NCBI GenBank assembly: GCA_016866775.1
Contig: VGLJ01000007.1
Coordinates: 1 to 64,000 of the forward strand
DNA length: 64,000 bases
Source: Candidatus Rokuibacteriota bacterium
GTDB taxonomy: Bacteria; Methylomirabilota; Methylomirabilia; Rokubacteriales; CSP1-6
Direction of reading: 5' to 3'
Shown: positions 1-64,000 of the stretch, in pieces
Layout of the letters: the number at the start of each line of letters is the position of its first letter
Numbering within the stretch: position 1 is the stretch's first letter
Notes under the pieces: model-generated
The model's database searches: none
What the model saw: the letters and a program-made list of their open reading frames with translations, nothing else
What the model was told of the DNA's origin: nothing
Translations under genes and position numbers: made by a program

Positions 1-2
1 GT

Positions 3-104
3 CATGTCCCCACGTCCATCGCCACGGCGTACGAGCTCCTGGCCCGGGCCCTGCTGCAACGATTGCCCTGTCGCTCGTGTGGACGGCTCCCGGAGACGGG
101 ATGA
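3..104 (+). CDS. C-terminal end of an unidentified protein (partial)
   Basis: The frame is open from the window edge to a TGA at 102-104. It gives about 33 residues with an ordinary amphipathic composition (AYELLARALLQRL) and a late CxxC pair. A terminator-like hairpin follows 30 bases downstream, which fits a gene end. Too little remains to name a family. Confidence 0.35.
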   Translation, partial: HVPTSIATAYELLARALLQRLPCRSCGRLPETG

Positions 105-133
105 TATTTAGTAACACAGTAGTACTATGGGAC

Positions 134-163
134 GGGGCGGAGGGCTCGTACGGCCTCCGCCCC
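134..163 (+). terminator. Hairpin terminator candidate
   Basis: A perfect 10-bp stem (GGGGCGGAGG with CCTCCGCCCC) encloses a 10-base loop and is followed by a modestly T-rich stretch. It lies between the partial gene at the window edge and the next gene, so it may end the upstream transcript. The lack of a clean T-run leaves this tentative. Confidence 0.4.
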
Positions 164-217
164 TGTATCGTTCTCTGGACATTGAACGAGCCCCAACGTG
201 CGGCGTAGTCTGCGCGC

Positions 218-592
218 ATGGGAACGTTCTACGTCGACGCTCTCGTTGCGGCCCCGCACGCATCGACGCGGCGAGAAGCCCTCAAGCTCCTCGTTGACAC
301 GGGCTCGATGTACAGCTGGATCTCGACGACCGTGTTGCAAACGCTCGGCGTCGAGCCCTTCACGCGCCGACGAATCGTCACGATCGATGGCTCGCTGTCC
401 GAGCGTGACATGGCGGAAGTCGTGATGACCCTCGAGGCGCAGACGCTGCACACGCTTTGCCTCGTCGGTCAGCCGGGGGATCTGGAAGGGCTCGGCGCCT
501 ACACCCTCGAAGGGTTCGGCCTGGGCGTGGATCCCATTCAGCGCCGCCTGATCCCCGCGATCATGTTCGGCGCCTCGGCGCTCGCGTCTTAG
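218..592 (+). CDS. Retropepsin-like aspartic protease family protein (clan AA)
   Basis: 124 residues. The catalytic-type triad D-T-G-S sits at about residues 30-33 (LLVDTGSMYSWI), followed by hydrophobic strands as in single-domain retropepsin-like proteins, which act as dimers with one Asp from each subunit. The length suits the soluble bacterial members of the family. No signal peptide is visible, so it is probably cytoplasmic. A later FG..LGVDP..RRLIP segment resembles the flap and C-terminal strands. Its substrate is unknown and it stands alone, convergent with the next minus-strand gene. Confidence 0.6.
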   Translation: MGTFYVDALVAAPHASTRREALKLLVDTGSMYSWISTTVLQTLGVEPFTRRRIVTIDGSLSERDMAEVVMTLEAQTLHTLCLVGQPGDLEGLGAYTLEGFGLGVDPIQRRLIPAIMFGASALAS

Positions 593-594
593 CG

Positions 595-885
595 CTACAG
601 CGTCGCGTTGATCGTGCGCGCGAGATCGACATCGCGCGCGCTCAGCCCGCCGGCGTCGTGGCTCCAGAGACGCAGCGTCACCTGGTTGTAGTCGTGCACC
701 GTGATGTTCGGGTGATGGTTGGCCTTCTCGGCGAGCGCCGCCACGCCATTCGCGAAGATCATCGCCGTCTTGAAGTCGGCGAAGCGCCACGTGCGCTGGA
801 TCGCGTCGGCGTCGCGCGTCCATTCGGGCAGGGTCGCCAGCTCGCGCGCCAGCACGTCCTCGGGAAGGCGGGGGCCCCCGGGCAT
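595..885 (-). CDS. 4a-hydroxytetrahydrobiopterin dehydratase (pterin-4a-carbinolamine dehydratase)
   Basis: 96 residues, the usual length of the PCD/DCoH family. It carries the family signature around E-K-A-N-H-H-P-N (about residues 53-60), followed by a V...L.L.SHDAGGLS..D stretch. The paired histidines dehydrate 4a-carbinolamine pterin formed by aromatic amino acid hydroxylases. The ATG at 885 is used because the family N-terminus starts there; the frame stays open further upstream but overlaps the neighbouring gene. Two bases separate it from the NHL gene upstream, so the two are likely co-transcribed. No aromatic hydroxylase lies in the window. Confidence 0.85.
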   Translation of the reverse strand: MPGGPRLPEDVLARELATLPEWTRDADAIQRTWRFADFKTAMIFANGVAALAEKANHHPNITVHDYNQVTLRLWSHDAGGLSARDVDLARTINATL

Positions 886-887
886 GG

Positions 888-1808
888 CTATGCGCGCGTC
901 AGCTTCTGGAGCGAGCGGATCTCGCGCGGCGGCTTCTCGTCCTTGCCCTGCGCGGTCCACGACACCTCGGCCACGTAGAGATCGCCGCGCGAATCGACCA
1001 CGCAGCCGTGCGGCGCGATGAACTCGCCGGGCTTCTCGCCGCGGAACGTGCCCCCGACGCGATCGACCAGATCGCCCTTCATGCTGACCACCGACACGCG
1101 CGCGCCGATGTTCGGGACTTCGGCATTCACCGGCAGGTGTGACGGCAGCTCGCCGACGTAGCCGAGCCCGGCGGCGCGATCGATGTGAAGTCCGCAGGGC
1201 CGGTGGAGGTTGTTCCACTGCGCCAGGTAGCGCCCTTCGCCGTCGAAGATCTGCACGCGGCTGTTCTCCCGGTCCGCCACGTAGACGAGGCCCTCGCGGT
1301 CGGTCGCGATGTTGTGCGGGATGTTGAAGCGTCCCGGATCGGTGCCCGGTCCGCCCCACGAGTGGAGATGCCGGCCCTTCGGATCGAACTTGTGGACGTG
1401 CGAGTTGCCGTAGCCGTCGGAGATGTAGACGTTGCCGGTCCGCGGGCAGAGCGCGACGTGGGTCGGGCGGTTGAACGGCTTGCCGCCGTGGAGCGTCGAC
1501 GCCTGGTCCGGGTTCCCGATCGTCAGCAGCAGCTTCCCGTCGGCCGTGAACTGGCGGATGGTGTGATGCAGGTCATCGGTCAGCCAGAGCGTGTCGTCCG
1601 GGCCGATCGTGATCCCGTGCGGCCGGCGAAACACGCCCTCGCCCCACGACCGCAGGAATGTCCCCTCGCGATCGAACACGATGACCGGATGCTCGCCGCG
1701 ATTGAAGACGTACGCGTTGTCGCGCGCATCCACGGCGACGCTCGTCGCCTCCACGAACGACCAGCCGTCCGGCAAACGCCCCCAGGACTCGATCGCGCGA
1801 AATCCCAT
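888..1808 (-). CDS. NHL-repeat six-bladed beta-propeller protein (peptidyl-amidating-lyase-like)
   Basis: 306 residues made of NHL-type blades, seen as repeated patterns such as PHGITIGPDDTLWLTD, PTHVALCPRTGNVYISDGYG, PHNIATDREGLVYVADREN and PHGCVVDSRGDLYVAEV. The layout matches the six-bladed propellers related to the lyase domain of peptidylglycine amidating enzyme. Bacterial members are often annotated that way without proven activity. No signal peptide is seen. It is upstream of and nearly touching the pterin dehydratase gene. It is divergent from the Fe-S/NrfD gene, with an 89-bp spacer that must hold both promoters. Its ligand or substrate is unknown. Confidence 0.75.
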   Translation of the reverse strand: MGFRAIESWGRLPDGWSFVEATSVAVDARDNAYVFNRGEHPVIVFDREGTFLRSWGEGVFRRPHGITIGPDDTLWLTDDLHHTIRQFTADGKLLLTIGNPDQASTLHGGKPFNRPTHVALCPRTGNVYISDGYGNSHVHKFDPKGRHLHSWGGPGTDPGRFNIPHNIATDREGLVYVADRENSRVQIFDGEGRYLAQWNNLHRPCGLHIDRAAGLGYVGELPSHLPVNAEVPNIGARVSVVSMKGDLVDRVGGTFRGEKPGEFIAPHGCVVDSRGDLYVAEVSWTAQGKDEKPPREIRSLQKLTRA

Positions 1809-1897
1809 GCCAGCCTCCCCGCGTCTGTCGGGCCAATGATACGATCAGCCCGCGCCTGCCGTAGATCCAAAGCGGGGAGAGCCGGAGAGGAACGCGC

Positions 1898-3439
1898 GTG
1901 CGCTACGGGTTCGTCATCGATCAGCGGAAGTGCATCGGCTGTCACGCCTGCACCGTCGCCTGCAAGGAAGAGAACCACGTGCCGCTCGGCGCCTTCCGCA
2001 CGTGGGTGAAATACGTCGAGCGCGGCCGCTATCCCGAGACCCGCCGCTACTTCTCGGTCCTGCGCTGCAACCACTGCGACGACGCGCCGTGCGTCACCAT
2101 CTGCCCGACCGTCGCGCTCTACCGCCGCCACGACGGGATCGTGGACTTCGACGGCGCGCGCTGCATCGGCTGCAAGTCCTGCATGCAGGCGTGCCCGTAC
2201 GACGCGCTCTACATCGATCCGGCCACGCAGACCGCCGCGAAGTGCCACTACTGCGCGCACCGTATCGAGGTCGGCCTCGAGCCCGCGTGCGTGATCGTCT
2301 GCCCCGAGCAGGCCATCATCGCCGGCGATCTCGACGATCCGACGACGCGGATCGCGCGGCTCGTCGCCACGGAGCAGGTGCAGGTCCGCAAGGCCGAGCA
2401 GGGCACGCGACCGAAGGTCTTCTACCTCGGCGCCGACACCGCCGCGCTGACCCCCTCGATGCAGTCGCCGACCGCGCATTACGTCTTCGCCACCCGGCCG
2501 CAGGCCGAGGTGGATCTCGTCCGCATGGTCGAAGAGGTCCAGCGGATGGAGCCGCGCGCCGACGGCGCGGCGAGCCGTCCCGTCTACGACGCCCCGCACC
2601 TGACGCGCCCGTGGGGCGCGAAGGTGTCCGCGTACCTGTGGACGAAATCGGTCGCCGCGGGCAGCCTGCTCGTCGCGGCGCTCGCCGCGCTGCTCGGCGC
2701 GTCGCCGGCAAGCCCGCTGCTCGGCCTCGCACCGCCCGTCATCGCGCTGCTGTTCCTCGCGATCACGACCGCGCTGCTCGTCCTCGACCTCAAGCGTCCG
2801 GACCGCTTCCACTACATCCTGCTCAAGGGCAATCCCCGGTCGTGGCTCGTGCTGGGCGCGTGGATCCTGATCGCCTACGGGATCATCGCGGTCGTCTGGC
2901 TCCTCGCGAGCGCCACGGGCACGCCGGGGCTGCTGCGCGCGCTCGCGATCCCCACGATGGTGCTCGCCGCGGGCGCCGCGGGGTACAGCGCGATGCTCTT
3001 CGGCCAGGCCGAGGGGCGTGATTTCTGGCAGAGCCCGCTGCTGCTGCCGCAGCTCCTGATCGCCGCGGTCGCCGCGGGGGCCGCCACGCTGCTCGTGGTG
3101 GGCGCGCTGGGCGGCGCCGCGCCCTCGGCGCTGACGCGCCTCGGGTGGCTGCTCGGCGCGTCGCTCGTCGGCAACGCCGTGCTGCTCTTCGCCGAGCTCG
3201 GCGCCACGCACGCGAACGTCGACGTCACCCGCGCGGCGCGGCTGATCACGCGCGGACACTACGCGGCGCGGTTCTGGATCGGCGTCGTCGGCGCCGGCAT
3301 CGGCGTGCCGCTGTTGCTCCTCGGCGGGGCACCCGGTCACGCGGCCGCCGCCTCGGTCGCCGCCGTGCTCGCGCTCCTGGGGCTCGCGATCTACGAGGAC
3401 ATCTGGGTGAAGGCCGGCCAGAGCATTCCGCTGAGTTAG
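1898..3439 (+). CDS. Fused 4x[4Fe-4S] ferredoxin and NrfD-like membrane subunit
   Basis: 513 residues. The first 200 or so contain 16 cysteines in four ferredoxin-type groups (CIGCHAC..C at 12-22; CNHC..C...C; CIGCKSC..CP; CHYC...C..CP), as in the electron-transfer subunits of the DMSO/polysulfide reductase family. From about residue 245 to the end there are roughly eight hydrophobic helices with the NrfD-type motif LDLKRPDRF...NPRSW. In most relatives these are two separate genes. The start is GTG with GGAGAGGAA just upstream. The molybdoenzyme gene begins 9 bases after the stop, so this is probably its electron-wire and quinone-reactive anchor. Confidence 0.85.
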   Translation: MRYGFVIDQRKCIGCHACTVACKEENHVPLGAFRTWVKYVERGRYPETRRYFSVLRCNHCDDAPCVTICPTVALYRRHDGIVDFDGARCIGCKSCMQACPYDALYIDPATQTAAKCHYCAHRIEVGLEPACVIVCPEQAIIAGDLDDPTTRIARLVATEQVQVRKAEQGTRPKVFYLGADTAALTPSMQSPTAHYVFATRPQAEVDLVRMVEEVQRMEPRADGAASRPVYDAPHLTRPWGAKVSAYLWTKSVAAGSLLVAALAALLGASPASPLLGLAPPVIALLFLAITTALLVLDLKRPDRFHYILLKGNPRSWLVLGAWILIAYGIIAVVWLLASATGTPGLLRALAIPTMVLAAGAAGYSAMLFGQAEGRDFWQSPLLLPQLLIAAVAAGAATLLVVGALGGAAPSALTRLGWLLGASLVGNAVLLFAELGATHANVDVTRAARLITRGHYAARFWIGVVGAGIGVPLLLLGGAPGHAAAASVAAVLALLGLAIYEDIWVKAGQSIPLS

Positions 3440-3448
3440 GAGATCCGG

Positions 3449-6271
3449 GTGACGCCTTCCGAGCCGCTGCATCCGTCCGCGCGCGAGCTGCCGCCGCCCA
3501 CCGGCGGTCTCGCGAGCTTCCCGCCCGTCGAGCGCTGGGACGACTGGGAGGAATACGATCCGGTCGCGTGGCCGCGGAAGGTCACGAAGCGGTACTCGCT
3601 GATCCCGACGATCTGTTTCAACTGCGAGGCCGCGTGCGGGCTGCTCGCCTACGTGGATCGCGACAGCGGAAAGATCGCGAAGTTCGAAGGCAACCCGGTG
3701 CATCCCGGCAGCCGCGGGCGCAACTGCGCGAAGGGCCCGGCCACGCTCAACCAGGTCGACGACCCCGAGCGCATCCGCTACCCGCTGCGCCGCAAGGGCG
3801 CGCGCGGCAGCGGCGAGTGGGAGCGCGTGAGCTGGGACGAGGCGCTCGACGACATCGCCGGCCGCATCCGCAAGGCGCTCGTCGAAGGCCGGCAGAAGGA
3901 AGTGATGTACCACCTCGGCCGGCCCGGCCACGAGCTGGTCTACCTGCAGCGCGTGTTCCACGCCTGGGGCATCGACGGCCACAACAGCCACACCAACGTC
4001 TGCTCGGCGAGCGCGCGCGCCGGCTACGCGTTCTGGATGGGGATGGACCGGCCGTCGCCCGATCACGCGAACGCGCGCGTGATGCTGCTGCTCTCGTCGC
4101 ACCTCGAGACCGGCCACTACTTCAATCCCCACGCGCAGCGAATCATCGAAGGGAAGATGCGCGGGGCGAAGGTCATCGTCGTCGACACGCGCCTCAGCAA
4201 CACCGCGTCGATGGCGGACTGGTGGCTCGCGCCGTGGCCGGGCACCGAGGCCGCGGTCCTCCTCGCCATCGCGAACATCCTCGTCACCGAGCGGCGCTAC
4301 GACCGCGACCACGTCCGCCGCTGGGTGAACTGGGAGGAGTATCTTCGCGAGGAGCGGCCCGATCTTCCGCAGACGTTCGAAGGCTTCGAGCGCGCGCTCG
4401 AGGAGCTCTACGCCGAGTACACGCCGGCCTTCGCCGCGAAGGAGAGCGGCGTCGACGCCGCGAAGATCGTGGAGATCGCGCGCGCGGTCGCCGGCGCGCG
4501 CGGCGCGCTCGCCACGCACGTCTGGCGCAACACCGCCGCCGGGAACCTCGGCGGCTGGCAGGTCGCGCGCGCGCTCGAGCTGCTCGTCGTGCTGACGGGC
4601 TCGGTCGGCACGCCGGGCGGCACCGCGCCGAACGCCTACAACAAGGCGATTCCCGCGCCGCCGATGATGCCGCCGCCCGCGAAGGTGTGGAGCGAGCTCC
4701 TGATGCCGAAGGAGTACCCGCTCGCCTTCTTCGAGATGAGCTTCCTGCTCCCGCACTTGCTCGAGGAAGGCCGCGGCAAGCTCTCCATGTACTTCACGCG
4801 CGTCTACAACCCCGTGTGGACGAACCCGGACGGCATGGCGTGGATCGAGATGCTGACGGATGAAAGCAAAGTCGAACGGCATGCATGTCTGACTCCGATT
4901 TGGAGTGAAACAGCGTGGTTCGCCGATTTCGTATTGCCGATGGGCCACGCCTCGGAGCGCCACGACCTCATGTCGCAGGAGACGCACGCCGCGCGCTGGA
5001 TCGGGTTCCGGCAGCCGGTGCTGCGGCTGGCCCTCGAGCGCCAGGGCAAGGTGTTCGACACCACGTGGCAGGCGCACGAGGCCGCGGGCATCGGGCAAGT
5101 CTGGGAAGAGGACGAGTTCTGGATCGAGCTCTCGTGGCGTATCGACCCCGACGGCGCGCTCGGGATCCGCAAGTACTTCGAGTCGCCGTATCGCGCCGGC
5201 GAGAAGCTCCGCATCGCCGAGTTCTATCAGTGGATGTTCGAGCACAGCGTGCCCGGTCTGCCGCAGGCGGCGGCGAAGGAAGGGCTCACGCCGCTCGAGT
5301 ACATGCGCAAGTACGGCGCGTTCCTCGTCGAGGACAACGTGTACGAGTCGCACGAGAAGGCGCTCGGCGCGAAGGACCTCGAGGGCGCGAGCGTCGATCC
5401 GCAGACGAAGGTCGTCTCGCGCGGTGGCGCCGCGATCGGCGTCGAGGTAGACGGCGTTGCGCGGACGGGCTTTCCCACGCCGTCGCGCAAGCTCGAGTTC
5501 TTCTCGCGCACGCTGAAGGAGTGGAAGTGGCCCGAGCAGGCGGTTCCGCGCTACATCCAGAGCCAGGTGCACTTCTCGAAGATCGACCGTGCGCGCGGCG
5601 AGATGGTGCTGCTCCCGACCTTCCGGCTGCCGACGCTCATTCACACGCGCTCGGGGAACGCGAAGTGGCTCGCCGAGATCTCGCACACGAACCCGCTGTG
5701 GGTGCATCCGGAAGACGCGGCGCGCCTCGGCGTCGTCACCGGCGATCTCCTGAAAGTCCAGACGGCGATCGGCTACTTCGTCGACCGCGTGTGGGTGACC
5801 GAGGGCATGCGCCCCGGCATCCTCGCGTGCTCGCATCACATCGGCCGGTGGCGTCTGCGTGAGGCGATCGGCGGCGAGCGGTGGTCCACCGCGCTGGTGG
5901 ACCTTCGTCAGGAATCACCGGGTCAGTGGCGGATGCGGCAGGTGCACGGCGTCAGGCCGTTCCCGAGCGACGATCCGGACTCCGAGCGCGTCTGGTGGGA
6001 AGAGGCCGGCGTGAACCAGAACCTCACGTTCCCCGTGCAGCCCGATCCCGTGAGCGGCCAGCACTGCTGGCACCAGAAGGTCACGGTCACGAAGCCGGCG
6101 GAGGGCGAGCGGTACGGCGACATCTTCGTCGACACGCGCAAATCGTTCGAGATGTACCGCCAGTGGCTCGCGCTGGCGCGCCCCGCGCCGGGGCCGGGTA
6201 GTTTACGCCGGCCGCTATGGCTGCCGCGCGCGTTCAAACCGGACGCGTCGGTGTATCGGCTGGAGGGCTGA
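3449..6271 (+). CDS. Molybdopterin oxidoreductase, catalytic subunit (DMSO reductase family; Psr/Phs/Soe-like)
   Basis: 940 residues. The N-terminal [4Fe-4S] cysteines are C56, C59, C63 and C93. The likely Mo ligand is C185 in HTNVCSASARAGYAFWMG, followed by family motifs such as KVIVVDTRLSNTA and the C-terminal dinucleotide-binding region. No Tat signal is present, so the enzyme is probably cytoplasmic. That is unlike PsrA or PhsA and like the sulfite-oxidising SoeA. With the preceding Fe-S/NrfD fusion it forms a two-gene membrane complex that exchanges electrons with quinone. Sulfur oxyanions are plausible because a YeeE/YedE transporter is nearby, but the substrate cannot be read from sequence. 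GTG start, with GGAG 8 bases upstream. Confidence 0.85.
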   Translation: MTPSEPLHPSARELPPPTGGLASFPPVERWDDWEEYDPVAWPRKVTKRYSLIPTICFNCEAACGLLAYVDRDSGKIAKFEGNPVHPGSRGRNCAKGPATLNQVDDPERIRYPLRRKGARGSGEWERVSWDEALDDIAGRIRKALVEGRQKEVMYHLGRPGHELVYLQRVFHAWGIDGHNSHTNVCSASARAGYAFWMGMDRPSPDHANARVMLLLSSHLETGHYFNPHAQRIIEGKMRGAKVIVVDTRLSNTASMADWWLAPWPGTEAAVLLAIANILVTERRYDRDHVRRWVNWEEYLREERPDLPQTFEGFERALEELYAEYTPAFAAKESGVDAAKIVEIARAVAGARGALATHVWRNTAAGNLGGWQVARALELLVVLTGSVGTPGGTAPNAYNKAIPAPPMMPPPAKVWSELLMPKEYPLAFFEMSFLLPHLLEEGRGKLSMYFTRVYNPVWTNPDGMAWIEMLTDESKVERHACLTPIWSETAWFADFVLPMGHASERHDLMSQETHAARWIGFRQPVLRLALERQGKVFDTTWQAHEAAGIGQVWEEDEFWIELSWRIDPDGALGIRKYFESPYRAGEKLRIAEFYQWMFEHSVPGLPQAAAKEGLTPLEYMRKYGAFLVEDNVYESHEKALGAKDLEGASVDPQTKVVSRGGAAIGVEVDGVARTGFPTPSRKLEFFSRTLKEWKWPEQAVPRYIQSQVHFSKIDRARGEMVLLPTFRLPTLIHTRSGNAKWLAEISHTNPLWVHPEDAARLGVVTGDLLKVQTAIGYFVDRVWVTEGMRPGILACSHHIGRWRLREAIGGERWSTALVDLRQESPGQWRMRQVHGVRPFPSDDPDSERVWWEEAGVNQNLTFPVQPDPVSGQHCWHQKVTVTKPAEGERYGDIFVDTRKSFEMYRQWLALARPAPGPGSLRRPLWLPRAFKPDASVYRLEG

Positions 6272-6324
6272 GCGCCGAGAGCCGTTCCACCCCTTCCCGC
6301 CGCCCGGCCGTATACCTTTCCGAG

Positions 6325-6828
6325 ATGGACGAAGGGGCGTTCACGAAAGTGGCCGAGGAGTACGGGGCGCGGCTCTATGCCGTCGCCTTCCGTTTGCTCG
6401 GCCACCGCGCCGACGCCGAGGACGCCGTCCAGCGCGCCCTCATGAAGGCGTTCGCCGCGCGCGCCGCGTACTCCCCCCAATGGGCCGTGTCGACGTGGCT
6501 CTACCGCATCCTCACGAACGTCTGCGTGGACGAGCTGCGCCGGCGGCGGCCGACGAGTGAGATCGACGACGCCCACAGGTCGACGCCATCGCCGGCGGGC
6601 GCGATCGGGGCGCGCATCGACGTCGCGCGCGCGCTCGAGAGCGTGCCGCGTGAAGCACGTGTGCTGCTCGCCCTGCACTACGTCAACGGGCTCTCGCATC
6701 GCGAGCTCGCGCAGATCCGCGGCATCTCCGTCAACACCGTCAAGAGCCAGCTCGCGCGCGGCAAGCAGATCCTGCGCGTCCGGCTCGAGAGAGGACCTCA
6801 TGGACCAGCTCGACGATCTCCTCGCTGA
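6325..6828 (+). CDS. ECF-type RNA polymerase sigma factor
   Basis: 167 residues. Region 2 runs through YGARLYAVAFRLLGHRADAEDAVQRALMKAF and STWLYRILTNVCVDELRRRR. Region 4 has the helix-turn-helix SHRELAQIRGISVNTVKSQLARGKQ. The frame is open further upstream (to 6217), but the ATG at 6325 begins the conserved region. The last 29 bases overlap the alkyltransferase gene, so the two are translationally coupled, in the place where an ECF sigma normally has its anti-sigma factor. This suggests a response to alkylation damage; that link is inferred. Confidence 0.85.
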   Translation: MDEGAFTKVAEEYGARLYAVAFRLLGHRADAEDAVQRALMKAFAARAAYSPQWAVSTWLYRILTNVCVDELRRRRPTSEIDDAHRSTPSPAGAIGARIDVARALESVPREARVLLALHYVNGLSHRELAQIRGISVNTVKSQLARGKQILRVRLERGPHGPARRSPR

Positions 6829-7492
6829 GTATTTCAACCCGGCCGTCGCGCCGAAGCGCCTCGCGACGCGGCTCGCGCGGCCGGCGGCACGCGCGACGGT
6901 CGTTGCGGATCCCGCGCGGTTTCATCTCGAGGCGAGCGATCGCGGCATCCGCCGCCTCGTGTACGGCCGCGGCCACGACACCGCGGCGACGGCGGCGGCG
7001 CGGCGCCATCTGGCGCGGGCGCGCGAGGAGCTCGCGGAGTACCTCGCGGGCGCGCGGACCTACTTCTCGGTGCCGGTCGACCTGGAGGTCGGCGACTTCC
7101 AGGGCCGCGTCCTCACGCAGGCGGCGCTCATCCCCTACGGCGAGACGACGTCGTATGCGGAGCTCGCGCGGCGCATCGGGCACCCGCGCGCCTCGCGCGC
7201 GGTCGGCAACGCGCTCGGCGCCAATCCGGTGCCCATCGTGGTCCCCTGCCATCGGATCATCCGCGGGGACGGGAGCTGGGGCCACTACGCGTTCGGCGGC
7301 GACATGAAGACCGCGCTCCTGCGGCTCGAGCGCACGACGCCGGCGCTCGTGGGCTCGGCGACGACCAGCATCGTGTGCCGGAAGGGCTGCGCCCACGAGC
7401 AGCGGATCAGCGAGCGGCACCGCGTGGTGTTCGCGTCGCTCGACGACGCGCGCAGCGTGGGCTACCGCCCGTGCAAGGTCTGTCAGCGCTGA
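6800..7492 (+). CDS. Methylated-DNA cysteine methyltransferase with C-terminal Ada-type zinc domain
   Basis: 230 residues. Residues ~35-180 are an Ogt/MGMT protein with the suicide motif VPCHRII (C150), helix [16 protein letters not shown], and VGNALGANP. Residues ~188-230 hold C193, C197, C225 and C228 with [10 protein letters not shown]. This is the C-x3-C...C-x2-C pattern of the Ada N-terminal methylphosphotriester sensor, here at the opposite end of the protein. The first ~28 residues belong to neither domain and could contact the sigma factor. The ATG at 6800 lies inside the sigma gene. The 3' end overlaps a convergent fragment by 10 bases. Confidence 0.85.
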
Positions 7493-8257
7493 GCGGCCCC
7501 CTTCGCGCAACGGAACCCGATGATGGCGTTCTGCGAGTCAGGTGGGTAGTCGTAGCGCAGCATCGTTCGCGGGCCGAACACGATGCCACCCCAGGAGGCA
7601 CCGCGCAGGACGCGCCTGGTACCGGCGTCGGGGCCCGTCGGGTTTCGATTCGGACTGCGCGAGTAATAGTCGTTCGCGTACCAGTCGGCGACCCGCTCCC
7701 ACACATTGCCCGCCATATCGTGCGCGCCATAGGGGCTGACGCCGCTCGGATACGAGCCGACGGGCGTCGGCTTGCCGACCTTGCTCTGCCCCGAGTTCGC
7801 GCGGCTCGCGTCCCATAGTGCGCCCCATGGGTATTCGCGCCCATCGGTTCCGCGCGCCGCCTTTTCCCACTCTGCTTCACTCGCAAGACGCTTGCCCGCC
7901 CACTTGCAATAAAGGTCGGCATCGTGCCAGCTGACCCCGACCACGGGGCTGGGATGACGCATTGAATGCGGTGTCTGTCCAGTAGGTCGGCTCCGACCGA
8001 CCAGTCGCGCGCATGAAACGCTCGTAGAGCGTGTTCGTCGTCTCGTACTTGTCGATGTAGAACGCGTCGAGATAGACACGATGGATCGGCTTCTCGTCGT
8101 CGTATTGGTCGGCTCCCATCGTGAACTCGCCCGCGGATACGAGCAGCATTTCTGCGCCGTCGTCGCTCTTGATCATCTTCGCCGGGCCGACCGGCTCGAT
8201 GTCGACCACGACTTCGCCGCGCGAATTGTCGGCGACGACGACCTCGCGCGCCCCGGT
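7483..8257 (-). pseudogene. SUMF1/formylglycine-generating-enzyme-like protein, 5'-truncated and frameshifted
   Basis: The upstream frame reads [40 protein letters not shown]. After an indel it continues as [31 protein letters not shown]...[11 protein letters not shown]...RVLRGASWG...IIGFRC, a classic SUMF1 fold. The break is at the G4 run 7945-7948 (one base too many), which is also where a sequencing error would fall. The 5' end stops at 8257 without a signal peptide and abuts a different gene fragment. The C-terminal half lacks the catalytic cysteine pair of true FGE, so even an intact copy would be a non-FGE member. Confidence 0.75.
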
Positions 8258-8565
8258 TCACGGTCGAGCGGTTCGCACATGGCCTCAACGTCTCGGAGAC
8301 GGGGTCGGATCTCCGCGTTCAGTTCCAGAGCGATTCGCGTTACGCCGAATTCGTGCCACGCGCGAGCCAGCGCGAGGTCCTGGGTATCCGCCTACCGGTC
8401 GCCCGTGCCGATGACGTGCTTCGGGGGAAGGTCTGGGCGGCAGGTGATCCGACGCGCCGGCCGAGTGAGCGCCAAAAAGACCTCGCGGATATCGCGCGAC
8501 TACTCGAAGCGTTCCCGTTGCTGCGTGCCCAGGTCCCTGCTGAGATTCTCGCCCATCTCCTCTGA
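8254..8565 (+). pseudogene. C-terminal fragment of a nucleotidyltransferase (AbiEii-like) protein
   Basis: The frame reads FTVERFAHGLNVSETGSDLRVQFQ, then LGIRLPVARADDVLRGKVWAAGD, then RPSERQKDLADIARLLEAFP, ending in AEILAHLL. This is the C-terminal pattern of AbiEii/AbiGii-type nucleotidyltransferases, where K and D residues in GK...R...KDLADI close the active-site domain. The N-terminal catalytic half is missing: upstream of about 8254 the sequence belongs to the truncated SUMF1-like gene on the other strand. It could start at an internal GTG (8353), but nothing suggests a functional protein. Confidence 0.6.
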
Positions 8566-8595
8566 ATTCCCGCGCGGCGAGTAACCTCCGGTCGA

Positions 8596-8664
8596 GCGGC
8601 GGCTTCGCCGCCGCATTCGAATCTTGGGGGGAGTTTCGAGGGGGGCCGTCGAGGCCCCCCTCGA
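8596..8664. terminator. Double hairpin between convergent genes (copy A of an intergenic hairpin family)
   Basis: First a perfect 8-bp stem (8596-8603 with 8607-8614, loop TTC), then a perfect 12-bp stem (8636-8647 with 8653-8664, loop GTCGA) rich in G/C. The pair sits between a plus-strand gene end (8565) and a minus-strand gene end (8668), so it probably serves as a bidirectional terminator. A similar arrangement recurs near 12.1 kb, 23.2 kb and 60.1 kb. Confidence 0.6.
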
Positions 8665-8667
8665 TGA

Positions 8668-9096
8668 TCAGCTCGCGGCGTTCGTGTAGTAGGTCGTGAG
8701 GAGGCGGCGGTCGGAGTGGTAGCGGAGGCGGTTCAACGCCTCGTCGCGGTCGGCCCACGCCACCTCGTCGACCTCGTGGTCGTGGTCGCCTTCCTTCTCG
8801 ACGGGACGCATGAGGAACCAGCGGACGGTCTTTTGGATGCGCGCGCCCCCCCGCTGGAACCAGTACGTCACCGCCTCCAGCTCGCGGACCGGCTCGCAGC
8901 GCCAGCCGGTCTCCTCGCGCACTTCGCGCAGCGCCGCCTGCTCGCTCGTCTCGCCGGTCATCAGCGTGCCCTTGGGCAGGGTCCACACGGGACGATTGCG
9001 GAGATCGCGCGCCCGGATGAGGAGAACCCGGCCCTCGTCGTCGACCACGAGGCCGCCGGCGGAGAACTCGAAGATGGGACGACGCTCTGCCATCAC
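8668..9096 (-). CDS. Nudix hydrolase
   Basis: 142 residues. The Nudix box is clear at about residues 44-66: G-x5-E-x7-R-E-V-R-E-E-T-G-W (GTLMTGETSEQAALREVREE). The lead-in SAGGLVVDDEGRVLLIRARD and the VWTLPKGTL strand resemble the Ap4A/MutT-like subgroup. It would cleave a nucleoside diphosphate linked to another moiety, using divalent metal held by the box glutamates. Translation begins at GTG 9096 or the ATG directly after it at 9093. It is divergent from the helicase gene. Confidence 0.9.
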   Translation of the reverse strand: MMAERRPIFEFSAGGLVVDDEGRVLLIRARDLRNRPVWTLPKGTLMTGETSEQAALREVREETGWRCEPVRELEAVTYWFQRGGARIQKTVRWFLMRPVEKEGDHDHEVDEVAWADRDEALNRLRYHSDRRLLTTYYTNAAS

Positions 9097-9139
9097 GACA
9101 TGATACGACTGGTTGGAACCCGGGCCCTCGGGTCATCGC

Positions 9140-10795
9140 ATGCGAGACGACCTGCTCGCGCACTTCCCACCCGGCGCGATCCCGCGTCCCGAGCAGGTCC
9201 GTCTCCTGGACGGGCTCGACGAGGCGCTCACCGATCTCCCCGCCGAGGGCGAGGGCCCGCGCGTCGTCCTGATCGAAGCGCCCCCGGGCGTCGGCAAGAG
9301 CCACCTCGCGATGACGCTCGCGCGCTGGAGCGGGGACGCATACCTCCTCACGTCCCAGAAGCTGCTCCAGGGCCAGTACGAGCGCGAGTTCGGCGACGCG
9401 CTGCAGCTCGTGAAGGGCCGCGAGAACTACCTGTGCGAGCGGGTGCCGCCGCCGGCGCGGGCGACGACCGCGCAGGGCCTCTGCCGGCGGCCGCGCGGCC
9501 CGCTCTGCCAGTGCCCGTACGCGCGCGCAAAGCTGGCCGCCCTCAACGGACCGATCTTCTGCACGAACACCGCGTACTTCCTCACGCTCCGCCAGTGGCA
9601 GCGCGAGCAGCTCCGGCGCCGCCGGCTGCTGATCGTCGACGAGGCGCACAACCTCGAAGCCCAGCTCGTCCGCGTCTTCACGGTGAGCTTCGCGCCCGAT
9701 CAGATGAAGGCCTGGTTCGGCGGACCGCTGCCACGCTTCGCGTCGGCGGGGGAGTACCGGATCCTCTTCGAGGAGCAGCTCGCGCGGCTCGAGGCGGAGC
9801 TCTCGCTCATCGACAGCCGGCTCGAGAGCCTGCGCCCGCCGGGCTTCGGCGCCGAAGACCTGCTCACCTATCCCCTGACCGCCGAGGAGCAGGAGCTGCT
9901 CGCCCAGCGCGATCTCCTCGATGGCGCGCTCGCACGCATGCACGTCTTCCTCGACGCCGCCGACACGGAGTGGGTCGTGCGCTATCCCGACGCCGGCCTC
10001 GGCGCCACGCTCGAGCTCGCTCCGCTCACCGTCAGCGCCATGGCGCCCGCGCTGCTGTGGGATGCCGCCGACATCGTCGTGCTCTCGTCGGCGTTCCTCG
10101 GCCGCGCGGAGGTCATCGCGGGCTATTTCGGGCTGGACCCTCGGGACGTGCGGACGCTCGCGAGCCCCTCCCCGTTCCCGGTGGAGCACCGGCGCATCGA
10201 GTACCTGCCGGTCGGCATCCTGTCGAAGGCGACGCTGCCGGAGCTCGAGCCGGCGCTCTTCGAGGAAGTCGCGGCGATTCTCGGCCGCCACCGCAGCGAG
10301 AAAGGCCTCGTCCACGCCGCCTCGTACGTCGCGGCGCGGCGGCTTTTGGCGCACCTCGCCGACCACGCGCCCGAGCAGCGTCGGCGCGTGATCTTCGTCG
10401 AGTCGTCCGACGCGAAGGCGCGTGCGCTCGAGCACCATCGCGCCTCGCCGTTGCCGACGGTGCTCCTGTCGCCGGCGCTGCGGGAAGGTGTCGACCTGCC
10501 GGACGACTTCCTGCGGTTCCAGATCGTCACCAAGATGCCGTATCCCGACCTCGGCGATCCGTGGACCGCCGCGCGTCAGGCGCGCGACCCGCGGTGGTAC
10601 GCGCTCGAGACGGCGAAAGCGCTCGTCCAGGCGTACGGCCGCTCGTGCCGGAACGCGGACGATCACGGCGTCACGTACATCCTCGACGGACAGTTCGCGC
10701 GCTTCGTGCAGCGCTACCGTCCGCTGCTTCCCGCGTGGTTCCGCGAGGCCGCGGAGCCGGCGCTGCGCGCGGCGAAGGCCCGCGGGCACGCCTGA
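9140..10795 (+). CDS. DinG/XPD-type ATP-dependent DNA helicase with Fe-S cysteines
   Basis: 551 residues from the ATG at 9140 (an ATG at 9113 is also in frame, but conserved sequence begins near 9160). Walker A is APPGVGKSH and Walker B is DEAH in LLIVDEAHNLEAQ. Between them are four cysteines (ENYLCERV, GLC, PLCQCPYA) that match the XPD/DinG Fe-S cluster. Motif VI appears as QAYGRSCRNADDHG. At ~550 residues it is compact and lacks an exonuclease domain. It probably unwinds 5'-3' at damage or replication intermediates. The GNAT gene starts 10 bases downstream. Confidence 0.85.
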   Translation: MRDDLLAHFPPGAIPRPEQVRLLDGLDEALTDLPAEGEGPRVVLIEAPPGVGKSHLAMTLARWSGDAYLLTSQKLLQGQYEREFGDALQLVKGRENYLCERVPPPARATTAQGLCRRPRGPLCQCPYARAKLAALNGPIFCTNTAYFLTLRQWQREQLRRRRLLIVDEAHNLEAQLVRVFTVSFAPDQMKAWFGGPLPRFASAGEYRILFEEQLARLEAELSLIDSRLESLRPPGFGAEDLLTYPLTAEEQELLAQRDLLDGALARMHVFLDAADTEWVVRYPDAGLGATLELAPLTVSAMAPALLWDAADIVVLSSAFLGRAEVIAGYFGLDPRDVRTLASPSPFPVEHRRIEYLPVGILSKATLPELEPALFEEVAAILGRHRSEKGLVHAASYVAARRLLAHLADHAPEQRRRVIFVESSDAKARALEHHRASPLPTVLLSPALREGVDLPDDFLRFQIVTKMPYPDLGDPWTAARQARDPRWYALETAKALVQAYGRSCRNADDHGVTYILDGQFARFVQRYRPLLPAWFREAAEPALRAAKARGHA

Positions 10796-10804
10796 GGCGC
10801 GCGC

Positions 10805-11691
10805 GTGAGCGGCGAGGCCGTCGTTCGTCTCCTCGCGCCGGGCGACGAAACGCACGTCGAGGCCCTGCTCGCGCGGCACCCCGACAGCTCGCTCTTCCTC
10901 CGGCGCAACCTCGCGGCGGGTGGTGTGGTCGACCGGGAAGCGCGCTATCACGGCAGCTGGGCCGGCGCGTTCGAGACCGGGCGGCTCGTCGCGGTCGCGC
11001 AGCACACGCGCTTCGGCACCGTGCTCGTGCAGGCGCCCGTGCACGTCGGGGCCGTCGCGTCGCTCGCGGCCCGTGCGAGCGGCCGCGCCGTGAGCGGCTT
11101 CGTCGGGCCGTGGACGCAAGTGGGCGCGGCCCGCACGGCGCTCGGGCTCGACGGCGTGCCGATGCGCGTCGAGAGCCACGAAGGCCTGTACGCGCTGTCG
11201 CTCGACGCGCTGGTGGTCCCCGAGATGCTCGCGAGCGGCCGGTGGCGCTGTCGCCGCTCGAGCCGCGACGACGTGGACCTCCTCGTCGACTGGCGCGTCG
11301 CGTACACCGTCGAAGCGAATCACGAGGCCGACGATCCCCAGGTGCGCGCGTGGAGCCGCGAGGAGATCGAGACGGGTCTGGCGGAGCGCACGGGATTCGT
11401 CCTCGAGACCGACGGAGCCCGGTCGCCTACCAGCAGTTCAACGCCGCGCTGCCGGACGTGGTGCAGGTCGGCGGCGTGTGGACACCGCCGCCGTGGCGTC
11501 GCCGCGGGTACGCGCGCGCCGTCGTCGCGGGGTCGCTGCTCGCAGCGCGTGCCGAAGGCGTGCCGCGGAGCGTGCTGTTCACGGGCGAGGAGAACATCCC
11601 CGCGCAGCGCGCGTACGCGGCGATCGGCTACCGGCGCGTCGGCGACTGGGGGCTCCTGGTCCTCGCGACGCCGACGCGCCCGAAGGGCTAG
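10805..11691 (+). CDS. GNAT-family N-acetyltransferase, frameshifted
   Basis: The first ~205 residues are in one frame (VVRLLAPGDETHVEALLARHPDSSLFLRRNL...GFVLETDG). The family then continues one frame over as PVAYQQFNAALPDVVQVGGVWTPPPWRR and RGYARAVVAGSLLAARAEGV. The latter is the acetyl-CoA binding motif A (R-R-x-G-Y/G-A), followed by a typical N..AQRAYAAIGYR motif B. The break is at the C run 11418-11420; one extra C restores a single frame. The gene may thus be intact in the organism. GTG start. The stop overlaps the convergent EthD gene by 4 bases. Confidence 0.75.
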
Positions 11692-11999
11692 ACGATCTCG
11701 CTGATCTGCATTGTCGGCTGGATGTTCGTGTAGTTCGGAATGTCGGCCATGATCTCGGCGCCGTGCTGCCCCATGCCCTTCTGGAACTCGGCGAGCGAGT
11801 TGAGGTACACGTGGCCGATGCAGACGAACGGCGCCGCCGATCCGGGCGCGCCGCTCGAGAGGCCCTTGTCGACCTCCGCGCGCACGAAGCCGAAGCTCTT
11901 CAGGCGGTCGCCCACGAGCTTCATGTGCGTGTTCTTGTAGTAGTCGACGTCGAACTTCTTGCCGGCTTCGTTGGGATAGAGCACGGTCACGCGGATCAT
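11688..11999 (-). CDS. EthD-family (dimeric alpha/beta-barrel) protein
   Basis: 103 residues with the EthD pattern: IRVTVLYPNEAGKKFDVDYYKNTHMKLV at the N-terminus and a later IGHVYLNSLAEFQKGMGQHGAEIMADIPNYTN. These are small ferredoxin-like-fold dimers, some required for ethyl tert-butyl ether breakdown and many of unknown role. It is a single gene; the 134-bp spacer upstream contains a hairpin pair. Function beyond the fold is not inferable. Confidence 0.8.
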   Translation of the reverse strand: MIRVTVLYPNEAGKKFDVDYYKNTHMKLVGDRLKSFGFVRAEVDKGLSSGAPGSAAPFVCIGHVYLNSLAEFQKGMGQHGAEIMADIPNYTNIQPTMQISEIV

Positions 12000-12079
12000 G
12001 GCGGCGCCTCCTGGCGATGGAGTGGGCGCTATCCTACCGCGGCCAGCCCGTCGGCACTCGCGGAGGGCGCGGATTCACT

Positions 12080-12126
12080 CCACGCCCGGAGCGTGGGGGC
12101 TTGGGGGCCGCTCGAGGCGGCCCCCA
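12080..12126. terminator. Double hairpin (copy D of the intergenic hairpin family)
   Basis: A 6-bp stem (CCACGC 12080-12085 with GCGTGG 12091-12096) is followed by a perfect 10-bp G/C stem (12102-12111 with 12117-12126, loop TCGAG). It lies 8 bases after the stop of the YeeE/YedE gene on the minus strand and would terminate that operon. Confidence 0.55.
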
Positions 12127-12133
12127 GTGTCAA

Positions 12134-13345
12134 TCAATCGAGGCCGGCGCGGCGGCGGAGGAGAACGCCGATCGGCGTGCCGAGGAGCGCGCCGGCGAGC
12201 CAGAGCCAGCCGTGCAGGCTCGTCGATGCGATCCCGCTGAAGTACGCGCCGATGTTGCAGCCGAACGCGAGACGCGCGCCGTAGCCGAGCAGCAGTCCGC
12301 CCGCGAGCGCGATCGCGCCGCGCCGGACGGTGACGCGCCCGACGTGGAAGCGCCCGGCGAGCCCGGCGCCGAGCAGCGCGCCGAGCACGATCGCGGCGTC
12401 CATCATCGCCGTCTCGTCGGCGAACACGGACGCGGCGAGCGCGTCGGCCGGGAAGCCGTCGCTCCAGAAATCGATCGCGGCGACGTCGACGCCGAGCGCG
12501 CGCAGCGCCTTCGCGCCGGCGAGCGTGATGCCCCATGTGATCCCCCACGCGTGACCCGAGAGCACCACGACGACCGCGTTGAGTGCGGCGAGCGCGATCG
12601 CCCCGCCCGCGAGCGACCACGGGCCGTGCAGGAGACGCCGCCAGCCTCTCACCGGCGGCGCGACGGGCCGCACGTCGCCGAGCCGGCGCCGCTCCCACCG
12701 CTTCGCCACGAGCGCGATGACGCCGAACGCCGCGAGCTGGAGCGCGACCGCGGGGAGCCAGCCGAGCGCGTCACCGAGGCTGATCGGCCCGAGTGACGGC
12801 AGCCCGCGCCAGAGATCGGCGTGCAAGGTCGCGACGATCGATCCGGCGGCGAAGCCGACGAGCGCGACGATCATCGACGTGGCGCCGCCGCCGAGGTTGA
12901 AGAGGCAGCCGGACCCGCAGCCGCCCGCGAGCTGCATGCCGATGGCGAACACGGCGGCGCCGAGCAGGACGCCCACGCCGGCGGGCGCCACGGCGCCCGC
13001 GACCTCGGTGCCGAAGACCGTCCCCACGCTGAGCATCGGCGCGAAGAGCACCGTTGCGACCGCGAGCATCAGCATCTGCGCGCGCAGGCCGCGCGTGTCG
13101 CCGACGCTGGCGAACGCGCGGAACGCGGCGGTGAACCCGAACGCGGCGTGGTAGAGCACGAGGCCGAGCGCCCCGCCGACGAGGAACAGCGCCGCGTGCC
13201 GCCAGCCATACGGGCCCGCGAGGGCCGCCGCGCCCGGGAGCAGCAGCGCCAGCGCGATCGCGACGACGCGCGCCTGCACGCGCGGCGCGTACGGCGCCGT
13301 CGTCGTCGCGGGAAAGCCCGTGCGGTCCGTCGCCAGCCGGCTCAT
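12134..13345 (-). CDS. YeeE/YedE (TsuA-like) sulfur-compound membrane transporter
   Basis: 403 residues, almost all hydrophobic, about ten to twelve helices. The signature cysteine motifs AGGCGSGCLFNLGG and AFGCNIGAYFSGI match the YeeE/YedE family, whose studied member TsuA passes thiosulfate through the inner membrane using conserved cysteines. It is the last gene of a three-gene minus-strand operon (diiron protein, HugZ-like protein, transporter), with 4-base ATGA overlaps at each junction. A possible partner is the molybdoenzyme at 3.4-6.3 kb, if that enzyme handles sulfur oxyanions. Confidence 0.85.
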   Translation of the reverse strand: MSRLATDRTGFPATTTAPYAPRVQARVVAIALALLLPGAAALAGPYGWRHAALFLVGGALGLVLYHAAFGFTAAFRAFASVGDTRGLRAQMLMLAVATVLFAPMLSVGTVFGTEVAGAVAPAGVGVLLGAAVFAIGMQLAGGCGSGCLFNLGGGATSMIVALVGFAAGSIVATLHADLWRGLPSLGPISLGDALGWLPAVALQLAAFGVIALVAKRWERRRLGDVRPVAPPVRGWRRLLHGPWSLAGGAIALAALNAVVVVLSGHAWGITWGITLAGAKALRALGVDVAAIDFWSDGFPADALAASVFADETAMMDAAIVLGALLGAGLAGRFHVGRVTVRRGAIALAGGLLLGYGARLAFGCNIGAYFSGIASTSLHGWLWLAGALLGTPIGVLLRRRAGLD

Positions 13346-14130
13346 GCGCCGCCCTTCGCGCGCGCCTGCTGCAGCATCTCGATGAGGACCGTGCGGCTCT
13401 CGCCGGCCGTCGTCACCTCCCGCGGGAATGCGATCCGCACGCTGTGGCGCCGGTCGCCGTGCGTCACGCGCAGCTTGAACCCGAGCCGATCGACGCTCGT
13501 CATCACCGCCTCGTCGGCCTCGACATTGCCGAACACGCGCGCGTAGGCGACGAGCGCGTCGGCGTGGTCCTGATTCATGTGGGTGACGATGCCGCCCGCG
13601 ACGTCGGCGAGCGGATCCGGCTCGGCCGCCGCGTAGCCCGCCGCGGTCACCCAGTCCATCGCCGCGAAGCCGCCGACGAAGTACACGTCGGTGACGTCGA
13701 GCCGCCAGAACGCGAAGTCGTCGAAGTCGACCCAGTAGCGCGCGCTCTCGTGGCGCGCGAGGTACGCCGCGCGCGCGGCCGCGCGCGTGTCGGCGGCGAC
13801 CGGGCGCGCCTCGCCCATCAGCGTGACGCGTCCGGCGGCGAGCGGATCCCCCGCCCAGTCGGGCTGCGCCACCAGCAGGCTCGCGCGCGCGTCCCCCTGG
13901 AGGTTCTGCGTGTGCATCGCCATGGTGCTGATCAGCAGCAGCGGGTTACCGCGCGCGTCGACCGCGTACGGCATGATCGACGCGAAGGGGTGCCCGGGAT
14001 GGCGGCGCGAGAGCGTGGCGAGCGTGCCCGCGCGTCCGAGATGCACGAGCGTGCGCGCGCGCTCCGCGTACGTGGGCTCGGGAACGGGCGGCGTATCGGA
14101 CGGGGATGCGGGACCGGCGTGGCGGTTCAC
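13342..14130 (-). CDS. HugZ-like protein (PNPOx-type flavin/haem domain plus DUF2470)
   Basis: 262 residues. Residues ~20-165 resemble the split-barrel domain of pyridoxamine-phosphate-oxidase-like proteins (ARTLVHLGRAGTLATLS, HPFASIMPYAVDARGNPLLLIS, W.VDFDDFAFWRLDV). The C-terminal ~85 residues (GGIVTHMNQDHADALVAYAR...MTSVDRLGFKLRV) are the DUF2470 segment found in HugZ haem oxygenases and in plant glutamyl-tRNA reductase-binding proteins. Haem binding is plausible through H-x-N-Q-D-H. It overlaps both neighbours by 4 bases. Confidence 0.8.
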   Translation of the reverse strand: MNRHAGPASPSDTPPVPEPTYAERARTLVHLGRAGTLATLSRRHPGHPFASIMPYAVDARGNPLLLISTMAMHTQNLQGDARASLLVAQPDWAGDPLAAGRVTLMGEARPVAADTRAAARAAYLARHESARYWVDFDDFAFWRLDVTDVYFVGGFAAMDWVTAAGYAAAEPDPLADVAGGIVTHMNQDHADALVAYARVFGNVEADEAVMTSVDRLGFKLRVTHGDRRHSVRIAFPREVTTAGESRTVLIEMLQQARAKGGA

Positions 14131-15191
14131 AACGACGACTGCTGCCGGACGAACCGGGTGGCGTCGAACTCCTCGGCCACGCGCTGATCGTTCTCGAGCA
14201 GGGCCTGCGCGTCGACCGTCGCGAACTCGATCGCGCCCATGTCGTCGAACGCCTTTCGCACGCGCGGCCCCCAGAGCCCGATGTCCTTCACGGTCGGCAC
14301 GATGCGGCTGAAGAGCCGCTTACGGAACATCGCCATCTGCTGCGAGCTCATCGCGGCCTCGATCGCTTCCTTCACCGGTAGCCCGAGGTTCTCCCACAGC
14401 TCCTTCTGGTTGAAGCGGTCACGCATCTGGTAGCAGGCTTCGACCACGAACTCCTCGCGCTCGTCGCGCTCCGCGTCGGTGAGCTGCGGATAGTAGTCGC
14501 GCAGCGCGAGCCGGCCGAAGGCCACGTGGCGCGCCTCGTCCTGCATCACGTAGGCGTTCACCGACGCGGCGAGCCGGTTCTTCGCCTGGTCCCGGATGCG
14601 CTGGAAGGCGGCGAGCGCCAGGCCTTCGATCAGCACCTGCATGCCGAGGTACGTCATGTCCCAGCGACGGTCGGTGAGCACGACCTCGAGCAGCGCCTTC
14701 AGTCCCGGAGTGATCGGGTAGGCGAGGCCGAGCTTGTCGTGAAGGAGGCGCGCGTACGCCTCGACGTGCCGCGCCTCGTCCATGACCTGCGTGGCCGCGT
14801 AGAACTTCGCGTCGAGGTCCGGCACGGTCTGGACGATCCGGGCCGCGGCCATGAGCGCGCCCTGCTCGCCGTGCATGAACTGGGACAGCGACTGCGCCTG
14901 CTGGTGGTGACGGAGCTTGACCCGCTCTTGCTTCGTCATCCGGTCCCACAGCGCGGAGCCGAAGATCGGGATCGCGCGGTCGTCGAGCTCCTGCGGGTTC
15001 TCGGGATCGAGATCGATCGACCAGTCGATCCGCTCGGCCGCGTCCCATTGCTGCTTCTTGCCCTTGTCGTAGAGCGCCAGGAGCTTCTCGCGCTCGTCCT
15101 CGTACTCCCACGTGAACGACGTCTGGGTCTCCCCCTGGAGGGTCCACTGCGTCTGCTCGACCGGCAGCTGGTAGCGGTACATGGTCGCCAT
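14127..15191 (-). CDS. Ferritin-like diiron protein (R2/AurF-type fold)
   Basis: 354 residues. Diiron ligands are visible as two carboxylate-helix motifs: E in HGEQGALMAAARIV with DEARHVEAYARLL, then E in LIEGLALAAFQ with DEARHVAFGRLAL. This E...ExxH repeat binds two irons and activates oxygen in ribonucleotide reductase R2-like oxidases and AurF-type N-oxygenases. The substrate is unknown. A much longer open frame upstream is ignored because GAGGAG lies just before the ATG at 15191 and conservation begins there. It is the first gene of an operon with the HugZ-like and YeeE genes. Confidence 0.8.
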   Translation of the reverse strand: MATMYRYQLPVEQTQWTLQGETQTSFTWEYEDEREKLLALYDKGKKQQWDAAERIDWSIDLDPENPQELDDRAIPIFGSALWDRMTKQERVKLRHHQQAQSLSQFMHGEQGALMAAARIVQTVPDLDAKFYAATQVMDEARHVEAYARLLHDKLGLAYPITPGLKALLEVVLTDRRWDMTYLGMQVLIEGLALAAFQRIRDQAKNRLAASVNAYVMQDEARHVAFGRLALRDYYPQLTDAERDEREEFVVEACYQMRDRFNQKELWENLGLPVKEAIEAAMSSQQMAMFRKRLFSRIVPTVKDIGLWGPRVRKAFDDMGAIEFATVDAQALLENDQRVAEEFDATRFVRQQSSL

Positions 15192-15405
15192 GGCAGGTCT
15201 CCTCGACAGATGCCGGCTCTTCGCGCGTCGTGACGGCGAGATGCCGCGCAGCGGCATCCGGCGAATTATGCCACGGGCGCGCCGCAGCGCTCCCGGTCGC
15301 GCGCGCGTCGACGCGAGTTGCACCCGGCGGCGCTGGAAAAGATCGTGCCCGCTTCGCTTTGAGGCAGAATGAAGCGCGTTGCCGATTCGGCCGCCGGAGG
15401 AACGC

Positions 15406-16056
15406 ATGACCCTCAAAGAGACGCTCGACGGGATGAGAGCCGCCAGCAAGGCGCGCATTCCCCCGGAGACCCAGGCCGTCATGCAGCGAGCCATCGAGGA
15501 CGTTCGGGCCTCGGGCATCCTGGACCGCGTGGTCAAGACCGGGCAACGCGCGCCGGACTTCACGCTGCCGAACACCGAGGGGCACGAGACCAGCCTCTCG
15601 ACTCTTCTGGGCAAGGGCCCCGTGGTTCTGAGCTTCTTTCGAGGTCGCTGGTGACCGTACTGCAATGCAGAGCTGGCAGCTCTGCAGGCCGCGCTTCCGG
15701 CGATCGCCGCGACCGGCGCGAGTCTCGTGGTCATCTCGCCGCAGGTTCAACGTAGTCGACGCGAGACCGGCAACGAGCCCGCGGTGACGTTCGAGGTGCT
15801 GCGTGACCGCGGCAACGAAGTCGCGCGGCGCCACGGCATCGTCCACGAGCTCCCCGACGACCTCCGGGAGACCTACGGCAAGTTCAACATCGATCTCCCC
15901 GCGATCAACGGCGACGGCACCTGGACCCTGCCCATGCCCGCCCGCTTCGTGATCGATCGCGCGGGCATCGTACGTTCGGTGGACGCCGACCCGGACTACA
16001 CGCAGCGGCCCGAGCCCGACGCCACCGTGGCGGTGCTCCGCGGCCTGGGCGCATAG
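15406..16056 (+). CDS. Peroxiredoxin-like (AhpC/TSA) selenoprotein, Sec83
   Basis: 216 residues if the TGA at 15652-15654 is read as selenocysteine. Frame and family match continue through it: FFRGRW-U-PYCNAELAALQ, where relatives have FYRGxWCPYCNxEL. Sec83 replaces the catalytic cysteine and C86 gives a U-x-x-C redox pair. The upstream part (RAPDFTLPNTEG..SLSTLLGKGPVVLSF) and downstream part (LVVISPQ, YGKFNIDLP, ARFVIDRAGIVRS) form a complete thioredoxin fold. GGAGGAA precedes the ATG. A hairpin lies directly after the UGA. It likely reduces peroxides. It converges with the AhpD-like selenoprotein gene. Confidence 0.9.
15666..15686 (+). promoter_or_regulatory. Bacterial SECIS-like hairpin of the peroxiredoxin-like gene
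   Basis: A perfect 9-bp stem (TGCAGAGCT with AGCTCTGCA) carries a GGC loop. Exactly 20 bases lie between the UGA and the first loop base, and the loop opens with G. Both fit the bacterial SECIS rule (apical loop about 16-37 nt after UGA, G in the first two loop positions) for SelB-dependent insertion. The stem also encodes part of the conserved helix after UxxC. Confidence 0.75.
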
Positions 16057-16117
16057 GCGCGACTCCTTCGTCTTCGCGCCGGCTGCGCAGGGGTTCTTCG
16101 CCGCGCAGTCCTGAGCC

Positions 16118-16918
16118 TCACTGCGGAGGACGGATGTCCGACTCGATCTGCATGCCCTCGGAGAGCGTGTTCAAGGTCGTGTAGTGGTCGACGACGCCGA
16201 GCACCTCCAGAAGGTCCTGATCGGTATCGCCGGCGTGGCGCAGGATCTCCGCGTGGTGGTCGATCATGTACCGGCCGCGCCCGGCCATCGACACGCCGAG
16301 CGCGGTGCGCCGCTTGTCACGCGCGGAAAGGGCACCGTCGCTCATCAACGCGCGGTCCTTCCGCCAGGTCGCTTCGAGGTAGTGCGGGTTGCGCGCCAGG
16401 ATCCGCCAGAGCACCGGGACGTCGGCCACGCCGCTCGCGGTGCGCCACCATGCCGCGATCTCGTCGAGGAGCACGCGCACGGTGCCGTCGCTCTCTTTGA
16501 CCTCGATCGGCGCGATCAACGGCGAGCCTCGCGTGTCGAGGCCGAGCGCACCCGCCGTCGTCGCCATGGCTTTCGCGTGCTCCGTGACGCCCATCACCTC
16601 CGTCACGCCCGTTTCGTCGACACCGAGCCGCATCACGGCGGCGACGTGGGAGTCGATTCAGTAGTGGCACGCGTTCGCGACCGAGACGGCCGTGGCGATC
16701 AGCTCGCGCTGAAGCGGTGTGAACCGGCCACGCTGCATCAGCGCGCGCGAGCGGTTCCAGTTGGACTCGAGCAGGGCCGGCAGGTGCCCCATGCATCGCC
16801 AGATGTTCGACACGCTGGTGGCGCCGAAGACGCGCTGCTCGCGCGCGAGGATGGCGTCGAAGATCTCGCGCGTCTTCCCGGCCGCGCGGTCGGGATCGGG
16901 CAGTGGGATCGTCGTCAC
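16118..16918 (-). CDS. AhpD/carboxymuconolactone-decarboxylase-like selenoprotein, Sec87
   Basis: 266 residues if the TGA at 16660-16658 is selenocysteine. The active motif reads ANACHY-U-IDSH, so the family C-x-x-C-x3-H becomes C84-x-x-U87-x3-H91. The frame is unbroken to a stop at 16118. The protein is a tandem of two AhpD-like halves; the second keeps the helix pattern (RTALGVSMAGRGRYMIDHHAEILR) but has lost both catalytic cysteines. AhpD proteins supply electrons to peroxiredoxins, which fits the neighbour. Start ATG at 16918, divergent from the OsmC-like selenoprotein gene. Confidence 0.88.
16627..16642 (-). promoter_or_regulatory. SECIS-like hairpin of the AhpD-like gene
   Basis: GCCGC pairs with GCGGC around a six-base loop CGTGAT. 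A CAC/GTG pair outside a small internal loop extends the stem. The first loop base follows the UGA by 20 bases and the second loop base is G. This is the weakest of the three hairpins on stem length, but its position matches the other two exactly. Confidence 0.5.
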
Positions 16919-17032
16919 GACGCTCCTCCCGTCATCCCCGGCACCATATCACCGGCGCCGGGTGTATCGTCCTGATGCGAGACCTCGCGGAGGCCGCGAC
17001 GGTGGGCCGAAGGGGGCTCGGAAAGGACACGC

Positions 17033-17542
17033 ATGGCGGATCAGGTGCCGGAAGGATTGAATCCCTCGGTCGAGAGCCGGCAGATCACGTTCGAGGCCGA
17101 TGTGAGCTCCGTGACGCCGTTCCTGAAGCTTGCCACCGCGCACAGGAACGGCGGCGGTCACATGACGTTCGCCTGCGACGAGGGCCCGAATCTCGGCGGC
17201 CTCGGCTCGGCGCCGACCCCGCTCATGTACTTCAGCGCCGCGCTCGCGTTCTGACTGATGACCCAGGTGTCCCGGTACGGGCACATGCTGAAGGTCGACG
17301 TGACGCGTATGACGATGCACGTGACGGCGCGGTTCAGGGTCGAAGGCTCGGTGCTCAAGGACACGATCCAGGGGGAGATGCTTGGGGCCGAGACGACGCT
17401 GGAGCTGGAGTCTCAGGCCGAGCCGGAGCGTGTCGCACGGGTGATCCGCAACGCCGAGCGCGGGTGCTTCGTCATGCAAGCGCTGCTCCGCCCGGTCGCG
17501 GTCACGACGCGGTCGCTGCTCAACGGCCGTCCGCTGTCCTGA
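17033..17542 (+). CDS. OsmC-like selenoprotein, Sec74
   Basis: 169 residues if the TGA at 17252-17254 is selenocysteine. The motif is PTPLMYFSAALAF-U-LMTQVSRY, where OsmC/Ohr relatives have FSAALAxCLMT with the peroxidatic cysteine. The resolving cysteine survives as C145 in NAERGCFVMQALLRP. The N-terminal part (FEADVSSVT...HMTFACDEGPNLGGLGSAPTP) and C-terminal part (MTMHVTARFRVEGSVL) complete the fold. Start ATG at 17033 with GGAAAGGA upstream. OsmC family proteins reduce organic hydroperoxides, usually with lipoyl or thiol partners. The stop lies 6 bases before a convergent helicase gene. Confidence 0.88.
17267..17284 (+). promoter_or_regulatory. SECIS-like hairpin with bulged T of the OsmC-like gene
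   Basis: GTG pairs with CAC and CCCG pairs with CGGG, enclosing a GTA loop. A single T at 17270 bulges from the 5' side, as does the functionally important bulged U of the E. coli fdhF SECIS. The first loop base comes 20 bases after the UGA and is a G. Confidence 0.7.
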
Positions 17543-17548
17543 CCCGGC

Positions 17549-20458
17549 TCATTCCTTCGTCGCGGTATACGGGCAGATCTGGCGGTACGCGCAGTAGCGG
17601 CACGCGCGGTACGACGGCGCGGCGTCGAAGCGGCGCGCGCGAATCCCCGCCGCCGCCTCCTTGACGGCGGCGGTCGCCTCCTCCACGTCGGCGGCGGTCG
17701 GGGTGTGGCGGCCGACGGTGTGCGACTCCAGAAAGCGAAGCTCCACGCGCTCGGGCAACGCGCCGGTCATCTCGCGCCACGCGAGCGCGTAGATCTTCAG
17801 CTGCAGGCTCTCGCGCGCGCGCTTGTCGGCGAGCTTGAGCGTCGCGACCTCGCCGGTCTTGTAGTCGACGATCGCGGCACCGAGGAGCTCCTCGTCGACG
17901 CGATCGAAGCGGCCGCGGACCTTGTCGTTGCCCAGCGTGAACCCGAAGTCCTTCTCGACGAACGACGGCCGGACGCCGTCCGCTTCCTCCTGCTGCCAGA
18001 ACCGCGTGAGCGTCTCGCGCCCCGCGGCCTTGCGCGCTTCCTGGTGCTCCCACGAGAGGAAGCCCTGGTTCACCCACTTCTTCTCGTACTCGGCGAGCAC
18101 GTCCTCGAGCGACGTGTAGTTGCCGGCCGCGCGCCGCAGGAGATAGAACTCGACGACCTCGTGGATCGTCGCGCCGTAGACGAGCGCGTGGTGGCGCGGC
18201 TGCGGCACGCGCAGCACGTAGGAGTAGCGGTACTTGAGCGGACAGCTCTTGTACTCCTCGATCTGCTTGTGGCTGATCACCAGCTCCTCGTCGGGCCCGA
18301 TCGGCGGCAGCTCGAGCGAGCCCGTGTCCGCGGGCGGCGCGAAGCGCTGGATCTCCTCGACGGGCTTCCCCTTGAACGGCTTCGCCGCGTCCTTCGGCAG
18401 GTCGAGCGCCTCCAGCACGAACTGGCTGACCTTGCGCTCCCGCGTGCCGCCGTAGTCGCGCGCGCTCGTGAGATAGAGCTCGCGGCGCGCGCGCGTCATC
18501 CCCACGTAGAAGAGCCGGCGCTCCTCCTTCCTGTGGAAGTCGGCAGGCGGCCGCGCGTCTGGCCGCAGCTCGAGCGGCAGCTCGAGCGCTTCCGAGCGCG
18601 CGCGTGACGGGAACTTGTCCTGCACGAGGTTGACGAGGAAGACGACCGGATACTCGAGGCCCTTCGCCTTGTGCACGGTGAGCACGCGCACGGCCGGCGT
18701 CTCGACGTCCGCCTCGGCGACGGCGGGATCGTCGCCGGCGTCGATGAGCGCGTCGAGGTGCTTCACGAATTCGCGCACGTTGTCGTAGCGAAGCGCCTTC
18801 GCCGCGTCCTCGATGCGCCGGAAGAACTTGGAGATGTTCTGGACCTCGGCCTCGTCGCGCACGCTGGTCGCGATGGACATCTTCGCGAGGCGCCCGGAGT
18901 CGACGAGGAACTGATAGAGCAGCTCGCCGGTCGGCATCTCGCGCGCGCGCTCCATGAACCGCTCGAGGTCGGCGGCGAAGCCCCGGATCGCGAAGCGTCC
19001 GTCCTCCGACAGCGCGTCGCGCAGCTCCGCGAGCTCCTCCACGCGCCGCAGGACCTCGAAGAGCGGGCGGTGCTTGCGGTCCGCCCACGTCGAGCACCAC
19101 GTGAGGTCGACGATCGGCACGTTGTAGATGTCGGACGACGCGAGGTAGTGCACGCTCACCGACTCGTCGGGGTACGCCACCACGCGGAGGAACGCGATCA
19201 GCAGCCGTACTTCCGGCCGGCCGTACAGTCCCGCGTTGCCCGAGAAGGTCCACGGGATCCCGCGCAGGTTGAACGAGCGGAGGAACGCGTCGGCGTCGCC
19301 GTTCGACCGCACGAGCACCGCGACGTCCTCGTAGCGCCACGCGCCGGTCCCGACCGTGTCGTGGATCATCGTGGCGACGGCGTCGGCTTCCTGCGTCGCG
19401 GTCTCGTAGTGCAGGTGCACCGGCTCGGGACCGCCGCGCTCGCGCACGGCGGTCAGATGCTTCGAGACTTCAGGGTCCTGCGCCTCCAGACGGTCCGGGT
19501 CGTTGTAGCGGATCAGGCGATACGCCGCGTCGAGGACCGCCTGGTGGGACCGATAGTTCTCTGTCAGCACGATGCGCGGCGCGTCGCGATACTCGGCGAT
19601 GAACTCCGCGATGTTCGAAAGCGCCGCTCCGCGAAACCTGTAGATGGCCTGGTCGTCGTCGAATACGACCGCGATGTTGCGATGACGCGCGGCCAGGAGC
19701 TTCACCATCTCGAATTGCGCGTGGTTCGTGTCCTGGAACTCGTCGACGAGGATGTAGCGGAAGCGCCGCTGGTACGCGTTGAGCACGTGCGCCCGCGCGC
19801 GCAGGAGGTTCAGCGCGAGCACGATCTGGTCGCCGAAGTCCACGGCGCTCTCGCGCGCCATCAGCTCCTGGTAGCGCGCGAACGTCGCCGCCAGCTCGGC
19901 CTGCTGCGCCGCGCGGTCCTGCCCCTCGTCGTCGGTCGCGTCCAGGCGCAGGCGCTCGGCACACGCGTGATACTCCGCCGGCGAGATGTCCTCGTCCTTG
20001 CAGCGGCTGATCAGGCTGATGATCGCCTGGACGTGGCGGGTCGGATCGCCGAGCGGGCGATAGCGATCGAGCGGGAACTCGAACAAGCGATCGCGCACGA
20101 AGATCACCTGCTCCGCGCGGCTCAGCACGCGGAAGTCCGGCTTCAGCCCCACCTCGAGCGAGTGCTCGCGCAGGATGCGGTCGCCGAACGCGTGGAAGGT
20201 GGAGATCTCGACGTCGGCGTAGCCGTAGGGCACGAGCTCGTCGACCCGCGCTTCCATCTCGGCCGCGGCCTTGTCAGTGAACGTGAGCGCGAGGATCTCG
20301 TGCGGGCGCGCCTTGCCCTCGGTGATGAGGTGCGCGATGCGGCGGGTGATGACGGTGGTCTTGCCGGTGCCCGCGCCCGCGACGATGAGCAGCGGACCTC
20401 CGTCGTGCACGACGGCCCGTCGCTGCGCGTCGTTCAGGCCGTCGAGGCTCTCCGCCAC
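17549..20458 (-). CDS. UvrD/PcrA-type helicase fused to a PD-(D/E)XK nuclease
   Basis: 969 residues. Superfamily 1 motifs are all present: Q-motif LNDAQRRAV, Walker A GAGTGKTT, motif Ia TFTDKAAAEM, DEFQDTNHAQ, FDDDQAIYRFRGA, ENYR, TVHKAKGLEYPVVFL and VGMTRARRELYL. From ~690 to the end is a RecB-type nuclease domain: SCPLKYRYSY, H in GATIHEVVEF, catalytic D and DYKTG, and a terminal CRYCAYRQICPY. The four cysteines probably bind a [4Fe-4S] cluster as in AddB. Such proteins process broken or damaged DNA ends. The start ATG at 20458 is divergent from the hydrolase. Confidence 0.9.
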   Translation of the reverse strand: MAESLDGLNDAQRRAVVHDGGPLLIVAGAGTGKTTVITRRIAHLITEGKARPHEILALTFTDKAAAEMEARVDELVPYGYADVEISTFHAFGDRILREHSLEVGLKPDFRVLSRAEQVIFVRDRLFEFPLDRYRPLGDPTRHVQAIISLISRCKDEDISPAEYHACAERLRLDATDDEGQDRAAQQAELAATFARYQELMARESAVDFGDQIVLALNLLRARAHVLNAYQRRFRYILVDEFQDTNHAQFEMVKLLAARHRNIAVVFDDDQAIYRFRGAALSNIAEFIAEYRDAPRIVLTENYRSHQAVLDAAYRLIRYNDPDRLEAQDPEVSKHLTAVRERGGPEPVHLHYETATQEADAVATMIHDTVGTGAWRYEDVAVLVRSNGDADAFLRSFNLRGIPWTFSGNAGLYGRPEVRLLIAFLRVVAYPDESVSVHYLASSDIYNVPIVDLTWCSTWADRKHRPLFEVLRRVEELAELRDALSEDGRFAIRGFAADLERFMERAREMPTGELLYQFLVDSGRLAKMSIATSVRDEAEVQNISKFFRRIEDAAKALRYDNVREFVKHLDALIDAGDDPAVAEADVETPAVRVLTVHKAKGLEYPVVFLVNLVQDKFPSRARSEALELPLELRPDARPPADFHRKEERRLFYVGMTRARRELYLTSARDYGGTRERKVSQFVLEALDLPKDAAKPFKGKPVEEIQRFAPPADTGSLELPPIGPDEELVISHKQIEEYKSCPLKYRYSYVLRVPQPRHHALVYGATIHEVVEFYLLRRAAGNYTSLEDVLAEYEKKWVNQGFLSWEHQEARKAAGRETLTRFWQQEEADGVRPSFVEKDFGFTLGNDKVRGRFDRVDEELLGAAIVDYKTGEVATLKLADKRARESLQLKIYALAWREMTGALPERVELRFLESHTVGRHTPTAADVEEATAAVKEAAAGIRARRFDAAPSYRACRYCAYRQICPYTATKE

Positions 20459-20552
20459 GCGGCCACTATACTATGGGCCTCCGGCGCTCGGGGGCCCCAC
20501 ATGCGGGGCCGTGGGCCGTCCGTTTCCGCCGCCTATACTGGGGCCGATCCCG

Positions 20553-21437
20553 ATGACCGCGGACACGCCCGGCCCGACGTCACACACGTACTTCTCCCAG
20601 CGCCTGCGCCTGCACTACGTGGACTGGGGCAACGCCGGCAAGCCGCCGCTCCTGATGATCCACGGCGGCCGCGACCACTGCCGCAACTGGGACTGGACGG
20701 CGGCCGCGCTGCGCCACGACTGGCACGTGATCGCGCCCGACCTGCGCGGCCACGGCGACAGCCAGTGGTCGCCGGACGGCAGCTACACGATGGCCGGCTT
20801 CCTCTACGACCTCGCGCAGCTCGTTCACCAGCAGCAGCTCGCGCCGGTGACGATCATCGCGCACTCGCTCGGCGGCCACATCGCGCTGCGCTACGCGGGC
20901 ATCTATCCGCAGCACGTGGCCCGACTGATCGCGATCGAGGGCCTCGGCCCCTCGCCCGCGTCGCTCGTCGAGCGCGGCAGGAAGGACATCGCCGTGCGCA
21001 TGGACGAGTGGATCCGCGAGCAACGCGCGATCGCCGGGCGGTTACCGCGCCGGTACGCGTCGATCGAGGACGCGTTCCACCGCATGCAGGACGAGAACCC
21101 GCATCTCACCGCCGAGCAGGCGCGCCATCTCACCGTCCACGGGGTCAACCAGAACGAGGACGGTACCTATTCCTGGAAGTTCGACAACTACGTCCGCGCG
21201 TTTCCGCCCTACGACATGCGCCTGCGCGACATCCAGCTCCTGTGGTCGCGGATCGCCTGCCCGACGCTCCTGCTCTACGGCAAGGAGAGCCGGGCCGGCA
21301 ACCCCGAAGAGGACGGACGCGCGAGCCTCTTCGCGCACGCGAAGGTCGTCGGCGTGGACGGCGCCGGCCACTGGCTGCACCACGATCGCCTGGACGTGTT
21401 CCTGAACGTCGTGCGCGAGTTCCTGGCCACCGCCTGA
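20553..21437 (+). CDS. Alpha/beta-hydrolase fold protein
   Basis: 294 residues from ATG 20553; the frame is open further upstream, but that part overlaps the helicase gene and lacks conservation. HGGRDHCRNW is the oxyanion-hole region, VIAPDLRGHGDS strand beta-4, and IIAHSLGGHIALRYA holds the nucleophile serine elbow. A cap domain with helices follows, then CPTLLLYGKES for the acid region and GAGHWLHHDRLD with the catalytic histidine. It could be an esterase, epoxide hydrolase or haloalkane-type enzyme; the substrate cannot be told. It is preceded by a ~95-bp spacer shared with the helicase promoter. Confidence 0.8.
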   Translation: MTADTPGPTSHTYFSQRLRLHYVDWGNAGKPPLLMIHGGRDHCRNWDWTAAALRHDWHVIAPDLRGHGDSQWSPDGSYTMAGFLYDLAQLVHQQQLAPVTIIAHSLGGHIALRYAGIYPQHVARLIAIEGLGPSPASLVERGRKDIAVRMDEWIREQRAIAGRLPRRYASIEDAFHRMQDENPHLTAEQARHLTVHGVNQNEDGTYSWKFDNYVRAFPPYDMRLRDIQLLWSRIACPTLLLYGKESRAGNPEEDGRASLFAHAKVVGVDGAGHWLHHDRLDVFLNVVREFLATA

Positions 21438-21598
21438 ACCGGCGTTCGGCGAGCAAGGCGTGGTCGACATGATCGGCGCGAGCGGCTACCATACGGCCCT
21501 CTCGATGGTGCTGGGACGTCGCCGAGGTCCCACTTCCGCACGGGGCATCCCCGCCCTGGTGATTCGCAACATCGTGTGATTGTTGATGATTATGCCCT

Positions 21599-23125
21599 AT
21601 GGGTCGACCGAGCCCGATCGCGCTGATGGTACTCGCCACCCTGCTCTGGACGGAATCACCGGGCGCTCAGACCGTGAAGGCCGGAATCGTCACGACCCTG
21701 GAGGGTCAGGTCACGGCCCGGCGCGCGGCGCCGCCGGGCGGCGTGCACCTGAAGTTCAAGGACGACATCTTCCTTCAGGACACCGTCGCCACCGGCGACA
21801 AGTCGCTCGCCCGCATGCTGCTCGGCGGCAAGGCGGTCGTCACCGTCCGTGAGCGCTCGCCTCGCCCGACGGGACCCGCGTCTACGTGTCGCAAGACGGG
21901 GCGAGCGACAGCGTGGCCGTGATCTCGACCGCCACGAACACGGTCCTGACGACCATCAGCGTCGGCGACAACCCCTTCGGCCTGGCGGTCTCCAAGGACG
22001 GCACCCGCCTCTACGTCGCCAACACCGCGAGCAACACGGTGTCCGTCAGCAACACCGGCAACAACACGGTCGAGCGCACCATCAGCGTGTCGGCGTCGCC
22101 GAAGGGCCTCGCCCTCACCTCCGACGGCACGAGGCTGCTCGTCACGAACAGCGGCACCAACACGGTCTCGGTCATCAGCACCGCCAGCCTCGCCGTGCTC
22201 ACCACGATCACGATCGGCACCACGCCGTTCGACGTCGCCGTGAACAGCGACGGCACACGCGCCTTCGTCGTCCGGAACACGACGAGCGGGACCGTCGTGG
22301 CCGTCGACGTGAGCTTCGGCGCGCCGCTCCTCACCGTGGCCGCCGGGGGCAGCATCACCAGCACGACGACCGATTCGCTGATCCAGTTCGCCTCGAACGG
22401 CGTCGCGATCGGGGCGGAGATCGTGCGGCTCGCCGGCCGCTCGACGGCGACCGCGACAGAAACCGCGGACGGCGTCAGCCTCACGCTCGGAACCGATCAG
22501 CCCGTGAAGACGAACGGGGCCCTCATCCAGGCCTCCGGGGCCACCGTCTCCGCGCACAAGGCGATCACGGTCGACACCGCGCTGCTCGCGGCGACCGCGC
22601 CGCTGCTGAGCCTCAACAACAGCAGCACGCTCACGACCGGATTCGAGGCGATCGACCTCATCCAGCGCGTGAAGCTGACCAGCGTGGGGCCGGTCGTGAA
22701 GCTCGACAATGCCACGCTGACCGTCGGAGGTGGCGCGCTGGTGCGTGTCGGCGGGGGGAGCCTGCTGCGCGTCACCGGCGATCTCGTGCAGCTCGTCAAC
22801 GGCGCGCGGCTCACGCTCTCGAACGGCCCGCTCCTCTTCGCGAGCGGCACCTCGGTCGTCAACGTGAGCGGCGCGCTGATCGCGTTCGAGGGCGGCGGCA
22901 ACATGGTCGACGTCACGAACAGCCTCTGCGCGAGCACCTGCCCGTCGTTCAACGTTCAACGGCATCCCCGTCTTCCTCACCGGCGGGGCGACGAGCGGTC
23001 AGGTGAACATCGGCGCGGGCGCGATCAAGAACCCGTCGCTGGGCACGATCACGAAGTCGAGCGCGAGCTCGACGGCCCTGGTGGTGGTCGACGGCCCGAC
23101 GTCGAAGGTGACGATCGCCCCGTGA
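21599..23125 (+). pseudogene. Rearranged FecR-domain / YVTN-propeller secreted protein
   Basis: An N-terminal signal peptide (LMVLATLLWTESPGAQ) and the start of a FecR domain (GQVTARRAAPPG...FLQDTVATGDKSLARMLLGGKAVVTVRERS) end near 21850. A second frame then begins abruptly inside a YVTN propeller (SPDGTRVYVSQDG, then three to four repeats such as TRLYVANTASNTVSV). It runs on into a repetitive beta-rich region with LSLNNSSTLTTG, VKLDNATLTVGGGALV and LVNGARLTL. A 7-bp tandem duplication at 22947-22960 shifts the frame again; the third frame finishes as GIPVFLTGGATSGQVNIG and ends at a TGA near 23125. The pieces look like one family broken by a deletion and a duplication. Confidence 0.65.
22947..22960 (+). 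repeat. 7-bp tandem duplication (GTTCAAC x2)
   Basis: GTTCAAC occurs twice head to tail. Removing one copy restores the reading CPSFNGIPVFLTGGA across the break, so the duplication itself explains the frameshift in the FecR/propeller gene. Confidence 0.85.
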
Positions 23126-23136
23126 TGACAGTCCGA

Positions 23137-23245
23137 GCGGCGGCTGTGCCGCCGCAATCCGGCCCTGGGGGAGGCAGACAAAGAGCGAGCCGCATGGCTC
23201 GCTCTTTGTCTGGCGTCGGAAGGGGGGCGCGAAGCCCCCCTCCGA
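23137..23245. terminator. Three stacked hairpins (copy B of the intergenic hairpin family)
   Basis: Three stems in a row: 8-bp GCGGCGGC/GCCGCCGC (23137-23155, loop TGT); a perfect 17-bp stem with a GCAT loop (23175-23212); and a G6/C6 stem with one bulged A (23216-23245). They fill the gap between two convergent gene ends and should stop transcription from both sides, chiefly the long minus-strand operon's upstream-most neighbour and the FecR-like gene. Confidence 0.65.
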
Positions 23246-23250
23246 GGAAT

Positions 23251-24792
23251 TTACTTCAGCCGCGAAACGAGATGCTCCGCGACCCGCAGCGCGTTCGCGA
23301 TGATCGTCAGCGCCGGGTTCACCGCGGCGCTGGAGACGAAGAAGCTGCCGTCCACGACGTAGAGGTTGTCGATGTCGTGCACCTTGCAGTTCGTGTCGAG
23401 CACGGACGTCTTCGGATCGGCCCCGAACTTACAGGTCCCGATCTGGTGCGCGACGCCCGCGAGCGGGATGCGCGCCGAGAGGAAGCCGCGCTTCGGCATG
23501 ACGACCATGTCGGTGCCGATCTCGTGCGTGAGCCGCTTCAGGCGATCGAGCAGGCGCGTGTGGCCTTCGTCGTTGTTCGGCGTGTAGTGGAGCGTGATGC
23601 CGCCGTCCTTGCCCGCCTCGACGTGGTTGTTCGGATCCGGCAGGTCCTCGGAGGTCACCCACCAGTCGATCGAGTGGTGCGCGATGTAGTCGAGCGCCAT
23701 GCCGGGCGCGAAGAACGGCGCCCCCTCGGCGATCATCTCCTTCGACATCTTGCCGAGCATCTGGAAGTGGCCCATCGGGTACTCGAAGCCCGGGCCGCCG
23801 AAGTAGAAGTCGTTCACGCCGAACGTCTTCTGGAACTTCGTCGGGTTCGGCTTCTTGCCGATCGAGACCACCGCCGAGTTCAGATGGCACATGTAGTTGC
23901 GGCCGAGGAGCCCGGAGCCGTTGTTGCCGAGGCCCTTCGGGTGCTTGTCGTTCGCGGACATCTGCAGCAGCGCGGCGGAGTTGGCGGCGCCGCACGACAC
24001 GGACACGATGTCCGCCTGGAACTCCTCGTGGCGGCCGTTGACCTCCGCTTCGATCTTCGTCACCTGCCGGCCCGACGCGTCCGTGTGGAGCTTCAGGACC
24101 TTCGCGTTGGTGCGCAGCGTGACGTTGCCCGTGGCGATGGCCGGCATCACGCAGGTGGTGTGCGCGTCGGCCTTCGCGTGCACGAGGCACGGGAAGCCGT
24201 CGCACGTGTTGCAGCGGATGCACTGGCTCGTCTCGGGATGCGCCTCATCGAGCCGGATGCCCACCGGAAGCGGGAATGGGTGCAGTCCGGTCTTCCTGAT
24301 GCCGTCGACGACTTCCTGGATCCGCGGCTCGTGGCTGAGCGGCGGGTACGCGTAGGGCTCGCCGGGCGGATCGGTCGGATCGATGCCGCGCTCGCCGTGC
24401 ACCGAGTAGAGGCGCTCGGCCTTCGTATACCAGGGCGCGAAGTCCTGGTAGCTCAGCGGCCACGCGGGCGAGATCCCGCCGTGGTGCTTGATCTGGCCGA
24501 AGTCCTGCTGGCGGAGACGGAAGAGGACGGCGCCGTACATCTTCGTGTTGCCGCCGACCCAGTAGTGGTTGTGGGGATTGAACTTCTCCCCGAACTGGTT
24601 GTGCCACATGTCCTTCGTGTTGTACCGGGCCTCGTGGCACACGGCGTGAGGATCCCAATTCTCCTTCTCGCGCGGGAGGAACGTGCCCCGCTCGAGGAGC
24701 AGAACTTTCTTGCCCGCGTTCGCCAGGGCGTAGGCAAGGGTGCCGCCACCGGCACCGCTTCCAATGATGGCCACGTCGTATGAAGCTGTCAT
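23251..24792 (-). CDS. GMC-family FAD-dependent oxidoreductase
   Basis: 513 residues. The FAD-binding motif is VAIIGSGAGGGTLAYALA at residues 7-24, with an E in LLLERG. GMC motifs follow: HYWVGGNTKMYGAVLFRLR, the SCGAANSAALLQMS region, and C-terminal VAHQIGTCKFGADPKTSVLD with NLYVVDGSFFVSSAAVNPALTI. A CIRCNTCDGFPC segment (four cysteines) may hold a metal or Fe-S site, as in some cytochrome-linked alcohol or sugar dehydrogenases. It starts with a 4-base overlap on the NDH-2 gene and is the last gene of the cytochrome cluster, so it may feed electrons from an alcohol or sugar into that chain. Confidence 0.85.
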   Translation of the reverse strand: MTASYDVAIIGSGAGGGTLAYALANAGKKVLLLERGTFLPREKENWDPHAVCHEARYNTKDMWHNQFGEKFNPHNHYWVGGNTKMYGAVLFRLRQQDFGQIKHHGGISPAWPLSYQDFAPWYTKAERLYSVHGERGIDPTDPPGEPYAYPPLSHEPRIQEVVDGIRKTGLHPFPLPVGIRLDEAHPETSQCIRCNTCDGFPCLVHAKADAHTTCVMPAIATGNVTLRTNAKVLKLHTDASGRQVTKIEAEVNGRHEEFQADIVSVSCGAANSAALLQMSANDKHPKGLGNNGSGLLGRNYMCHLNSAVVSIGKKPNPTKFQKTFGVNDFYFGGPGFEYPMGHFQMLGKMSKEMIAEGAPFFAPGMALDYIAHHSIDWWVTSEDLPDPNNHVEAGKDGGITLHYTPNNDEGHTRLLDRLKRLTHEIGTDMVVMPKRGFLSARIPLAGVAHQIGTCKFGADPKTSVLDTNCKVHDIDNLYVVDGSFFVSSAAVNPALTIIANALRVAEHLVSRLK

Positions 24793-26417
24793 TTCTTATC
24801 GCCTCCGTTCGAGCCTTTCATACGTTGCGCAATGAGCTGCTGGAATAGATTCCGCAGCGGGGGCAGATGAGCAAAGAGCTGGTGGAACGCCTCGCGATCC
24901 ACCGTGAGCACGTCGACGGCGCCTGCGGTGCGCGCCGTCGCGTTCCGGGGCTGATCCGAGACCAGCGCCATCTCGCCGAAGCAGTCGCCGGCCCCGAGCT
25001 CGGCGATGAACACCGGCGCCTGCCCCGGCTTCTCGCTCACGATCTGGACGTTGCCGTTGACGACGACGTAGAGCCGGTCGCCCTTGTCGCCTTCCCGGAA
25101 CACCACCTCGTTCGCCTCGTAGTGCTGGCGCGCGATGCCGGCCCCGCGATCGACCTTGAGCTGCACGATGTCGGCGGGGAGAAGCAGGTCGAGGAACCAG
25201 TCCGTCGCCACCCGGATCTTGCGATCGAGACCCGGAAGCTTCATCAGGTAGATCACCCGCCACATGAACCACGCGAGGACCCCGGACAGCTTGAGGCCGA
25301 GGATCTCCGCCACCGCGGACCGGTGACCGAGTCCCGCGAGCTTGCCGAGGGTCTTGAACTCGAACCGCTGCTTCTGCCCGCGGCCCATGGTGGCCGCGAT
25401 GTTCCGGGCGAGCCGCGTGCCCTGGCGCAGCGCGTGCTGGGCGGTGGGCGGGCACGGCTGGCCGGCGTTCGTCACGTCGGGCACGATCGCGCAGTCGCCG
25501 AGCGCCCAGTGGCCGGGGAAGTCCGGCACCTCGAGGAACTCGTTCGCCACGATCCGGCCGCGCTCCATCTTGAACGGCAGCGCGGCCACGATCGCGTGCG
25601 GCGCCGAGGGCACCGTGCTCACGATCGTCTTGGTCGGGATGCGCTCGCCGCCGGCGAGGAGCGCGGTCTCGGCGGTGGCGCCCGCGAGACGGGTGTTGAG
25701 CCGGATGTCGACCCCGCGCTTGCGCAGGAGGTTCTGCGCGAACTCCGCGAGCGTCTTGGGCAGCTCGGGGAGGATCACGTCGCCCGCGTGGAGCAGGACC
25801 GTCTTGATCTCGTTCCGGTCGATGTTGCGGAAGTGGTGCGAAGCCTCGCGCACGAAGTCGTTCAGCTCGGCGATCGCCTCCACGCCCGAGAAGCCGCCGC
25901 CCGCGACGACGAACGTGAGGAGGGCGCGCCGCACCTCGGCCTCGCGCTCGATGTCCGCTTCCTCGAGCGCGTGAATCAGGTGGTTGCGCAGCACGAGGGC
26001 GTCGCCCAGGTACTTGAAGGGGAGCGCGTTCTCCGCGAGGCCCGGCTGGCCCGTGAAGCTCGTCTGGTTGCCGAGCCCGATGACGAGGTGGTCGTACTCG
26101 AGCACGTACGGCCGGGGCCGGAAGCCCGAGCTCATCGTGACGACCTTGTTCTTGACGTCGATCGACTCGACCGTCCGCGTGTAGAGGTTGGTGCGCGGGC
26201 ACAGGCGCCGGATCGGCGTGATCACGTCGAGGATGCCGATGCTGCCCGAGATCACCTCCGGGAGCATGGGCTGGAAGACGAGGTAGTTGTCCTTGCTGAC
26301 GAGCCCGATCTCGACGCTGGGGTCCTTCTTGAAGAGCCTCTCGAGCTCCATGGCGGTATAGACGCCGCCGAAGCCACCGCCGAGGATCAGGATGCGAGTC
26401 CGGCCGCCGGATGCCAT
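24789..26417 (-). CDS. Type II NADH dehydrogenase-like flavoprotein with C-terminal cyclic-nucleotide-binding domain
   Basis: 542 residues. FAD motif ILILGGGFGGVYTAMEL (res 9-25), a second Rossmann motif FVVAGGGFSGVEAIAEL, and GHWALGDCAIVPD place residues 1-390 in the NDH-2 family, which oxidises NAD(P)H and reduces quinone at the membrane surface. Amphipathic segments follow (LSGVLAWFMWRVIYLMKLPG). Residues ~420-542 form a cNMP-binding beta-roll (VVFREGDKGDRLYVVVNGNVQIV..., GDCFGEMALVSDQPRNATARTA). The motif GEMALxxxxPRxA is close to the cAMP phosphate-binding cassette. Ligand control of NADH oxidation is inferred. Confidence 0.85.
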   Translation of the reverse strand: MASGGRTRILILGGGFGGVYTAMELERLFKKDPSVEIGLVSKDNYLVFQPMLPEVISGSIGILDVITPIRRLCPRTNLYTRTVESIDVKNKVVTMSSGFRPRPYVLEYDHLVIGLGNQTSFTGQPGLAENALPFKYLGDALVLRNHLIHALEEADIEREAEVRRALLTFVVAGGGFSGVEAIAELNDFVREASHHFRNIDRNEIKTVLLHAGDVILPELPKTLAEFAQNLLRKRGVDIRLNTRLAGATAETALLAGGERIPTKTIVSTVPSAPHAIVAALPFKMERGRIVANEFLEVPDFPGHWALGDCAIVPDVTNAGQPCPPTAQHALRQGTRLARNIAATMGRGQKQRFEFKTLGKLAGLGHRSAVAEILGLKLSGVLAWFMWRVIYLMKLPGLDRKIRVATDWFLDLLLPADIVQLKVDRGAGIARQHYEANEVVFREGDKGDRLYVVVNGNVQIVSEKPGQAPVFIAELGAGDCFGEMALVSDQPRNATARTAGAVDVLTVDREAFHQLFAHLPPLRNLFQQLIAQRMKGSNGGDKK

Positions 26418-26425
26418 GGGGTTAG

Positions 26426-26998
26426 TTAGGAGGCGGACTCGGAGCGGCGGAGCTCTTCTAGACGGGACTCCATGACCTTCGTGAACTGTTCCCGGACGCC
26501 GGGCAGGGTCGTGTAGAGGGCCGCGAAGTTGCCGCTGCTCATCTTGAAGACGCGCGTGGGGGCGACCGCGCGGATCGTGGCGTTGCGCGGGGCCTTCCCG
26601 AGGAGCGCCATCTCGCCGAAGTGGTCGCCGGGGCCGAGGACCTTGAGCACCTCGTGCTGGCCGCCCGGCTTCATGTGGACGACCTCGACGCTGCCGCTCT
26701 TGACGACGTACACGTGCTGGCCCGGCTCGCCCTGCTTGAAGATGGTGTCGCCCTGGGCGAACTCCTCTTCGACGAGCGTGCGCTGCGCGAAGAGCGCGAC
26801 GACCGCGTAGAGCGCCACGCCGACCGCGAGCAGGCCCATCACGGACGCGAAGCCGAGGAGGAGGAGCGGCCACTTCAGCGTGAACGCGAGGAAGCCCAGC
26901 AGCGCCACGGCGCCGATACAGAGCTGGGCCAGGTGGAGCACGCGCGTCCGCCAGTCACCGCGAGCGATTGCCGGCATCACCTTGAAGCGTCCCAGCAT
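26426..26998 (-). CDS. Membrane-anchored cyclic-nucleotide-binding-domain protein
   Basis: 190 residues. Two hydrophobic helices (about 24-42 and 47-70) are followed by a cNMP-binding domain (EEFAQGDTIFKQGEPGQHVYVVKSGSVEVV, GDHFGEMALLGKAPRNATIRAV). It closely resembles the domain at the end of the neighbouring NDH-2, suggesting shared origin. There is no catalytic domain, so it probably acts as a sensor or structural partner. Its ATG overlaps the stop of the tetrahaem cytochrome gene by one base (TGATG), and NDH-2 begins 8 bases downstream. Confidence 0.8.
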   Translation of the reverse strand: MLGRFKVMPAIARGDWRTRVLHLAQLCIGAVALLGFLAFTLKWPLLLLGFASVMGLLAVGVALYAVVALFAQRTLVEEEFAQGDTIFKQGEPGQHVYVVKSGSVEVVHMKPGGQHEVLKVLGPGDHFGEMALLGKAPRNATIRAVAPTRVFKMSSGNFAALYTTLPGVREQFTKVMESRLEELRRSESAS

Positions 26999-27690
26999 CA
27001 GCCGCGCCCTCCCGAAGCTGCCTTCTTGACCGCCGGGATGTCGTGCGCGGGGCCATGGCAGGAGATGCACTCGGTCTTGTTGGTACGCAGCTCGTCCGAG
27101 ACCTTGCCGTTCTCGAGGTGGATGTCCTGGGCCATGAACCGCTTCGCGCCGTTGTGGCACTTGAGGCACAGCGTGTTCTCGAACGGCTCCGGCATCTTCA
27201 GCGGGAGGTGATACGAGCCGGTGTTGTACTTGTACACGTGCCGCAGGCCGGTCAGCTTCGCCGTGATCGTGCCGTGCACTCCGTAGTTGGCGTGGCACGA
27301 GTAGCACTCGGTGCCGGGCCCCATGCGGTTCTGCGCGTGCAGCGAGGCGAGGGAGGCGCTCTTCGGGTTCCGCAGATCGTCGACATACGCCTTCATCGTG
27401 AGGTGGCACGAGCCGCAGAACACCACCTCGGTCGCGTACTCGAGCGTGGCGAACTGGCCGACACCGAGCAGGACGAGCGGCAGGACGCCGAGGGACAGCA
27501 GATGCACCCAGAGCGCGCTCCCCTCCGTCTGGCGACCCCGGAACATCACCAGGGACACCACGATCAGGACGAGGATGATCGCCGAGATCCCCGCCGTGAG
27601 CGCGATCGCCCAGTCGACGGCCGAGCCCCAGCGGACGACCTCCCCGCCGGGCGCGGTGCTGGCTGCTTCTGCCGCCCCTACGAAGCCCAC
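26998..27690 (-). CDS. NapC/NirT-type tetrahaem membrane cytochrome c
   Basis: 230 residues with two N-terminal membrane segments (about 27-48 and 62-80), then four CxxCH haem sites: CGSCH, CYSCH, CLKCH and CISCH. The order of membrane anchor then four haems matches NapC/NirT quinol dehydrogenases, though the extra first helix is unusual. It would take electrons from quinol and pass them to periplasmic cytochromes, here presumably the small cytochrome c and the decahaem protein. The spacing to neighbours (3 bases and a 1-base overlap) implies one operon. Confidence 0.9.
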   Translation of the reverse strand: MGFVGAAEAASTAPGGEVVRWGSAVDWAIALTAGISAIILVLIVVSLVMFRGRQTEGSALWVHLLSLGVLPLVLLGVGQFATLEYATEVVFCGSCHLTMKAYVDDLRNPKSASLASLHAQNRMGPGTECYSCHANYGVHGTITAKLTGLRHVYKYNTGSYHLPLKMPEPFENTLCLKCHNGAKRFMAQDIHLENGKVSDELRTNKTECISCHGPAHDIPAVKKAASGGRG

Positions 27691-27693
27691 CGC

Positions 27694-28044
27694 CTACTTC
27701 TTCAGGGACTTGACGTGAGCGACGAGCGCCTTCACCTCGGCGTCCGAGAGCTTGGGATAGGCCGGCATGGCCTTCGACTTGCCGATGGCGCCGCCACCCT
27801 TCGCGATCGACTCCGCGAGCTTCGCGTCGTCCAACCCCGAAAGCCCCGCGCCCTTCGTCCAGTCGCTCGGCTTGTCCTTCAGCTTCTGGCCCATGGCCCC
27901 GTCGCCGGCGCCGGAGTCGCCGTGGCACTTGGCGCACTCCTTCGCATAGATGGCCTTCGCGTCCTGGGCCGACGCGTCGCCCGCGCTGAGCCCCATGATG
28001 CCGACCACCGCGACCAGTGCTGCCGTCAGGAACGTCCGCTTCAT
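27694..28044 (-). CDS. Small class I cytochrome c
   Basis: 116 residues. A signal peptide is clear (MKRTFLTAALVAVVGIMGLSAGDASA). The mature part has one CxxCH (YAKECAKCHGDSGAGDGAMG) and a C-terminal methionine region (GKSKAMPAYPKLSDAEVKALVAHVKSL), typical of monohaem periplasmic carriers. It is placed between the decahaem and tetrahaem genes and is a natural shuttle between the inner-membrane quinol oxidase and the outer-membrane end. Confidence 0.92.
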   Translation of the reverse strand: MKRTFLTAALVAVVGIMGLSAGDASAQDAKAIYAKECAKCHGDSGAGDGAMGQKLKDKPSDWTKGAGLSGLDDAKLAESIAKGGGAIGKSKAMPAYPKLSDAEVKALVAHVKSLKK

Positions 28045-28062
28045 CTCATCCCTCCTGGCTCG

Positions 28063-31000
28063 CTACTTTTTGACTCTGGGCGTGAGGTTCTCGACCGTGA
28101 AGAGCTCGTTGTTCTTCAGGTAGAACCGCGCGAGCTCGCTCTGGTTGAACGGCCGCGCGCCCAGCCGGTTCGAGATCCCGATCTGGTTCCCGCTCTCGTC
28201 GTTAGGCCGATCGCGCTTGTAGGCTTCCGCCACTTTGAGCGCCGGGCCACGCGTCTTTATCGTAGCGATGACTTCCGGGACGGGCTGCGGGCTCCATCCG
28301 AGATACCCCGGCGTGCCCGTATCGATCAGCCGCACCACCTTGAGGCCGTTCTTGCCGTCGGCCACGTAGGCGTACTGGCCGGCGTAGGTCGCGGCCACGG
28401 TGACGCCGGTCGCGTCGTTGAGCGAGCCGCCGGCGTTGAAGAACTGCGCCGGGCCCGGGGCCTCCGGCCGCTCGACGTCGATGATCGCGAGGCCCTGCGG
28501 CCCCGCCGCCACGTACGCGTAGGTCCGCACGAGGTAGAGGTCCCGCGCGTCGGCGAGCGCGACTTTGCCGGCCGTGGCGCGCGGGCGGTTCGGATTGGTG
28601 ATGTCGATCACCTTCATACCCTCGCGGTCGAGGACGAAGGCATAGCGGAACTGGACCTGGACGCTGCGCGGATCGACCACCGCGGGCGCGCCGACCGTGG
28701 CGACCAGCTTCGGCGCCGTGGGCGTCGAGATGTCGACCACGTTCAGACCGCTCTTGGCGGCGATGTACGCGTAGTTGCCGGCAATCGTGATGTACTGCGC
28801 GCCGGTCAGCGCGCCGTTCGGGTTGAACGTCGCGTCACGCTTGATGTAGTTGTTGGTCGGCTCGCCGTCGCTGAACGTGTTGACGTCCACGACGATCAGG
28901 CCTTCCGCGCTGTCCGTCACGAACGCGTACCGGAAGATCGGCGAGATCGGCTGCTCCTGGTTCTCGGGCCGCGACTTCCGGCCGAGATCCATGGGGTTGT
29001 TCGCCGCCAGCGCCACCGCGGTAGCGTCGGTCGTCTTCACTTGCACGTTCTGGCCGAGCGGCGAGATCGCCGCCGGGATGATGCGCTGGGCGACCGCCTT
29101 GTTGGCGATCGCGAAGATGTCGTAGACGCGGAACCCGCCCGGACCGTCCGCGACGTAGAGGAACTCGCCGCGGCGCACGATGGACCGGACGGCGTTGCCG
29201 CCCGCCGCGTGCGCCTCATCGAGCTTGCGCCCGCCGTCGACAAACTTCTTGTAGTCGGCCGGGTAGGACTGCTGGTGCAGCCAGCTGCCGATGACCGGCC
29301 GCGGCTCGTACCCCTCGGCGACGCGGATGCCCTGGAGGCCGCCGCCGCCCTGGGCCACGTAGATGTAGTCGCCCATCATGTTGGCGCCGTTCGCGCCCAT
29401 GCCGAGGACGCTCGAGAGCCAGGCATTGTTGTCCCCGCTCTTCGAAGCGTGGCAGTCCTCGCAGTCACGCGTCTCCTTGTTGCGGATCGTGTGCGGTGGG
29501 TTCGGCGTGTAGGCGAAGCCCGAGAAGCCCGGCGACGAGATCGTGGGCTGCTCGTGCACGGCTGTGTTGCGGTTGCGCTCGGCGAGCGTGATGAACACCG
29601 GGTTGGCGGGCCGGAAGGGCGAGATCTTGCTCCCCCCTCGGCTGCTGCCGATGCCCATCATGATGTTCTCGGCCTTGAGCAGCTGCGGGTAGTAGTCGGT
29701 GTAGGCCCGCGTCATGTCGTTCGCGATGTGGATCTCGGGGGTCTTGGTGTTCACGCGCACGGACAGGTGGCAGCCGTAGCAGCCGCTGTTCCACGACGCA
29801 TGGCAGGACGAGCACTCCATCACGTCGGTCTTGTGGGCGAGGGTGTCCTCGCTGGCCACGGGGCCCACGGAGCCATCCTTGCGCAGGCCCATCGCCTTCG
29901 CCGCCTTCGCGTTGTACGCGGGGTGGGCGGGGTTGATGGAATCGACGACCTGCTTGACCTCCCAGGAGAGGCCGTCCTTCATCTTCGAGTTCTGGATGAC
30001 CTTGCCGCCCTTGAGCTCCATCCACGGCTTGCCAAAGGGGGTCGTCTCCTTCGAGAGGTCGACCTCGGCGGTGCGCCCTGACGTCTTCAAGGTCGCGCGC
30101 TTGGCCGGCGTGCCGTGACAGTCCCAGCACCGGATGGCGATGACGTCGCGCATCTGGGTGTAGAGCTTCGCGTCCCCGCCGCCGTGCCCGTCCTGGGCGC
30201 CGTGGCAGTCGATACACTGCAGGCCCTTCTCGAGGTGGATGTCCTTGAGGTGAAGCGCCTTGTCGAACTTGGCCGGATCGTTGTCCGCGACCCGCTTGTT
30301 GTCTTCGCTCAACAGGTTGCCGTAGCGGTCGCGCTTGTAGACCTTCACGAAGTGCCAGCGATGCCCGTGGGCGTCACTGAACTGGACGTTCTTCATGTCC
30401 TTGTTGTGCGAGTAGAGCTCCGCCATCTTCGGGACGCCGTCCGGCCCGGCGGCGGCCTTGTACGGCGGGTCGACGCCGAGGACCTTCTTGTCGGGATCCC
30501 ACCATGGGTAGCCCATGCCGAGCTTGGTCACCGTGTCGTAGTCCGACTCCTGGTCCCACCAGAGCATGCCCTGGTACATGCCCAGCCCGCCGTTACCCTG
30601 GTGGTGGTGGCAGGTCATGCACTGGGCCGACGGGATGCTCCGCGTGAACTGGTGCTTGATCGGGTGGCCGGGCCGATTCTTCGGGATGCTCTTGTCGCCC
30701 GAGAACGAGAAGCCCTTGTTGCCGTACTGCGCCCACTGCGCGGAGTTCGCTTCCTCGCGGTCGTTGGCGTACGGCACGTGGCAGGCCGCGCAGCCGCTCT
30801 GGCGGAAGTCACCCCCCACGTCGTTCGGGCCCATGATCCAGAGGCCGGGATCGTTCAGACGGGTCTTCTGGATGGTGAGATAGACGCCGGAGACCTTGAA
30901 CTCGGTGCCACGGCCGCGCGTGCTCGCCCCGACATTGCCGCGCTCCAGGACCCGGAACGGGTCGGTGGGCTGCGAGATCTCCCACCGCGGGAACGCGAAC

Positions 31001-31638
31001 AGCTCCTTCACCACGCCGTTCGCGATGTCCTTCGGCGTCAACTCCCCGAGGCTCTTGATATTTGCCGGCTTGTACGACGTCTGGCCGTTCTTGTCGGTCA
31101 CGGGCGCGAATGCCTCGCCGTGCATCGGGATCTTCGACGGCTCGTGCCCGTTGTTGTAGAGGCCCGCGTGGAACACGACCGGGTTGGTCGCCATGACCGA
31201 GCGCCGCGCGGCGTCGACGATGGGCCCGTGGCAGTCGCCGCACGACTTGTCGGCGACCCGGAGGTCCGCCGGGTTCATGAACCGGATGAACTCGGGCGAC
31301 TCGTGGTTGATCGACCCGTAGACCGAGCTCGGGTTCGCCGCGTTCTTGAAGATGTTCTTCTGGCGCGGCAGCACGTGCGCCTTGTCCTTCTCCTTCGCGG
31401 TGCCGTCACCGCCGTGGCACTCCACGCAGCCGAGGTCCACGTTCTGGTGCATCGGCTCGATGCCGGCGTGGCAGCTCTCGCAGGACGCGCTCGAGGGTGC
31501 AGCAGCAGGCTTCGCCGGGGTGGCCGGCGCCTGGGCGGAGGCGCCGCCCGCAAGCATTCCGCCGACGGCCACTGCCGTCAAGAACACCGCGGCGAGGATG
31601 CTCGCCGCCGCCAGCCAGCTTCGGGTAGTTGCGCTCAT
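28063..31638 (-). CDS. Decahaem cytochrome c fused to an LVIVD beta-propeller
   Basis: 1191 residues with a signal peptide (cleavage near GGASAQA). Ten CxxCH sites lie in the first ~750 residues: CESCH, CVECH, CGDCH, CAACH, CMTCH, CIDCH, CWDCH, CSSCH, CYGCH and CEDCH. The last ~450 residues are LVIVD-type blades (YAYIAAKSGLNVVDISTPTAP, YAFVLDREGMKVIDI, YAYVAAGPQGLAIIDV, YAYVADGKNGLKVV). The combination suggests a large periplasmic or surface electron carrier with a docking propeller. It directly follows the porin gene (19-base gap), the arrangement of porin-cytochrome conduits. Redox partner and terminal acceptor are unknown. Confidence 0.9.
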   Translation of the reverse strand: MSATTRSWLAAASILAAVFLTAVAVGGMLAGGASAQAPATPAKPAAAPSSASCESCHAGIEPMHQNVDLGCVECHGGDGTAKEKDKAHVLPRQKNIFKNAANPSSVYGSINHESPEFIRFMNPADLRVADKSCGDCHGPIVDAARRSVMATNPVVFHAGLYNNGHEPSKIPMHGEAFAPVTDKNGQTSYKPANIKSLGELTPKDIANGVVKELFAFPRWEISQPTDPFRVLERGNVGASTRGRGTEFKVSGVYLTIQKTRLNDPGLWIMGPNDVGGDFRQSGCAACHVPYANDREEANSAQWAQYGNKGFSFSGDKSIPKNRPGHPIKHQFTRSIPSAQCMTCHHHQGNGGLGMYQGMLWWDQESDYDTVTKLGMGYPWWDPDKKVLGVDPPYKAAAGPDGVPKMAELYSHNKDMKNVQFSDAHGHRWHFVKVYKRDRYGNLLSEDNKRVADNDPAKFDKALHLKDIHLEKGLQCIDCHGAQDGHGGGDAKLYTQMRDVIAIRCWDCHGTPAKRATLKTSGRTAEVDLSKETTPFGKPWMELKGGKVIQNSKMKDGLSWEVKQVVDSINPAHPAYNAKAAKAMGLRKDGSVGPVASEDTLAHKTDVMECSSCHASWNSGCYGCHLSVRVNTKTPEIHIANDMTRAYTDYYPQLLKAENIMMGIGSSRGGSKISPFRPANPVFITLAERNRNTAVHEQPTISSPGFSGFAYTPNPPHTIRNKETRDCEDCHASKSGDNNAWLSSVLGMGANGANMMGDYIYVAQGGGGLQGIRVAEGYEPRPVIGSWLHQQSYPADYKKFVDGGRKLDEAHAAGGNAVRSIVRRGEFLYVADGPGGFRVYDIFAIANKAVAQRIIPAAISPLGQNVQVKTTDATAVALAANNPMDLGRKSRPENQEQPISPIFRYAFVTDSAEGLIVVDVNTFSDGEPTNNYIKRDATFNPNGALTGAQYITIAGNYAYIAAKSGLNVVDISTPTAPKLVATVGAPAVVDPRSVQVQFRYAFVLDREGMKVIDITNPNRPRATAGKVALADARDLYLVRTYAYVAAGPQGLAIIDVERPEAPGPAQFFNAGGSLNDATGVTVAATYAGQYAYVADGKNGLKVVRLIDTGTPGYLGWSPQPVPEVIATIKTRGPALKVAEAYKRDRPNDESGNQIGISNRLGARPFNQSELARFYLKNNELFTVENLTPRVKK

Positions 31639-31657
31639 CGTGAGGGCTCCCTGGCTA

Positions 31658-33232
31658 CTAGAAGGTCAGGACAAGGCGAACGATGCCCTTGTAGACCGGG
31701 TCGTCGTTGCCGAACGTATCCTTGATGGCTCGCCCTGGAAGGAACACGGCGCCGCCCGCGAAGATCAGCAGGTGCTCGTTGAGAAACGGCTTCCAGGTGA
31801 TACCGGCGTTGAGCTCGTGGCCGACGTCGTTGGAAGGATCGCGGCCGCCGGCGACCGCCACCAGCGAGGAGGTGTCGTCGAACCGGACGTACGCGTAGTT
31901 CGCCTCGAAAATGGTCCTCGGCGTCAGCGTGAGGTCGATGCCGGCGTTGAGAGCGAGCACGCCGGGGTTCACGTACTGCGACGTGGCGTTCGCGCCACGG
32001 AGGGACGGGAACACGCTGTTGCCGCGCAGCACCGTGATGCCGCCGAGCTGGACCTTCTCGCCGAACAGGTAGCTGAACTGGCCGCCCGCGAACGCCGTGT
32101 TGTCGAACACGGAGTCGAAGCCCTTGGCCGACCGGTTGTTCGGGTTGTCGTCGCCGGTCGCGTAGGCGATGGCGAACCGCGGGTTGAACCAGTCGATCGG
32201 GTAGGCCACCTGCACGAAGGCCATCCCCGCGCTGATCTCGAGGTTGTCCCGGGTCGGCGTGTTGCGGGCCGTCTGCCCCGTCACGTAGTAGAAGGCGCTC
32301 GCGACGTTGAACCGGTCGATGTGACCGTTGGTGGTGAAGCCGATGTAGTAGGCGTTGAGGTCACCGCCGGCCGCGACCCCGGGCGCCTGATCGCGGCTGT
32401 ACACGAAGTTCGGCAGGACGTTGAAGCCGGGGAGGATGAAGTCGTCCCACTGCAGGCTCGCGACGAACACCTGGTGCTCGCGGCGCTTGGTGAGCTCGTT
32501 GAGCCCCGAGAGCTTCTCCTTGTTGAAGCGGTCGAACAGCGCCAGGTTGACCTTGAACTGGTTCCGCTCGAGCTCGCTGAAGACCCGGGCGCCGTTCTGG
32601 ACGTCGTTGTAGATCAGCCCGAAGAAGTCCGAGTTGAAGCCCTGGATACCGGCCCGGGCCGAGGTGGCGTCGAACGTCCGGCCGATCTCGAACAGCTTGA
32701 CCTCGGCGAACGCCTCCTGGAGGGTGATGTACTCGCCGCAGCCGTGGTCGGTGGCGTTGTTGTCGCCACAGCGGAACCGCATGATGGGGGCGACGCGGAG
32801 CGCCCAGTCCTTCGGGGTGAACACGGTGTCGCCGTGAAAGATCTCCAGGAACGCGACGGCCGTGATCTGCCCGAGGATGTTGTGCTCGTGATACGGCACG
32901 TTGCGGAAGCGGCCGCCGGTGAAGAAGTCCAGGTTGCGCTTACCGTCCACGAAGTTGTCGAGCACCCCGGTCAGCGAGAAGAAGATCTTGTCGCCCAAGA
33001 CCGGGATGTCGCCCTTGACCACGCTGGGGGCGTAGGGATCGTAGAGGGGACTGCGCGGCTTCTCGCCGACCCCCTGGGGCTCGAGCAAACGCCAGCGATT
33101 GATCTCGGGCAGGATGTCCGAGGTGGCCGGCGTCTGGGCGGAGGCAGCCGGCGCACCCGCAGCGGTGACGGCAAGCGCGAACAGCGAACCGAACAGCAGG
33201 CGGCGCGTCCTCAGTCGAGGTTCGATGGTCAT
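31658..33232 (-). CDS. Outer-membrane beta-barrel porin of the cytochrome cluster
   Basis: 524 residues with a signal peptide (LLFGSLFALAVTAAGAPAASAQ). The rest alternates polar and aromatic residues in amphipathic strands and ends in a phenylalanine (IVRLVLTF), the hallmark of outer-membrane insertion. Repeated strands such as FEANYAYVRFDDTSS, LNAGITWKPFLNEHLLIFAGGAVFL and FAGGQFSYLFGEKVQLGG support a barrel of many strands. With the decahaem cytochrome it could form a trans-outer-membrane electron conduit, as in MtrAB or Geobacter Pcc systems; homology to those barrels is not evident by eye. Confidence 0.82.
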   Translation of the reverse strand: MTIEPRLRTRRLLFGSLFALAVTAAGAPAASAQTPATSDILPEINRWRLLEPQGVGEKPRSPLYDPYAPSVVKGDIPVLGDKIFFSLTGVLDNFVDGKRNLDFFTGGRFRNVPYHEHNILGQITAVAFLEIFHGDTVFTPKDWALRVAPIMRFRCGDNNATDHGCGEYITLQEAFAEVKLFEIGRTFDATSARAGIQGFNSDFFGLIYNDVQNGARVFSELERNQFKVNLALFDRFNKEKLSGLNELTKRREHQVFVASLQWDDFILPGFNVLPNFVYSRDQAPGVAAGGDLNAYYIGFTTNGHIDRFNVASAFYYVTGQTARNTPTRDNLEISAGMAFVQVAYPIDWFNPRFAIAYATGDDNPNNRSAKGFDSVFDNTAFAGGQFSYLFGEKVQLGGITVLRGNSVFPSLRGANATSQYVNPGVLALNAGIDLTLTPRTIFEANYAYVRFDDTSSLVAVAGGRDPSNDVGHELNAGITWKPFLNEHLLIFAGGAVFLPGRAIKDTFGNDDPVYKGIVRLVLTF

Positions 33233-33258
33233 GACCCTAAATCACCCGTGGTGACCTG

Positions 33259-35244
33259 TCAACGGAGAGCTGCGATGTCGCCCCACGCCCGGAGCGTCTC
33301 GGACACGCTCCAGGCCTGTGCGATGCACCCACCCGGGAGATACGGGGGGTCAGCGTCGAACACTTCGGCGATGCTGCCCACCCCGTAATCCCCGAGGTGG
33401 TCGGCGAGGGGCGCCAGCATGGCGAGGGCGGCGGCCCGATCCCCGTAGACCTTGAAGTGCGCGCGCACGAACGGCCCGAGCAGCCACGCCCACACCGTGC
33501 CCTGGTGGTACGCGCCGTCCCGACTGCCGACGTCGCCACCGTAGCGCGGGCAGTACTTCGGCTCGCCGGGGGCCAGGCTGCGCAACCCGTACGAGGTGAG
33601 GAGGTGCCGCCCGCAGACGTCCACGACCCGGCGCTGGCGGTCCGCCGAGAGGGGGCTCTCCGGGAGCGAGACCGCGAAGATCTGGTTCGGGCGAAGCGCA
33701 TCGTCGAACGCGGTCGGTCCGTCGAGCACGTCGTAGCAGTATTGCTTACGCGGGTGCCAGAAGCGATCAAATCCTCGCTTGATGCGGTCGGCCTGGGCGT
33801 CCCACGCCTCGGTCGGGCGGCCGAGCCGCTTCGCGAACCAGCTCATCGAGCGGACGGCGTTGTACCACAGCGCGTTGATCTCGACGGGCTTGCCGATGCG
33901 CGGCGTCACCACCCAGTCGCCGACCTTCGCGTCCATCCACGTGAGCTGCACGCCGCTCTCGCCCGCGCGCAGGAGCCCGTCCGACGGGTCTTCCTTGATC
34001 CCGTAACGGGTGCCCTGGCGGTGCCAGCGCACGATGTCCTCGAGCACCGGGAACAGCGCCTTCAGGGTGGCGTCGTCGTCGGTGGCCTTGACGTAGGCGC
34101 GGATCGCGTCCACGTACCAGAGCGTCGCGTCGACGGTGTTGTACTCCGGCGCCTCGCCCTGGTCGGGGAAGCGGTTCGGGAGCATGCCCTGGTCGACGAA
34201 CTTCGCGAACGTGGTGAGGATGCGCCGCGCGATCTCGGGCCGCCCGGTCGACAGCGCGAGCCCGGGCAGCGCGATCATCGTGTCGCGGCCCCAGTCGCCG
34301 AACCAGTGGTAGCCGGCGATGACGGTGGCGCCCTGCGGCTCCCCCGGCGTCGGCCGCGCCACGATGAACTGATCGCACGCGAGCACGCTGTGGCGGATCC
34401 AGTCCGGCGCTTCCTTCGCCGTCGGCGGGCTCGAGCTCCAGCGAGAGAGCAGGTCGGCCTCGTGCGCCTGGCGCCGCTTCCACGCGGCCTCGCCGTCGAG
34501 CGACGGCGACGCTTCGGTGGAGAGCACGCCCGTCAGCGACTTGCCCGGCGAAAGCGATGCCCGGAACGTGCCGACGTGCAGGTTGTCGTCGATGAAGTCG
34601 AGGCCGCGCGCGGCTTCCGCCGCGAGCGAGAACCCGTGATGCCACGTGTGCGCCGGCTCGGCCTCCACGCCCTGCGCGAGCAGGACGTACGGGCGCGCGC
34701 CGTCGTACGCGGTGACCTTGATGCCGTTCGCCACGCGCTCGACGCCCATCTGCCAGCCGTTGGCGTGCGTCGTGCCGTGGTAGTCGCGATAGTTCGCCAG
34801 CGCCTTCAGCTCGATGCTCGCCGGCTTCTGGCCGCGCACGAGCTTGTACTGGACGTAGGTGGTGTTGGCGCCCTGCTCCATCCAGATGCGCTTCTCGATG
34901 AGCGCGTCCGCGACGGCGAACGTCCACACCGGCGTCGTCCCTTCGAGGCGGAACGTCTCGATGTCGATGTAGCCGTGCGGATCGACGTTGCCGTCACCCC
35001 AGCGGTTGGCGAAGAGCGGCCGTCGGATCGTGTCGTACTCGACGGTGTCGTCGAGCTTCGTGACGAGGACGGTGCGCCCCAGCGGCGGCGCGAGCGCCGC
35101 CACCAGGAGCCCGTGATATCGACGGCTCAGCAGGCCCGCCACCGTGCCGGAGGCGAACCCGCCGATTCCGTTCGTGCAGAGCCACTCGCGGCTCTCGGCA
35201 GAGCCGAGGTGCCCACAGACTTCCCGGCCCCACGCCAGCGCCAT
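33259..35244 (-). CDS. Glycogen debranching-type enzyme (amylo-alpha-1,6-glucosidase family)
   Basis: 661 residues. N-terminal EWLCTNGIGGFASGTVAGLLSRRYHGLLVAA is the bacterial/archaeal GDE_N signature. The (alpha/alpha)6 catalytic part contains AGYHWFGDWGRDTMIALPGLALSTGR, PNRFPDQGEAPEYNTVDATLWYV and CPRYGGDVGSRDGAYHQGTVWAWLLGPFV. The D in GDWGRD and the acidic residues of DATLW are likely catalytic. It would remove 1,6-branches of glycogen, releasing glucose. It follows the GH63-like gene by 11 bases and precedes the porin by 26 bases, so sugar breakdown and the electron-transfer genes may share a transcript. Confidence 0.88.
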   Translation of the reverse strand: MALAWGREVCGHLGSAESREWLCTNGIGGFASGTVAGLLSRRYHGLLVAALAPPLGRTVLVTKLDDTVEYDTIRRPLFANRWGDGNVDPHGYIDIETFRLEGTTPVWTFAVADALIEKRIWMEQGANTTYVQYKLVRGQKPASIELKALANYRDYHGTTHANGWQMGVERVANGIKVTAYDGARPYVLLAQGVEAEPAHTWHHGFSLAAEAARGLDFIDDNLHVGTFRASLSPGKSLTGVLSTEASPSLDGEAAWKRRQAHEADLLSRWSSSPPTAKEAPDWIRHSVLACDQFIVARPTPGEPQGATVIAGYHWFGDWGRDTMIALPGLALSTGRPEIARRILTTFAKFVDQGMLPNRFPDQGEAPEYNTVDATLWYVDAIRAYVKATDDDATLKALFPVLEDIVRWHRQGTRYGIKEDPSDGLLRAGESGVQLTWMDAKVGDWVVTPRIGKPVEINALWYNAVRSMSWFAKRLGRPTEAWDAQADRIKRGFDRFWHPRKQYCYDVLDGPTAFDDALRPNQIFAVSLPESPLSADRQRRVVDVCGRHLLTSYGLRSLAPGEPKYCPRYGGDVGSRDGAYHQGTVWAWLLGPFVRAHFKVYGDRAAALAMLAPLADHLGDYGVGSIAEVFDADPPYLPGGCIAQAWSVSETLRAWGDIAALR

Positions 35245-35255
35245 GGGTGACCTCC

Positions 35256-37916
35256 TTACTCGCCGCTCTGCTGCAGAAGCTTGGCGACGAGACCGGTCCA
35301 GCCCGTCTGATGGCTGGCTCCGACGCCGGCGCCCGTGTCTCCGTGGAAGTACTCGTGGAAGAGGATCAGGTCCTTCCAGTGCGGATCGGTCTGGAACTTC
35401 TCCTGCTGCCCGTGCACCGGCCGCTCGCCCTCGGCGTCACGCAGGAAGATGCGCGTGAGGCGCCGCGAGATCTCGGCCGCCACGTCCCAGAGCGACAGCA
35501 TCTTGCCGGAGCCCGTGGGGTACTCCTGCTGGAAGCGCGGCCCGTAGAAGTGGTCGAACTTCTGGAGCGACTCGATCAAGAGGTAGTTCACGGGCATCCA
35601 GATCGGACCCCGCCAGTTCGAGTTGCCGCCGAAGAGCCCGGTGGAGGACTCGCCCGGCTCGTAGTCGACCCGGTGCTCGTGACCCCCGACGTTCATGATG
35701 TACGGGTGCTGCTTGTGGAACCGTGAGATGGCCCGGATGCCGTATTCCGAGAGGAACTCCTTCTCGTCGACCATGTACTTGAGCACGCTGGCCAGGCGTA
35801 CTCCGTTGACCAGCGACAGCAGGCGACGCACCTGACCCTTGCCCATGTCGTGCTCGACGACGTGGTTGCGCAGCTCGGGCCGATTCTCGAGGAACCACTT
35901 CATGCGCCGCTCGAACTTCGGCATGCGCGCGAGGGCCTCGGGCTCGAGCGACTCCACCGCGTAGAGCGGGATGAGGCCGACCATGGACCGGACCTTCAGC
36001 GGCTTGGCGCTGCCGTCCGGCAGGTGGAGCACGTCGTAGTAGAACCCGTCCTCCTTGTTCCAGAGCTCGATGCCCTCGCCGGCGATGTTGTTCATCGCGC
36101 GCGCGATGTAGACGAAGTGCTCGAAGAACTTGGAGGCCACGTCCTCGTACGCCGGGTTCTCCTTCGCGAGCTCCATCGAGATGGCCAGCATGTTGAGGCA
36201 GTACATCGCCACCCACGCCGTGCCGTCGGACTGCTCGATGGTGCCGCCGGTCGGCAGCGGTGCCGAGCGGTCGAAGACGCCGATGTTGTCGAGGCCGAGG
36301 AAGCCGCCCTGGAAGACGTTCTTGCCGTCCGGGTCCTTGCGGTTGACCCACCACGTGAAGTTCAGCAGGAGCTTGTGGAACGTCCGCTCGAGGAACTCGC
36401 GGTCGGCCTTGCCCGTGATGCGGCGGTCGATCTTGTACACGCGCCAGGCGGCCCAGGCGTGCACGGGCGGGTTGACGTCGCCGAACGCCCACTCGTACGC
36501 CGGGATCTGCCCGTTCGGGTGCATGTACCACTCACGCAGGAAGAGCGTGAGCTGCTCCTTCGCGAACTGCGGATCGACGAGGGCCAGCACGATCGTGTGG
36601 AACGCCATGTCCCATGCCGCGTACCAGGGGTACTCCCAGATATCGGGCATCGAGACGACGTCGTCGTTGTAGAGGTGCGTCCACTCCTTGTTCCGGCCGT
36701 GCTTGCGGCTCTGCGGCGGCGGCGGGCCCGTCGGATCGCCGTTGAGCCAGCGCGCCACGTCGTAGTGGAACCACTGCTTGCACCAGAGCATGCCGGCGAT
36801 CGCCTGCCGCATGACCATCTGCGCGTCGTCGCTCAGCTTGGACGGGATGACGGTCGCGTAGAACTCGTCCGCTTCCTTGGTGCGCGCGTCGAACGTCTTC
36901 TCGAACTCGGCGCCGAACGGCGTCTTCAGCTCGCCGTCCGCCAGCCGCATCTTCACGACGACTTCCTTGCCGGCGGGGATGTTGAGCTGCCAGTACGGCG
37001 CCGCCTTCGTGCCTTCGGGCACGGGATTCACGGCGTTCTTCCTGCCGCGGATCACGAACTCGTGGAAGGCGTCCTTCACGTAGAGGTCCGGATTCTCGGT
37101 GCCGTAGAGCCGGCGGTAGTTGCTCTCGTTCTCGGTCCAGAGCACCGGCGGCGCGTTCTCGATATAGAAGTTGTACTTGCCCGGCAGCGCCGGGTTGTCG
37201 ACGGCGATCGTGTAGTGGTCGCCCGGCCCCTTCGAGCCGCGGAGCCGCGGACGCTGCGCATCCTTCTCCCACGACCACGTGTTGCGGAACCAGAGCGTCG
37301 GCAGCAGGTGGCACGTCGCGGCCTCGGGCCCGCGGTTGGCCACCGTGATCTTGATCAGGATGTCGGACGGCGACCCCTTCGCGTACTCGGCGAAGACGTC
37401 GAAGTACTTGTTCTCGTTGAAGACGCCGGTGTCGAGCAGCTCGAACTCCGGCTCGGTCCGCGACCGGCGCCGGTTCTCGTCCACGAGCCACGCGTAGGGG
37501 AACTCGCCCTGCGGGTACTTGTAGATCGCCTTCATGTACGAGTGCGTGGGCGTGGAGTCGATGAAGAAGAAGTAGTCCTTCAGATCCTCGCCGTGGTTGC
37601 CCTCGGACCCCGTCAGCCCGAACGCGCGCTCCTTGAGGATCGGGTCCTTCCCGTTCCACATCGAGAGCGCGAAGCAGAGCCGCTGGTGATTGTCCGAGAT
37701 GCCGAGCAGACCGTCTTCACCCCACCGGTACACACGCGAGCGTGCCTGGTCGTGGCCGAAGTAGTCCCACGCCGTCCCGAACTCCGAGTAGTCCTCGCGG
37801 ACCGTGCCCCACTGCCGCTCGGAGAGGTATGGCCCCCACCGCTTCCAGTGAGCGGACCGCCCGGTCGAGTCGGTCAGCCGCTTGCCCTCGGTGGTCGCCG
37901 CAGACTTATCCGCCAT
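35256..37916 (-). CDS. GH63-like glucosidase (MGH1 family)
   Basis: About 886 residues. Motifs of bacterial MGH1-type glucosidases are clear: [19 protein letters not shown] near the N-terminus, WENYLWF-like [17 protein letters not shown], then [67 protein letters not shown] and [20 protein letters not shown]. Such enzymes hydrolyse alpha-glucosidic bonds by inversion. The ATG at 37916 is preferred over a TTG at 37922; either way the start overlaps the end of the dehydrogenase gene. No signal peptide is visible, so it probably acts on cytoplasmic glucosides such as trehalose-like or glucosylglycerate compounds. Confidence 0.85.
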
Positions 37917-38709
37917 GGGCAAATTCCGGGAAGAGGGTCATGCCACCGTCCACCATGATCGTCTGCCCCTGGATGTAGTCCGCGTCATCGGACGCGAGGA
38001 ACACCGTCACCTTGCCGATGTCATCCGGAACGCCCACTCGTCCGTAAGGAATGAGCTTGCAGAGACTCGCCAGAGCCTCCGGCGTCTCCCACGCGGGCCG
38101 GTTGATCGGCGTCGCGATGGCGCCCGGGCCGATGGAGTTCACGCGGATCTTGAACGGCGCCAGCTCCTGCGCGAGCGACTGCATGAACATGCGCATCCCG
38201 CCCTTGGAGGACGCGTAGTTGACGTGCCCGGACCACGGAATCAGCTCGTGGACCGACGACATGCAGATGATCTTGCCCGCGGCCTTGGAGATCTTGGTGA
38301 CGCCCTGCTTGATCATCTGGCGCGCCGCCGCGCGAGCGCAGAGGAAGTTGCCCGTGAGGTTGACGGCGAGCACGAAGTTCCACTGCTCGAGCGTCATCTC
38401 GGTGAACGCGGCGTCGCGCTGTAACCCCGCGTTGTTCACGAGGATGTCGATGCCACCCCACTCCTTGAACATCTGCTGGAACATCGCCTCGACTTCCGCC
38501 TCTTTCGAGACGTCGGCCTTGATCGCGATGGCCTGGCCGCCGTTCGTGACGATCTCCTTCACGACGGCTTCCGCAGCGTCCGTCGCGGTCACGTAGTTGA
38601 CGACGACCTTGGCGCCGGCGGCGCCGAGGCATTTCGCGACGCCTTCTCCGATGCCGGAGTTCGCGCCGGTGACAAGGGCTCGCTGTCCTGTGAGGGGCTG
38701 GTAGGGCAT
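37906..38709 (-). CDS. Short-chain dehydrogenase, glucose 1-dehydrogenase type
   Basis: 267 residues. Cofactor motif TGANSGIG (res ~14-21), NNAG at ~91, catalytic S-Y-K as [21 protein letters not shown], and the C-terminal [21 protein letters not shown] match classical SDRs closest to bacterial glucose 1-dehydrogenase. It would oxidise glucose to gluconolactone with NAD(P). AAGGACA precedes the ATG. It heads the run of minus-strand sugar genes and overlaps the glucosidase start by about 11 bases, so glucose from those hydrolases is its natural substrate. Confidence 0.85.
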
Positions 38710-38767
38710 GGCGGTGTCCTTTCGGATGAGAGCAGGTAGCTTACTTTAGGTGGGCGGTGGGTGCGCG

Positions 38768-40339
38768 TCAACCTTTGTCGGAAGGAATTTCGACGATGAA
38801 CGTCGCGCCCTTACCTTCGCCCGGGCTCTCGGCGCGGACCGATCCGTGGTGCAGCTGGACGAGGTGCCGGACGATGGCCAGCCCGATGCCGAGCCCGCCG
38901 TAGCCGCGGCGGGGCCCGGCGTCCTCCTGCCGGAAACGCTCGAAAAGGTGGGGGACGAAGGCCGGATCGATGCCCCTGCCCGTGTCCGTGACCTCGAGTC
39001 GGGCAACGCTGCCCTACCGGGTCAGGCTCACGTGCACCCGCTCGCCCGCCGGCGTGAACTTGACGGCGTTGGCGACCAGGTTCGAGACGATCTGTTGCAA
39101 TCGGGTCACGTCCCCGAGGACCGTGGGATTCGCGTCGATGCGACTCCCGGGGGTGACGTTCTTGGCCTCGGCGGCCGGCCGTAGCCCGTCCACGGCGGCA
39201 TTGACGATCGGCGCCAGGGGCACGGGGCTGCGGTCGAGCGTCATCTGGCCCAGGACCATGCGGGACACGTCGAGTAAGTCCTCGATCAGGTTGGCCTGCA
39301 GCTGCGCGTTCCGCTCGATGGTCTCGAGCGCCTTGGCGGTCGTGGCCGGGTCGAGCTCGCCCGAGCGGAGCATGCTCGTCCAGCCGACCACCGCGTTCAG
39401 CGGCGTGCGGAGCTCGTGGGAGACGATGGCGAGGAACTCGTCCTTCGCACGGTTCGCGGCCTCGACCTCCGCCCGGGCCCGAGCCCGCTCGGCGACGACC
39501 AGCGCGACCGTGAGCGTCGTGACCGCGATCGTGGCGAGGAACCCCCGGAGCAACACCAGTGACTCGTGGTTCGTCGGCAGCACGAACGGGCCGAAATCGT
39601 GGACGGTGCCCCACACCGCGATGGCCGCGAGGAGCAGCGTGCACGTCGCCGCCGCGCGCGGGCCGAGGCGGAAGGCGGCCCACATCAGCGGCGGGAGCGT
39701 GAGGAAGCTGAGGGGATAGTTCCGCACGGGAAGGTTCAGCCATCCGCCTCCGAACACCACCATCGACGTGGCGATGAGGACGACGGTGAGGACCGTCGCC
39801 TCCAGGGACCGGCGCCGATCGACGCGCCGCGGCCGCGCCGCCCACAGCACGAGCACCGGCGTGACGATCAGCGCACCGCTCCCGTCGCCGAGCCACCACG
39901 TGAACCAGATCATCGTGTAGCTCGTCCACGCCGCGGAGCCGCTCAGCACGAGCGCGGTGACGCCGATCGTCGCACTCGCCGCCGTGCTGAGCACGCCGGC
40001 GAGGACGGAGAACTTGACGAAGTCCCACGCGCGGTCGACGAAGTGCCGCCCGCGCGCGAAGAGCCCCGTCAGCTCCGCGCCGGCGAGCGCTTCGATCGTG
40101 TTCCCCGCGGCGATCGCGAGCGAGGTCGGGACGGATTCCGCGGTCGTGACGTTGACGAGGAACGCGCCGACGAACACCGCGGGCCACATCCGCATCCCGA
40201 AGACGAGCAGCGCGGCGAGCGCGATGCCCGTCGGTGGCCACACGGGAGTCGCGCTCGCGTGGACGAGCGCGAGCGAGAGGCCGAGCTTGCCCGCCGCGAC
40301 GTAGAGCGCGCACACGGCGAGCCCTCGGGCGAGGACCAT
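38768..40339 (-). CDS. MASE1-domain sensor histidine kinase with in-frame amber codon
   Basis: Residues ~1-290 are hydrophobic with the MASE1 pattern (GLSLALVHASATPVWPPTGIALAALLVFG). The H-box is FLAIVSHELRTPLNAVVGW, then the N-box NLVANAVKFTPAGE. A TAG at 39016-39014 follows VHVSLTR. The same frame then continues perfectly with VARLEVTDTGRGIDPAFVPHLFERF, GYGGLGIGLAIVRHLV and GATFIVEIPS, the rest of the ATPase domain. A single C-to-T change from CAG would explain it. The kinase is either dead or the base is wrong. It starts three bases after the kinase gene upstream of it ends. Confidence 0.8.
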
Positions 40340-40341
40340 GG

Positions 40342-41298
40342 TCAACGCTGGACGGAGGGGCCGCCGGCCAGCAGATCGTCGACGTCGCGCGGGCTGACGA
40401 GCGCGATGTCGCCCCACGTGGAGCACTTGATCGCGGCCACCGCCTGGCCGATGTCGATCGCATCCTGCAGCGAGCGGCCTTGCAGGATCGCCCACAGGAA
40501 GCCGCCGACGTAGGCGTCGCCCGCACCGATGGGATCCACCACCTGGACATCCCACCGATAGCGGGGACGCAGCAGCCGGCCGCCCTCCAGGACCGTGCAC
40601 CCGTCGGCGCCCTGCATCAGCGCGATGGTCGCCTTGGGGGCGAAGCGCGCGAGCTGCTCGAGCACCGCCTCCGCCGGGCCATCGAAGCCGAAGACCGCCC
40701 GGGCCTCCTCCGCTCCTATATAGAGGTAGCGCGTCCGGGGCAGCACCCCGGCCGTGAAGACCCGGGCATCCGCCGGGCTCCAGAGGGTGGCGCGGTAGTT
40801 GAGGTCGAAGGAAACCTCTCCGGCTTCGTGGAGCGCGCGCTCGAACAGCGCGCGGGGCGTGGCGCCGAGCGCCGGCGTGATCCCGCTCAGGTGAAGGATC
40901 CGGGCGCGCCGCACCACCTGCCAGTCGATGTCGTCGGGCCTGAGGCGCGCGAACGCGGAGTCGCGCCGGTCGTAGAGCACGCGAATCGGTCGCGGCGGCG
41001 CTCCGTATTCGAGGAAGTAGAGCCCGAGACGCGCGCTTTCGATGCGCCGGACGGCGCTGCAGTCGATGCCATGCCCGGTGAGCTCATGCAGCACGCGCTC
41101 GCCCCACGCGTTGTCGGGCACCGCCGAGAGCCACGCCACGTGCGCACCCAGCCGCGCGACCGCCGCGGCGACGTTCGCTTCCGCGCCGCCGATCTGCACG
41201 TCGAGCTGGCGCGCGGTCTCGAACCGCCCGGGTGACGGCACGGCGAGGCGCAGCAGCACTTCGCCGAGCGTGACGAGGTCGTGGCCGCCGTTGGTCAT
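40342..41298 (-). CDS. PfkB-family sugar kinase (2-keto-3-deoxygluconate kinase-like)
   Basis: 318 residues. The N-terminal signature GGAEANVAAAVARLGAHVAWLSAVPDNAWGERV and the C-terminal ATP/anion-hole motif DPIGAGDAYVGGFLWAIL with catalytic D are standard for PfkB kinases. The pattern SARLGLYFLEYGAPPRPIRVLYDRRDSAF is characteristic of KDG kinases. With glucose dehydrogenase and glucosidases on the same strand it would fit a semi-phosphorylative Entner-Doudoroff route (glucose to gluconate to KDG to KDPG), although a gluconate dehydratase is not in the window. An ATG at 41298 begins the frame. Confidence 0.85.
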   Translation of the reverse strand: MTNGGHDLVTLGEVLLRLAVPSPGRFETARQLDVQIGGAEANVAAAVARLGAHVAWLSAVPDNAWGERVLHELTGHGIDCSAVRRIESARLGLYFLEYGAPPRPIRVLYDRRDSAFARLRPDDIDWQVVRRARILHLSGITPALGATPRALFERALHEAGEVSFDLNYRATLWSPADARVFTAGVLPRTRYLYIGAEEARAVFGFDGPAEAVLEQLARFAPKATIALMQGADGCTVLEGGRLLRPRYRWDVQVVDPIGAGDAYVGGFLWAILQGRSLQDAIDIGQAVAAIKCSTWGDIALVSPRDVDDLLAGGPSVQR

Positions 41299-41353
41299 GC
41301 CGAGCGCATTGTATTCCGTCCGGCGGGCGGCCTATTCGTAGGCCCCCTTGCCG

Positions 41354-41640
41354 ATGACGCCGCGCTGGGCCGCTGCTCGTGCCGGCGACCCTGCTCGTCA
41401 CCCTCGGCTATCGCGTCTGGCGCGACCGTCCGCACCGTAACGTCAATAGGTGCTTCGGCTGTCAGGCCTTCACGTTCGCCGGGTCAGCGGCGTCGCCGCT
41501 TCGCATAACGGGGTCCTGCTGGAGTTCTGGGGCAGTGGACGCTCGCGAGCGCGGCGTTGCTTCCGCTGGCGTTCCTCGCGTTCACGCGCGTGTTCCCCGC
41601 GGGCTCGTCGGACATCCCCCGCTGGCTCTGGTCGACGCAC
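41354..41640 (+). pseudogene. Degraded N-terminus of a third membrane sensor kinase
   Basis: In successive frames the DNA reads ATLLVTLGYRVWRDRPHRNVNRCFG.QAFTFA, then SGVAASHNGVLLEFWG, then QWTLASAALLPLAFLAFTRVFPAGSSDIPRWLW. Put together this mirrors the N-termini of the two kinases at 41.9 and 46.3 kb (YIWRADPRSSVHRWFGAYTFSMALW...SLIPASFLAFTRVYPG). At least two frame changes break it, and it ends without downstream domains. The rest of the spacer, 41641-41896, holds no gene that I can support; its last ~110 bases must carry the promoter of the next kinase. Confidence 0.6.
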
Positions 41641-41896
41641 CGCCGAGCTCGCGGTTACGGGCGATCCCGCGGAGCTCGGGGAGCGAAGCCGCAGGGCTCG
41701 GGGCCCGGGCCGCCCATCTGCGCGTCGATGGTGGGGGCCGGATCGATGCGGCGAACGGCGCGCGCGGGGGCGGCGTTGTCACATTGCGTTTGGCCCTCCT
41801 GTAACCATTCGGACACAGCGGTTTTGCCGCTGGACCTCTCGGGAACTATGGCGCTATCGTAGCGGCCCTGCTGCACCTGAGCGCGGGAGGTGCACG

Positions 41897-44329
41897 ATGT
41901 CTGCGTTCATCTTGTCAGTCATCGCGATCCTGCATCTCGCGCTCGTCGTGGTGGTATGGCGCGCGAATCCCAAAAGGCCCGCCCATCGCTTCTACGCGTT
42001 CCATGCGCTGATGTTCATGGGCTGGACATCGGGGATTGCGTGGATACAGAGCGGGGTGGGAATAGAAGGGGGCGCGAAACTGACGTTCGCCAGCGCCTCA
42101 CTCGTCCCAGCCGCTCTCCTGCTGTTCACGATTCACTATCCCGATGCCGAGAAATCATCTTGGCGAGCCCCACAGCTTCTCGTTCTCGCGGTCGGCGCGT
42201 TCTTCGCTATTGCTTCGGTCATGACCGATTCGATCGTGTACGACACCCGCTGGACCGCGGGTGTCCTGTCTCGCCGCCCAGGTCCTCTGTATCCGTGGTT
42301 CACCGTGTATGTCGCGCTTGCGCTTCCCGCTGCGGTCGGAGTGTTCGTGCGGAAATGGTGGTCCGCGAAGGGATGGCGACGCATCCAGCTCAGCTACTAC
42401 GGGGTTGGGCTCTTGTTCGCGTTGGTCGGTGCGGTCACTGCAAACCTTATCATTCCCGCCGTCACCGGAAGGTCCGACGTGAGCCATCTCGGCCCGTACT
42501 TCGGATCGGTGCTGATCGCCCTGACGGCGCACGCAACGCTTCGTGACCGACTCATGGATTTGCGTCTGGTCGTCCATCGGTGCCTGACCATCGGTATTGC
42601 GGTCACGATTTCACTGTTGCCGATCCTCATCCTGGCCACCCTGGTACGCGGCTCGATGCTTATCGATGTTACCGTCGTCGAGGCGCTTTTGATTGGAGGA
42701 GCGTTTCTGGCGGTCGCACTGTTGATCCCAGTGACCGCAGATGTTGCGGAACGCTTCATCGATCGGTATGTCTACCGCGGTCGCGAAAGCCCGCAGCGAC
42801 TTCTCCGGCGCGCGAGCAACGAATTGGCGCAAACGCTGGATCTCGAGCGAGTGTTGGCGATCATTGCGGAAACGATCCGCGTCGCCGCGCCCCCTCATGG
42901 AGTCGCGGTCTATCTCGAACACTCTGGCGCACTTCGACTGTCGACCTCGAACGAAGCTGCTCGAGATACCGGCTTCAGTGCTCCCGCCGAGCCGGCGCGC
43001 CCGGTCATCGACGCCGTGATCGTGCAGGCGGCGCCGGTGTTGCGCGATGAACTGACAATGCCGAGGGACGCGGCACTCCATGAGGCTCTTACGGGCGCCG
43101 GTTGGGCTCTGATACTACCGCTGTTCGCAGATCAGAGACTCGTGGGCATCATTGCGGTCGGCTCCAAGCGATCCGGCGATCCGTTCTTCTCGGAAGACGT
43201 TGACGCGCTAGCCACGCTGGTGAATCACGCAGGAACGGTGGTACGGAACGCTCAGCTCCATGCGCAGGTGGTCTTGGCAAACGAGCACGTCCACCGGATC
43301 GTCACCGCAATGCAGAACGGGGTCGTGGTGCTTGACGCCTCAGGGACCGTCACACTGATCAATCCTGCCGCGAGGGATGCGCTGCGATTGCCCGAGGACG
43401 TCCTCCTGAACATCGACGACCTGCCGGCGCCATTGCGCGACAGCCTGGCGGAGGTGCTCACCGAGCACCGGGAAGGCGTCACGCGAGAGGTCACGTGGTC
43501 TCACGATGACGTCACGCCACGTGCGTTGCTCTGCACGGCCTCCATCCTACCCGCGCACGAGAGCGAGCGCCCGGGAGCTGTCATCGTCTTCAGTGACGTG
43601 ACGCCGCTCAAGGAGCTCGCGAAGCAGCGGACTCGTGCGGAACACCTTTCGGGCCTGCAACGCCTGACGCAGGCGCTGGCACACGAGATCGGCAATCCGC
43701 TCGTTCCAATCAAGACATTGACGAAACTCCTGCCGGAACGCGTGGGTAACCCCGCATTTGCCGAGAGGGTGTCGCGGATCGTGTCACATGAGATCGAAAG
43801 AATCGAGCGACTCGTCGAGCGTCTTCGGCGCGTCGCGCCTTCGAGCGGGGTTAATTACTCGGTTGTCGATCTGCGTGTTCCGCTGCGCCACGCGCTCGAG
43901 CTCATCGAAGCGACGGCGGCGGAGCAAGAGACACACCTGGAGATCGATCTCCCGTCCGACGAGGTTCTGGTGCTCGGTGACTCTACTGAAATCGAAGAAC
44001 TCTTCCTCAACCTCTTGACCAATGCCTTGGAAGCCGTCGTCGAGATGCCCCGGGATTCGCGTCGCGTGCGGTCCTCGCTTCACGTCGGGACGGATCATGT
44101 CGTTGCCCAGGTGTCGGACAGTGGACCAGGCATCTCTGCCGAGGTCATGGATCGAATGTTCGATCCTTTCGTGAGTACGAAGTCGCGCGGATCCGGCTTA
44201 GGGCTCGCGATTTGTCATGCGATTGTCGAGCGTCACCGAGGTCGACTCACTGCCGCCAACGCTCATCCTTGCGGAGCTGTTTTCACGGTGACACTGCACG
44301 CTGTGGAGACGATCACAGCGGGAAATTGA
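41897..44329 (+). CDS. Membrane sensor histidine kinase (7TM-like, GAF, PAS, HisKA, HATPase)
   Basis: 810 residues. About seven or eight N-terminal helices (res 1-285) are followed by a GAF domain (~310-460), a PAS domain (IVTAMQNGVVVLDASGTVTLINPAARDAL), the H-box LAHEIGNPLVPIKTLTKLLPER, N-box LFLNLLTNALEAV, DSGPGIS and GSGLGLAICHAIV. GGGAGGTG precedes the ATG at 41897. The region is visibly less GC-rich and has more relaxed third positions than its neighbours, as is the convergent paralogue. The two genes overlap by 17 bases at their 3' ends. No cognate response regulator adjoins. Confidence 0.88.
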   Translation: MSAFILSVIAILHLALVVVVWRANPKRPAHRFYAFHALMFMGWTSGIAWIQSGVGIEGGAKLTFASASLVPAALLLFTIHYPDAEKSSWRAPQLLVLAVGAFFAIASVMTDSIVYDTRWTAGVLSRRPGPLYPWFTVYVALALPAAVGVFVRKWWSAKGWRRIQLSYYGVGLLFALVGAVTANLIIPAVTGRSDVSHLGPYFGSVLIALTAHATLRDRLMDLRLVVHRCLTIGIAVTISLLPILILATLVRGSMLIDVTVVEALLIGGAFLAVALLIPVTADVAERFIDRYVYRGRESPQRLLRRASNELAQTLDLERVLAIIAETIRVAAPPHGVAVYLEHSGALRLSTSNEAARDTGFSAPAEPARPVIDAVIVQAAPVLRDELTMPRDAALHEALTGAGWALILPLFADQRLVGIIAVGSKRSGDPFFSEDVDALATLVNHAGTVVRNAQLHAQVVLANEHVHRIVTAMQNGVVVLDASGTVTLINPAARDALRLPEDVLLNIDDLPAPLRDSLAEVLTEHREGVTREVTWSHDDVTPRALLCTASILPAHESERPGAVIVFSDVTPLKELAKQRTRAEHLSGLQRLTQALAHEIGNPLVPIKTLTKLLPERVGNPAFAERVSRIVSHEIERIERLVERLRRVAPSSGVNYSVVDLRVPLRHALELIEATAAEQETHLEIDLPSDEVLVLGDSTEIEELFLNLLTNALEAVVEMPRDSRRVRSSLHVGTDHVVAQVSDSGPGISAEVMDRMFDPFVSTKSRGSGLGLAICHAIVERHRGRLTAANAHPCGAVFTVTLHAVETITAGN

Positions 44330-46349
44330 CTATTGCCAACGTCCCAACTCCGCCGGAGCCGGTCTCAAACCGGAGCTCTGCATTATGAGCTTCGGCAATC
44401 TCGCGACAAATCGAGAGTCCGAGGCCGAGCCCGCGCGGCTTTGTCGTCACGAATGGCTCGAACGCGCGGTCACGCACACTACCCGGACTGCCCGGGCCCT
44501 CATCCTCGATCTCCACGGTCACTGCCACTCCGGTCGTGCGGACGCTGATTCGTACACGGCTGCCATCGGGTGAAGCCTCGATGGCGTTCCGCAGCAGGTT
44601 TCCAAACAACTGAGTGAGCGCTTGCGGATCACCGACGAGCGGAGGAACCTCACTCTCCTCTAGGAGCCCCTTGACGTCGCGCGGCGTCGCGGCGCGCTCC
44701 AGGGCAGCAACGTCGTTGAGGATGCCCATGAGGTTGATGCGCTGTGAGGTGCGGTCCGCCGGGCCCAACCCTCGGAGCCTCTCAGCGAGGCCCACGATTC
44801 GCTCGACCTCGGCCGGAACGAGACGCATGAGAAGCTCGCGATACTCGGGATCATCCACACGCTCCGGCAACACCGAGACGAAGTTCGAAATCGTCGTCAG
44901 CGGCGTCCGAATCTCGTGAGCCAGCGTGGCGCAGAGATGAGCGGTGCGTGCGAGATGCGCGTCACGCTCCCGAGCGCGATCGACTGCCAGTTGACGTCGA
45001 TGGAGGATGTCGATTTCGACAGCGGCGGCAATGATCGGGCTGAGGGACTCGAGTAGCTCGAGCTGCTGAGCGAAGTACGCTCGTCCGAGCCGCCGGGGAC
45101 CGAGCAGCACGACGCCCGCGGCCGCGTCCCGGCGGATCCCGAACCATATGTCGACGCCGGCATCGCGAAGCGTTCCAAAGAGAGCGCCAAAGCGCGAGTC
45201 TTGTTCCGATCCCTCCAGCAGTTGAACGCCTGGCCCGAGCGAATCCGTCAGCCGCCATACCTGACCGGGAACGTCATCGAACTCCGGAGCCCGGTGATCG
45301 CGATGGAGAATGTCCCATTGTGATGTGCCGGCTTCGCCGACGATGACGGTGATCGTTTCCGGCTGAACGGCGCGTCGAAGGATCGCGACGACTTCCGCGG
45401 CGAGGTTCTCGCGGGGCATGACGCGCGTCAGACGCGTCGTTGCGTCAACGAGCGTGCGTTCGATGTCGGGTTCGTCGCTGAGGAGATACTGATCGACCAT
45501 TCGCCGTAGAGCTGGAAACACCGGAGCGGAAAGCGTCGCGGCGATCACGCCGAGCACGATGAGCACCGCTATCGGAGCCTGCACCGTCACCACATCCGCC
45601 TCGCGAGCGAGGGCGATGATGATGAATGAGACGCCCCCGATACCCACGATGTACGCGAGTCCGTAATGAATGACGGGCCTGAGATCGAGGAGTCGATGGC
45701 GGACGATCGCGTGCGCAACGAGCCCGACCATCGGAAGGAGGAAGTACGGACCTACGCCGCTATATGCCGACGATCCCGTCAATGCCGGGATCAGAAGGTT
45801 GGTCGTGATCGCGCCCACGCCCGAAATGAGGATGCCGACGCCGAGATGCTGAAGCTGGACACGCGCCAGACCCTTCGCGCGCCGCCAGTTGTTCGAAAAG
45901 GTCGCCAGTGCGCCGAGCCACACGACCAAGAAGTACACGGTGAAGACGCGATAGAGAGGTCCGGTTTCCCGACGCAGCCGGTTCTCGACGATCGCGACGT
46001 CTCGGACGAGAAGGTCGGTACCGAGCGCGCACGCAGCGAGGACCGTTCCGACAGCGAGCGCGGCATAGACATACGGAGTACGCCACCGCTCACCAGCACC
46101 AGGATAGACGCGAGTGAACGCGAGGAACGACGCGGGAATGAGGCTCGCACCGGTGAACGTGAGCCTGCTCGAGAAATTGGGCCACAACAGCGCTTGAAGG
46201 CCAGCGATCGCGAGGACCCACAGCGCCATGCTGAACGTGTACGCGCCGAACCAGCGATGGACGGAGCTGCGGGGGTCAGCGCGCCAGATATAGAGGCTGA
46301 GGCCCGCCAGGAAGACCCCGAGCAGCGGGAGGCTTGCCCCTTGCGTCAC
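44313..46349 (-). CDS. Membrane sensor histidine kinase (7TM-like, GAF, HisKA, HATPase)
   Basis: 678 residues. The N-terminal half has about eight helices with the same pattern as the convergent kinase (LSLYIWRADPRSSVHRWFGAYTFSMALW). A GAF-like region follows, then the H-box TLAHEIRTPLTTISNFVSVLPER, N-box FGNLLRNAIEASPDGS, EDEGPGSPG and GLGLGLSICREIAEAH. The PAS domain of its paralogue is missing. The GTG start at 46349 overlaps the TGA of a truncated ketosynthase (GTGA), so its present expression may depend on that remnant being transcribed. Confidence 0.88.
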   Translation of the reverse strand: MTQGASLPLLGVFLAGLSLYIWRADPRSSVHRWFGAYTFSMALWVLAIAGLQALLWPNFSSRLTFTGASLIPASFLAFTRVYPGAGERWRTPYVYAALAVGTVLAACALGTDLLVRDVAIVENRLRRETGPLYRVFTVYFLVVWLGALATFSNNWRRAKGLARVQLQHLGVGILISGVGAITTNLLIPALTGSSAYSGVGPYFLLPMVGLVAHAIVRHRLLDLRPVIHYGLAYIVGIGGVSFIIIALAREADVVTVQAPIAVLIVLGVIAATLSAPVFPALRRMVDQYLLSDEPDIERTLVDATTRLTRVMPRENLAAEVVAILRRAVQPETITVIVGEAGTSQWDILHRDHRAPEFDDVPGQVWRLTDSLGPGVQLLEGSEQDSRFGALFGTLRDAGVDIWFGIRRDAAAGVVLLGPRRLGRAYFAQQLELLESLSPIIAAAVEIDILHRRQLAVDRARERDAHLARTAHLCATLAHEIRTPLTTISNFVSVLPERVDDPEYRELLMRLVPAEVERIVGLAERLRGLGPADRTSQRINLMGILNDVAALERAATPRDVKGLLEESEVPPLVGDPQALTQLFGNLLRNAIEASPDGSRVRISVRTTGVAVTVEIEDEGPGSPGSVRDRAFEPFVTTKPRGLGLGLSICREIAEAHNAELRFETGSGGVGTLAIVNFPL

Positions 46350-46843
46350 CTGATCGAGTCTTCTCTCGCCAGCGCCAGCACCGAGTGCGATCCGCCCATC
46401 GCGTGCGAATGGATGAGCGTTCGGCGAACCCTGGCTTTGCGTGCCTTGTTGGGGACGTAATCCAGATCACACCGTGCGTCCGGGTACTCGAGATTGATCG
46501 TCGGGAACACCATCCCGTCGCGAATGACGAGACACGTCGCGACCACCTGCATCGCTGCGCTCGCAGCAAATGCTTGCCCGCACATCGCCTTCAACGAGGA
46601 CACCGGGAAGTTGTACGCGTAGCGCCCGAACGTGCGCTTGATCGCGGTCGTTTCGGCGACGTCGTAGTCGACCATCGCGTTTCCGTGGGCGCAGATGTAG
46701 TCGATGTCCTCGGGCTCGAGCTCGGCCTGCGTCAGCACATTACTCATCGCACGGCTGGCGGTCTCTCCTGACATATCGGTGCGATGGAGATCGCCGCCTT
46801 CGCTCGCGCTGTCGTAGCCGCTGATCACCGCATAGATCGGCGC
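46346..46843 (-). pseudogene. C-terminal fragment of a beta-ketoacyl synthase
   Basis: About 165 residues of a KAS C-terminal half remain: YAVISGYDSASEGG, the histidine motif DYICAHGNAM, lysine motif SSLKAMCGQAFAASAAMQ, PTINLEYPDARCDLDYVPN and the end motif SHAMGGSHSVLAL. The N-terminal half with the catalytic cysteine is absent. At about 46850 the sequence changes into the start of an unrelated gene on the opposite strand. The fragment cannot be catalytic; it may still supply translation coupling to the kinase that follows. Confidence 0.75.
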
Positions 46844-46854
46844 ACGGCGCGCGC

Positions 46855-47557
46855 GTGAAGGTGGAGCAGGGTCGCTGGACCCGCAGCGAAGGGTGGCAGC
46901 CAGCATCAGAGGCCGCCGCGCTCGCCGGCGGCGCCCGGGCGCATCGCCGCGCTCGGGTTCTACGGCGCGCGCCTGCGCGTGGGCTACGGCTCGCGGGGCG
47001 GGTGGGACCCGTTCGGCCCCGAGCGCGTCGTCACGCGCTCGCGCGGCAACGTCCTCTACGAGGTCGACGGCCGCTCGGCGCTGGCGCTCTACAAGACGTA
47101 CCTCGGCACGCACGCGCGTGACCTGCCCGCCTCCGGTTTGCTCTTTCCGCTGAGCCTGCGCACCAGGGGCGGCTCGGGCGTCGTGCGCACGATCCTCGCG
47201 GTCGACGAGGCGGCGCAGAGCATGACGTTCGCCGGCGACGTGCCGGAAGGCGCGTACGTGCGGCTCATGAAGGCGAACTTCGATCGCCTCATCGACGGCG
47301 CGGTCAGTGCCGCGCGGACGAGCTACGAGGCCATCGGCTCCGTGGTCCCGGACCTGGCGATCCTCATCTCCTGCGTCGGGCGCAAGCTCGTGCTCAAGCA
47401 GCGCGTGGAGGAAGAGGTCGAGGGCGTGCGCGACATCATGGGCGCGGCGCCGCTCACGGGGTTCTACTCGTACGGCGAGATCTCGCCGTTCACGCCGAGC
47501 GCGCGCTGCGAGCTGCACAACCAGACCATGACGATCACGACGCTGTCGGAGCGCTAG
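46855..47557 (+). pseudogene. FIST-domain sensor protein, internally deleted
   Basis: A GTG start gives MKVEQGRWTRSEGWQPAS, a typical FIST N-terminus. Near 46920-46935, in a GCCGGCGGCGCC stretch, the sequence jumps to a different frame and to the C-terminal half: IAALGFYGARLRVGYGSRGGWDPFGPERVVTRS, then ALALYKTYLG, LPLSLRTRGG, and the FIST_C end VVPDLAILISCVGRKLVLKQ, GAAPLTGFYSYGEISPF, CELHNQTMTITTLSER. Roughly 150 residues are missing. FIST proteins sense small molecules for two-component systems, and the hybrid kinase starts 2 bases after the stop. Confidence 0.75.
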
Positions 47558-47558
47558 C

Positions 47559-50500
47559 GTGGGCGACCTGAGCCACTCCCTGCTCCTGCGGCAGATCAAG
47601 CGCGTGTTCGGCGAGCGGCCGATCCCGCCGGAGCTGGCGCCGCTGCTCGACGCCGTCGACGAGGCGTATCGCCAGTTCGACACCGACCGCGCGCTGCTCG
47701 AGCGCTCGCTGGACCTGAGCTCGCAGGAGCTGCTGCAGGCCAACGCCGACATGAGCGCGCTCTTCCGCGCGTTCCCCGACCAGTTCTACCGGCTCGACGC
47801 GCGCGGCATCGTGCGCGACTACCGCGGCGGCAGCATGACGCGCGAGAGCGGCGAGCGCGTGCTCGGGCGGCCGTTCCAGGAGCTCCTGCCCGAGGCGAGC
47901 GTGCCGGAGTACGAGATGACCCGCGCGCGCGTGCGCCTGCAGCGCCGCAGCGCGAGCTTCGAGTACGCGGCGTCCGAGGGCGGCGGCGAGGCGGCGTTCG
48001 AGGCGCGCGTGGTGCCGCTGCTCGAGGACCAGGCCGTGGTCATCGTCCGCGCGATCACCGGGCGGCGGCGCGCCGAGGCGAGCGCGGCGGCGCTCGCGCG
48101 GGTCGGCGGCGAGATCGCCGCCACGCTCGACCTCGACCGCGCGATGCAGCTCATCGTCGACAGCCTCCACGCGCTCTTCCGCGTCCGCCGCGCGGTGCTC
48201 TACCGCGTCGATGCGGCCTCGGGCGCGCTCGTGTGTCGCGCCGCCGCGGGTCGCGACGACGGCATCGCGTGGGTGGGCTCGGTGCTGGGCCCCGGCGAGG
48301 GCGTGGCCGGCCGCGCGGTGGCGGGCGCGCGCATCGCGTGGTCCGCCAACATCACCACGGATCCGGACCTGCCGATGCCGGCGTGGGCGAAGGCGAACGC
48401 GTACACGGAAGGCTATCGCAGCGTGCTGGGCGTGCCGCTCATCAGCCGCGACACCGTGATCGGCGCGCTCGTCGTCGGCGACGAGGCCGGCCGCTTCTAC
48501 ACGGAGGAGGAAAAGCGCCTGCTGCTCGGCTTCGCGAACCAGGCCGCGATCGCCGTCGAGAACGCGCGGCTGTTCGAGGACAGCGAGCGGCGGCGCCGCG
48601 CGGCGGAAGGCGTCGCCAGCGTCGGACGCCTCGTCTCCGAGTCGCTCGAGCCCGCGGACGTCGGGCAGCGCATCGTCCGCGCCCTCACCACGATGTTCGG
48701 AGCCCAGATGTCCGTCCTCTACCTCGTCGAGGAGGTCTCCGAGGCCCTGGTGTTGTTCGCGGGCTGGGGGCCCGCGGTCGACTGGAACCAGCGCCTCCGG
48801 CGCGGCAACGCGCTCGTCGGCCGCGCCATCGCCGAGGGCCGTCCCATCTCGTCGGTGAACATCCTCGAAGACGAGCGCGTGAGCCTGACGCCGGAAGCGC
48901 GGGCGCGCATCGAGCGCTCGGAATACCAGTCGGTGCTCGCCGTGCCGCTCACCGCGCACGACCGGATCCTGGGCGCGCTCGCGGTGGGCGACCATGCGGG
49001 GCGCGTCTTCTCGCCGGAGGACATGGCGCTCGTGCAGAGCTTCGCCGACCAGGCGGCGCTCGCGCTCGCGAACGCCGAGCTGCACGGCGAGACGCGCGCG
49101 CCTGCACCAGATGCGCCGGCTCGCGGAGCTGAGCCAGCTCGTCAGGTCGTCGCTCGACCGGCGGCTCGTGCTCGACTTCGTCACCGAAGCGGCCCTCGAC
49201 CTGCTGCACGTCGATCTCGCGCGCGTCTGGCTCGTGGAAGGCAGTGACGGCCACCTGCGCCGCGCATCGAGCCGTGCCCGGGGCGACATGCCGGCGGACG
49301 GTGGCGTGGACGTGCTGCCGCCGGGCGCGGGGCTCGCGGGCTGGGTCGTGAAGGAGCGGAAGAGCCGCGCCGCCCCGGACCTGCTCACCGATCCGCTGAT
49401 CTTCCAGAAGGAGTGGTTCATGGCGGCGGGGATCGTGTCGCACCTCGCGGTCCCGCTGGTGGGCGGCGACGCCGCGATCGGCGCGCTCGTCGTGTCCACG
49501 CGGGTCCGGCGCGACTTCGATCGCGAGGAGATCGATCTGCTCGAGATCTTCGCGGCCAAGGCGGCCATCGCGCTCAGCAACGCGCGGCTCTATCGCGAAG
49601 CGCGCGAGGCCTACGAGCAGCTCGCGCGCACGCAGGACCTGCTGACGCAGGCGCAGAAGATGGACGCCGTCGGCCGGCTGGCGGGCGGCATCGCTCACGA
49701 CTTCAACAACCTCCTCACCGTGATCATCGGCCGGATCGACGCGCTCCTCGAAGACCTGTCCGACGACGACCCGCGCCGCAGCGACCTCGACCTGATCGCC
49801 GGCGCCGCGGAGCGCGCGTCCGCGCTCACGCGGCAGCTCCTCGCGTTCAGCCGCAAGCAGGCGCTCACGCCGACCGTCGTCGACGTCAACGCGATCGTCG
49901 ACGAGGTCGCCTCGCTCCTGCGCCGCCTCCTCGGCGAGGACATCGAGTTCGCGACCGCGCTCGTGCCCGGCGCGGCGCGCGTGCGCGTCGACCGCGGCCA
50001 GATGGAGCAGGTCATCGTGAACCTCGCGGCCAACGCGCGCGACGCGATGCCGTCGGGCGGACGGCTGACGATCAGCACGGATCGCGTCGACGTCACCGAC
50101 ACGCCGCCGCCGGGCGTGGCCGCGCCGCCGGGCGCATACGTGCTGCTGGCGGTCACCGACAGCGGCCACGGGATGGACGCCGAGACGCGCCGCCGCGTGT
50201 TCGACCCGTTCTTCACCACGAAGGAAGTCGGACGCGGCACCGGCCTCGGCCTCGCGACGGTGTACGGCATCGTCAAGCAGCACGACGGGCACGTCGCCGT
50301 CGACAGCAGCCCGGGCGCGGGCGCGACGTTCCGGATCTACCTGCCGCGCGCGGACGCCGAGGTCGCGGCGCCCGCCGCGCCGGCGGCGCCGCGGCCGACG
50401 GGCTCGGAGACCATCCTGCTGGTCGAGGACGAGCAGGAGGTGCGGCGGCTCGCGCCCCAGGCGCTCGAGGGCGCCGGCTACCGCGTCATCGAGGCGGCGT

Positions 50501-50772
50501 TGCCGACCGACGCGGTCCGCATCGCGGAGGAGTGGCCGCAGCCGATCCCCCTGCTCGTCACGGACCTCGTGATGCCGCAGATGAACGGGCGGGTGATGGC
50601 CGACATCGTGCGGAGCGCGCGTCCCGCCATCAAGACGCTGTTCATCTCCGGGTACTCGGCGGATCCCGCGACGTTCGAGACCGACCTCGAAGGTCCGGGC
50701 TGGTCGTTCCTCGCGAAGCCCTTCACCGGCCGCGCGCTCGCGAAGACGGTGCGCGACCTCCTCGATCGGTGA
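47559..50772 (+). CDS. Multi-GAF hybrid sensor histidine kinase with receiver domain, frameshifted
   Basis: About 1070 residues in two frames. PAS-like (res ~60-165), GAF 1 (ALARVGGEIAATLDLDRAMQLIVDSL...), GAF 2 (VASVGRLVSESLEPADVGQR...), GAF 3 (LAELSQLVRSSLDRRLVLDFV...), H-box AGGIAHDFNNLLTVIIGRI, N-box VNLAANARDAM, DSGHGMD, GTGLGLATVYGIV, then a receiver (ILLVEDEQEVRR, LLVTDLVMPQMNG, FLAKPF). The break is in the CG-repeat at 49091-49100; a dinucleotide gain or loss would restore one frame, so an error is plausible. No membrane segment is seen. A GTG start is preceded by the FIST stop. Confidence 0.8.
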
Positions 50773-50782
50773 CCATGGGCCG

Positions 50783-51259
50783 TTACGCCGTCCTGACGCT
50801 CCCGGACGCGGACTCGACCGCTTTCAGCAAGACCCACGGCTCCAGCGGCTTGCGCAGCGTCAGGTGGGCGCCCGCGCTGCGCGCGCGCATGAGCGCGCCG
50901 AGCCGGTCTTCCCGCGTGTCGGCGGAGACCGCGATGATGGCGAGCGACGGGAGATCGCGCACGAGCTCCTCGATCACGGCGACGCCGTCCTTGCGCGGCA
51001 GGAAGATGTCGACGATCGCGATCTGGGGCCGTGACGCGTGGGCGGCGGCCACGGCGGCGTCGCCGTCGGGAGCGAGCACGACCTCGTAGCCTTCGGTCCT
51101 CAGCAGCATCGCGACGACGTCGCGCGTCTCGTCGTGATCCTCGACCACGAGCACGCGCGCGCGAGGCCTGCGGAGCACGGCGCTTCCGGACAGCAGGCGG
51201 CGTGCCACACGCCGCTCCCGCGGAAAAGCTGGTCCGGATCTTGTACCCCAGCGACGCAC
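50783..51259 (-). CDS. Single-domain response regulator
   Basis: A receiver domain begins at RVLVVEDHDETRDVVAMLLRTEGYEVV. The phospho-acceptor D is in AIVDIFLPRKDG, the T/S in IIAVSAD and the K in LRKPL. There is no output domain, so it works through protein contact or feeds a phosphorelay. The frame starts at GTG 51259, but the first ~34 residues look non-conserved and a start nearer 51160 is possible. It converges with the hybrid kinase. Confidence 0.78.
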   Translation of the reverse strand: MRRWGTRSGPAFPRERRVARRLLSGSAVLRRPRARVLVVEDHDETRDVVAMLLRTEGYEVVLAPDGDAAVAAAHASRPQIAIVDIFLPRKDGVAVIEELVRDLPSLAIIAVSADTREDRLGALMRARSAGAHLTLRKPLEPWVLLKAVESASGSVRTA

Positions 51260-51342
51260 GCGCGCAATAACGCCGCGTTACGCCGTGAAACCGGGAATCG
51301 TGCTCGATGATCTGGCGAACGTTTTCGCCATGAGGGGCGGCC

Positions 51343-51522
51343 GTGTCCTCTGAAATTCAGGAGACGGCGGGTACATGCTTCCTTTGCTCGCGGACCATCT
51401 GGCCGGAGGACGCGACGACCACGGCCGCGGGCCTGACGGTCCACCGGATCTGCTACGACAAGTTCGTCCGGCCCAGCCTGCTCCCCGACGCCCCGAAGCC
51501 GCCGCGCGGCGAGAACCGGTGA
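51343..51522 (+). CDS. Small CxxC...HxxC putative zinc-binding protein
   Basis: 59 residues from a GTG at 51343 with GAGGGG seven bases upstream. It reads ETAGTCFLCSRTIWPEDAT, then LTVHRICYDKFVRPSLL. C12-x2-C15 and H34-x2-C37 could bind one zinc in a treble-clef or LIM-like half-finger. No family was recognised. The stop overlaps a second GTG (51519), whose frame contains another CxxC, but that frame soon runs antisense to a better-supported gene. Confidence 0.45.
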   Translation: MSSEIQETAGTCFLCSRTIWPEDATTTAAGLTVHRICYDKFVRPSLLPDAPKPPRGENR

Positions 51523-51619
51523 ACGGCCCGCGCTCCAAACCGGGCCCCCGGCTCGACATCCGCGGGCTGTGCGCGCTCTGCGGCAAGCCGATGCTCGCGG
51601 GCCACGCGACGTGCGAGAC

Positions 51620-51703
51620 TCAGGCCCGCTTCATGGGACGGCCGCAGCACACTTTCTGCACCATCGCGACCTTGCCGCACTTGGGACAGCGGAAACCCGC
51701 CAT
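51620..51703 (-). CDS. 27-residue zinc-ribbon/desulforedoxin-like microprotein
   Basis: The whole product is MAGFRCPKCGKVAMVQKVCC followed by GRPMKRA. C6-x2-C9-G and the C19-C20-G-x-P-M end copy the desulforedoxin-type metal knuckle (CxxCG ... CCGxPM) of desulfoferrodoxin N-termini. AGGTAG stands before the ATG, and the gene begins three bases after the stop of the large GAF protein, so both are co-transcribed. A one-metal redox or structural role is likely; the function is unknown. Confidence 0.6.
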   Translation of the reverse strand: MAGFRCPKCGKVAMVQKVCCGRPMKRA

Positions 51704-51706
51704 GGG

Positions 51707-54130
51707 CTACCTCGACGTTTCGAGCAGCGACGCCATCGGCGCCCCGCTCGCGCGCGCGGTCGTCGTATCGACGGTCACCCGGAGCGCGCGCAGACCGTGC
51801 ACCCCCTGCAGCTCCTCGAGCTCGAGCTCCTCGACCCCCCGCGTGAGGTAGCCGAGCGACTGGAGGTACTCGATGTAGCCGCGGTACTCCAGCGCTTCCG
51901 ACGGTTGCGAGTACACGATCACGATGCGGCCCGGCTGGGTGGCGCGCTCGCTGGTCCCCTTGATCAGCGCCTTGTCGATGCGCTTCTTCACGATCGCGTA
52001 GCGGATGTCGTACGCCCCGTCGACGTCGAAGCGCTTCTCGTCGAAGCGGAAGCGGATGGCGAGCGGCGCGTGCTGGACGAGGATGAGGTGCGTGGTCTCG
52101 AGCGGCACCGGCAGGCGCGCGCGGATCTGCTCCGCGCGCAGCGCGATCCCGCAGCTCACCATGAGCTGCCAGAGGCGGAGGTTCTTCAGGTAGAGCGGGT
52201 CGTAGCCGCCGTCCTCGAGGAGCGAGGCGCCGACGTAGATCTGGTAGTCGACGCCGTCGGTCTTCTGCTTCTCGAAGTAGTGCGGGAACATCGCCTGCGC
52301 GGTCTGCTCCTCGAGGTCGAGATACGAGGAGATCGCCTCCGCGAGCCCGGTCACGCTCTCCTCGAAGCGCCGGCGCTCGTGATGGACGGTCGCGAGGCGC
52401 GGGTCGAGCGCCTCGCGATACGTGTCGATGCGCTCGCGCACGCGCGGCCCGAACGTCTCGAGGTGCGGGAACAGCCGCTCGACGTCCGCGCGCAGGAAGT
52501 CGATGACGCCGACCTCGTCGCCCGACTTCAGGCCGCGCTCGATGTGCGCGGCGCGCTTCGCGATGCGGTACCGGAGCTCGTCGAGCGCGGGCAAGAGCTT
52601 CTCGCGGTGCGCCTGGTCGATGACGGGGGCCGCGAGGCCGAGCTGCGCGAGCAGGTCGGCCTGGATCGCGAGCGCCCGCTGGGTGGACGACCCGCGGATG
52701 TCGGCGAGGCCGTAGAGCGGGAACACGTCGGAGAAGACGATCGCGTCCATCTCCGTGTGCGTGTCGATCGAGTGGTCCCGGCGCCGCTCGATGGCGTCGA
52801 GCACGGCCTCGCGGAAGCGCCACTCCACCGTGGGGTGGATGGCGGTCGCCTTCTCCTTGATGATCGCCTGCACCCGGTTGTTGAGCTCCTCGATGCTGCG
52901 CTGCACCGCCATCGCGAAGAGCGGCAGGATCTCCGCCAGCTTGGGCAGGTGCATCTGGGTGAAGTCGCCCGGGTTCGGCGACGCGAGCTCGAGCGTGCCG
53001 ATCACGCGGCTCTGGTAGTGCAGCGGCGCGACCATCAGCGCGCGGGTGCCGCTCGCCACGAGGTGGTCCTCGATGACGTGACGGTCGCGCTGCTCCGCCA
53101 GGTCGCGAATGATGATCGGCCGCTCGCCCTTGACCGTGCGCTCGTACACCGTGCCGATGAACTCGGCCATCGCGTGGTGCTTCGAGTCCGCGAAGATGCA
53201 GGAGTGCTCGAGCTGCTGGCCGGCGTTGAGCAGCAGCACGCGGTCGCCGTCGAGGGCGGCCAGGCTGAAGTGCAGATCGGGCCGGCGGAACAGCGCGCGC
53301 AGCTTCGCCTGGAGCGTCTGGAACTTCGCGTGCGACACGATGGACTCGCGGTCGATCAGGTCGCGCTTGATCGACGAGAGGACCTCCTGGTCCGTGACGT
53401 CGACCGCGCGGACGACCGTGAAGCCCTCGATGACGAAGCGCTCCGGCGGAAGCCGCTCGAGGAGCCGGTCCACGTCGAAGAAGTAATCGTGGAGGCGGGC
53501 GCGGTCCGCGTCGGAGAACGGCGGCCGGTCCCCCACCACGTGGACGTCGAGGAACGTCGAGTCGAAGGTGATGCGGAAGTGACGCTCGAGGCCGGTGGCG
53601 TCGTCCCGCACGGCGATGATCAACGGGTACTCGAGATCGAGCTTTTGATCCCGTACACCCGCTCGAGGACGACCGTGTACGCATGGCGCAGGCGGGCGCG
53701 GCCGAGGTTCTCCGGATCCAGGTTGACGCGGCCGCGCACGTGCCGGTCCTCGGTCAAGAGCGCCTGCTTGAACGCGGGCGTCTCGTACACGCTGAGCAGG
53801 TCGAGCGGCATCAGCGCGGCGCCGTAGGACTGGTCCCACGCGGCCGGGGCGAACACGGCCGCCATCAGCGCGTCGACCACGTCGGCATGCCGCTCGAGCA
53901 CGGCGAGGGTCCGTGACCGGCTTTTCGAGCTCGGGCGCCCGCGCGAGCGCCTCGCGCACGACCGAGCCGAGCGCGTCGCACACCGCGCCTCCGCACTCCC
54001 CTCCTTCACCCCGCCAGAAGTTGACGAGCGGGCGCAGGCTCAGGTGACGCTGGAACGGAAACGTATCGGGGCCCGCCAGGGTTATCGAGCCAAGATCGGC
54101 GCGCGACGGAAGAAGGTGGTCGGCCGTCAT
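51707..54130 (-). CDS. Large GAF-domain protein of unknown function, with two frameshifts
   Basis: About 807 residues from ATG 54130 (GGGGGAA upstream). The N-terminal ~75 residues are in one frame (DLGSITLAGPDTFPFQRHLSLRPLVNFW). About 90 are in a second (LAVLERHADVVDALMAAVFAPAAWDQSYGAALMPLDLLSVYETPAF) and the remainder returns to the first (LDLEYPLIIAVRDD...). The changes fall at a C run near 53909 and an A run near 53643, so homopolymer errors are likely. A GAF domain (ALMVAPLHYQSRVIGTLELASPN) lies mid-protein. The C-terminal third has no family I recognise. The zinc-ribbon microprotein follows it. Confidence 0.7.
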   Translation of the reverse strand: MTADHLLPSRADLGSITLAGPDTFPFQRHLSLRPLVNFWRGEGGECGGAVCDALGSVVREALARAPELEKPVTDPRRARAACRRGRRADGGRVRPGRVGPVLRRRADAARPAQRVRDARVQAGALDRGPARARPRQPGSGEPRPRPPAPCVHGRPRAGVRDQKLDLEYPLIIAVRDDATGLERHFRITFDSTFLDVHVVGDRPPFSDADRARLHDYFFDVDRLLERLPPERFVIEGFTVVRAVDVTDQEVLSSIKRDLIDRESIVSHAKFQTLQAKLRALFRRPDLHFSLAALDGDRVLLLNAGQQLEHSCIFADSKHHAMAEFIGTVYERTVKGERPIIIRDLAEQRDRHVIEDHLVASGTRALMVAPLHYQSRVIGTLELASPNPGDFTQMHLPKLAEILPLFAMAVQRSIEELNNRVQAIIKEKATAIHPTVEWRFREAVLDAIERRRDHSIDTHTEMDAIVFSDVFPLYGLADIRGSSTQRALAIQADLLAQLGLAAPVIDQAHREKLLPALDELRYRIAKRAAHIERGLKSGDEVGVIDFLRADVERLFPHLETFGPRVRERIDTYREALDPRLATVHHERRRFEESVTGLAEAISSYLDLEEQTAQAMFPHYFEKQKTDGVDYQIYVGASLLEDGGYDPLYLKNLRLWQLMVSCGIALRAEQIRARLPVPLETTHLILVQHAPLAIRFRFDEKRFDVDGAYDIRYAIVKKRIDKALIKGTSERATQPGRIVIVYSQPSEALEYRGYIEYLQSLGYLTRGVEELELEELQGVHGLRALRVTVDTTTARASGAPMASLLETSR

Positions 54131-54302
54131 CGGTTCCCCCATTGTCCTTCGGACGGCCCCGCCCCGGCGCGGGATTCGTCGGTCTTGGGGGCAGGTCGGC
54201 ATCAACCGCCGGCCCTTGCGCCCTCGGCGGCCGGTGGTGTATTAACGACGCACCTTTCCGCGCATATCCGGCCACGTCCAACGAGGGGCCAAGGAGGAAC
54301 GA

Positions 54303-55619
54303 ATGAAGCTGACCGAGAAGTGGCACGACGAGCTGTGGGCGCGCGACATGTGGTGGAGCGGCAAGACGACGCGCCGCAAGTTCCTGGGCCTCTCGGCCGC
54401 CGCGGCGGGTGCCGTCGGCGCGACGATGCTCGTCCCCGCGCCGTGGCGCGAGGCGTTCGGCCAGGCGAAGCCGTACAAGGTCGGCGTGCTCCAGCCGCTG
54501 ACCGGCGCGGCCGCGGCCGGCGGAAAGACGGCGCTGGTGGGCACGCAGCTCGCCACCAACCGGATCAACAAGGCGGGCGGGATCAACGGCCGGCCGATCG
54601 AGCTGGTCGTCGCCGACTACGAGTCGAAGCCGGACGTCGGCCGCCGCAAGGCCGAGAAGCTCGTGGTCGAGGACAAGGTCGACGTCGGCGAGGGTGGCTA
54701 CCTCTCGAACGTGTGCCTCGCCTGCATGCCCGTGTTCGAGGAGCACAAGACGGTCTACATGATCGGCGTGTGCCTCGACACCACGATCACGACCAGCAAG
54801 TGCAACCGGTACACCTTCCGGCCGTTCGACTACGCGCCGTCGCAGGCCATGGCGATCTCTCCCTACCTCGTGAAGAACCTCGGCAAGAAGTGGCACATCG
54901 TCTTCCTCGACTACGCGTGGGGCCAGTCGACGCGCGACGCGTACATCGAGCAGATCAAGAAGAACGGCGGCGAGATCCAGGGCACGACGGGCATCCCGCT
55001 CGGGACCGCGGACATGACGGCGTTCATCTCGAAGATCACCGGCAGCTTCGACGGCCTCTTCGCGATCATGTTCGGCGCCAACGCCGTGACGTTCACGAAC
55101 CAGGCCTACGACCTCGGGCTCTTCAAGAAGGCCAAGTACGCGGGCGACGGCGCGGTCGCCGAGTCGACACACCTGGCCGCGCTCGGCAACAAGATCGAGG
55201 GGTTCGTCGGCGTCAACCGCTACATCCCCGTGCTGACCAAGCCGCTGGACACGCCGTACCACAAGAAGTTCTTCGATGAATCCAAGGTCCTGCTGAAGCA
55301 GATGGACCCCGCGGGACCGGATCCCGACCGCTACGTGCAGTCGAACTTCGAGGCGATGAACTTCCTCAAGCTCGGCATCCAGAAGTCGGGGTTCCGCGGG
55401 CGCGAAGACTCGATGAAGCTCATCGAAGCGCTCGAGGGCATGGAGGTCAAGGAGAGCGACGACTTCCCCCAGGGCGACAAGCTGCTCCGCCGTGAGGATC
55501 ACCAGGCCTTCCTGCGCCAGTTCATCTTCGACATCAAGAACGTCAGGCACCGCCTCCTCGACGTCGTCTCGAGAGACAAGGTCGTCGTCCCGCCGGCCTG
55601 CAGTTTCCCGAAGGCGTGA
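54303..55619 (+). CDS. ABC transporter substrate-binding protein, branched-chain amino acid/amide type (Tat-exported)
   Basis: 438 residues. A twin-arginine signal is present: TTRRKFLGLSAAAAGAVG with R24-R25. The mature part has KVGVLQPLTGAAAAGGKTALVGTQLATNRINKAGGINGRPIELVVADYESKP, the usual periplasmic-binding type I start. AAGGAGGAA lies 4 bases before the ATG, a strong site. It leads a five-gene operon with two ATPases and two permeases. Tat export suggests that it folds in the cytoplasm. The ligand could be a branched-chain amino acid, amide or urea-like solute; the sequence does not decide. Confidence 0.9.
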   Translation: MKLTEKWHDELWARDMWWSGKTTRRKFLGLSAAAAGAVGATMLVPAPWREAFGQAKPYKVGVLQPLTGAAAAGGKTALVGTQLATNRINKAGGINGRPIELVVADYESKPDVGRRKAEKLVVEDKVDVGEGGYLSNVCLACMPVFEEHKTVYMIGVCLDTTITTSKCNRYTFRPFDYAPSQAMAISPYLVKNLGKKWHIVFLDYAWGQSTRDAYIEQIKKNGGEIQGTTGIPLGTADMTAFISKITGSFDGLFAIMFGANAVTFTNQAYDLGLFKKAKYAGDGAVAESTHLAALGNKIEGFVGVNRYIPVLTKPLDTPYHKKFFDESKVLLKQMDPAGPDPDRYVQSNFEAMNFLKLGIQKSGFRGREDSMKLIEALEGMEVKESDDFPQGDKLLRREDHQAFLRQFIFDIKNVRHRLLDVVSRDKVVVPPACSFPKA

Positions 55620-56419
55620 CGAGCCGATCCACCCAGGGGTCGCCCGCCCCGGCCGTTGCCGGCCGGGGCGGGACGGCCGCGTCCGACACCGTCCTCCGCA
55701 TCGAAGGCCTCTCCGTGCGGTTCGGAGGCCTCGCCGCGCTCAACAACGTGTCGATGACGGTGCCGCGCGGCCAGATCCGCGCGATCATCGGCCCGAACGG
55801 CGCGGGCAAGTCGACCTTCTTCAACTGCGTCACCGGCGTGCTGCGCCCGACGGGCGGGCGCATTCTGTTCGAGGGCGACGACATCACGGGGCTGCCGCCC
55901 CACCGGATCTCGCAGAAGGCGATCGCGCGCTCGTACCAGATCACCAACATCCTGCCCGGCGCCACCGTGCTCGAAAATGTCCGGGTCGCCGTGCAGTCGC
56001 GCCATCACTCGTGGGCCCTGTTCCGCCACCACCGCGCCTACCAGGACGTCATCGCCGAGGCGCGGACGGTCCTCGCCTCCGTCGGCCTGGCCGAGAAGGA
56101 AGAGGAGCTCGCCGCCAACCTCTCGCACGGCGAGCAGCGCAACCTCGAGATCGGCATCGCGCTCGGCACGGAGCCGCGGCTCCTGTGCCTCGACGAGCCG
56201 ACGGCCGGCATGAGCGTGAGCGAGACTCACGCAACCGTGGAGCTGATCCGGCGCATCGCCGCGAACCTCACCATCCTCATCGTCGAGCACGACATGGAGG
56301 TGGTGATGGGGCTCGCGCAGGTGATCACCGTGCTCCACTACGGCGAGGTCCTGGCGGAGGGCGCGCCGGCCGAGATCCAGGCCAACGCGCGCGTGCAGGA
56401 GGTTTACCTCAAGACCTGA
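55616..56419 (+). CDS. livG: ABC transporter ATP-binding protein, LivG type
   Basis: 267 residues. Walker A is GPNGAGKST; the signature is LSHGEQRNLEIGIAL (variant of LSGGQ); Walker B is LLCLDEPTAGMS; H-loop is VEHDM. VRFGGLAALNNVSMTV is the LivG-like lead. It starts at a GTG overlapping the previous stop by 4 bases. The first ~25 residues are an unconserved linker. It would pair with LivF as the two ATPases of the importer. Confidence 0.9.
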   Translation: MTSRSTQGSPAPAVAGRGGTAASDTVLRIEGLSVRFGGLAALNNVSMTVPRGQIRAIIGPNGAGKSTFFNCVTGVLRPTGGRILFEGDDITGLPPHRISQKAIARSYQITNILPGATVLENVRVAVQSRHHSWALFRHHRAYQDVIAEARTVLASVGLAEKEEELAANLSHGEQRNLEIGIALGTEPRLLCLDEPTAGMSVSETHATVELIRRIAANLTILIVEHDMEVVMGLAQVITVLHYGEVLAEGAPAEIQANARVQEVYLKT

Positions 56420-57126
56420 TGCTGACCCTGGAAGGCGTGCACACCTTCTACGCGAAGTCCCACATCCTGCACGGGGTGTCGCTCGAGGTGCGTCCGGGCG
56501 AGGTCGTCGGGCTGCTCGGCCGCAACGGCGTCGGCAAGTCGACGACGCTGAAGACGATCATGGGCCTCGTCACGCCGTCGGAAGGCACGATCACGTTCGA
56601 GGGCAAGGCGATCGCGGGCGTTCCGCCGTACCGCCTCGCGCGCATGGGCATCGGCTACGTGCCGGAGGATCGCCGGATCTTCAAGCTCCTCTCCGTGCTC
56701 GAGAACCTCCGGACCGGTCTCGACCGCCCCGAGGTCACGGCGGCGCGGCGCGAGGCGCTGCTCGACAAGATCTACGCGAGCTTCCCGATCCTGAGGGAGC
56801 GCCGCGACCAGGCGGGCGGCACCCTCTCGGGCGGCGAGCAGCAGATGCTTGCGATCGCGCGGGCGATGATGCTGGAGCCGCGCATCATCCTGCTCGACGA
56901 GCCCACGGAAGGGCTCATGCCGCGCATGGTCGAGCAGATCCGTCACATCATCGAGGTCCTGCACCGGGAGAAGGTCGCCATCCTGCTCGTGGAGCAGAAC
57001 GTCCCGCTCACGCTCGGCGTGTCCGACCGCGTCTACATCATGGAGAAAGGCGTGGTCCGCCACCACGCGCCGGCCGCGAACCTCCGCGCCGACGCCACGG
57101 TCATCCACCAATACCTGGGGGTCTGA
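56419..57126 (+). CDS. livF: ABC transporter ATP-binding protein, LivF type
   Basis: 235 residues. LTLEGVHTFYAKSHILHGVSLEV, Walker A GRNGVGKST, signature LSGGEQQMLAIARAM, Walker B IILLDEPTEGL and the H-loop replaced by Q in VEQNV, a normal LivF feature. The ATG shares one base with the LivG stop (TGATG). A much longer upstream open frame is not coding. Confidence 0.92.
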   Translation: MLTLEGVHTFYAKSHILHGVSLEVRPGEVVGLLGRNGVGKSTTLKTIMGLVTPSEGTITFEGKAIAGVPPYRLARMGIGYVPEDRRIFKLLSVLENLRTGLDRPEVTAARREALLDKIYASFPILRERRDQAGGTLSGGEQQMLAIARAMMLEPRIILLDEPTEGLMPRMVEQIRHIIEVLHREKVAILLVEQNVPLTLGVSDRVYIMEKGVVRHHAPAANLRADATVIHQYLGV

Positions 57127-57132
57127 GCCCGC

Positions 57133-58002
57133 ATGATTCCCTTCGACCAGATCCTCGTGCAGATCGTCAACGGCCTCGTGAACGGCATGATCCTCGCGCT
57201 CGTGGCCTCGGGCCTCACGCTGATCTTCGGGATCATGGACATCGTGAACTTCGCGCACGGCGACCTCTTCATGCTCGGCGCGTACCTGGGGACGACGTCG
57301 TTCCTCGTGACCGGCAACTTCTGGGTGTCGCTGCTGACGGCGGTCCTGAGCATGGCGGTGCTCGGCCTCGTCTTCCAGGCCGCGGCGCTGCGCCCGCTGC
57401 TCGGGCGCGATCCGCTGACCACGATCCTCGCCACGTTCGGCATCTCGCTCGTGATCCAGAACTACGCGCTCTGGCAGTACGGCCCGGTGCCGCGCCGCCT
57501 GCCCGAGCCGGTGACCGGGCACTTCCAGCTCTTCTACGTCGAGTACCCGTGGTACCGGCTCGTCATCGCGTTGATGTCGGCGGCGATCATCGGCGGGCTC
57601 TACCTGTTCATGAAGTACGGCAAGCACGGGATCTGGATCCGGGCCACCACCCAGGACCGCGTGATGGCGGAGGCGATGGGCATTCCCGTGCCGTGGGTCC
57701 ACACCGTGGTCTTCGCGATCGGCGCCGCCATGGCGGCGGCCGCGGGTGTCCTGTTCGGCCCGACCGTCGGCATCAACCACGCGATGGGCTTCGACTTCAC
57801 GCTGCGCGCGTTCGTCGTCGTGGTCGTGGGCGGGATGGGCAACCTCGGCGGCTCGATCCTCGCGTCGATCTTCATCAGCCTGCTCGAGTCGCTCGCCACG
57901 ATCTGGGTGAGTCCGGCGCAGGCGGTGATCGTCTCGTTCGTGGCGCTGATCTTGACCCTGCTCGTGCGGCCCACCGGCATCTTCGCGCCGACGCCGAAAT
58001 GA
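57133..58002 (+). CDS. livH: ABC transporter permease, LivH type
   Basis: 289 residues with about eight membrane helices. It opens with FDQILVQIVNGLVNGMILALVASGLTLIFGIMDIVNFAHGD, the LivH hallmark, and later carries GGMGNLGGSILASIFI, the EAA-like cytoplasmic loop. It forms the membrane channel with LivM. It starts 6 bases after LivF and overlaps LivM by 4 (ATGA). Confidence 0.93.
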   Translation: MIPFDQILVQIVNGLVNGMILALVASGLTLIFGIMDIVNFAHGDLFMLGAYLGTTSFLVTGNFWVSLLTAVLSMAVLGLVFQAAALRPLLGRDPLTTILATFGISLVIQNYALWQYGPVPRRLPEPVTGHFQLFYVEYPWYRLVIALMSAAIIGGLYLFMKYGKHGIWIRATTQDRVMAEAMGIPVPWVHTVVFAIGAAMAAAAGVLFGPTVGINHAMGFDFTLRAFVVVVVGGMGNLGGSILASIFISLLESLATIWVSPAQAVIVSFVALILTLLVRPTGIFAPTPK

Positions 58003-58967
58003 GCACGGTCGCGCGCGCCACGGGCCCGAGCCGGGGCTACTGGACGGGCTTCGTGATCGTCGTGGCGGCGCTCGCCGCCGCGCCCTTCGTGCTCCCCGAG
58101 TTCTGGCAGCGGTTCGCGACGGAGATCCTGATCTGGGGGCTCTTCGCGATGTCGTCGGACATCCTGATCGGCTACACCGGGATGGTCTCGTTCGGCCACT
58201 CGGCGTTCTTCGGGCTCGGCATGTACGGGGCCGCCGCGGCCCTGCTCGCGGTGCGGCCGCCGAACCTCTGGCTCGCGATGCTGGTCGGCCTCGTCGCGGC
58301 CGCCATCGTCGCCGCGTTCGTCGCGTTCTTCTCGACGCGGCTGCGCGACATCTACTTCTCGATCACCACGCTCGTCTTCTCGCAGATCTTCTACGTCATC
58401 ATCTTCACGTGGACCGACGTGACGGGCGGCGAGAACGGGCTGACGTTCCGCCAGCCGCCCCTCGGGATCCCGGGACTCTTCACGATCCCCTTCACGCGCA
58501 ACGGCCTGCACTGGTTCGTGCTCGGCGTGGTCGTCGTCTCCTATCTGGTGCTCAGACGCATCACGCAGTCTCCGTTCGGGATGGTCCTCCAGTCGATCCG
58601 CGAGAACGAGCCGCGCACGCGCGCCATCGGCTACCACGTGGAGCGCTACAAGATCGTTTCGGTGATGCTGTCCGGGCTCTTCGCCGGCCTGTCCGGTGTG
58701 CTCTACGCGATCCAGAACAAGTTCGCGGCGCCGGACTTCGTCCTCTTCCTGATCTCCGGCGAGGCCGTCATCTTCAACGTGATGGGCGGGATCGGCACGC
58801 TCGTGGGCCCGGTCGCCGGCGCGGCGTTCTTCCTTCTCATGAAGGAAGTCTTTTCGCGGGTCTTCTACGAGTACTACCTGATCCCGGTCGGCGTGATCTT
58901 CACGCTGATGGTGATCTTCGTCCCCCAGGGCCTCCTGGGCGCCTGGCGCCGCCAGCTCAACCGGTGA
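57999..58967 (+). CDS. livM: ABC transporter permease, LivM type
   Basis: 322 residues and about nine helices. ILIWGLFAMSSDILIGYTGMVSFGHSAFFGLGMY and AVIFNVMGGIGTLVGPVAGAAFF are characteristic of LivM. The loop QSPFGMVLQSIRENEPRTRAIGYHVERYK contacts the ATPases. It is the last gene of the operon. The frame is open upstream, but conservation and the ATGA overlap with LivH set the start at 57999. Confidence 0.92.
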   Translation: MSTVARATGPSRGYWTGFVIVVAALAAAPFVLPEFWQRFATEILIWGLFAMSSDILIGYTGMVSFGHSAFFGLGMYGAAAALLAVRPPNLWLAMLVGLVAAAIVAAFVAFFSTRLRDIYFSITTLVFSQIFYVIIFTWTDVTGGENGLTFRQPPLGIPGLFTIPFTRNGLHWFVLGVVVVSYLVLRRITQSPFGMVLQSIRENEPRTRAIGYHVERYKIVSVMLSGLFAGLSGVLYAIQNKFAAPDFVLFLISGEAVIFNVMGGIGTLVGPVAGAAFFLLMKEVFSRVFYEYYLIPVGVIFTLMVIFVPQGLLGAWRRQLNR

Positions 58968-58989
58968 GGTTTCCGGGCCAGACGGGGGG

Positions 58990-59271
58990 TCAGCGGACGA
59001 CGGGGCCCGGCGAGTGACGGGGCTCCGCGCGGACGGGGCGTGGCTGCTGCACCGCGTACGTCTGGCGGATGATGTCGCGGCGTCCGCAGATGCGCTCACC
59101 GGCGCGGATCGCGAACTCCAGCGGGGCCCGGCTCAGCGTGTCCCGGACGTCGGGTTCGGCGAGCGTCACTTCGCGGCCGAGGCACGGCACGCACAGCGCA
59201 CGCTCGCGAAGCGCGGCGAGGATGCGCCGCGCCTTGAAGTCCTCGAGCCACCGGACAGGGTCGTCTCGCAT
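58990..59271 (-). CDS. Hypothetical protein with CxxC and late cysteine
   Basis: 93 residues from the ATG at 59271, beginning MRDDPVRWLEDFKARRILAALRERALCVPCLGREV. C-x2-C at about 27-30 plus ERICGRRDI later suggests a degenerate metal site. The longer frame upstream overlaps the zinc-ribbon gene and is not needed. No family recognised. It lies 13 bases after the zinc-ribbon stop and converges with livM. Confidence 0.5.
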   Translation of the reverse strand: MRDDPVRWLEDFKARRILAALRERALCVPCLGREVTLAEPDVRDTLSRAPLEFAIRAGERICGRRDIIRQTYAVQQPRPVRAEPRHSPGPVVR

Positions 59272-59284
59272 CGCGGTCACCTCG

Positions 59285-59413
59285 CTAGCGCGTGTCGGCC
59301 TTCCAGCGACGGCCGCCGAACGCGTCGCCGAGCTGGCGACCGCACTTCGAGCAGAACTGCGCGGATGTCGCGTTCGGCGCGCCGCAGGCGGCGCACTCGT
59401 GCGTCTCGTCCAC
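59285..59413 (-). CDS. Short zinc-ribbon protein
   Basis: 42 residues from a GTG at 59413: HECAACGAPNATSAQFCSKCGRQL is a complete double-CxxC zinc ribbon. Just upstream, in another frame, is a membrane-helix-like stretch (ARLLGAFVLVAIV). One added base would join them into a helix-plus-zinc-ribbon protein starting near 59470, so the present start may be an artefact of an indel. Role unknown. Confidence 0.5.
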   Translation of the reverse strand: MDETHECAACGAPNATSAQFCSKCGRQLGDAFGGRRWKADTR

Positions 59414-59467
59414 CGTGGCACGATCGCGACGAGCACGAACGCGCCGAGCAGCCGTGCGCTGACACTG

Positions 59468-59926
59468 TCAAGCCGAGGCAAACGAGAAGGCCTCGCGGAA
59501 GACATTGGTGTGCGCCCAGTAGTCCTTGATCGCCTTCACCCGCGCGATGAAGTCGTTGAAGTCGAGCGACTTCACCACGTAGCTGTTGGCGCCGAGGTCG
59601 TAGCAGCGCGCGACGTCCTCGGGATCGCCGGACGTGGTCAGCATGATGACGGGGATGAAGCGGACGCGATCGTTCTGCTTGATCGCCCGGAGCACGTCGC
59701 GGCCGCCGACCTTCGGCAGCCCGATATCGAGCAGGATCACCGACGGCGACGGGCCCTTGCGCCCGGCCCACGCGCCTTCGCGCGCGAGGAAGTCGAGCGC
59801 CTCCTGACCGTCCTTCACCCACGTGACGTTGTGGTTGCCGTCCTTGCTCAGCGCCCGGCGCGTGAGCTCCGCGTGATCGGGATTGTCCTCGACGAGCAGA
59901 ATGTCCAGCGGTGCGGCCGCCCTCAT
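59468..59926 (-). CDS. Single-domain response regulator (Rcp1-like)
   Basis: 152 residues from ATG 59926, which follows a strong GGGAGGGGG. LDILLVEDNPDHAELTRRAL is the acidic pocket, ILLDIGLPKVGGRDVL holds the phospho-aspartate, PVIMLTTSG the threonine and YVVKSLDF the lysine. The long spacing between strand beta-2 and beta-3 is typical of the Rcp1/CheY-like group that serves phytochrome-type or hybrid kinases. No output domain and no adjacent kinase. Confidence 0.85.
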   Translation of the reverse strand: MRAAAPLDILLVEDNPDHAELTRRALSKDGNHNVTWVKDGQEALDFLAREGAWAGRKGPSPSVILLDIGLPKVGGRDVLRAIKQNDRVRFIPVIMLTTSGDPEDVARCYDLGANSYVVKSLDFNDFIARVKAIKDYWAHTNVFREAFSFASA

Positions 59927-60058
59927 AAACCCCCTCCCGTGATCGTCGGATGCGCAGGGGCATCCCCCATCACAAGTCGGCACGAGAGCGAGGTTTCATG
60001 AGTCCGCGCCAGAGGTCGGTAGGAAAAAGTTGCCGGGCAGTGCCGCAGCGGCAGGCCG

Positions 60059-61000
60059 CTACGGCGCGCGACGACCGTCGGAAGAGGGGCGCAGCCCCCC
60101 TCCGAGTCTCTTGACCTGGTCGGCGAGCTTGCAGAACGCGCAGAGGGTGCCGGTGGTCACCTGGCCGCACCGCGCGCACTCGTTGAGCGTGACGGCCTCG
60201 GCGCGCTCGAACGCCGGGCGCGCCTTGTCGAGGAAGCCGAAGAGGAAGTTGTGCTTGGCGCCCGGGGAGGCCTCCTCCATCCGGTTGAGGATCTCCTTGT
60301 GCGCGATGGAGGTGGCGCCCTTGGCGAAGGGGCACTCCTCGACGATGTAGTCGATCTTCCGGAGGAACGCGAAGGCCGCGGTCTCACGCTCCGAGAGGCG
60401 ATAGAGCGGCTTCACCCGGCGGACCAGCTTCGGATGGGTGGCGGCCAGCGCCGGCGACTGCCGCGGCAGCGCGTCGGTCTGCCAGTGCATCACCGAGCCG
60501 AAGAGCGTCGCCGCCTCGTCGTCGAGGTTGTGGCCCGTCGCCACGACGGGAAAGCCGTGCTCGAGCGCGACCCGGTTCATCAGGTAGCGCTTGGAGAGCC
60601 CGCAGCCGGAGCACGGCGGCCGCCGGGTGACCTCCTTGATGACGGGGACGGGCGCGCCGACTTCCTCCGCGACCGTCGACACGATGAGCGGGACGCCGCG
60701 CGCGGCGGCGAACCGCTCGCACTTCGCCTTCGACTCGACCGAGTAGTCGAAGATGCCGAGATCGAGATACAGGCCGGTGGTGCGAGAGCCCTCGTCGATC
60801 AGGACGTCCCACAGCGCGAGCGAGTCCTTGCCGCCCGACACCGCGACCAGCACGGCCTCGTCCGCCTCGAACATGCGGTGCTTGCGGATGGCCTCGCGCA
60901 CCTGGCGGCGGAAGAAGTCGAGGAAGTCCGGCGCGCAGAACGCGGCGTTGTGGCGGCGCAGCTCGATCGACGCGCGCTCGCCGCACTTGCGGCACTTCAT
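60059..61000 (-). CDS. ttuA: tRNA 2-thiolation enzyme, TtuA family
   Basis: 313 residues. The N-terminal zinc finger is KCRKCGERASIELRRHNAAFC. The PP-loop is VAVSGGKDSLAL. The Fe-S cysteines appear as PPCSGCGLSKR and EECPFAKG. The C-terminal zinc knuckle is CARCGQVTTGTLCAFC. This architecture matches TtuA, which thiolates U54 in the T-loop of tRNA, often linked to heat tolerance. Its ATG overlaps the carrier-protein gene by 4 bases. The last ~15 residues (GLRPSSDGRRAP) are encoded inside a hairpin repeat, so the gene end has been extended by it. Confidence 0.85.
   Translation of the reverse strand: MKCRKCGERASIELRRHNAAFCAPDFLDFFRRQVREAIRKHRMFEADEAVLVAVSGGKDSLALWDVLIDEGSRTTGLYLDLGIFDYSVESKAKCERFAAARGVPLIVSTVAEEVGAPVPVIKEVTRRPPCSGCGLSKRYLMNRVALEHGFPVVATGHNLDDEAATLFGSVMHWQTDALPRQSPALAATHPKLVRRVKPLYRLSERETAAFAFLRKIDYIVEECPFAKGATSIAHKEILNRMEEASPGAKHNFLFGFLDKARPAFERAEAVTLNECARCGQVTTGTLCAFCKLADQVKRLGGGLRPSSDGRRAP
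60078..60105. terminator. Hairpin (copy C of the intergenic hairpin family) inside the end of ttuA
   Basis: A stem TCGG(A)..GGGGC / GCCCCCC..CCGA with one bulged A and one mismatch repeats the third hairpin of the copy at 23216-23245, including the bulged A. It lies in the last codons of ttuA on the minus strand, so it could end that transcript right at the gene end. Confidence 0.5.
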
Positions 61001-61197
61001 CGGAGACCTCCGGACATCACCGGCCGGAGCTCGATGGTCTCGTCGTCGCGCACGACCTGATCGGCAGTCACCAGCTCGTCGCCACGGATGACGAGCACGG
61101 ACTCGGCGATGATCTGGAGCTCCGCCAGCACGTCCTTCACCCGCCGGCCGCCCGCCACCTCCACCTCGCGGCGCGGGTTGCGCAGCACCACCTTCAT
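60997..61197 (-). CDS. MoaD/ThiS-like sulfur carrier (TtuB-like)
   Basis: 66 residues of beta-grasp type: MKVVLRNPRREVEVAGGRRVKDVLAELQI, then VLVIRGDELVTADQVV and ETIELRPVMSGG. Sulfur carriers end in a bare Gly-Gly that is adenylated and thiocarboxylated; here two more residues (LR) follow before the stop. The gene overlaps ttuA by 4 bases, so it is almost certainly the sulfur donor for that enzyme. The extra residues would need removal or tolerance. Confidence 0.85.
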   Translation of the reverse strand: MKVVLRNPRREVEVAGGRRVKDVLAELQIIAESVLVIRGDELVTADQVVRDDETIELRPVMSGGLR

Positions 61198-61198
61198 G

Positions 61199-61744
61199 TC
61201 AGGACTTGGGGAATCCGGGCCGCGCCTTGACGTCGCGGATCTGCGCGAGGTGGATCCCGTCGTGCTGCGCCTGCAGCTGCCACCACTGGGAGAGATCGAG
61301 GTCGCCGAGGCGGAAGTGCTTGAAGATCAGCGGACGCGGATCGACGGTGGCGAGCTTCTCGATCGACTGGCGGCTCCGCGCGCGCGTCGCCTTCATGTCG
61401 GTGATGAGCGTGGCGATCGGCCGGCCGCGCTCCGGCCACACGACCGGCGGCGCGTCAGCATTCGCGGCGGGCGCGGCCGACAGGGACGGCAGCTCGCGCA
61501 GCCCGGCCGGGAACGGCTTCAACGCGCCCGCGGCCTCGGCCTCGCGCGTGAGCTTCGTGGTGAGCTTGCCCGTCGCGATCTCCGCGATCGTCAGGTGGTG
61601 GACGATCTCGCCGACGGACCAGTCGTCGGCGCCGGGCTTCCAGTCGGCTTGCGTCTGCGACAGGCCTTCGACTTCCTGCAGCACCTCGGAGCGCACGCGC
61701 TCGAGCGCGTGCCAGAGCTTGTCGACGGGCTCGGGAAGGGTCAT
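61199..61744 (-). CDS. DinB-family (DinB_2) protein
   Basis: 181 residues, a four-helix bundle: LWHALERVRSEVLQEVEGLSQTQADWKPGADDWSVGEIVHHLTIAE is the family lead, and LSQWWQLQAQHDGIHLAQI the last helix. Histidines in HHL, and QHDGIHL could form the metal site used by thiol transferases of this superfamily. It ends one base before the carrier gene begins, so it may be transcribed with it. The role is unknown. Confidence 0.82.
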   Translation of the reverse strand: MTLPEPVDKLWHALERVRSEVLQEVEGLSQTQADWKPGADDWSVGEIVHHLTIAEIATGKLTTKLTREAEAAGALKPFPAGLRELPSLSAAPAANADAPPVVWPERGRPIATLITDMKATRARSRQSIEKLATVDPRPLIFKHFRLGDLDLSQWWQLQAQHDGIHLAQIRDVKARPGFPKS

Positions 61745-61769
61745 GGCGCCGAGTATACGCGCGGAGGAG

Positions 61770-62549
61770 CTACTTCGCCGACGCGAGGACCATCGGGCCC
61801 GTCGGCGCAGGCACGCCGCCGGCAGGCTCGAGCGTGACGGCGAAGACCTTCACCGGGCCGTCGTCGGGGGGCATGACCGGACGCGACGCGCGCCCGGCCG
61901 TGTCGACGTCGAACGTTCCGGCGGGACGCGGCGCCGCGCCGGCGATCGTCCACAGCTCGTACGTCTTTCCCTCCGGCGCCGGCGGCAGCCCGTTCACGTA
62001 GAGGCGTCCCCCGGCCTGGTCGTGCCAGATGATGCGGCCGCTCGCCGTCGGCGCGGCGGCAAGGCCGTTGAGCGCGACGACGCGCGTCGCGGGCATGCGC
62101 AGGAGATCGGCCACGGCCCGCGCCGCGGCCACCTCCTCGCGGAGCAGCGCTTGCTCGCGACGGAGCTGCTCGCGCACCTGCGCGGTCTCGCGCGCGAGCA
62201 CGCCGAGGCGGGCCTCGTAGCGCGAGGCGACCATCCCGGCGGTGAACGCCGCGGCGGCCACCGCGGCGGCGGCGGTGCCGAGCGCCCACGGGATCCACCG
62301 ACGGCGCGACGTCCGCGGGCGCGACGATGCGTCGACGCGACGGATCAGCGCCTCGCGCACGTGGGCGGGCGGGATCACGGGCGGACGCTCGCGCGCGAGG
62401 CCGGCCAGCGCTTCGGACGATTCGCGAACGATCGTCTCGCACGTGGAGCAGCCCTCGCGCAGGTGCGCCTCGAAGCGCGCGAGGTCCCCGCCGTCGAGCG
62501 CGCCGACCGCGTAGACGGCCGCCAGCGTGTCGAAGGGTTCGTGACTCAT
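61770..62549 (-). CDS. Anti-sigma factor, RskA/anti-sigma-K type
   Basis: 259 residues. The N-terminal sigma-binding domain has HEPFDTLAAVYAVGALDGGDLARFEAHLREGCSTC with H...C-x2-C. One membrane helix lies at about 87-109. A coiled segment and the extracytoplasmic RskA domain follow (LLRMPATRVVALNGLAAAPTASGRIIWHDQAGGRLYVNGLPPAPEGKTYELWTI). It holds the neighbouring sigma factor at the membrane until proteolysis. Start ATG overlaps the sigma gene's stop by 4 bases. Confidence 0.9.
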   Translation of the reverse strand: MSHEPFDTLAAVYAVGALDGGDLARFEAHLREGCSTCETIVRESSEALAGLARERPPVIPPAHVREALIRRVDASSRPRTSRRRWIPWALGTAAAAVAAAAFTAGMVASRYEARLGVLARETAQVREQLRREQALLREEVAAARAVADLLRMPATRVVALNGLAAAPTASGRIIWHDQAGGRLYVNGLPPAPEGKTYELWTIAGAAPRPAGTFDVDTAGRASRPVMPPDDGPVKVFAVTLEPAGGVPAPTGPMVLASAK

Positions 62550-63091
62550 GGCGAGCGATTCAGCACCTCGCGGAGTCGCTCGAGGCCGAGGCGAATCCGT
62601 GTCTTGACTGTTCCCAGCGGCTGTGTGAGCCGCTCCGCGATCTCCGTCTGCGTCAACCCTCCGTAGTACGCCAGCTCGATCACCTCGCGCTGGGCCTCGG
62701 GGAGCTGGCCGAGGGCACCGAGGACGAGATCCCGGTCTTCCGCGCGTTCGGCGGCGTCGCCTCCGGCGTCCGCCGCCGCCGCGGCCACCCGTTCGTCGAC
62801 CGGGGCGACGAAGGTCTCACTTCTTCTACGTATGGCACGTACCCGATCGATTGCTCGGGTGCGCGCGCGCATGAAAATCCAGGCCTCCGGGGTCCCACGC
62901 CCCGGATCGTAGCTTGCCGCGGACTGCCACGCCTCCCAAAAGACCTCCTGGAGCACGTCGGCGGCGTCGGCGTGATCGCGGACGATGCGGAGGATGAGCG
63001 GGTAGACCTGGCGCGCGTGGCGATCGTAGAAGCGGGCGAACGCATCACGGTCGCCCTCCGCCATGCGCCGGACGAGGTCGATGCCCGTCAT
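62546..63091 (-). CDS. ECF sigma factor, SigK-like
   Basis: 181 residues from ATG 63091. Region 2 is DAFARFYDRHARQVYPLILRIVRDHADAADVLQEVFWEAWQ and ...EAWIFMRARTRAIDRVRAIRRR. Region 4 is EAQREVIELAYYGGLTQTEIAERLTQPLGTVKTRIRLGLERLRE. The frame is open upstream, but this is where conserved sequence begins. With the anti-sigma gene overlapping its 3' end this is a standard SigK/RskA pair. The 144-bp spacer to the divergent haemoglobin gene likely contains its promoter, and that gene could be a target. Confidence 0.88.
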   Translation of the reverse strand: MTGIDLVRRMAEGDRDAFARFYDRHARQVYPLILRIVRDHADAADVLQEVFWEAWQSAASYDPGRGTPEAWIFMRARTRAIDRVRAIRRRSETFVAPVDERVAAAAADAGGDAAERAEDRDLVLGALGQLPEAQREVIELAYYGGLTQTEIAERLTQPLGTVKTRIRLGLERLREVLNRSP

Positions 63092-63235
63092 CTCGCCCTT
63101 CACTAGCAGACCCACGCGCGCGAAACAAGGCGCAGAACGCACATTGGACAGGGGTGAAACGCCGCGACCCGCGCCGAGGTTCGCAAGATCCGCCTGCCCG
63201 CCGCGTGGGTAATGTCGCCCGAGGAGGAGGACACG

Positions 63236-63685
63236 ATGCGAGCACTGGTGGCCGGCATCCTGACGGTGGTGGCGCTCGGCGCGGCGGGCTGCGCGAGCAT
63301 GGACGGCGGCGGCGGCGCCATGATGACGCAGAAGCCGCTCTACGACCGGCTCGGCGGCCGGCCCGCGATCCAGGCGGTGGTCGACGACTTCATCGGCAAC
63401 GTCGCCGCGGACCACCGCATCAACGCACGGTTCGCGACCGCGGACATCCCGCGGCTCAAGAGGCTGCTCGTCGAACAGATCTGCGAGGCGAGCGGCGGGC
63501 CGTGCAAGTACACGGGCGCCACGATGCTCGACTCGCATCGCGGCATGAAGATCACCGATGCCGAGTTCAGCGCGCTCGTCGAGGATCTCGTGAAGTCGCT
63601 CGACAAGTTCAAGGTTCCCGCGCCGGAGAAGACCGAGCTGCTGGGAGCGCTCGGAGGGATGAAGCCGCAGATCGTCGGCCAGTAA
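63236..63685 (+). CDS. Group 1 truncated haemoglobin with lipoprotein signal
   Basis: 149 residues from ATG 63236 with GAGGAGG upstream. The signal MRALVAGILTVVALGAAGCAS has a lipobox LGAAGC. The globin begins at LYDRLGGRPAIQAVVDDFIGNV, with RFATADIPRLKRLLVEQICEASGGPCKYTGATMLDSHRGMKI holding the likely proximal histidine in S-H-R-G-M. Lipid-anchored periplasmic truncated globins are uncommon but known; oxygen or NO handling is probable. Confidence 0.85.
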   Translation: MRALVAGILTVVALGAAGCASMDGGGGAMMTQKPLYDRLGGRPAIQAVVDDFIGNVAADHRINARFATADIPRLKRLLVEQICEASGGPCKYTGATMLDSHRGMKITDAEFSALVEDLVKSLDKFKVPAPEKTELLGALGGMKPQIVGQ

Positions 63686-63717
63686 CCGCGCGCGGCCCTC
63701 AGGTCGTAACGCTTACG

Positions 63718-63869
63718 CGGCCCGGGGACACGGTTCACAGAGGCGCCCCGCGCGCCGTGGATCCCCGGCTCCGAACTCGGACTGCGAGGCCGCTCCGCGG
63801 CCTCGTGTCCTCCAGTCGCCGCTTGACCCACGGCGCGCGGGGCGCCTCTGTGAACTGTGTCCCCGGCCG
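63718..63869. repeat. 152-bp near-perfect inverted repeat element
   Basis: The left arm 63718-63760 and right arm 63828-63869 are reverse complements over about 42 bases with one substitution and one indel; both include GTTCACAGAGGCGCC-type sequence (one arm in each direction). The 67-base centre holds its own perfect hairpin (GAGGCCGC 63786-63793, loop TCC, GCGGCCTC 63797-63804). No protein is encoded. It resembles a small palindromic or MITE-like element with terminal GGGGACAC ends; target-site duplications are not obvious. Confidence 0.7.
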
Positions 63870-63913
63870 CACAAACCCTGCGACCGGTTGATCGCTGCGT
63901 GGTCCCTCACCAC

Positions 63914-64000
63914 CTATGAGTAAAGCGCCTGAACACGCCGCCGGAGGTTCACGAGCGCGTCCTTCGCCGATTCGACTGTGGCGAGCTCGCCGTGTGCGGC
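63914..64000 (-). CDS. C-terminal end of an unidentified protein (partial)
   Basis: The frame reads AAHGELATVESAKDALVNLR, then RRVQALYS, before a TAG at 63916-63914, and runs off the window edge. The heptad-like helical composition suggests the end of an alpha-helical domain. It starts beyond the window and cannot be named. Confidence 0.4.
   Translation of the reverse strand, partial: AAHGELATVESAKDALVNLRRRVQALYS

Follow-up and report, generated by a model that had tools for sequence, protein, structure and literature searches.

Whether an in-frame UGA in each of three neighbouring redox-protein genes is read as selenocysteine (Sec), and whether these genes belong to one functional unit, is the question raised by a locus of a member of the Rokubacteria from soil or groundwater. 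The locus lies in a 64-kb stretch of DNA, here called the window, whose closest named contigs are Candidatus Rokubacteria MAGs. An earlier note, made from the letters alone, had described a cluster of peroxiredoxin-like (Prx-like), AhpD-like and OsmC-like selenoproteins and had proposed a dedicated Sec-based peroxide-defence module in which the AhpD-like protein supplies electrons to the peroxidases. The present analysis supports, with high confidence, the reading of all three as genuine selenoprotein genes of a Rokubacteriales bacterium, with an AhpD neighbourhood specific to this genome and a Prx/OsmC association that elsewhere recurs as a bicistron. They add new members to selenoprotein families already described, a well-supported new instance and no new kind of system, and they leave the known picture of Sec use unchanged. 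The features concerned are:

15406-16056, plus strand: gene for a Prx-like selenoprotein of 216 aa with the AhpC/TSA fold and the UxxC motif RGRW-U-PYC
15652-15654, plus strand: Sec-UGA codon U83 of the Prx-like gene, UGA in 28/28 orthologues
15666-15686, plus strand: SECIS-like hairpin of the Prx-like gene, 9-bp stem, loop GGC, loop start +20 nt from the UGA
16118-16918, minus strand: gene for a CMD/AhpD-like selenoprotein of 266 aa with two domains, the N-terminal one carrying CHYU (CxxU)
16658-16660, minus strand: Sec-UGA codon U87 of the AhpD-like gene, UGA in 4/4 close orthologues
16627-16642, minus strand: SECIS-like hairpin of the AhpD-like gene, 5-bp stem, loop CGTGAT, loop start +20 nt
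17033-17542, plus strand: gene for an OsmC-like selenoprotein of 169 aa with the UxxT motif ULMT and a second conserved Cys, C145 (GCF)
17252-17254, plus strand: Sec-UGA codon U74 of the OsmC-like gene, UGA in 23/23 homologues
17267-17284, plus strand: SECIS-like hairpin of the OsmC-like gene, GUG-(bulged U)-CCCG / loop GUA / CGGG-CAC, loop start +20 nt

Reading frames, Sec machinery and conservation of the UGA

Each of the three genes contains a single in-frame UGA, with the frame open both 5' and 3' of it, and an SD-like sequence precedes each start (GGAGGA immediately 5' of the Prx-like ATG). Pfam matches span all three codons (AhpC-TSA, 5.7e-28; CMD, 8.7e-23; OsmC, 1.6e-14), bearing out the earlier claim that coding similarity continues on both sides of the UGA. 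When coding-like frames interrupted by a single UGA were sought in all six frames of the window, these genes were the only convincing cases. The genome to which the window belongs (97.5% complete) encodes the full Sec machinery for which a search had been proposed, namely tRNA-Sec (70 bits; called by ARAGORN as SeC with anticodon tca), SelA (592 bits), SelB (381 bits) and SelD (336 bits), the three proteins all exceeding curated cut-offs. SelA, SelB and tRNA-Sec are found side by side on contig C43 and SelD on another contig, and SelB is present in 53 of the 60 genomes of the order. The SelD gene (L019, 1501-2445) is itself a predicted selenoprotein gene, having one UGA near the N-terminus and an 8-bp hairpin with its loop at +21, and further Sec genes of the same genome encode a Prx-like protein with UPFC (L129, G000:C25; loop at +24) and a CMD protein with CEYU (L130, G000:C8; loop at +20).

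The UGA was followed through orthologues from members of the order and one Tectomicrobia genome. It was present in all 28 Prx-like orthologues (50-69% identity), all 23 OsmC-like homologues (39-81% identity, including the Tectomicrobia homologue at 61%) and all 4 close AhpD-like orthologues (62-73% identity apart from the window's own copy), a conservation that is decisive for the observation. No Cys form was found at the UGA position among the Prx, OsmC and close AhpD orthologues at these identities; more distant CMD relatives have CxxU in many cases and CxxC in two.

It is extremely improbable that the codons are ordinary stops in broken genes or sequencing errors, a reading rejected because the same UGA is kept in all orthologues from tens of independently assembled genomes with the protein conserved on both sides, because codon choice 3' of it is constrained to keep a hairpin (see below) and because the Sec machinery is complete; that UGA is a working stop here, terminating both the AhpD-like and the OsmC-like genes, lends it no specific support. 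The statement that these are not chance stops thus holds. Reassignment of UGA, or its readthrough as Trp or another ordinary residue, would agree with the open frames and has next to no probability, as UGA ends genes in this genome, is internal only at redox sites where the homologous residue is Cys, is conserved in all orthologues, and is followed by a hairpin only when internal, the terminal UGA stops of the AhpD-like and OsmC-like genes being without one. From the machinery, the conserved UGA and the conserved hairpin, we infer that SelB with Sec-tRNA would bind the hairpin just 3' of each UGA and that selenocysteine would be inserted there. Ordinary gene callers would cut all three genes at the UGA, leading to mis-annotated selenoproteins in uncultured soil and groundwater bacteria.

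Hairpins downstream of the UGA codons

The hairpin geometry was as first described, with loops starting exactly 20 nt from the UGA and a G at loop position 1 or 2 in all three genes, and with a single bulged U in the OsmC hairpin (4 bp, bulged U, 3 bp), a bulge seen in OsmC only. The OsmC element has the same stem, bulged U, stem and small G-starting loop right after the UGA as the SECIS of E. coli fdhF, in which the loop lies at +18 instead of +20. Folding of 54-nt segments gave -20.1 (Prx), -17.8 (AhpD) and -16.4 (OsmC) kcal/mol, and a search of Rfam gave no match for the three hairpins. Of the 1396 TGA triplets of the window, 0.07% are followed at exactly +20 by an uninterrupted stem as long as 9 bp, 3% by one of 5 bp and 5.8% by one of 4 bp, so that the AhpD and OsmC hairpins alone are weak evidence. 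For the window's AhpD sequence, the lowest-energy fold lacks the loop at +20 and has one elsewhere, whereas the +20 loop appears in the lowest-energy fold of two of the three close orthologues and of all 15 more distant Sec-CMD homologues.

Comparison across orthologues argues strongly for the hairpins. The lowest-energy fold places the loop at +19/+20 in 96% of the sequences for Prx and likewise for OsmC, and in 100% for the 15 distant Sec-CMD homologues, compared with 11%, 38% and 17%, respectively, in synonymous recodings (200 recodings with background codon usage served as the null for the stem tests). The mean stem at loop offsets 19-21 was 7.9 in real against 2.3 in recoded sequences for Prx, 4.4 against 2.4 for OsmC and 6.5 against 2.7 for Sec-CMD, all above the maxima reached over the 200 recodings (3.0, 3.0 and 3.6, respectively). 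The four close AhpD sequences alone did not clear this null, their mean stem of 5.75 equalling the null maximum of 5.75. Codon choice is correspondingly skewed, an Ala of Prx being GCT in 28/28 sequences (background 4%) and a Gly of the CMD homologues being GGG in 15/15 (background 2%). Compensatory changes were observed from C-G to U-A in 8 Prx sequences and from A-U to C-G in 4 CMD sequences, counts that reflect relatedness and are not independent events, and the two compensatory pairs in OsmC both come from one distant sequence. The covariation score was reached by 0/500 shuffles for Prx, 0/500 for CMD and 1/500 for OsmC. Together, these synonymous-codon and covariation tests add comparative evidence for SECIS elements in Rokubacteria, and the selenoprotein identity, the SECIS-like hairpins and the +20 loop position common to the three genes are strongly supported. 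The +20 register is common and not universal, since the second CMD gene of the genome has its loop at +20 and the second Prx-like gene at +24. A divergent OsmC gene (L046, G043:C177; 39% identity) has the UGA followed by a different perfect hairpin, GUCGCG/GUA/CGCGAC, in the same +20 register.

Active-site positions and protein families

All three types of protein, i.e. Prx-like with UxxC, AhpD-like and CMD with CxxU, and OsmC-like with UxxT, were catalogued as selenoproteins from the Sargasso Sea in 2005 (PMC1088965), and the same families are listed in a 2026 review (PMC13188914). The alignment with Cys homologues that had been called for places Sec opposite Cys in the solved structures of OsmC (3cje), AhpD (2ouw) and a thioredoxin-like protein (3hdc). 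The claim that each UGA is at the family's catalytic Cys therefore stands for OsmC and AhpD and fails for Prx, where Sec replaces the leading Cys of a CxxC of thioredoxin type and so lies three residues ahead of the canonical peroxiredoxin Cys.

In OsmC, U74 aligns with the first Cys of 3cje and the second Cys (C145) is also retained; the protein scores 165.4 bits against the cut-off of 95 for the NCBIfam model NF041052, 'OsmC-related (seleno)protein'. Common to it and that family (PMC1088965) are the motif ULMT (UxxT), the placing of Sec where the first catalytic Cys would be, and the kept second Cys; nothing essential differs apart from another host phylum and the fixed +20 loop. The protein is most likely a thiol-dependent hydroperoxide reductase, with U74 attacking and C145 resolving. 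In the AhpD-like protein, U87 aligns with the second Cys of the 2ouw CxxC, and scores are above cut-off for PF02627 (80.6 against 23) and TIGR00778 (48.3 against 27.8) and below the curated cut-off for TIGR01926, peroxidase-related and AhpD-like (64.7 against 81.8 bits). The CMD domain with CxxU is that of AhpD-like/CMD-like selenoproteins (PMC1088965, PMC13188914), from which this protein differs in its two domains, the second lacking the motif, and in its TIGR01926 score. Its C-H-Y-U residues probably act as a pair, as in AhpD/CMD peroxidase-related proteins. The second CMD domain (16118-16400, minus strand) has AGRGRYMIDHH in place of a CxxC and keeps the fold match, as a pseudo-repeat leaving one active site.

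In 3hdc, the residue matching U83 of the Prx-like protein is the first Cys of CPYC, whereas in the peroxiredoxins 2cx3 and 2ywn U83 lies opposite a Ser/Thr three residues before the peroxidatic Cys, the place of which is occupied by C86. The protein matches PF00578 (97.8 against 26 bits) and has the UxxC motif as UPYC, and lacks Sec or Cys at the TxxC position of canonical (2-Cys/1-Cys/PrxQ) peroxiredoxins. The position of U83 thus identifies a Prx-like thiol:disulfide oxidoreductase, sharing the AhpC-TSA fold and UxxC of the selenoproteins described under that name (PMC1088965, PMC13188914), and not a canonical Sec-peroxiredoxin (TxxU), from which it differs. Most likely it is a thiol:disulfide oxidoreductase or a Trx-like peroxidase that works through a U-P-Y-C pair. 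The functions given here for the three proteins are proposed from family and alignment, and several hydroperoxide-related roles are possible.

Gene neighbourhood and a possible functional unit

The AhpD-like gene is antisense to the other two, convergent with Prx-like and divergent from OsmC-like, so the three genes cannot be one operon; the same-strand, co-directional arrangement of a selenoprotein operon is absent from the window, and a three-gene operon was rejected on this ground and because AhpD is not a neighbour in other genomes. Of 95 genomes of the phylum, four have a close AhpD orthologue, which adjoins Prx or OsmC only in this one and lies elsewhere in the three others. Of the cluster first described, the adjacency and the single UGA in each gene stand. 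Operons of Prx-like with AhpD-like selenoproteins have been mentioned (PMC13188914), and two of the three partners are side by side here too, but they are encoded on opposite strands, and in Rokubacteria it is OsmC that recurs as the partner of Prx-like.

In two sister genera, eight genomes have the Prx-like and OsmC genes next to each other on the same strand. The junction is readable in seven: the genes overlap by ATGA in three genomes, are 9 nt apart in another three and 49 nt apart in the remaining one:

L027, L029, L031, L035, L037, L038, L045: tight Prx-like/OsmC bicistron loci of the sister genera

At the eighth locus (L127, 7596-8171; G018:C351), the N-terminal part of Prx runs straight into the C-terminal part of OsmC, a fused remnant as after deletion or misassembly. 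No paper describing the Prx-OsmC pair was found in the literature searched, the coverage of which is incomplete. Around OsmC in 15 named contigs, Prx is the only recurrent redox partner, other recurring genes being confined to close relatives with the bicistron. In partly resolved gene trees, the window's Prx (G000) groups with that of G010 and its OsmC with that of G006, both outside the bicistron clade, and neither of these genomes has the pair. The proximity thus seems to have arisen separately in G000, apparently more than once overall, and the view that the window holds a sister bicistron interrupted by AhpD was rejected on the same groupings.

On balance, it is somewhat probable that the selenoproteins are real and that chance, in a genome rich in such genes, brought the three together, with at most the closeness of Prx and OsmC being functional. 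Methylomirabilota are reported to be extremely selenoprotein-rich, one MAG having 63 predicted selenoproteins (PMC13188914), a density at which about 0.8 adjacent Sec pairs would be expected by chance; the placement of AhpD is unique to this genome, and it also fits that neither the Prx nor the OsmC of the window falls within the bicistron clade. Against chance, proximity of Prx and OsmC is seen at least twice, and 17 of 24 OsmC genomes also have Prx, beyond expectation (Fisher p 0.002, with the kinship of the genomes ignored). The recurrence of the pair suggests a testable functional link. More tentatively, and with rather low probability, Rokubacteria may possess a recurrent unit of Prx-like UxxC and OsmC UxxT proteins, with coupled translation in some genera, re-assembled here independently with a third selenoenzyme, of AhpD type, and acting jointly on organic hydroperoxides.

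A single Sec hydroperoxide-defence module of all three, in which AhpD would pass electrons to the other two proteins, is doubtful. Three adjacent Sec genes would speak for it, about 0.01 such triples being expected by chance even at 63 selenoproteins per genome (for one post hoc case), as would the bicistron of the sister genera and the divergent AhpD and OsmC genes, whose starts are ~114 bp apart and would allow shared control. Yet AhpD is antisense, rare and not a neighbour of the others elsewhere, OsmC or Prx is often found without the other, and a promoter/terminator scan found no regulator or common promoter. The Sec of the Prx-like protein, moreover, is in a UxxC thiol-disulfide-oxidoreductase context and off the peroxidatic TxxU position. 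The dedicated module with an AhpD electron donor was accordingly not upheld. Just upstream of the selenoprotein genes, three genes lie consecutively on the minus strand: an AurF-like diiron N-oxygenase family gene (14127-15191), a HugZ-like (CREG/DUF2470) gene (13342-14130) and, 2 kb from the selenoprotein genes, a YeeE/YedE-type sulfur transporter gene (PF04143; 12134-13345), which matches the selenium-linked YedE/FdhT model only weakly and in part (108 against a cut-off of 350).

Follow-up and report, generated by a model that had tools for sequence, protein, structure and literature searches.

A gene for a peroxiredoxin-like (Prx-like) protein with an in-frame UGA, followed closely by a hairpin, lies on the plus strand of the window, by which we mean the whole 64-kb stretch of DNA analysed. 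Next to it are two further genes with a UGA, coding for AhpD/CMD-like and OsmC-like proteins, which an earlier, preliminary description of this DNA had missed. The features are the following:

15406-16056, plus strand: Prx-like (AhpC/TSA) gene, predicted selenoprotein, ATG to TAG, 216 amino acids, Sec83 and Cys86 (UxxC)
15652-15654, plus strand: UGA codon, proposed to be read as selenocysteine (residue 83); conserved as TGA in 45 Sec relatives and aligned with TGC/TGT in the 17 Cys relatives
15666-15686, plus strand: putative bacterial SECIS stem-loop, arms 15666-15674 and 15678-15686, loop GGC 15675-15677; based on folding, conservation, a synonymous null and covariation
16118-16918, minus strand: AhpD/CMD-like gene, predicted selenoprotein, GTG start assumed, NACHY-U-IDSH (CxxU), PF02627 with 80.6 bits
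16658-16660, minus strand: putative Sec codon (UGA) of the AhpD/CMD-like gene, TGA in homologues
16627-16642, minus strand: candidate SECIS of the AhpD/CMD-like gene, 5-bp stem GCCGC/GCGGC, loop CGUGAU, from alignment only
17033-17542, plus strand: OsmC-like gene, predicted selenoprotein, SAALAF-U-LMTQ, NF041052
17252-17254, plus strand: putative Sec codon (UGA) of the OsmC-like gene, TGA in phylum homologues spanning the site
17267-17284, plus strand: candidate SECIS of the OsmC-like gene, GUG-U-CCC / GGUAC / GGG-CAC, from alignment only

The reading frame of the Prx-like gene translates as MTLKETLDGM...VVLSFFRGRW-U-PYCNAELAALQ...LGA and ends with TAG; the TGA at 15652-15654 is in frame and occupies the first Cys position of WCPYC. 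The preliminary description had proposed a UxxC motif in a peroxiredoxin-like protein, where FFRGRW-U-PYC differs from the family's WCPYC at the UGA. Both statements are borne out: the protein, with Sec83 and Cys86 in the same frame, matches the AhpC/TSA domain PF00578 with 97.8 bits (gathering cut-off 26), and the UGA aligns with a Cys codon in the 17 Cys relatives. The scores for two NCBIfam models, SelL_rel_redox (SelL-related) and PrxU, stay below the curated cut-offs (31.2 versus 120 bits and 29.8 versus 270 bits, respectively).

The hairpin, UGCAGAGCU-GGC-AGCUCUGCA, comprises nine Watson-Crick pairs. Its stem starts 14 nt from the first base of the UGA; 20 nt separate the UGA from the loop, which opens with GG. 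The published bacterial SECIS (bSECIS) consensus specifies an apical loop of 3-9 nt with G in the first two positions, an upper stem of 4-16 bp, a UGA distance of 16-37 nt and an MFE of -7.5 kcal/mol or lower (PMC13188914). Within these limits lie the 9 bp and 3 nt found here, the 7 bp and 5 nt of the conserved core, the GG, the 20-nt spacing and the energy of -16.1 kcal/mol obtained by folding the 39 nt from the UGA. The corresponding z-score of -1.6, with 15 of 200 shuffled sequences equally stable, was dismissed as evidence because it is too weak. Moreover, the window contains about a dozen sites where a perfect stem of at least 9 bp encloses a loop of 3-8 nt, and 6 of its 1396 TGA trinucleotides have a perfect stem of at least 9 bp at SECIS distance. 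The hairpin alone is weak evidence, and it is conservation that decides.

Conservation in selenocysteine and cysteine relatives

Within the phylum 95 genomes were searched, and 28 of them supplied 29 usable sequences. All phylum matches that span the site carry one TGA there (one match of a paralogous family has a TAG besides), and stop-free phylum matches cover the C-terminal part only. Among 385 alphaproteobacterial genomes both TGA and Cys forms are present; 16 TGA and 13 Cys sequences were usable, and four other relatives bring the Cys total to 17. The viral contigs searched contained no relatives of the Prx-like gene. A mechanical ORF caller terminates the gene at 15654, as expected if the UGA were a genuine stop and the locus a pseudogene, wrongly sequenced or a pair of independent ORFs. 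However, the TGA recurs at the same site in 28 phylum genomes and 16 alphaproteobacterial genes, the protein is conserved on either side of it and synonymous constraint is found just downstream, which leaves next to no probability for a stop. What standard annotation splits in two is a conserved antioxidant gene.

The SECIS comparison was anchored on the UGA and gap-free, with core pairs formed by +15 to +21 and +27 to +33 (15667-15673 with 15679-15685), and for the null each protein was recoded synonymously by the codon usage of its own group. The preliminary description had proposed to compare the synonymous conservation of the hairpin in Sec and Cys relatives, and the outcome is that predicted for a SECIS: the 7-bp core is complete in 25 of 29 phylum Sec sequences and in 8 of 16 alphaproteobacterial ones, half of which hence lack the full core stem, versus 1 of 17 Cys sequences, so that the Cys relatives do not keep the hairpin equally well. 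Synonymous recoding produced a complete core in 0.7%, 0.4% and 0.3% of cases, respectively. The nine perfect pairs emphasized earlier are real in this sequence but not general, since 9 bp are limited to a few sequences and the conserved portion of the stem measures 7-8 bp. Similarly, the notion that the hairpin is unusual for coding sequence does not apply to its energy, which is unremarkable, but does apply to the core.

Single codons and pairs reveal the same pattern. The Ala codon at +27, in the 3' arm, is GCT in 29/29 phylum and 15/16 alphaproteobacterial Sec genes and in none of the 17 Cys relatives (GCG in 11, GCC in 5, GCA in 1); elsewhere in the phylum's genes GCT makes up 21 of 574 Ala codons (3.7%). 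All 45 Sec genes (29/29 and 16/16) have CTG as their loop codon, and the A-U pair +19/+29 is intact in 44 of these and broken in 17/17 Cys sequences. Covariation is limited, because both arms are constrained by the protein: a two-sided change is seen at one pair, where U-A replaces C-G in 8 distinct sequences. The loops of the alphaproteobacterial elements begin with GG or GU, which the published consensus permits (PMC13188914). A covariance model of the element, which includes the window's own sequence, scores 63.5 bits at the hairpin site and 20 at the next genomic site.

These data also bear on the view that the UGA is read as selenocysteine while the hairpin is a mere by-product of coding for AELxALQ and not a signal. 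Its mildly unusual folding energy and the 9-bp stems found about a dozen times in the window would fit such a view. Yet, the full core arises in less than 1% of synonymous recodings, the Cys relatives also encode xELxALQ without the stem, and the rare GCT codon in the stem is invariant in the phylum (29/29); we therefore consider a by-product very improbable.

In the phylogenetic tree the Sec sequences group, and a five-member Cys clade without the stem sits among them (support 80/90 for the containing group). Since this stemless clade is placed among Sec sequences, the tree suggests a joint loss of Sec and SECIS there, with the direction of the Sec/Cys change dependent on rooting at the midpoint. 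The locus thereby offers a clean natural comparison, where a SECIS is synonymously constrained in Sec relatives from two phyla and absent from Cys relatives, including a nested clade. On the sequence evidence, UGA 15652-15654 is almost certainly a selenocysteine codon, and the hairpin 15666-15686 its bacterial SECIS.

Decoding machinery and predicted function

The genome encodes a complete Sec decoding set, consisting of SelA, SelB, SelD and tRNA-Sec. The genes selB (C43:30823-32703) and selA (C43:32741-34093) form one cluster with the tRNA-Sec gene (anticodon UCA, C43:34974-35067), and the winged-helix (SECIS-binding) domains of SelB are present. The selD gene (L198, G000:C31:24695-25639) contains one in-frame TGA and probably codes for a selenoprotein itself. 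Of the phylum's 95 genomes 83 carry selA, as do 50 of the 53 good ones. A large selenoproteome has been reported for the Methylomirabilota (PMC13188914). No SelA match at E <= 1e-60 was obtained in G053, G061, G077 and G088, which belong to the 28 genomes that have the UGA gene; all four are draft genomes, although G088 is rated 100% complete, and we tentatively attribute the missing matches to draft assembly.

The presence of tRNA-Sec (UCA), SelA, SelB and SelD argues against decoding of the UGA as Trp, as Cys by a suppressor, or through genome-wide reassignment, for none of which support was found. Furthermore, the homologous residue is always Cys and never Trp, and UGA is still a stop, since orthologous Prx-like genes in relatives often terminate with TGA; such decoding is extremely unlikely. 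In the selenocysteine reading, SelB carrying Sec-tRNA-Sec would bind the hairpin (15666-15686, with GG at the start of its loop, 20 nt downstream of the codon), and the ribosome would then insert selenocysteine at UGA 15652-15654. We infer that selenium is truly incorporated at residue 83.

The predicted structure of the Prx-like protein (mean pLDDT 95.5) comprises a helical N-terminal extension and, from residue 40, a peroxiredoxin fold, for which AhpE is the closest match (Z 19.4, 2.0 A over 148 residues). Sec83 immediately precedes a helix formed by residues 84-102, in agreement with the preliminary description, according to which the hairpin region also encodes a helix. Sec/Cys83 and Cys86 are invariant in 59 aligned proteins. 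The canonical peroxiredoxin pattern PxxxTxxC/U is absent, as Sec83 itself occupies the Thr/Ser place three residues before the peroxidatic residue; in a sequence alignment with Aeropyrum PrxQ (2cx3), Sec83 lies opposite the Ser of SPVC, and Cys86 opposite its Cys.

The product may be a peroxiredoxin-fold thiol:disulfide oxidoreductase or peroxidase with the redox pair Sec83-Pro-Tyr-Cys86, an activity predicted from sequence and model. Sec83 is the likelier attacking residue: the nucleophile of UxxC proteins is normally Sec, and in thioredoxin-like CxxC proteins such as ResA the first residue attacks. Cys86 would then resolve Sec83 as a selenenylsulfide, to be reduced by a thioredoxin-type partner. 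Reversed roles, with Cys86 peroxidatic and Sec83 resolving, would agree with the PrxQ alignment, which pairs the motif's second Cys with the cysteine of SPVC and puts Sec83 where the peroxiredoxin TxxC motif has Thr/Ser. However, ResA, whose first CxxC residue attacks, was also matched in the same comparison, and we hold the reversed assignment to be rather doubtful.

Neighbouring genes and other sites

The AhpD/CMD-like and OsmC-like neighbours are predicted selenoprotein genes with one UGA each at the position of a redox Cys. AhpD/CMD-like homologues from three other genomes all have TGA, and the candidate SECIS stretch GCCGCCGTGATGCGGC is identical in L194-L196. The OsmC-like protein scores 165.4 bits with NCBIfam NF041052, OsmC-related (seleno)protein (cut-off 95), and about 19 homologues share its candidate SECIS, L183 (GUGUCCAGAUAUGGACAC) and L192 (GUGUCCCGGUAUGGACAC) showing paired changes. 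The OsmC-like homologue L192 (G064:C338) contains two in-frame TGA instead of one.

The window was screened for further single-TGA readthrough frames with coding-like GC3. The site at 57124 looks like an ordinary gene end, because it is flanked by ABC ATPase and permease domains, and the frame beyond 10793 lacks a Pfam match; both were rejected. A tRNA-Ala(GGC) of 99 nt called by ARAGORN at 47599-47697 (plus strand) is probably a false positive, since the sequence looks protein-coding. Perfect hairpins of 12-17 bp, longer than that behind the UGA, are located at 23175-23212, 55643-55672 and 8636-8664. Elsewhere in the same genome there are further selenoprotein candidates: an FYRGYW-U-PFC paralogue with its own conserved hairpin (L162, G000:C25, around 27096), a DsbA-like protein with DYQ-U-PYC (L154, G000:C77:1437-1465, minus strand) and a TlpA-like protein with ATW-U-PYC (L156, G000:C49:2074-2118).

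In seven relatives retrieved, the OsmC-like gene lies directly downstream of the Prx-like gene on the same strand, and in six of these the tandem overlaps or nearly touches. The two genes are 9 nt apart in L082, L088 and L089 and 49 nt apart in L087. In L083, and likewise in L091 and L092, they overlap, the start codon of the OsmC-like gene reaching into the stop codon of the Prx-like gene. The window has the AhpD-like gene between the Prx-like and OsmC-like genes, on the opposite strand, so that its three genes form a cluster, not one operon. One ORF (L075 / L105, G053:C351) joins the first, N-terminal two thirds of a Prx-like protein to a C-terminal OsmC-like part, either because sequence between tandem genes was deleted or because of misassembly.

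The Prx-like protein might act together with its OsmC-like and AhpD-like neighbours against peroxides or organic hydroperoxides. Tentatively, the UxxC Prx-like, CxxU AhpD/CMD-like and OsmC-like proteins could constitute a single module for selenium-based defence against hydroperoxides, analogous to the AhpC-AhpD relay but built on selenium; in some members of the phylum, translation of the Prx-like and OsmC-like genes would be coupled within one operon. The cluster provides a concrete partner set for an enzymatic test. One instance of Prx-like 1 adjoining AhpD-like 2 is on record from the GOS survey (PMC2398784); in the open-licence literature searched we found no description of the three-gene cluster or of the Prx-like/OsmC-like tandem.

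Relation to known selenoproteins and SECIS elements

Like known bSECIS elements, e.g., that of E. coli fdhF, the hairpin is a stem-loop right behind the UGA whose loop starts with G residues; it differs in its own sequence and in an upper stem without a bulge. The protein shares the peroxiredoxin fold with canonical Sec peroxiredoxins (TxxU), but has Sec at the Thr/Ser place of TxxC and Cys86 at the peroxidatic position.

Reviews list UxxC Prx-like, CxxU AhpD/CMD-like and OsmC-like selenoproteins, the first as Prx-like thiol:disulfide oxidoreductases with PF00578 and UxxC/UxxU (PMC13188914, PMC9312934), and the GOS survey contains a "Prx-like 1" (PMC2398784). The Prx-like gene joins this published UxxC family, with which it has in common the AhpC/TSA domain, the UxxC motif and a UGA followed by a bacterial SECIS. 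The subfamily described here appears to be set apart by an N-terminal helical extension of about 40 residues together with the motif FxRGxW-UPYC. Finally, the neighbours correspond to known kinds as well, namely NF041052 OsmC-related (seleno)proteins and AhpD/CMD-like CxxU selenoproteins.

Follow-up and report, generated by a model that had tools for sequence, protein, structure and literature searches.

The window carries, on its minus strand, a gene for what is probably a two-repeat selenoprotein of the AhpD family, in which the repeat with selenocysteine (Sec) would be the active one and the second repeat would stand in for a protomer of the AhpD ring. The best reading is that of a Sec-dependent thiol peroxidase or reductase whose second half, as a pseudo-protomer, would let a trimer mimic the hexameric ring of AhpD. 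The layout is real and conserved, yet it amounts to a selenium-containing form of an arrangement that is known from ordinary AhpD enzymes.

All coordinates are positions in the 64,000-nt stretch of contig VGLJ01000007.1 (assembly GCA_016866775.1) that was analysed, here called the window. The source organism, of the Rokubacteria group, is a soil or groundwater bacterium. The features of the gene are as follows.

16118..16918, minus strand: two-repeat AhpD selenoprotein gene, with a GTG start at 16918 and a terminal TGA at 16120-16118
16658..16660, minus strand: UGA codon 87, read as Sec (same position in 23 of 23 aligned relatives; Sec machinery in the genome)
16625..16644, minus strand: bSECIS-type hairpin, with a 5-bp core (GCCGC/GCGGC) and a 6-nt loop (CGUGAU) that starts 20 nt after the UGA
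16535..16918, minus strand: N-terminal AhpD repeat, residues 1-128, with the complete relay E72, C84, Y86, U87, H91
16121..16534, minus strand: C-terminal AhpD repeat, residues 129-266, without Cys or Sec; the corresponding residues are R203, G215, Y217, M218, H222

Gene structure and reading frame

When TGA is taken as Sec, the frame runs for 266 codons from the GTG to the terminal TGA and contains a single internal TGA at codon 87, around which the first half of the protein reads C84-H-Y-U87-I-D-S-H91. An earlier, sequence-only reading of this DNA had proposed a C84-x-x-U87-x3-H91 motif in the first half, and the open frame with TGA as Sec bears this out; that reading also had the gene at 16118-16918, where it does lie, and left its minus-strand orientation unsaid. 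Ordinary annotation splits the gene at the UGA into fragments of 86 and 172 residues, and the two-repeat architecture is consequently missed. The feature is more than a chance arrangement, since the UGA falls on the same residue in 23 of 23 relatives and the profiles of the two halves match each other.

Evidence for selenocysteine at codon 87

The UGA at codon 87 almost certainly encodes Sec. In alignments, U87 coincides with the second Cys of the CxxC motif of the solved AhpD 2OUW and others. Orthologues of the gene (L001/L005, L002, and L003/L006; together with the window gene, group A) are 62–77% identical to it, have the UGA and the layout in common with it, and place the group in four of the 95 genomes of the phylum set. 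More distant two-repeat CxxU proteins (group B, or subfamily B; 24–31% identity in the alignment) occur in 36 genomes, including that of the source organism, and 40 of the 42 group B matches contain one UGA, the remaining two being partial and covering the C half only. In all, the UGA is kept in the three orthologues and in about 38 distant relatives from 36 genomes, and no Cys form was seen among these proteins in the 95 genomes. A scan of contigs for relatives returned matches from Rokubacteria/Methylomirabilota only, and a search of plasmids gave only weak CMD-family matches, most of which covered about half of the query.

The genome is equipped for Sec insertion, as SelA, SelB, SelD, and tRNA-Sec all score above their family cut-offs, and selB and selA adjoin the tRNA-Sec gene on contig C43. 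The selD gene of this genome (G000:C31:24695-25639, L052) has an in-frame UGA of its own. The source genome also holds a group B paralogue (G000:C8:75411-76220, L057:6412-7221) with the same layout, UGA position, and hairpin type. Further CxxU proteins of the AhpD type were found in related genomes (L025, L027, and L031), indicating that Sec occurs widely in AhpD-type proteins throughout the phylum.

That the UGA might be a genuine stop, left by gene decay or separating two genes, or else a sequencing error, would agree with the use of UGA as a normal stop codon in this genome and with the GTG that the frame downstream of it possesses. Against this, independent genomes share the UGA at this codon and have yielded no Cys form, the Sec machinery is complete, the hairpin described below is conserved and accompanied by a codon bias, and purifying selection acts on either side of the codon. 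A reading without Sec is therefore barely credible; a real stop, a pseudogene, and a pair of genes are each ruled out by the conserved UGA, the two-sided purifying selection, and the Sec machinery.

The bSECIS-type hairpin

All 23 genes, aligned without gaps, can form a hairpin whose 6-nt loop starts 20 nt past the UGA in each case. The group B version is typically CUGCAGC-CGGGAA-GCUGCAG, while the core in the window gene's group is GCCGC-CGUGAU-GCGGC; the stem thus comprises a 5-bp core in the window gene and 7 bp in most relatives. Across the 23-gene alignment, 93.2% of the pair cells are paired, nine cells are changed on both sides, and none of 500 shuffles did as well. The compensatory change exchanges an A-U for a C-G pair, and pairing of the stem breaks down when the partner strand is slid by one to three columns.

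Codon usage points in the same direction. Of the 19 group B genes, 17 have GCA as the Ala codon at UGA+6 and the other two have GCG, which gives a G-U pair; elsewhere in the same 19 genes, GCA accounts for 11 of 783 Ala codons. The third base of this codon is the 5' base of the compensatory pair. Together, the GCA bias and the pairing match the outcome expected from selection on an RNA stem, with the qualification that the sequences are related and not independent.

The bSECIS model asks for a loop of 3–9 nt, a stem of 4–16 bp, a G in the first two loop positions, and a distance of 16–37 nt from the UGA (PMC13188914), and the hairpin of the window gene fits these geometric limits of loop, stem, G position, and distance. 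Folded by itself, the window gene is predicted to form the hairpin from a 52-nt stretch and not from 40 nt; competing folds exist, and neither stretch is exceptional relative to shuffles. Within the four close orthologues, synonymous conservation of the SECIS stretch falls short of significance (8 of 13 versus 48 of 114 codons, p 0.24), so the case for a SECIS rests on the comparison across subfamilies.

Two AhpD repeats, one without a redox pair

Compared as profiles, the N and C halves match with a probability of 99.7 and an E-value of 1.6e-25 over 127 columns, relative to probabilities of 0.1–0.9 for five column-shuffled controls. AlphaFold models the full protein with a pLDDT of 95 and a pTM of 0.91, and predicts six helices in the N half (14-31, 38-43, 47-62, 68-81, 85-97, and 102-124) and six in the C half (145-162, 169-174, 178-192, 199-212, 216-228, and 233-256), the latter offset by 131 from the former. 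The single-domain AhpD 2OUW superposes on residues 131-266 of the full model with a Z score of 11.3 (1.8 Å over 132 residues), and it is again the best match when the C half is modelled alone (pLDDT 88.5; Z 14.3, 2.7 Å, 132 residues). Over the whole chain, the structural matches are 2Q0T (Z 20.3) and 6E8L, 2PRR, and 1KNC (Z 17–18), spanning 170–223 residues. The whole-chain fit to two-lobed AhpDs (Z 17–20) shows that the modelled lobes pack as they do in known single-chain AhpDs. The proposal that the second half keeps the AhpD fold is thus upheld by modelling and superposition of both the full protein and the isolated C half, and the converse possibility, a C half of some other fold, is ruled out by the two structure predictions.

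What differs between the halves is the catalytic equipment. The AhpD relay consists of Glu118, Cys130, His132, Cys133, and His137 in the Mycobacterium tuberculosis enzyme and of Glu36, Cys48, Tyr50, Cys51, and His55 in PA0269 (PMC3141380). In the first half, the relay E72, C84, Y86, U87, H91 is invariant in the 23 sequences and fits the pattern E-x11-C-x-(Y/H)-C/U-x3-H. In the second half, E72 is replaced by R203, C84 by G215, and U87 by M218, while Tyr217 and His222 are retained; His222 is kept in 22 of the 23 family members, and position 217 is Tyr or Phe in all of them. In group B, the five relay positions of the second half are mostly occupied by Glu, Ala or Thr at the first, Ser at the second, Phe or Tyr at the third, Gly at the fourth, and His at the fifth. 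None of the 23 proteins has the redox pair in its second half. The stretch GRGRYMIDHH, said to replace the cysteines in the second half, is indeed present at the homologous place. The further claim of that sequence-only reading, that this half has no catalytic residues, holds for the lost Glu, Cys, and Sec and is overstated otherwise, because a His and a Tyr are still there.

Both halves are under purifying selection, and the C half is the less constrained of the two. By the Nei-Gojobori method, dN/dS among four close genes is about 0.17–0.30 for the N half and 0.29–0.57 for the C half, and in pairs with the window gene the N halves are 73–84% and the C halves 54–70% identical, such that the C half evolves faster. 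In a phylogeny of the halves, A-N, A-C, B-N, and B-C each form a tight clade, without a firm branching order among the four; tree tests reject neither the union of all C halves (p 0.47) nor that of all N halves (p 0.33), and in the best tree the N and C halves of a subfamily group together with weak support (41/71 and 77/73). The phylogeny fits equally a lineage-specific internal duplication and an older one shared by groups A and B.

Genomic neighbourhood

The AhpD gene is the middle one of three Sec genes in a row, each of which can form a hairpin with its loop about 20 nt past the UGA. An AhpC/TSA-type peroxiredoxin-like gene at 15406-16056 on the plus strand is convergent with the AhpD gene; it has an in-frame UGA at 15652-15654 (GRWUPYC) and a 9-bp hairpin, the loop of which begins 20 nt past that UGA. 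Divergent from the AhpD gene, at 17033-17542 on the plus strand, is an OsmC-type gene with an in-frame UGA at 17252-17254 (SAALAFULMTQV), the product of which scores 165.4 bits against a cut-off of 95 for NF041052, "OsmC_like_Se". An AurF-like di-iron oxygenase gene (14127-15191, minus strand; PF11583, 2.2e-20) adjoins this cluster.

The peroxiredoxin-like and OsmC-like selenoproteins are candidate partners of the AhpD protein. Neither gene was found in the examined flanks of L001, L002, and L003, the L002 sequence starting about 100 bases upstream of the AhpD gene, and in L001 the orthologue sits behind an operon resembling a branched-chain amino-acid transporter. A conserved operon with the two neighbours is rejected on this ground, and the linkage cannot be used for assigning a partner. 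Just upstream of one group B gene lies a gene for a protein resembling the ferredoxin-thioredoxin reductase beta chain (L061:5707-6117; PF02943, 2.2e-23). Its product is a possible electron donor, and the linkage was not seen to be conserved.

Proposed mechanism and alternatives

By analogy with AhpD enzymology, Glu72 and His91 would activate Sec87, which would then attack a peroxide or the disulfide of a partner protein. Cys84 would presumably resolve Sec87 through a selenenylsulfide, and a cellular reductant would reopen the bond. AhpD relatives form hexameric or trimeric rings (PMC3141380). Judging from the packing of the lobes and the rings of these relatives, the second repeat may take over the part of the second protomer in every dimer of a single-domain AhpD ring, and three chains would thereby give a ring of six lobes with three Sec sites, not six. 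A structural second half had been suggested earlier, and it is the likeliest role for a modelled AhpD fold that lacks the redox pair.

It is conceivable, although unlikely, that the second half is instead a docking domain, the other role suggested in the earlier reading, and places a redox partner, such as the neighbouring Sec peroxiredoxin-like protein, at Sec87. In its favour are the conservation of this half, with purifying selection acting on it, and the AhpC/TSA-type protein with a WUPYC motif that is encoded next door; in M. tuberculosis, AhpC is the partner that AhpD serves (PMC3141380). The absence of both neighbours from the limited flanks of the orthologues and the faster evolution of the C half argue the other way. 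Ligand sensing is known for this kind of fold from the sestrins, which are AhpD-like and sense leucine. On that model, the Cys-less repeat could be a regulatory pocket or a second, non-redox site that couples Sec redox chemistry to ligand sensing or to a reaction like that of carboxymuconolactone decarboxylase (CMD); His222 and Tyr217, along with the Ser, Gly, Glu, and His of subfamily B, are the residues to which one would point, and we consider the idea very doubtful. A fully bifunctional protein, with a live CMD-like active site in the second half, is highly improbable. It would account for the near-universal His222, the aromatic residue at 217, and the Glu that many distant relatives also retain alongside a Ser and a Gly where Cys and Sec would stand, but the Glu has become Arg in the window gene's group, one member has Gln for the His, and no conserved gene neighbourhood linked to a substrate was seen. 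The pseudo-protomer role is the preferred reading of the second half.

Family assignment and comparison with known AhpD systems

The protein matches the Pfam CMD family, which includes AhpD, in two stretches (PF02627, 8.7e-23; 80.6 bits against a cut-off of 23), and it passes TIGR00778 (48.3 bits, cut-off 27.8). Its 64.7 bits for the TIGR01926 peroxidase-related enzymes fall below the cut-off of 81.8, and it is therefore not filed as a member, while it also scores below the cut-offs of the canonical AhpD model TIGR00777 (24.9 bits versus 191.95) and of the AhpD-related (seleno)protein model NF041238 (30.9 bits versus 175). The closest solved sequence is 2OUW (9.1e-15). Because the cut-offs of these three models are missed, we regard the protein as belonging to a subfamily that is uncatalogued but whose kind is already known, and not to a new kind. 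An apparently uncatalogued two-repeat CxxU subfamily, for which no full-length NCBIfam model scores above its cut-off, is hereby added to the Sec-rich Methylomirabilota/Rokubacteria, and a lineage in which UGA forms alone were seen lends itself to the questions of why Sec has not given way to Cys and what an inactive repeat does in an AhpD ring.

The suggestion that an internal duplication with one Sec-specialised half is a distinctive architecture does not survive comparison, as AhpDs of the TIGR01926 type have the same order of repeats and that of M. tuberculosis has the reverse order. Matched to the solved members 2OYO, 6K40, 2PFX, and 3C1L, the TIGR01926 profile aligns in two stretches, the second without CxxC; in these proteins, as in the window protein, an N-terminal CxxC (here CxxU) repeat is followed by a Cys-less C-terminal one. 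They differ from it in having about 180–195 residues and a shortened second repeat, whereas the window protein has 266 and a full second repeat. A review of selenoproteins lists a CxxU AhpD-like form under TIGR01926 (PMC13188914).

2OUW, from Rhodospirillum rubrum, shares the AhpD fold with the C half, and it aligns in sequence with the N half, including the same relay motif. Unlike the window protein, with its two repeats and CxxU, it has one repeat per chain and CxxC, and it is a hexamer of identical active subunits (PMC3141380). The trimeric AhpD of M. tuberculosis (1KNC, 1GU9), like the window protein, has two lobes in one chain and a single active motif, and superposes on it with a Z of about 17 over 170 residues; it differs in using Cys, in its catalytic hairpin, which lies in the C-terminal part (PMC3141380), and in sequence, with an identity of about 8–9%. 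U87 stands where that enzyme has Cys133 and PA0269 has Cys51, the second Cys of the active site. The best whole-chain match, 2Q0T, is a two-domain CMD-family protein of Burkholderia xenovorans that superposes over 223 residues at 16% identity. Finally, the CxxU proteins of subfamily B share the layout, the UGA position, and the hairpin of the window gene, and differ from it in their low identity and in a C half that in many of them keeps the Glu and has Ser and Gly for Cys and Sec.

Follow-up and report, generated by a model that had tools for sequence, protein, structure and literature searches.

The window, a stretch of 64,000 nucleotides from a Candidatus Rokuibacteriota bacterium, encodes a single secreted protein that joins a ten-haem cytochrome to a seven-bladed LVIVD propeller (positions 28063–31638, reverse strand; 1191 residues). 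The gene directly upstream on the same strand encodes a β-barrel of the outer-membrane type (31658–33232, reverse strand; 524 residues). This arrangement was found in all 47 loci compared, the window included, and the barrel–fusion pair is close to obligate. The pair looks like an undescribed way of passing electrons across the outer membrane. Most known porin–cytochrome conduits come from metal-respiring anaerobes and belong to a few barrel families; the present pair differs from the known conduits in its barrel fold and in its propeller-tipped cytochrome. The preliminary description of this DNA knew of no named system with this exact fusion. The open-licence literature that we searched likewise contains no description of such a system; among its 19 papers that mention LVIVD, two also mention cytochrome and heme, and neither appears to concern such a fusion. 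The barrel, the operon-like run around the pair and its wide distribution go beyond what had been observed earlier.

The architecture of the fusion was established by motif counting, Pfam matching, alignment and AlphaFold2 modelling. CxxCH motifs occur at residues 53, 71, 133, 283, 340, 475, 504, 609, 620 and 726, and each of the exactly 20 cysteines of the protein lies within one of them. The haem region spans residues 53–730 (29449–31482, reverse strand), about the first 61% of the chain, and the propeller occupies residues 756–1140 (28219–29373, reverse strand); the earlier picture of a decahaem cytochrome with its haems in the N-terminal two-thirds and LVIVD blades in the rest is thus borne out. 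The LVIVD repeat PF08309 is matched with 100 bits (E = 4.4e-29) against a gathering cut-off of 20.2. In the AlphaFold2 model (mean pLDDT 79.0, pTM 0.85), residues of about 756–1140 mostly score above 90. Among solved folds the closest is 1l0q_A, a YVTN propeller from a surface-layer protein of an archaeon, on which the modelled propeller superposes with a Z-score of 30.4 and an r.m.s.d. of 2.1 over 274 residues; the list of fold matches was obtained for the whole fusion and is filled by propellers. Against solved structures, the single fusion sequence gave four weak matches at E ≤ 1, and the 47-row fusion profile matched octahaem nitrite reductases weakly, over about 57 positions (E = 6.7e-7). 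Read by eye, residues of about 1–36 (31531–31638, reverse strand) form a likely Sec signal peptide, with a hydrophobic stretch at 11–29 followed by ASA-QA; no lipobox was seen in it, nor does the protein carry any known surface-sorting signal.

In an alignment of 47 fusion sequences from two phyla, the window included, all ten haem motifs are retained in every sequence, with variant spacing at site 133 (CX4CH in 24 and CX3CH in one) and at site 53 (CX4CH in two). Outside the motifs, nine histidines are invariant, one is present in 46 sequences and one in 45; eleven extra histidines in at least 45 of the 47 would be enough for ten bis-His haems. The junction between the haem region and the propeller is also conserved. 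A chance match was rejected on the grounds that none of the 20 cysteines falls outside a haem motif and that the ten motifs persist throughout the alignment, and a misassembly of two genes was rejected because the same single-frame architecture recurs in 47 loci and 13 plasmid records. It had been suggested that the propeller could anchor the wire to the cell surface or to a partner. A surface or partner role fits the near-obligate outer-membrane barrel and the surface-layer propeller as nearest fold; nothing marks the propeller itself as the anchor, however, and anchoring looks to be a separate matter, since 17 of the 46 complete fusion sequences have an additional C-terminal hydrophobic-plus-basic tail, which the window protein lacks.

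The partner barrel is predicted to have about 18 strands and a fold like that of AlgE (Z-score 29.7 at 14% identity), a member of the AlgE/OprD group of solute channels. The likeness is one of fold only, and identity with the alginate exporter was rejected by sequence: PF13372 (Alginate_exp) is matched by one of 40 barrels scanned (E = 0.0067), and the window barrel has no Pfam family at E ≤ 0.1. Among these 40 barrels there was no good match to a porin model, and the three families listed include no MtrB model. Neither an NCBIfam Ext model for the window barrel nor a PDB entry at E ≤ 0.1 for the barrel profile was matched. Assignment to the MtrB/PioB type was rejected on the lack of a Pfam family in the window barrel, the lack of an MtrB model in the 40 barrels and the predicted 18 strands; MtrB-type barrels are also absent among the best 50 structural matches listed. 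Since no Pfam porin model matches the window barrel, the pair would probably escape searches that rely on porin models of the MtrB type. MtrB has 28 predicted strands (PMC5877670); the AlgE-like barrel is narrower, so that a sheath of the MtrA-in-MtrB type may not be possible. In four of the 47 barrels the chain begins with a tetrahaem segment, which ties the haem wiring to the barrel.

The two genes are also distributed together. Among 396 Acidobacteriota genomes searched, 41 have both, none has the barrel alone and one (G332) has the fusion alone, its match being broken and close to where a contig ends. In the phylum of the window, fusion and barrel occur in the same nine of 95 genomes, and among 72,556 plasmid records they occur in the same 13, all sphingomonad megaplasmids and with the genes adjacent in each. 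In one of the 47 loci (L083) the frame runs open to the beginning of the contig; the gene order there, taken from match positions, is the same. A scan of genome contigs with exact back-translated peptides, a query that finds only exact peptides, returned one locus. All five genomes examined from the same class as that of the window carry a pmoA-type gene (PF02461) and the genome of the window lacks one, an observation in keeping with NC10 (Methylomirabilota) and Rokubacteria. Three fusion-bearing genomes, those of Chloracidobacterium-like phototrophs, also encode the FMO antenna protein. In the broad functional sense of a porin–cytochrome conduit, namely a barrel and a secreted multihaem cytochrome encoded together, all 47 loci qualify. 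If the proposed role is correct, extracellular electron exchange would extend to Acidobacteriota, FMO-bearing phototrophs and Sphingobium plasmid hosts, where it has not been looked for; the pair on plasmid NZ_CP020539.1 of the cultured and non-pathogenic Sphingobium herbicidovorans MH, where B6S01_RS18425 encodes the fusion and B6S01_RS18420 the barrel, makes this role open to testing.

In the window, the pair lies in a co-directional, operon-like run on the reverse strand. The run begins with a short-chain dehydrogenase (37906–38709; PF13561, E = 6.4e-66), followed by a GH63/MGH1-like glycosidase (35256–37922; PF22422, E = 2.9e-24), a relative of which lies near the fusion in three other loci, and by a gene like those of glycogen-debranching enzymes (33259–35244; PF06202, E = 4.7e-121), 26 bp upstream of the porin gene. 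Beyond the fusion are a small monohaem class I cytochrome c with a hydrophobic N-terminus (27694–28044; PF00034, E = 4.7e-14) and a membrane-anchored tetrahaem cytochrome of the NapC/NirT (NrfH-like) family with two hydrophobic segments and four CxxCH motifs (26998–27690; PF03264, E = 7e-13, 49.1 bits against 24.1). The latter is a candidate quinol dehydrogenase and, in the manner of CymA, a possible donor. The run continues with a protein of two transmembrane (hydrophobic) segments and a cyclic-nucleotide-binding domain (26426–26998; PF00027, E = 7.8e-27) and a type II NADH dehydrogenase (NDH-2) with a C-terminal domain of the same kind (24789–26417; PF07992, E = 2.8e-32; PF22366, E = 1e-9; PF00027, E = 4.6e-24), and ends with a GMC-type FAD oxidoreductase (23251–24792; PF05199, E = 2.5e-20).

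Neighbouring gene content varies widely among the loci. Near the pair are a HoxU-like Fe–S protein with cyclic-nucleotide-binding (cNMP) domains in 21 of the 47, a c554-like trihaem cytochrome in 20, a membrane protein in 16 and a nonahaem cytochrome in 15; HoxE/F-like NADH modules also occur beside it. As the genome of the window has no match to the nonahaem cytochrome and no full-length match to the HoxU–cNMP protein, the NapC/NirT module seems to stand in as donor there. The best reading of these data is an outer-membrane module served by interchangeable inner-membrane donor modules.

It is moderately probable that the barrel and the decahaem–propeller protein are the outer-membrane part of a porin–cytochrome electron conduit, with a donor chain and an outer propeller. 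What is observed is the architecture, the ten conserved haem sites with their extra histidines, the near-obligate barrel partner, an operon-like run that includes inner-membrane donors, and the exchange of these donors for others among the relatives; complex formation, haem ligation, electron transfer, membrane passage, surface location, orientation, the direction in which electrons flow and their ultimate partner are inferred. NADH would supply the electrons by way of NDH-2 and quinone, or another quinol source would do so. The membrane-bound NapC/NirT-type tetrahaem cytochrome and then the small cytochrome c would relay them to the ten-haem wire. The barrel would hold this wire at or through the outer membrane, and the C-terminal propeller on the outer face would dock it to a partner, a surface or a substrate outside the cell. 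Points that weigh against this reading are the narrowness of the barrel, the missing lipobox and sorting signal in the window protein and the varied gene neighbourhoods. More tentatively, with the chances somewhat against it, a wider machine may lead from NADH to the exterior through the HoxU-like Fe–S/cNMP protein, a b-type-like membrane protein, the nonahaem and c554-like cytochromes, the AlgE-like barrel and the decahaem–propeller protein; it would be common to Acidobacteriota (including the Chloracidobacterium-like phototrophs), the NC10-like phylum of the window and the sphingomonad megaplasmids, and in the window's version the donor module would have been exchanged for a quinol-based one.

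Several known systems share parts of this arrangement. The ExtHIJKLMNOPQS cluster of Geobacter sulfurreducens has, like the window, a porin gene that is not of the MtrB type together with a multihaem cytochrome, although its selenoprotein, Rieske and rhodanese genes are not seen in the window operon. ExtM is homologous to the fusion over the last five haems (a weak match, residues 465–732), but the account of it in PMC5877670 gives 12 haems and mentions no propeller. The fusion was rejected as an ExtM equivalog (NF040943), with 103 bits against a cut-off of 800, ten motifs and neighbours that are not the ext set. The ExtM-like nine-haem protein of another genome (G016, locus L028, 16136–19129) has a related haem region (fusion profile 3.7e-40, ExtM 7.8e-40) but no LVIVD propeller by Pfam and no adjacent barrel of the present family. 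The MtrCAB, OmcB-type and ExtABCD complexes likewise combine a barrel with multihaem cytochromes and may draw on a NapC/NirT-type inner-membrane donor, whereas the window barrel is AlgE-like and the cytochrome ends in a propeller. The fusion narrowly passes PF22113 (MtrC/MtrF domain II/IV; 35.5 against 30 bits, residues 279–350); filing it as MtrC was rejected, as the cut-offs were not reached, and it has no match to OmcA/MtrC (TIGR03507) at E ≤ 0.1. OetABI of syntrophic sulfate reducers is also a porin with partner cytochromes and a proposed electron conduit, but its periplasmic and surface cytochromes are separate, and the main text of PMC10553843 contains neither LVIVD nor propeller. In SEEP-SRB1, Desulfofervidus and D. 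ferrophilus IS5, six- or seven-bladed propeller proteins are encoded with large multihaem cytochromes, but as separate genes rather than one chain, and the accounts in PMC5539420 and PMC8322314 describe no paired barrel. The LVIVD/choice-of-anchor B surface proteins share the PF08309 repeat, which in the fusion is joined to ten haems; membership of TIGR04312 was rejected (27.7 against 100 bits).

The kinship with ExtM also bears on a different reading, which we regard as rather unlikely, in which a small anion or an organic solute enters through the barrel and is reduced or oxidized in the periplasm by the decahaem–propeller protein, in the manner of the ExtI/ExtM cluster of Geobacter (selenite/tellurite). 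All nine fusion family members scanned match the ExtM model at E ≤ 1e-3, as relatives rather than as ExtM itself, and the barrel has the fold of a solute channel. ExtI, a porin with weak similarity to those selective for phosphate, is needed for full selenite and tellurite reduction (PMC5877670). The C-terminal tails could be inner-membrane anchors that place the protein in the periplasm, which favours this reading and counts against the conduit. Yet the eleven conserved histidines would provide ligands for each of the ten haems, with none obviously left open for catalysis, a simple solute channel does not readily account for the haem–barrel fusions in four relatives, and the ExtM score falls far below its cut-off.

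Porin–cytochrome conduits can run either way, and the same outer-membrane module might instead carry electrons inward, from Fe(II) or minerals outside the cell or from another cell, to a respiratory or photosynthetic chain. Its presence in the three FMO genomes and in sphingomonads, in which one would less expect a respiratory wire leading outward, speaks for such uptake, but we consider it improbable: the adjoining NDH-2 and HoxE/F-like NADH modules suggest outward flow from NADH, and no donor or acceptor genes were recognized beside the pair within the flanks read in the phototroph loci. Very improbable, in our judgement, is an enzyme with its catalytic site in the propeller and fed by the haems, as in cd1 nitrite reductase or the quinohaemoproteins, even though haems and propeller share one chain with a conserved junction and cd1 NirS (6tsi) appears at rank 42 among the Foldseek propeller matches. 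No site for PQQ or haem d1 was recognized, in an analysis that modelled neither cofactor; the best matches are propellers of the S-layer and lactonase types, and LVIVD repeats are known from cell-surface proteins (PMC2447325).

The reading frame at 28063-31638 (-) encodes 1191 residues with ten CxxCH sites, which account for all of its cysteines, and contains LVIVD repeats (Pfam, E = 4.4e-29). Weaker Pfam matches in the haem region are to cytochrome c7/c3 and MtrC/MtrF domain II/IV. The AlphaFold2 model (pLDDT 79.0, pTM 0.85), made with 47 aligned sequences as input, contains a well-predicted propeller at residues 756-1140; its strand list fits seven blades, and among solved structures the best match is 1l0q, a YVTN propeller of a surface-layer protein (Z = 30.4). 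The preliminary description, which had placed a decahaem cytochrome fused to an LVIVD propeller at these coordinates, is borne out. The ten haem motifs are retained in 47/47 fusions, two of them sometimes as CX4CH or CX3CH. Nine histidines outside the motifs are invariant, one occurs in 46/47 and one in 45/47, which is enough for ten bis-His haems; from these sequences we infer that all ten haems may be so ligated.

At E <= 1e-20 the fusion occurs in 9 of the 95 genomes of the window's phylum (its own included), and 47 of 396 Acidobacteriota genomes give a match, 42 of them with a best E of 0; the other five, partial matches at 4.8e-23 and weaker, were left out of the co-occurrence count. The 47 loci compared here are the window, eight more from its phylum and one from each of 38 Acidobacteriota genomes out of the 42; in the four left out (G166, G267, G332 and G381) the fusion match is broken or partial. 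Beyond both phyla, the fusion is carried by 13 plasmid records (12 Sphingobium, one Sphingopyxis; 37-40% identity across 94-95% of the query), and four further plasmid records match the propeller only (Gloeothece 2, Nostoc 1, Methanomethylovorans 1). The FMO protein, found in three of 12 genomes tested, indicates that loci L100, L102 and L103 derive from Chloracidobacterium-like phototrophs.

The predicted beta-barrel gene (31658-33232 (-) in the window) lies directly upstream of the fusion in 47/47 loci. A search with the barrel alignment found 41/396 Acidobacteriota genomes, every one among the 42 with the fusion; the single fusion-only genome is G332, whose broken match is close to a contig end, and G441 has an extra barrel copy without an extra fusion. 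Both genes occur in the identical 9/95 genomes of the window's phylum, and among plasmids the barrel was found in exactly the 13 fusion-bearing records, adjoining the fusion in all 13. Fisher p values, inflated by shared descent, are 4e-55 (Acidobacteriota), 9e-13 (window's phylum) and 4e-54 (plasmids). The barrel is a near-obligate partner of the fusion. It is modelled with about 18 strands in a fold like that of AlgE (Z = 29.7, 14% identity); the window barrel matches no Pfam porin family. Four Acidobacteriota loci, one clade in the fusion tree, encode barrels whose own polypeptide starts with a tetrahaem segment (L087:5664-8006, L088:12291-14630, L089:12104-14467, L091:5413-7866). Downstream of these haem-porin genes lie more haem genes, with 4, 8 and 7 to 9 haems.

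Within the limited flanks of the 47 loci, the neighbours are HoxU-like/cNMP proteins (21), c554-like trihaem cytochromes (20), HbpS-like proteins (30), a membrane protein (16), nonahaem cytochromes (15), HoxE/F-like proteins (8) and NDH-2 (4). The Sphingobium herbicidovorans plasmid holds the shared core of c554-like cytochrome, HbpS-like protein, barrel and fusion, with divergent genes for c3-type, membrane and cNMP proteins. In the fusion tree, a long branch (1.37) leads to a separate clade made up of the window and L027, another locus. No nonahaem of the relatives' type was found in the window's genome at E <= 1e-10, and the HoxU matches there are all partial (37% identity across ~210 residues); the window's tree-nearest relative, genome G033, carries nonahaem and HoxU-like genes on a different contig. 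The donor role in the window has probably passed to the NapC/NirT tetrahaem, cytochrome c and NDH-2. In genome G016, one contig holds both an ExtM-like nine-haem gene (L028:16136-19129) and relatives of the window cytochrome c and NapC/NirT genes (L029:2448-4348), a possible source of this module.

Among the neighbours, L030:10535-12745 and its relatives (21/47 loci) encode a HoxU/NuoG-like Fe-S protein that has cyclic-nucleotide-binding domains in its interior and ends in a DmsB-like ferredoxin part. Cyclic-nucleotide-binding domains also occur in the window, at 26426-26998 and in NDH-2, and their recurrence hints at cyclic-nucleotide control of electron flow. The HbpS/GlcG-like protein (L030:1-1488 and relatives, 30/47 loci) frequently adjoins the barrel, and that of locus L032 has a lipoprotein-like N-terminus. 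On the S. herbicidovorans plasmid pMSHV, an FhaC-type two-partner secretion gene and a gene for a 2092-residue hypothetical protein (L113:1416-9569) stand ahead of the cytochrome cluster; homologues of these are absent from the 47 other loci.

It is mainly because the donors are exchanged around a constant barrel-fusion pair that we regard this pair as a wire's outer-membrane end. Most likely, electrons would start from NADH or quinol, enter an inner-membrane cytochrome and pass through a small periplasmic cytochrome to the ten-haem wire; the barrel would hold this wire, and the propeller would face outward as a docking or binding head. Doubt is cast on this conduit by the narrow, AlgE-like barrel, by C-terminal tails in 17/46 complete fusions that may be inner-membrane anchors, and by the distant kinship of the fusion to ExtM, whose cluster also encodes ExtI, a porin with a reported part in the reduction of selenite and tellurite (PMC5877670). 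The main rival explanation is a periplasmic reductase with the barrel as its dedicated channel. If the pair is a conduit, as we favour, inward flow, i.e. electron uptake, is also possible, since the carriers include phototrophs and sphingomonads. The tails themselves (e.g. L100, L087, L110) consist of a hydrophobic segment and an RRRR-type end; they resemble a sortase-type sorting signal, lacking any recognised motif.

The nearest known systems are ExtM/ExtI, MtrCAB and OetABI (excerpts of PMC10553843), together with cytochrome clusters in which, in the portions available of PMC5539420 and PMC8322314, the propeller is encoded separately rather than fused. The openly licensed literature searched yielded no description of a cytochrome-LVIVD fusion or of a barrel of this type; PMC7399161, in the section available, employs four porin models. 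We file the pair as of the porin-cytochrome kind, outside every named family. According to an extract of PMC6315138, expression of a Methanosarcina barkeri LVIVD-repeat protein gene is at least two-fold up in direct interspecies electron transfer.

In the window, ten genes run on one strand from 38709 to 23251, in the order short-chain dehydrogenase, GH63-like glycosidase, debranching enzyme, barrel, fusion, monohaem cytochrome c, NapC/NirT-type tetrahaem, two-TM cNMP-binding protein, NDH-2 with a cNMP domain and GMC oxidoreductase. The gaps are short, at 26 bp (debranching enzyme/barrel), 19 bp (barrel/fusion) and 18 bp (fusion/cytochrome c), and the run is presumably a single transcript. A frame at 21886-24783 (+) opens with a YVTN-like propeller region and continues antisense through the GMC gene; this propeller protein looks truncated or frameshifted. 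A second respiratory complex, a molybdopterin oxidoreductase with an Fe-S/NrfD membrane partner, is encoded at 1898-6271 (+).
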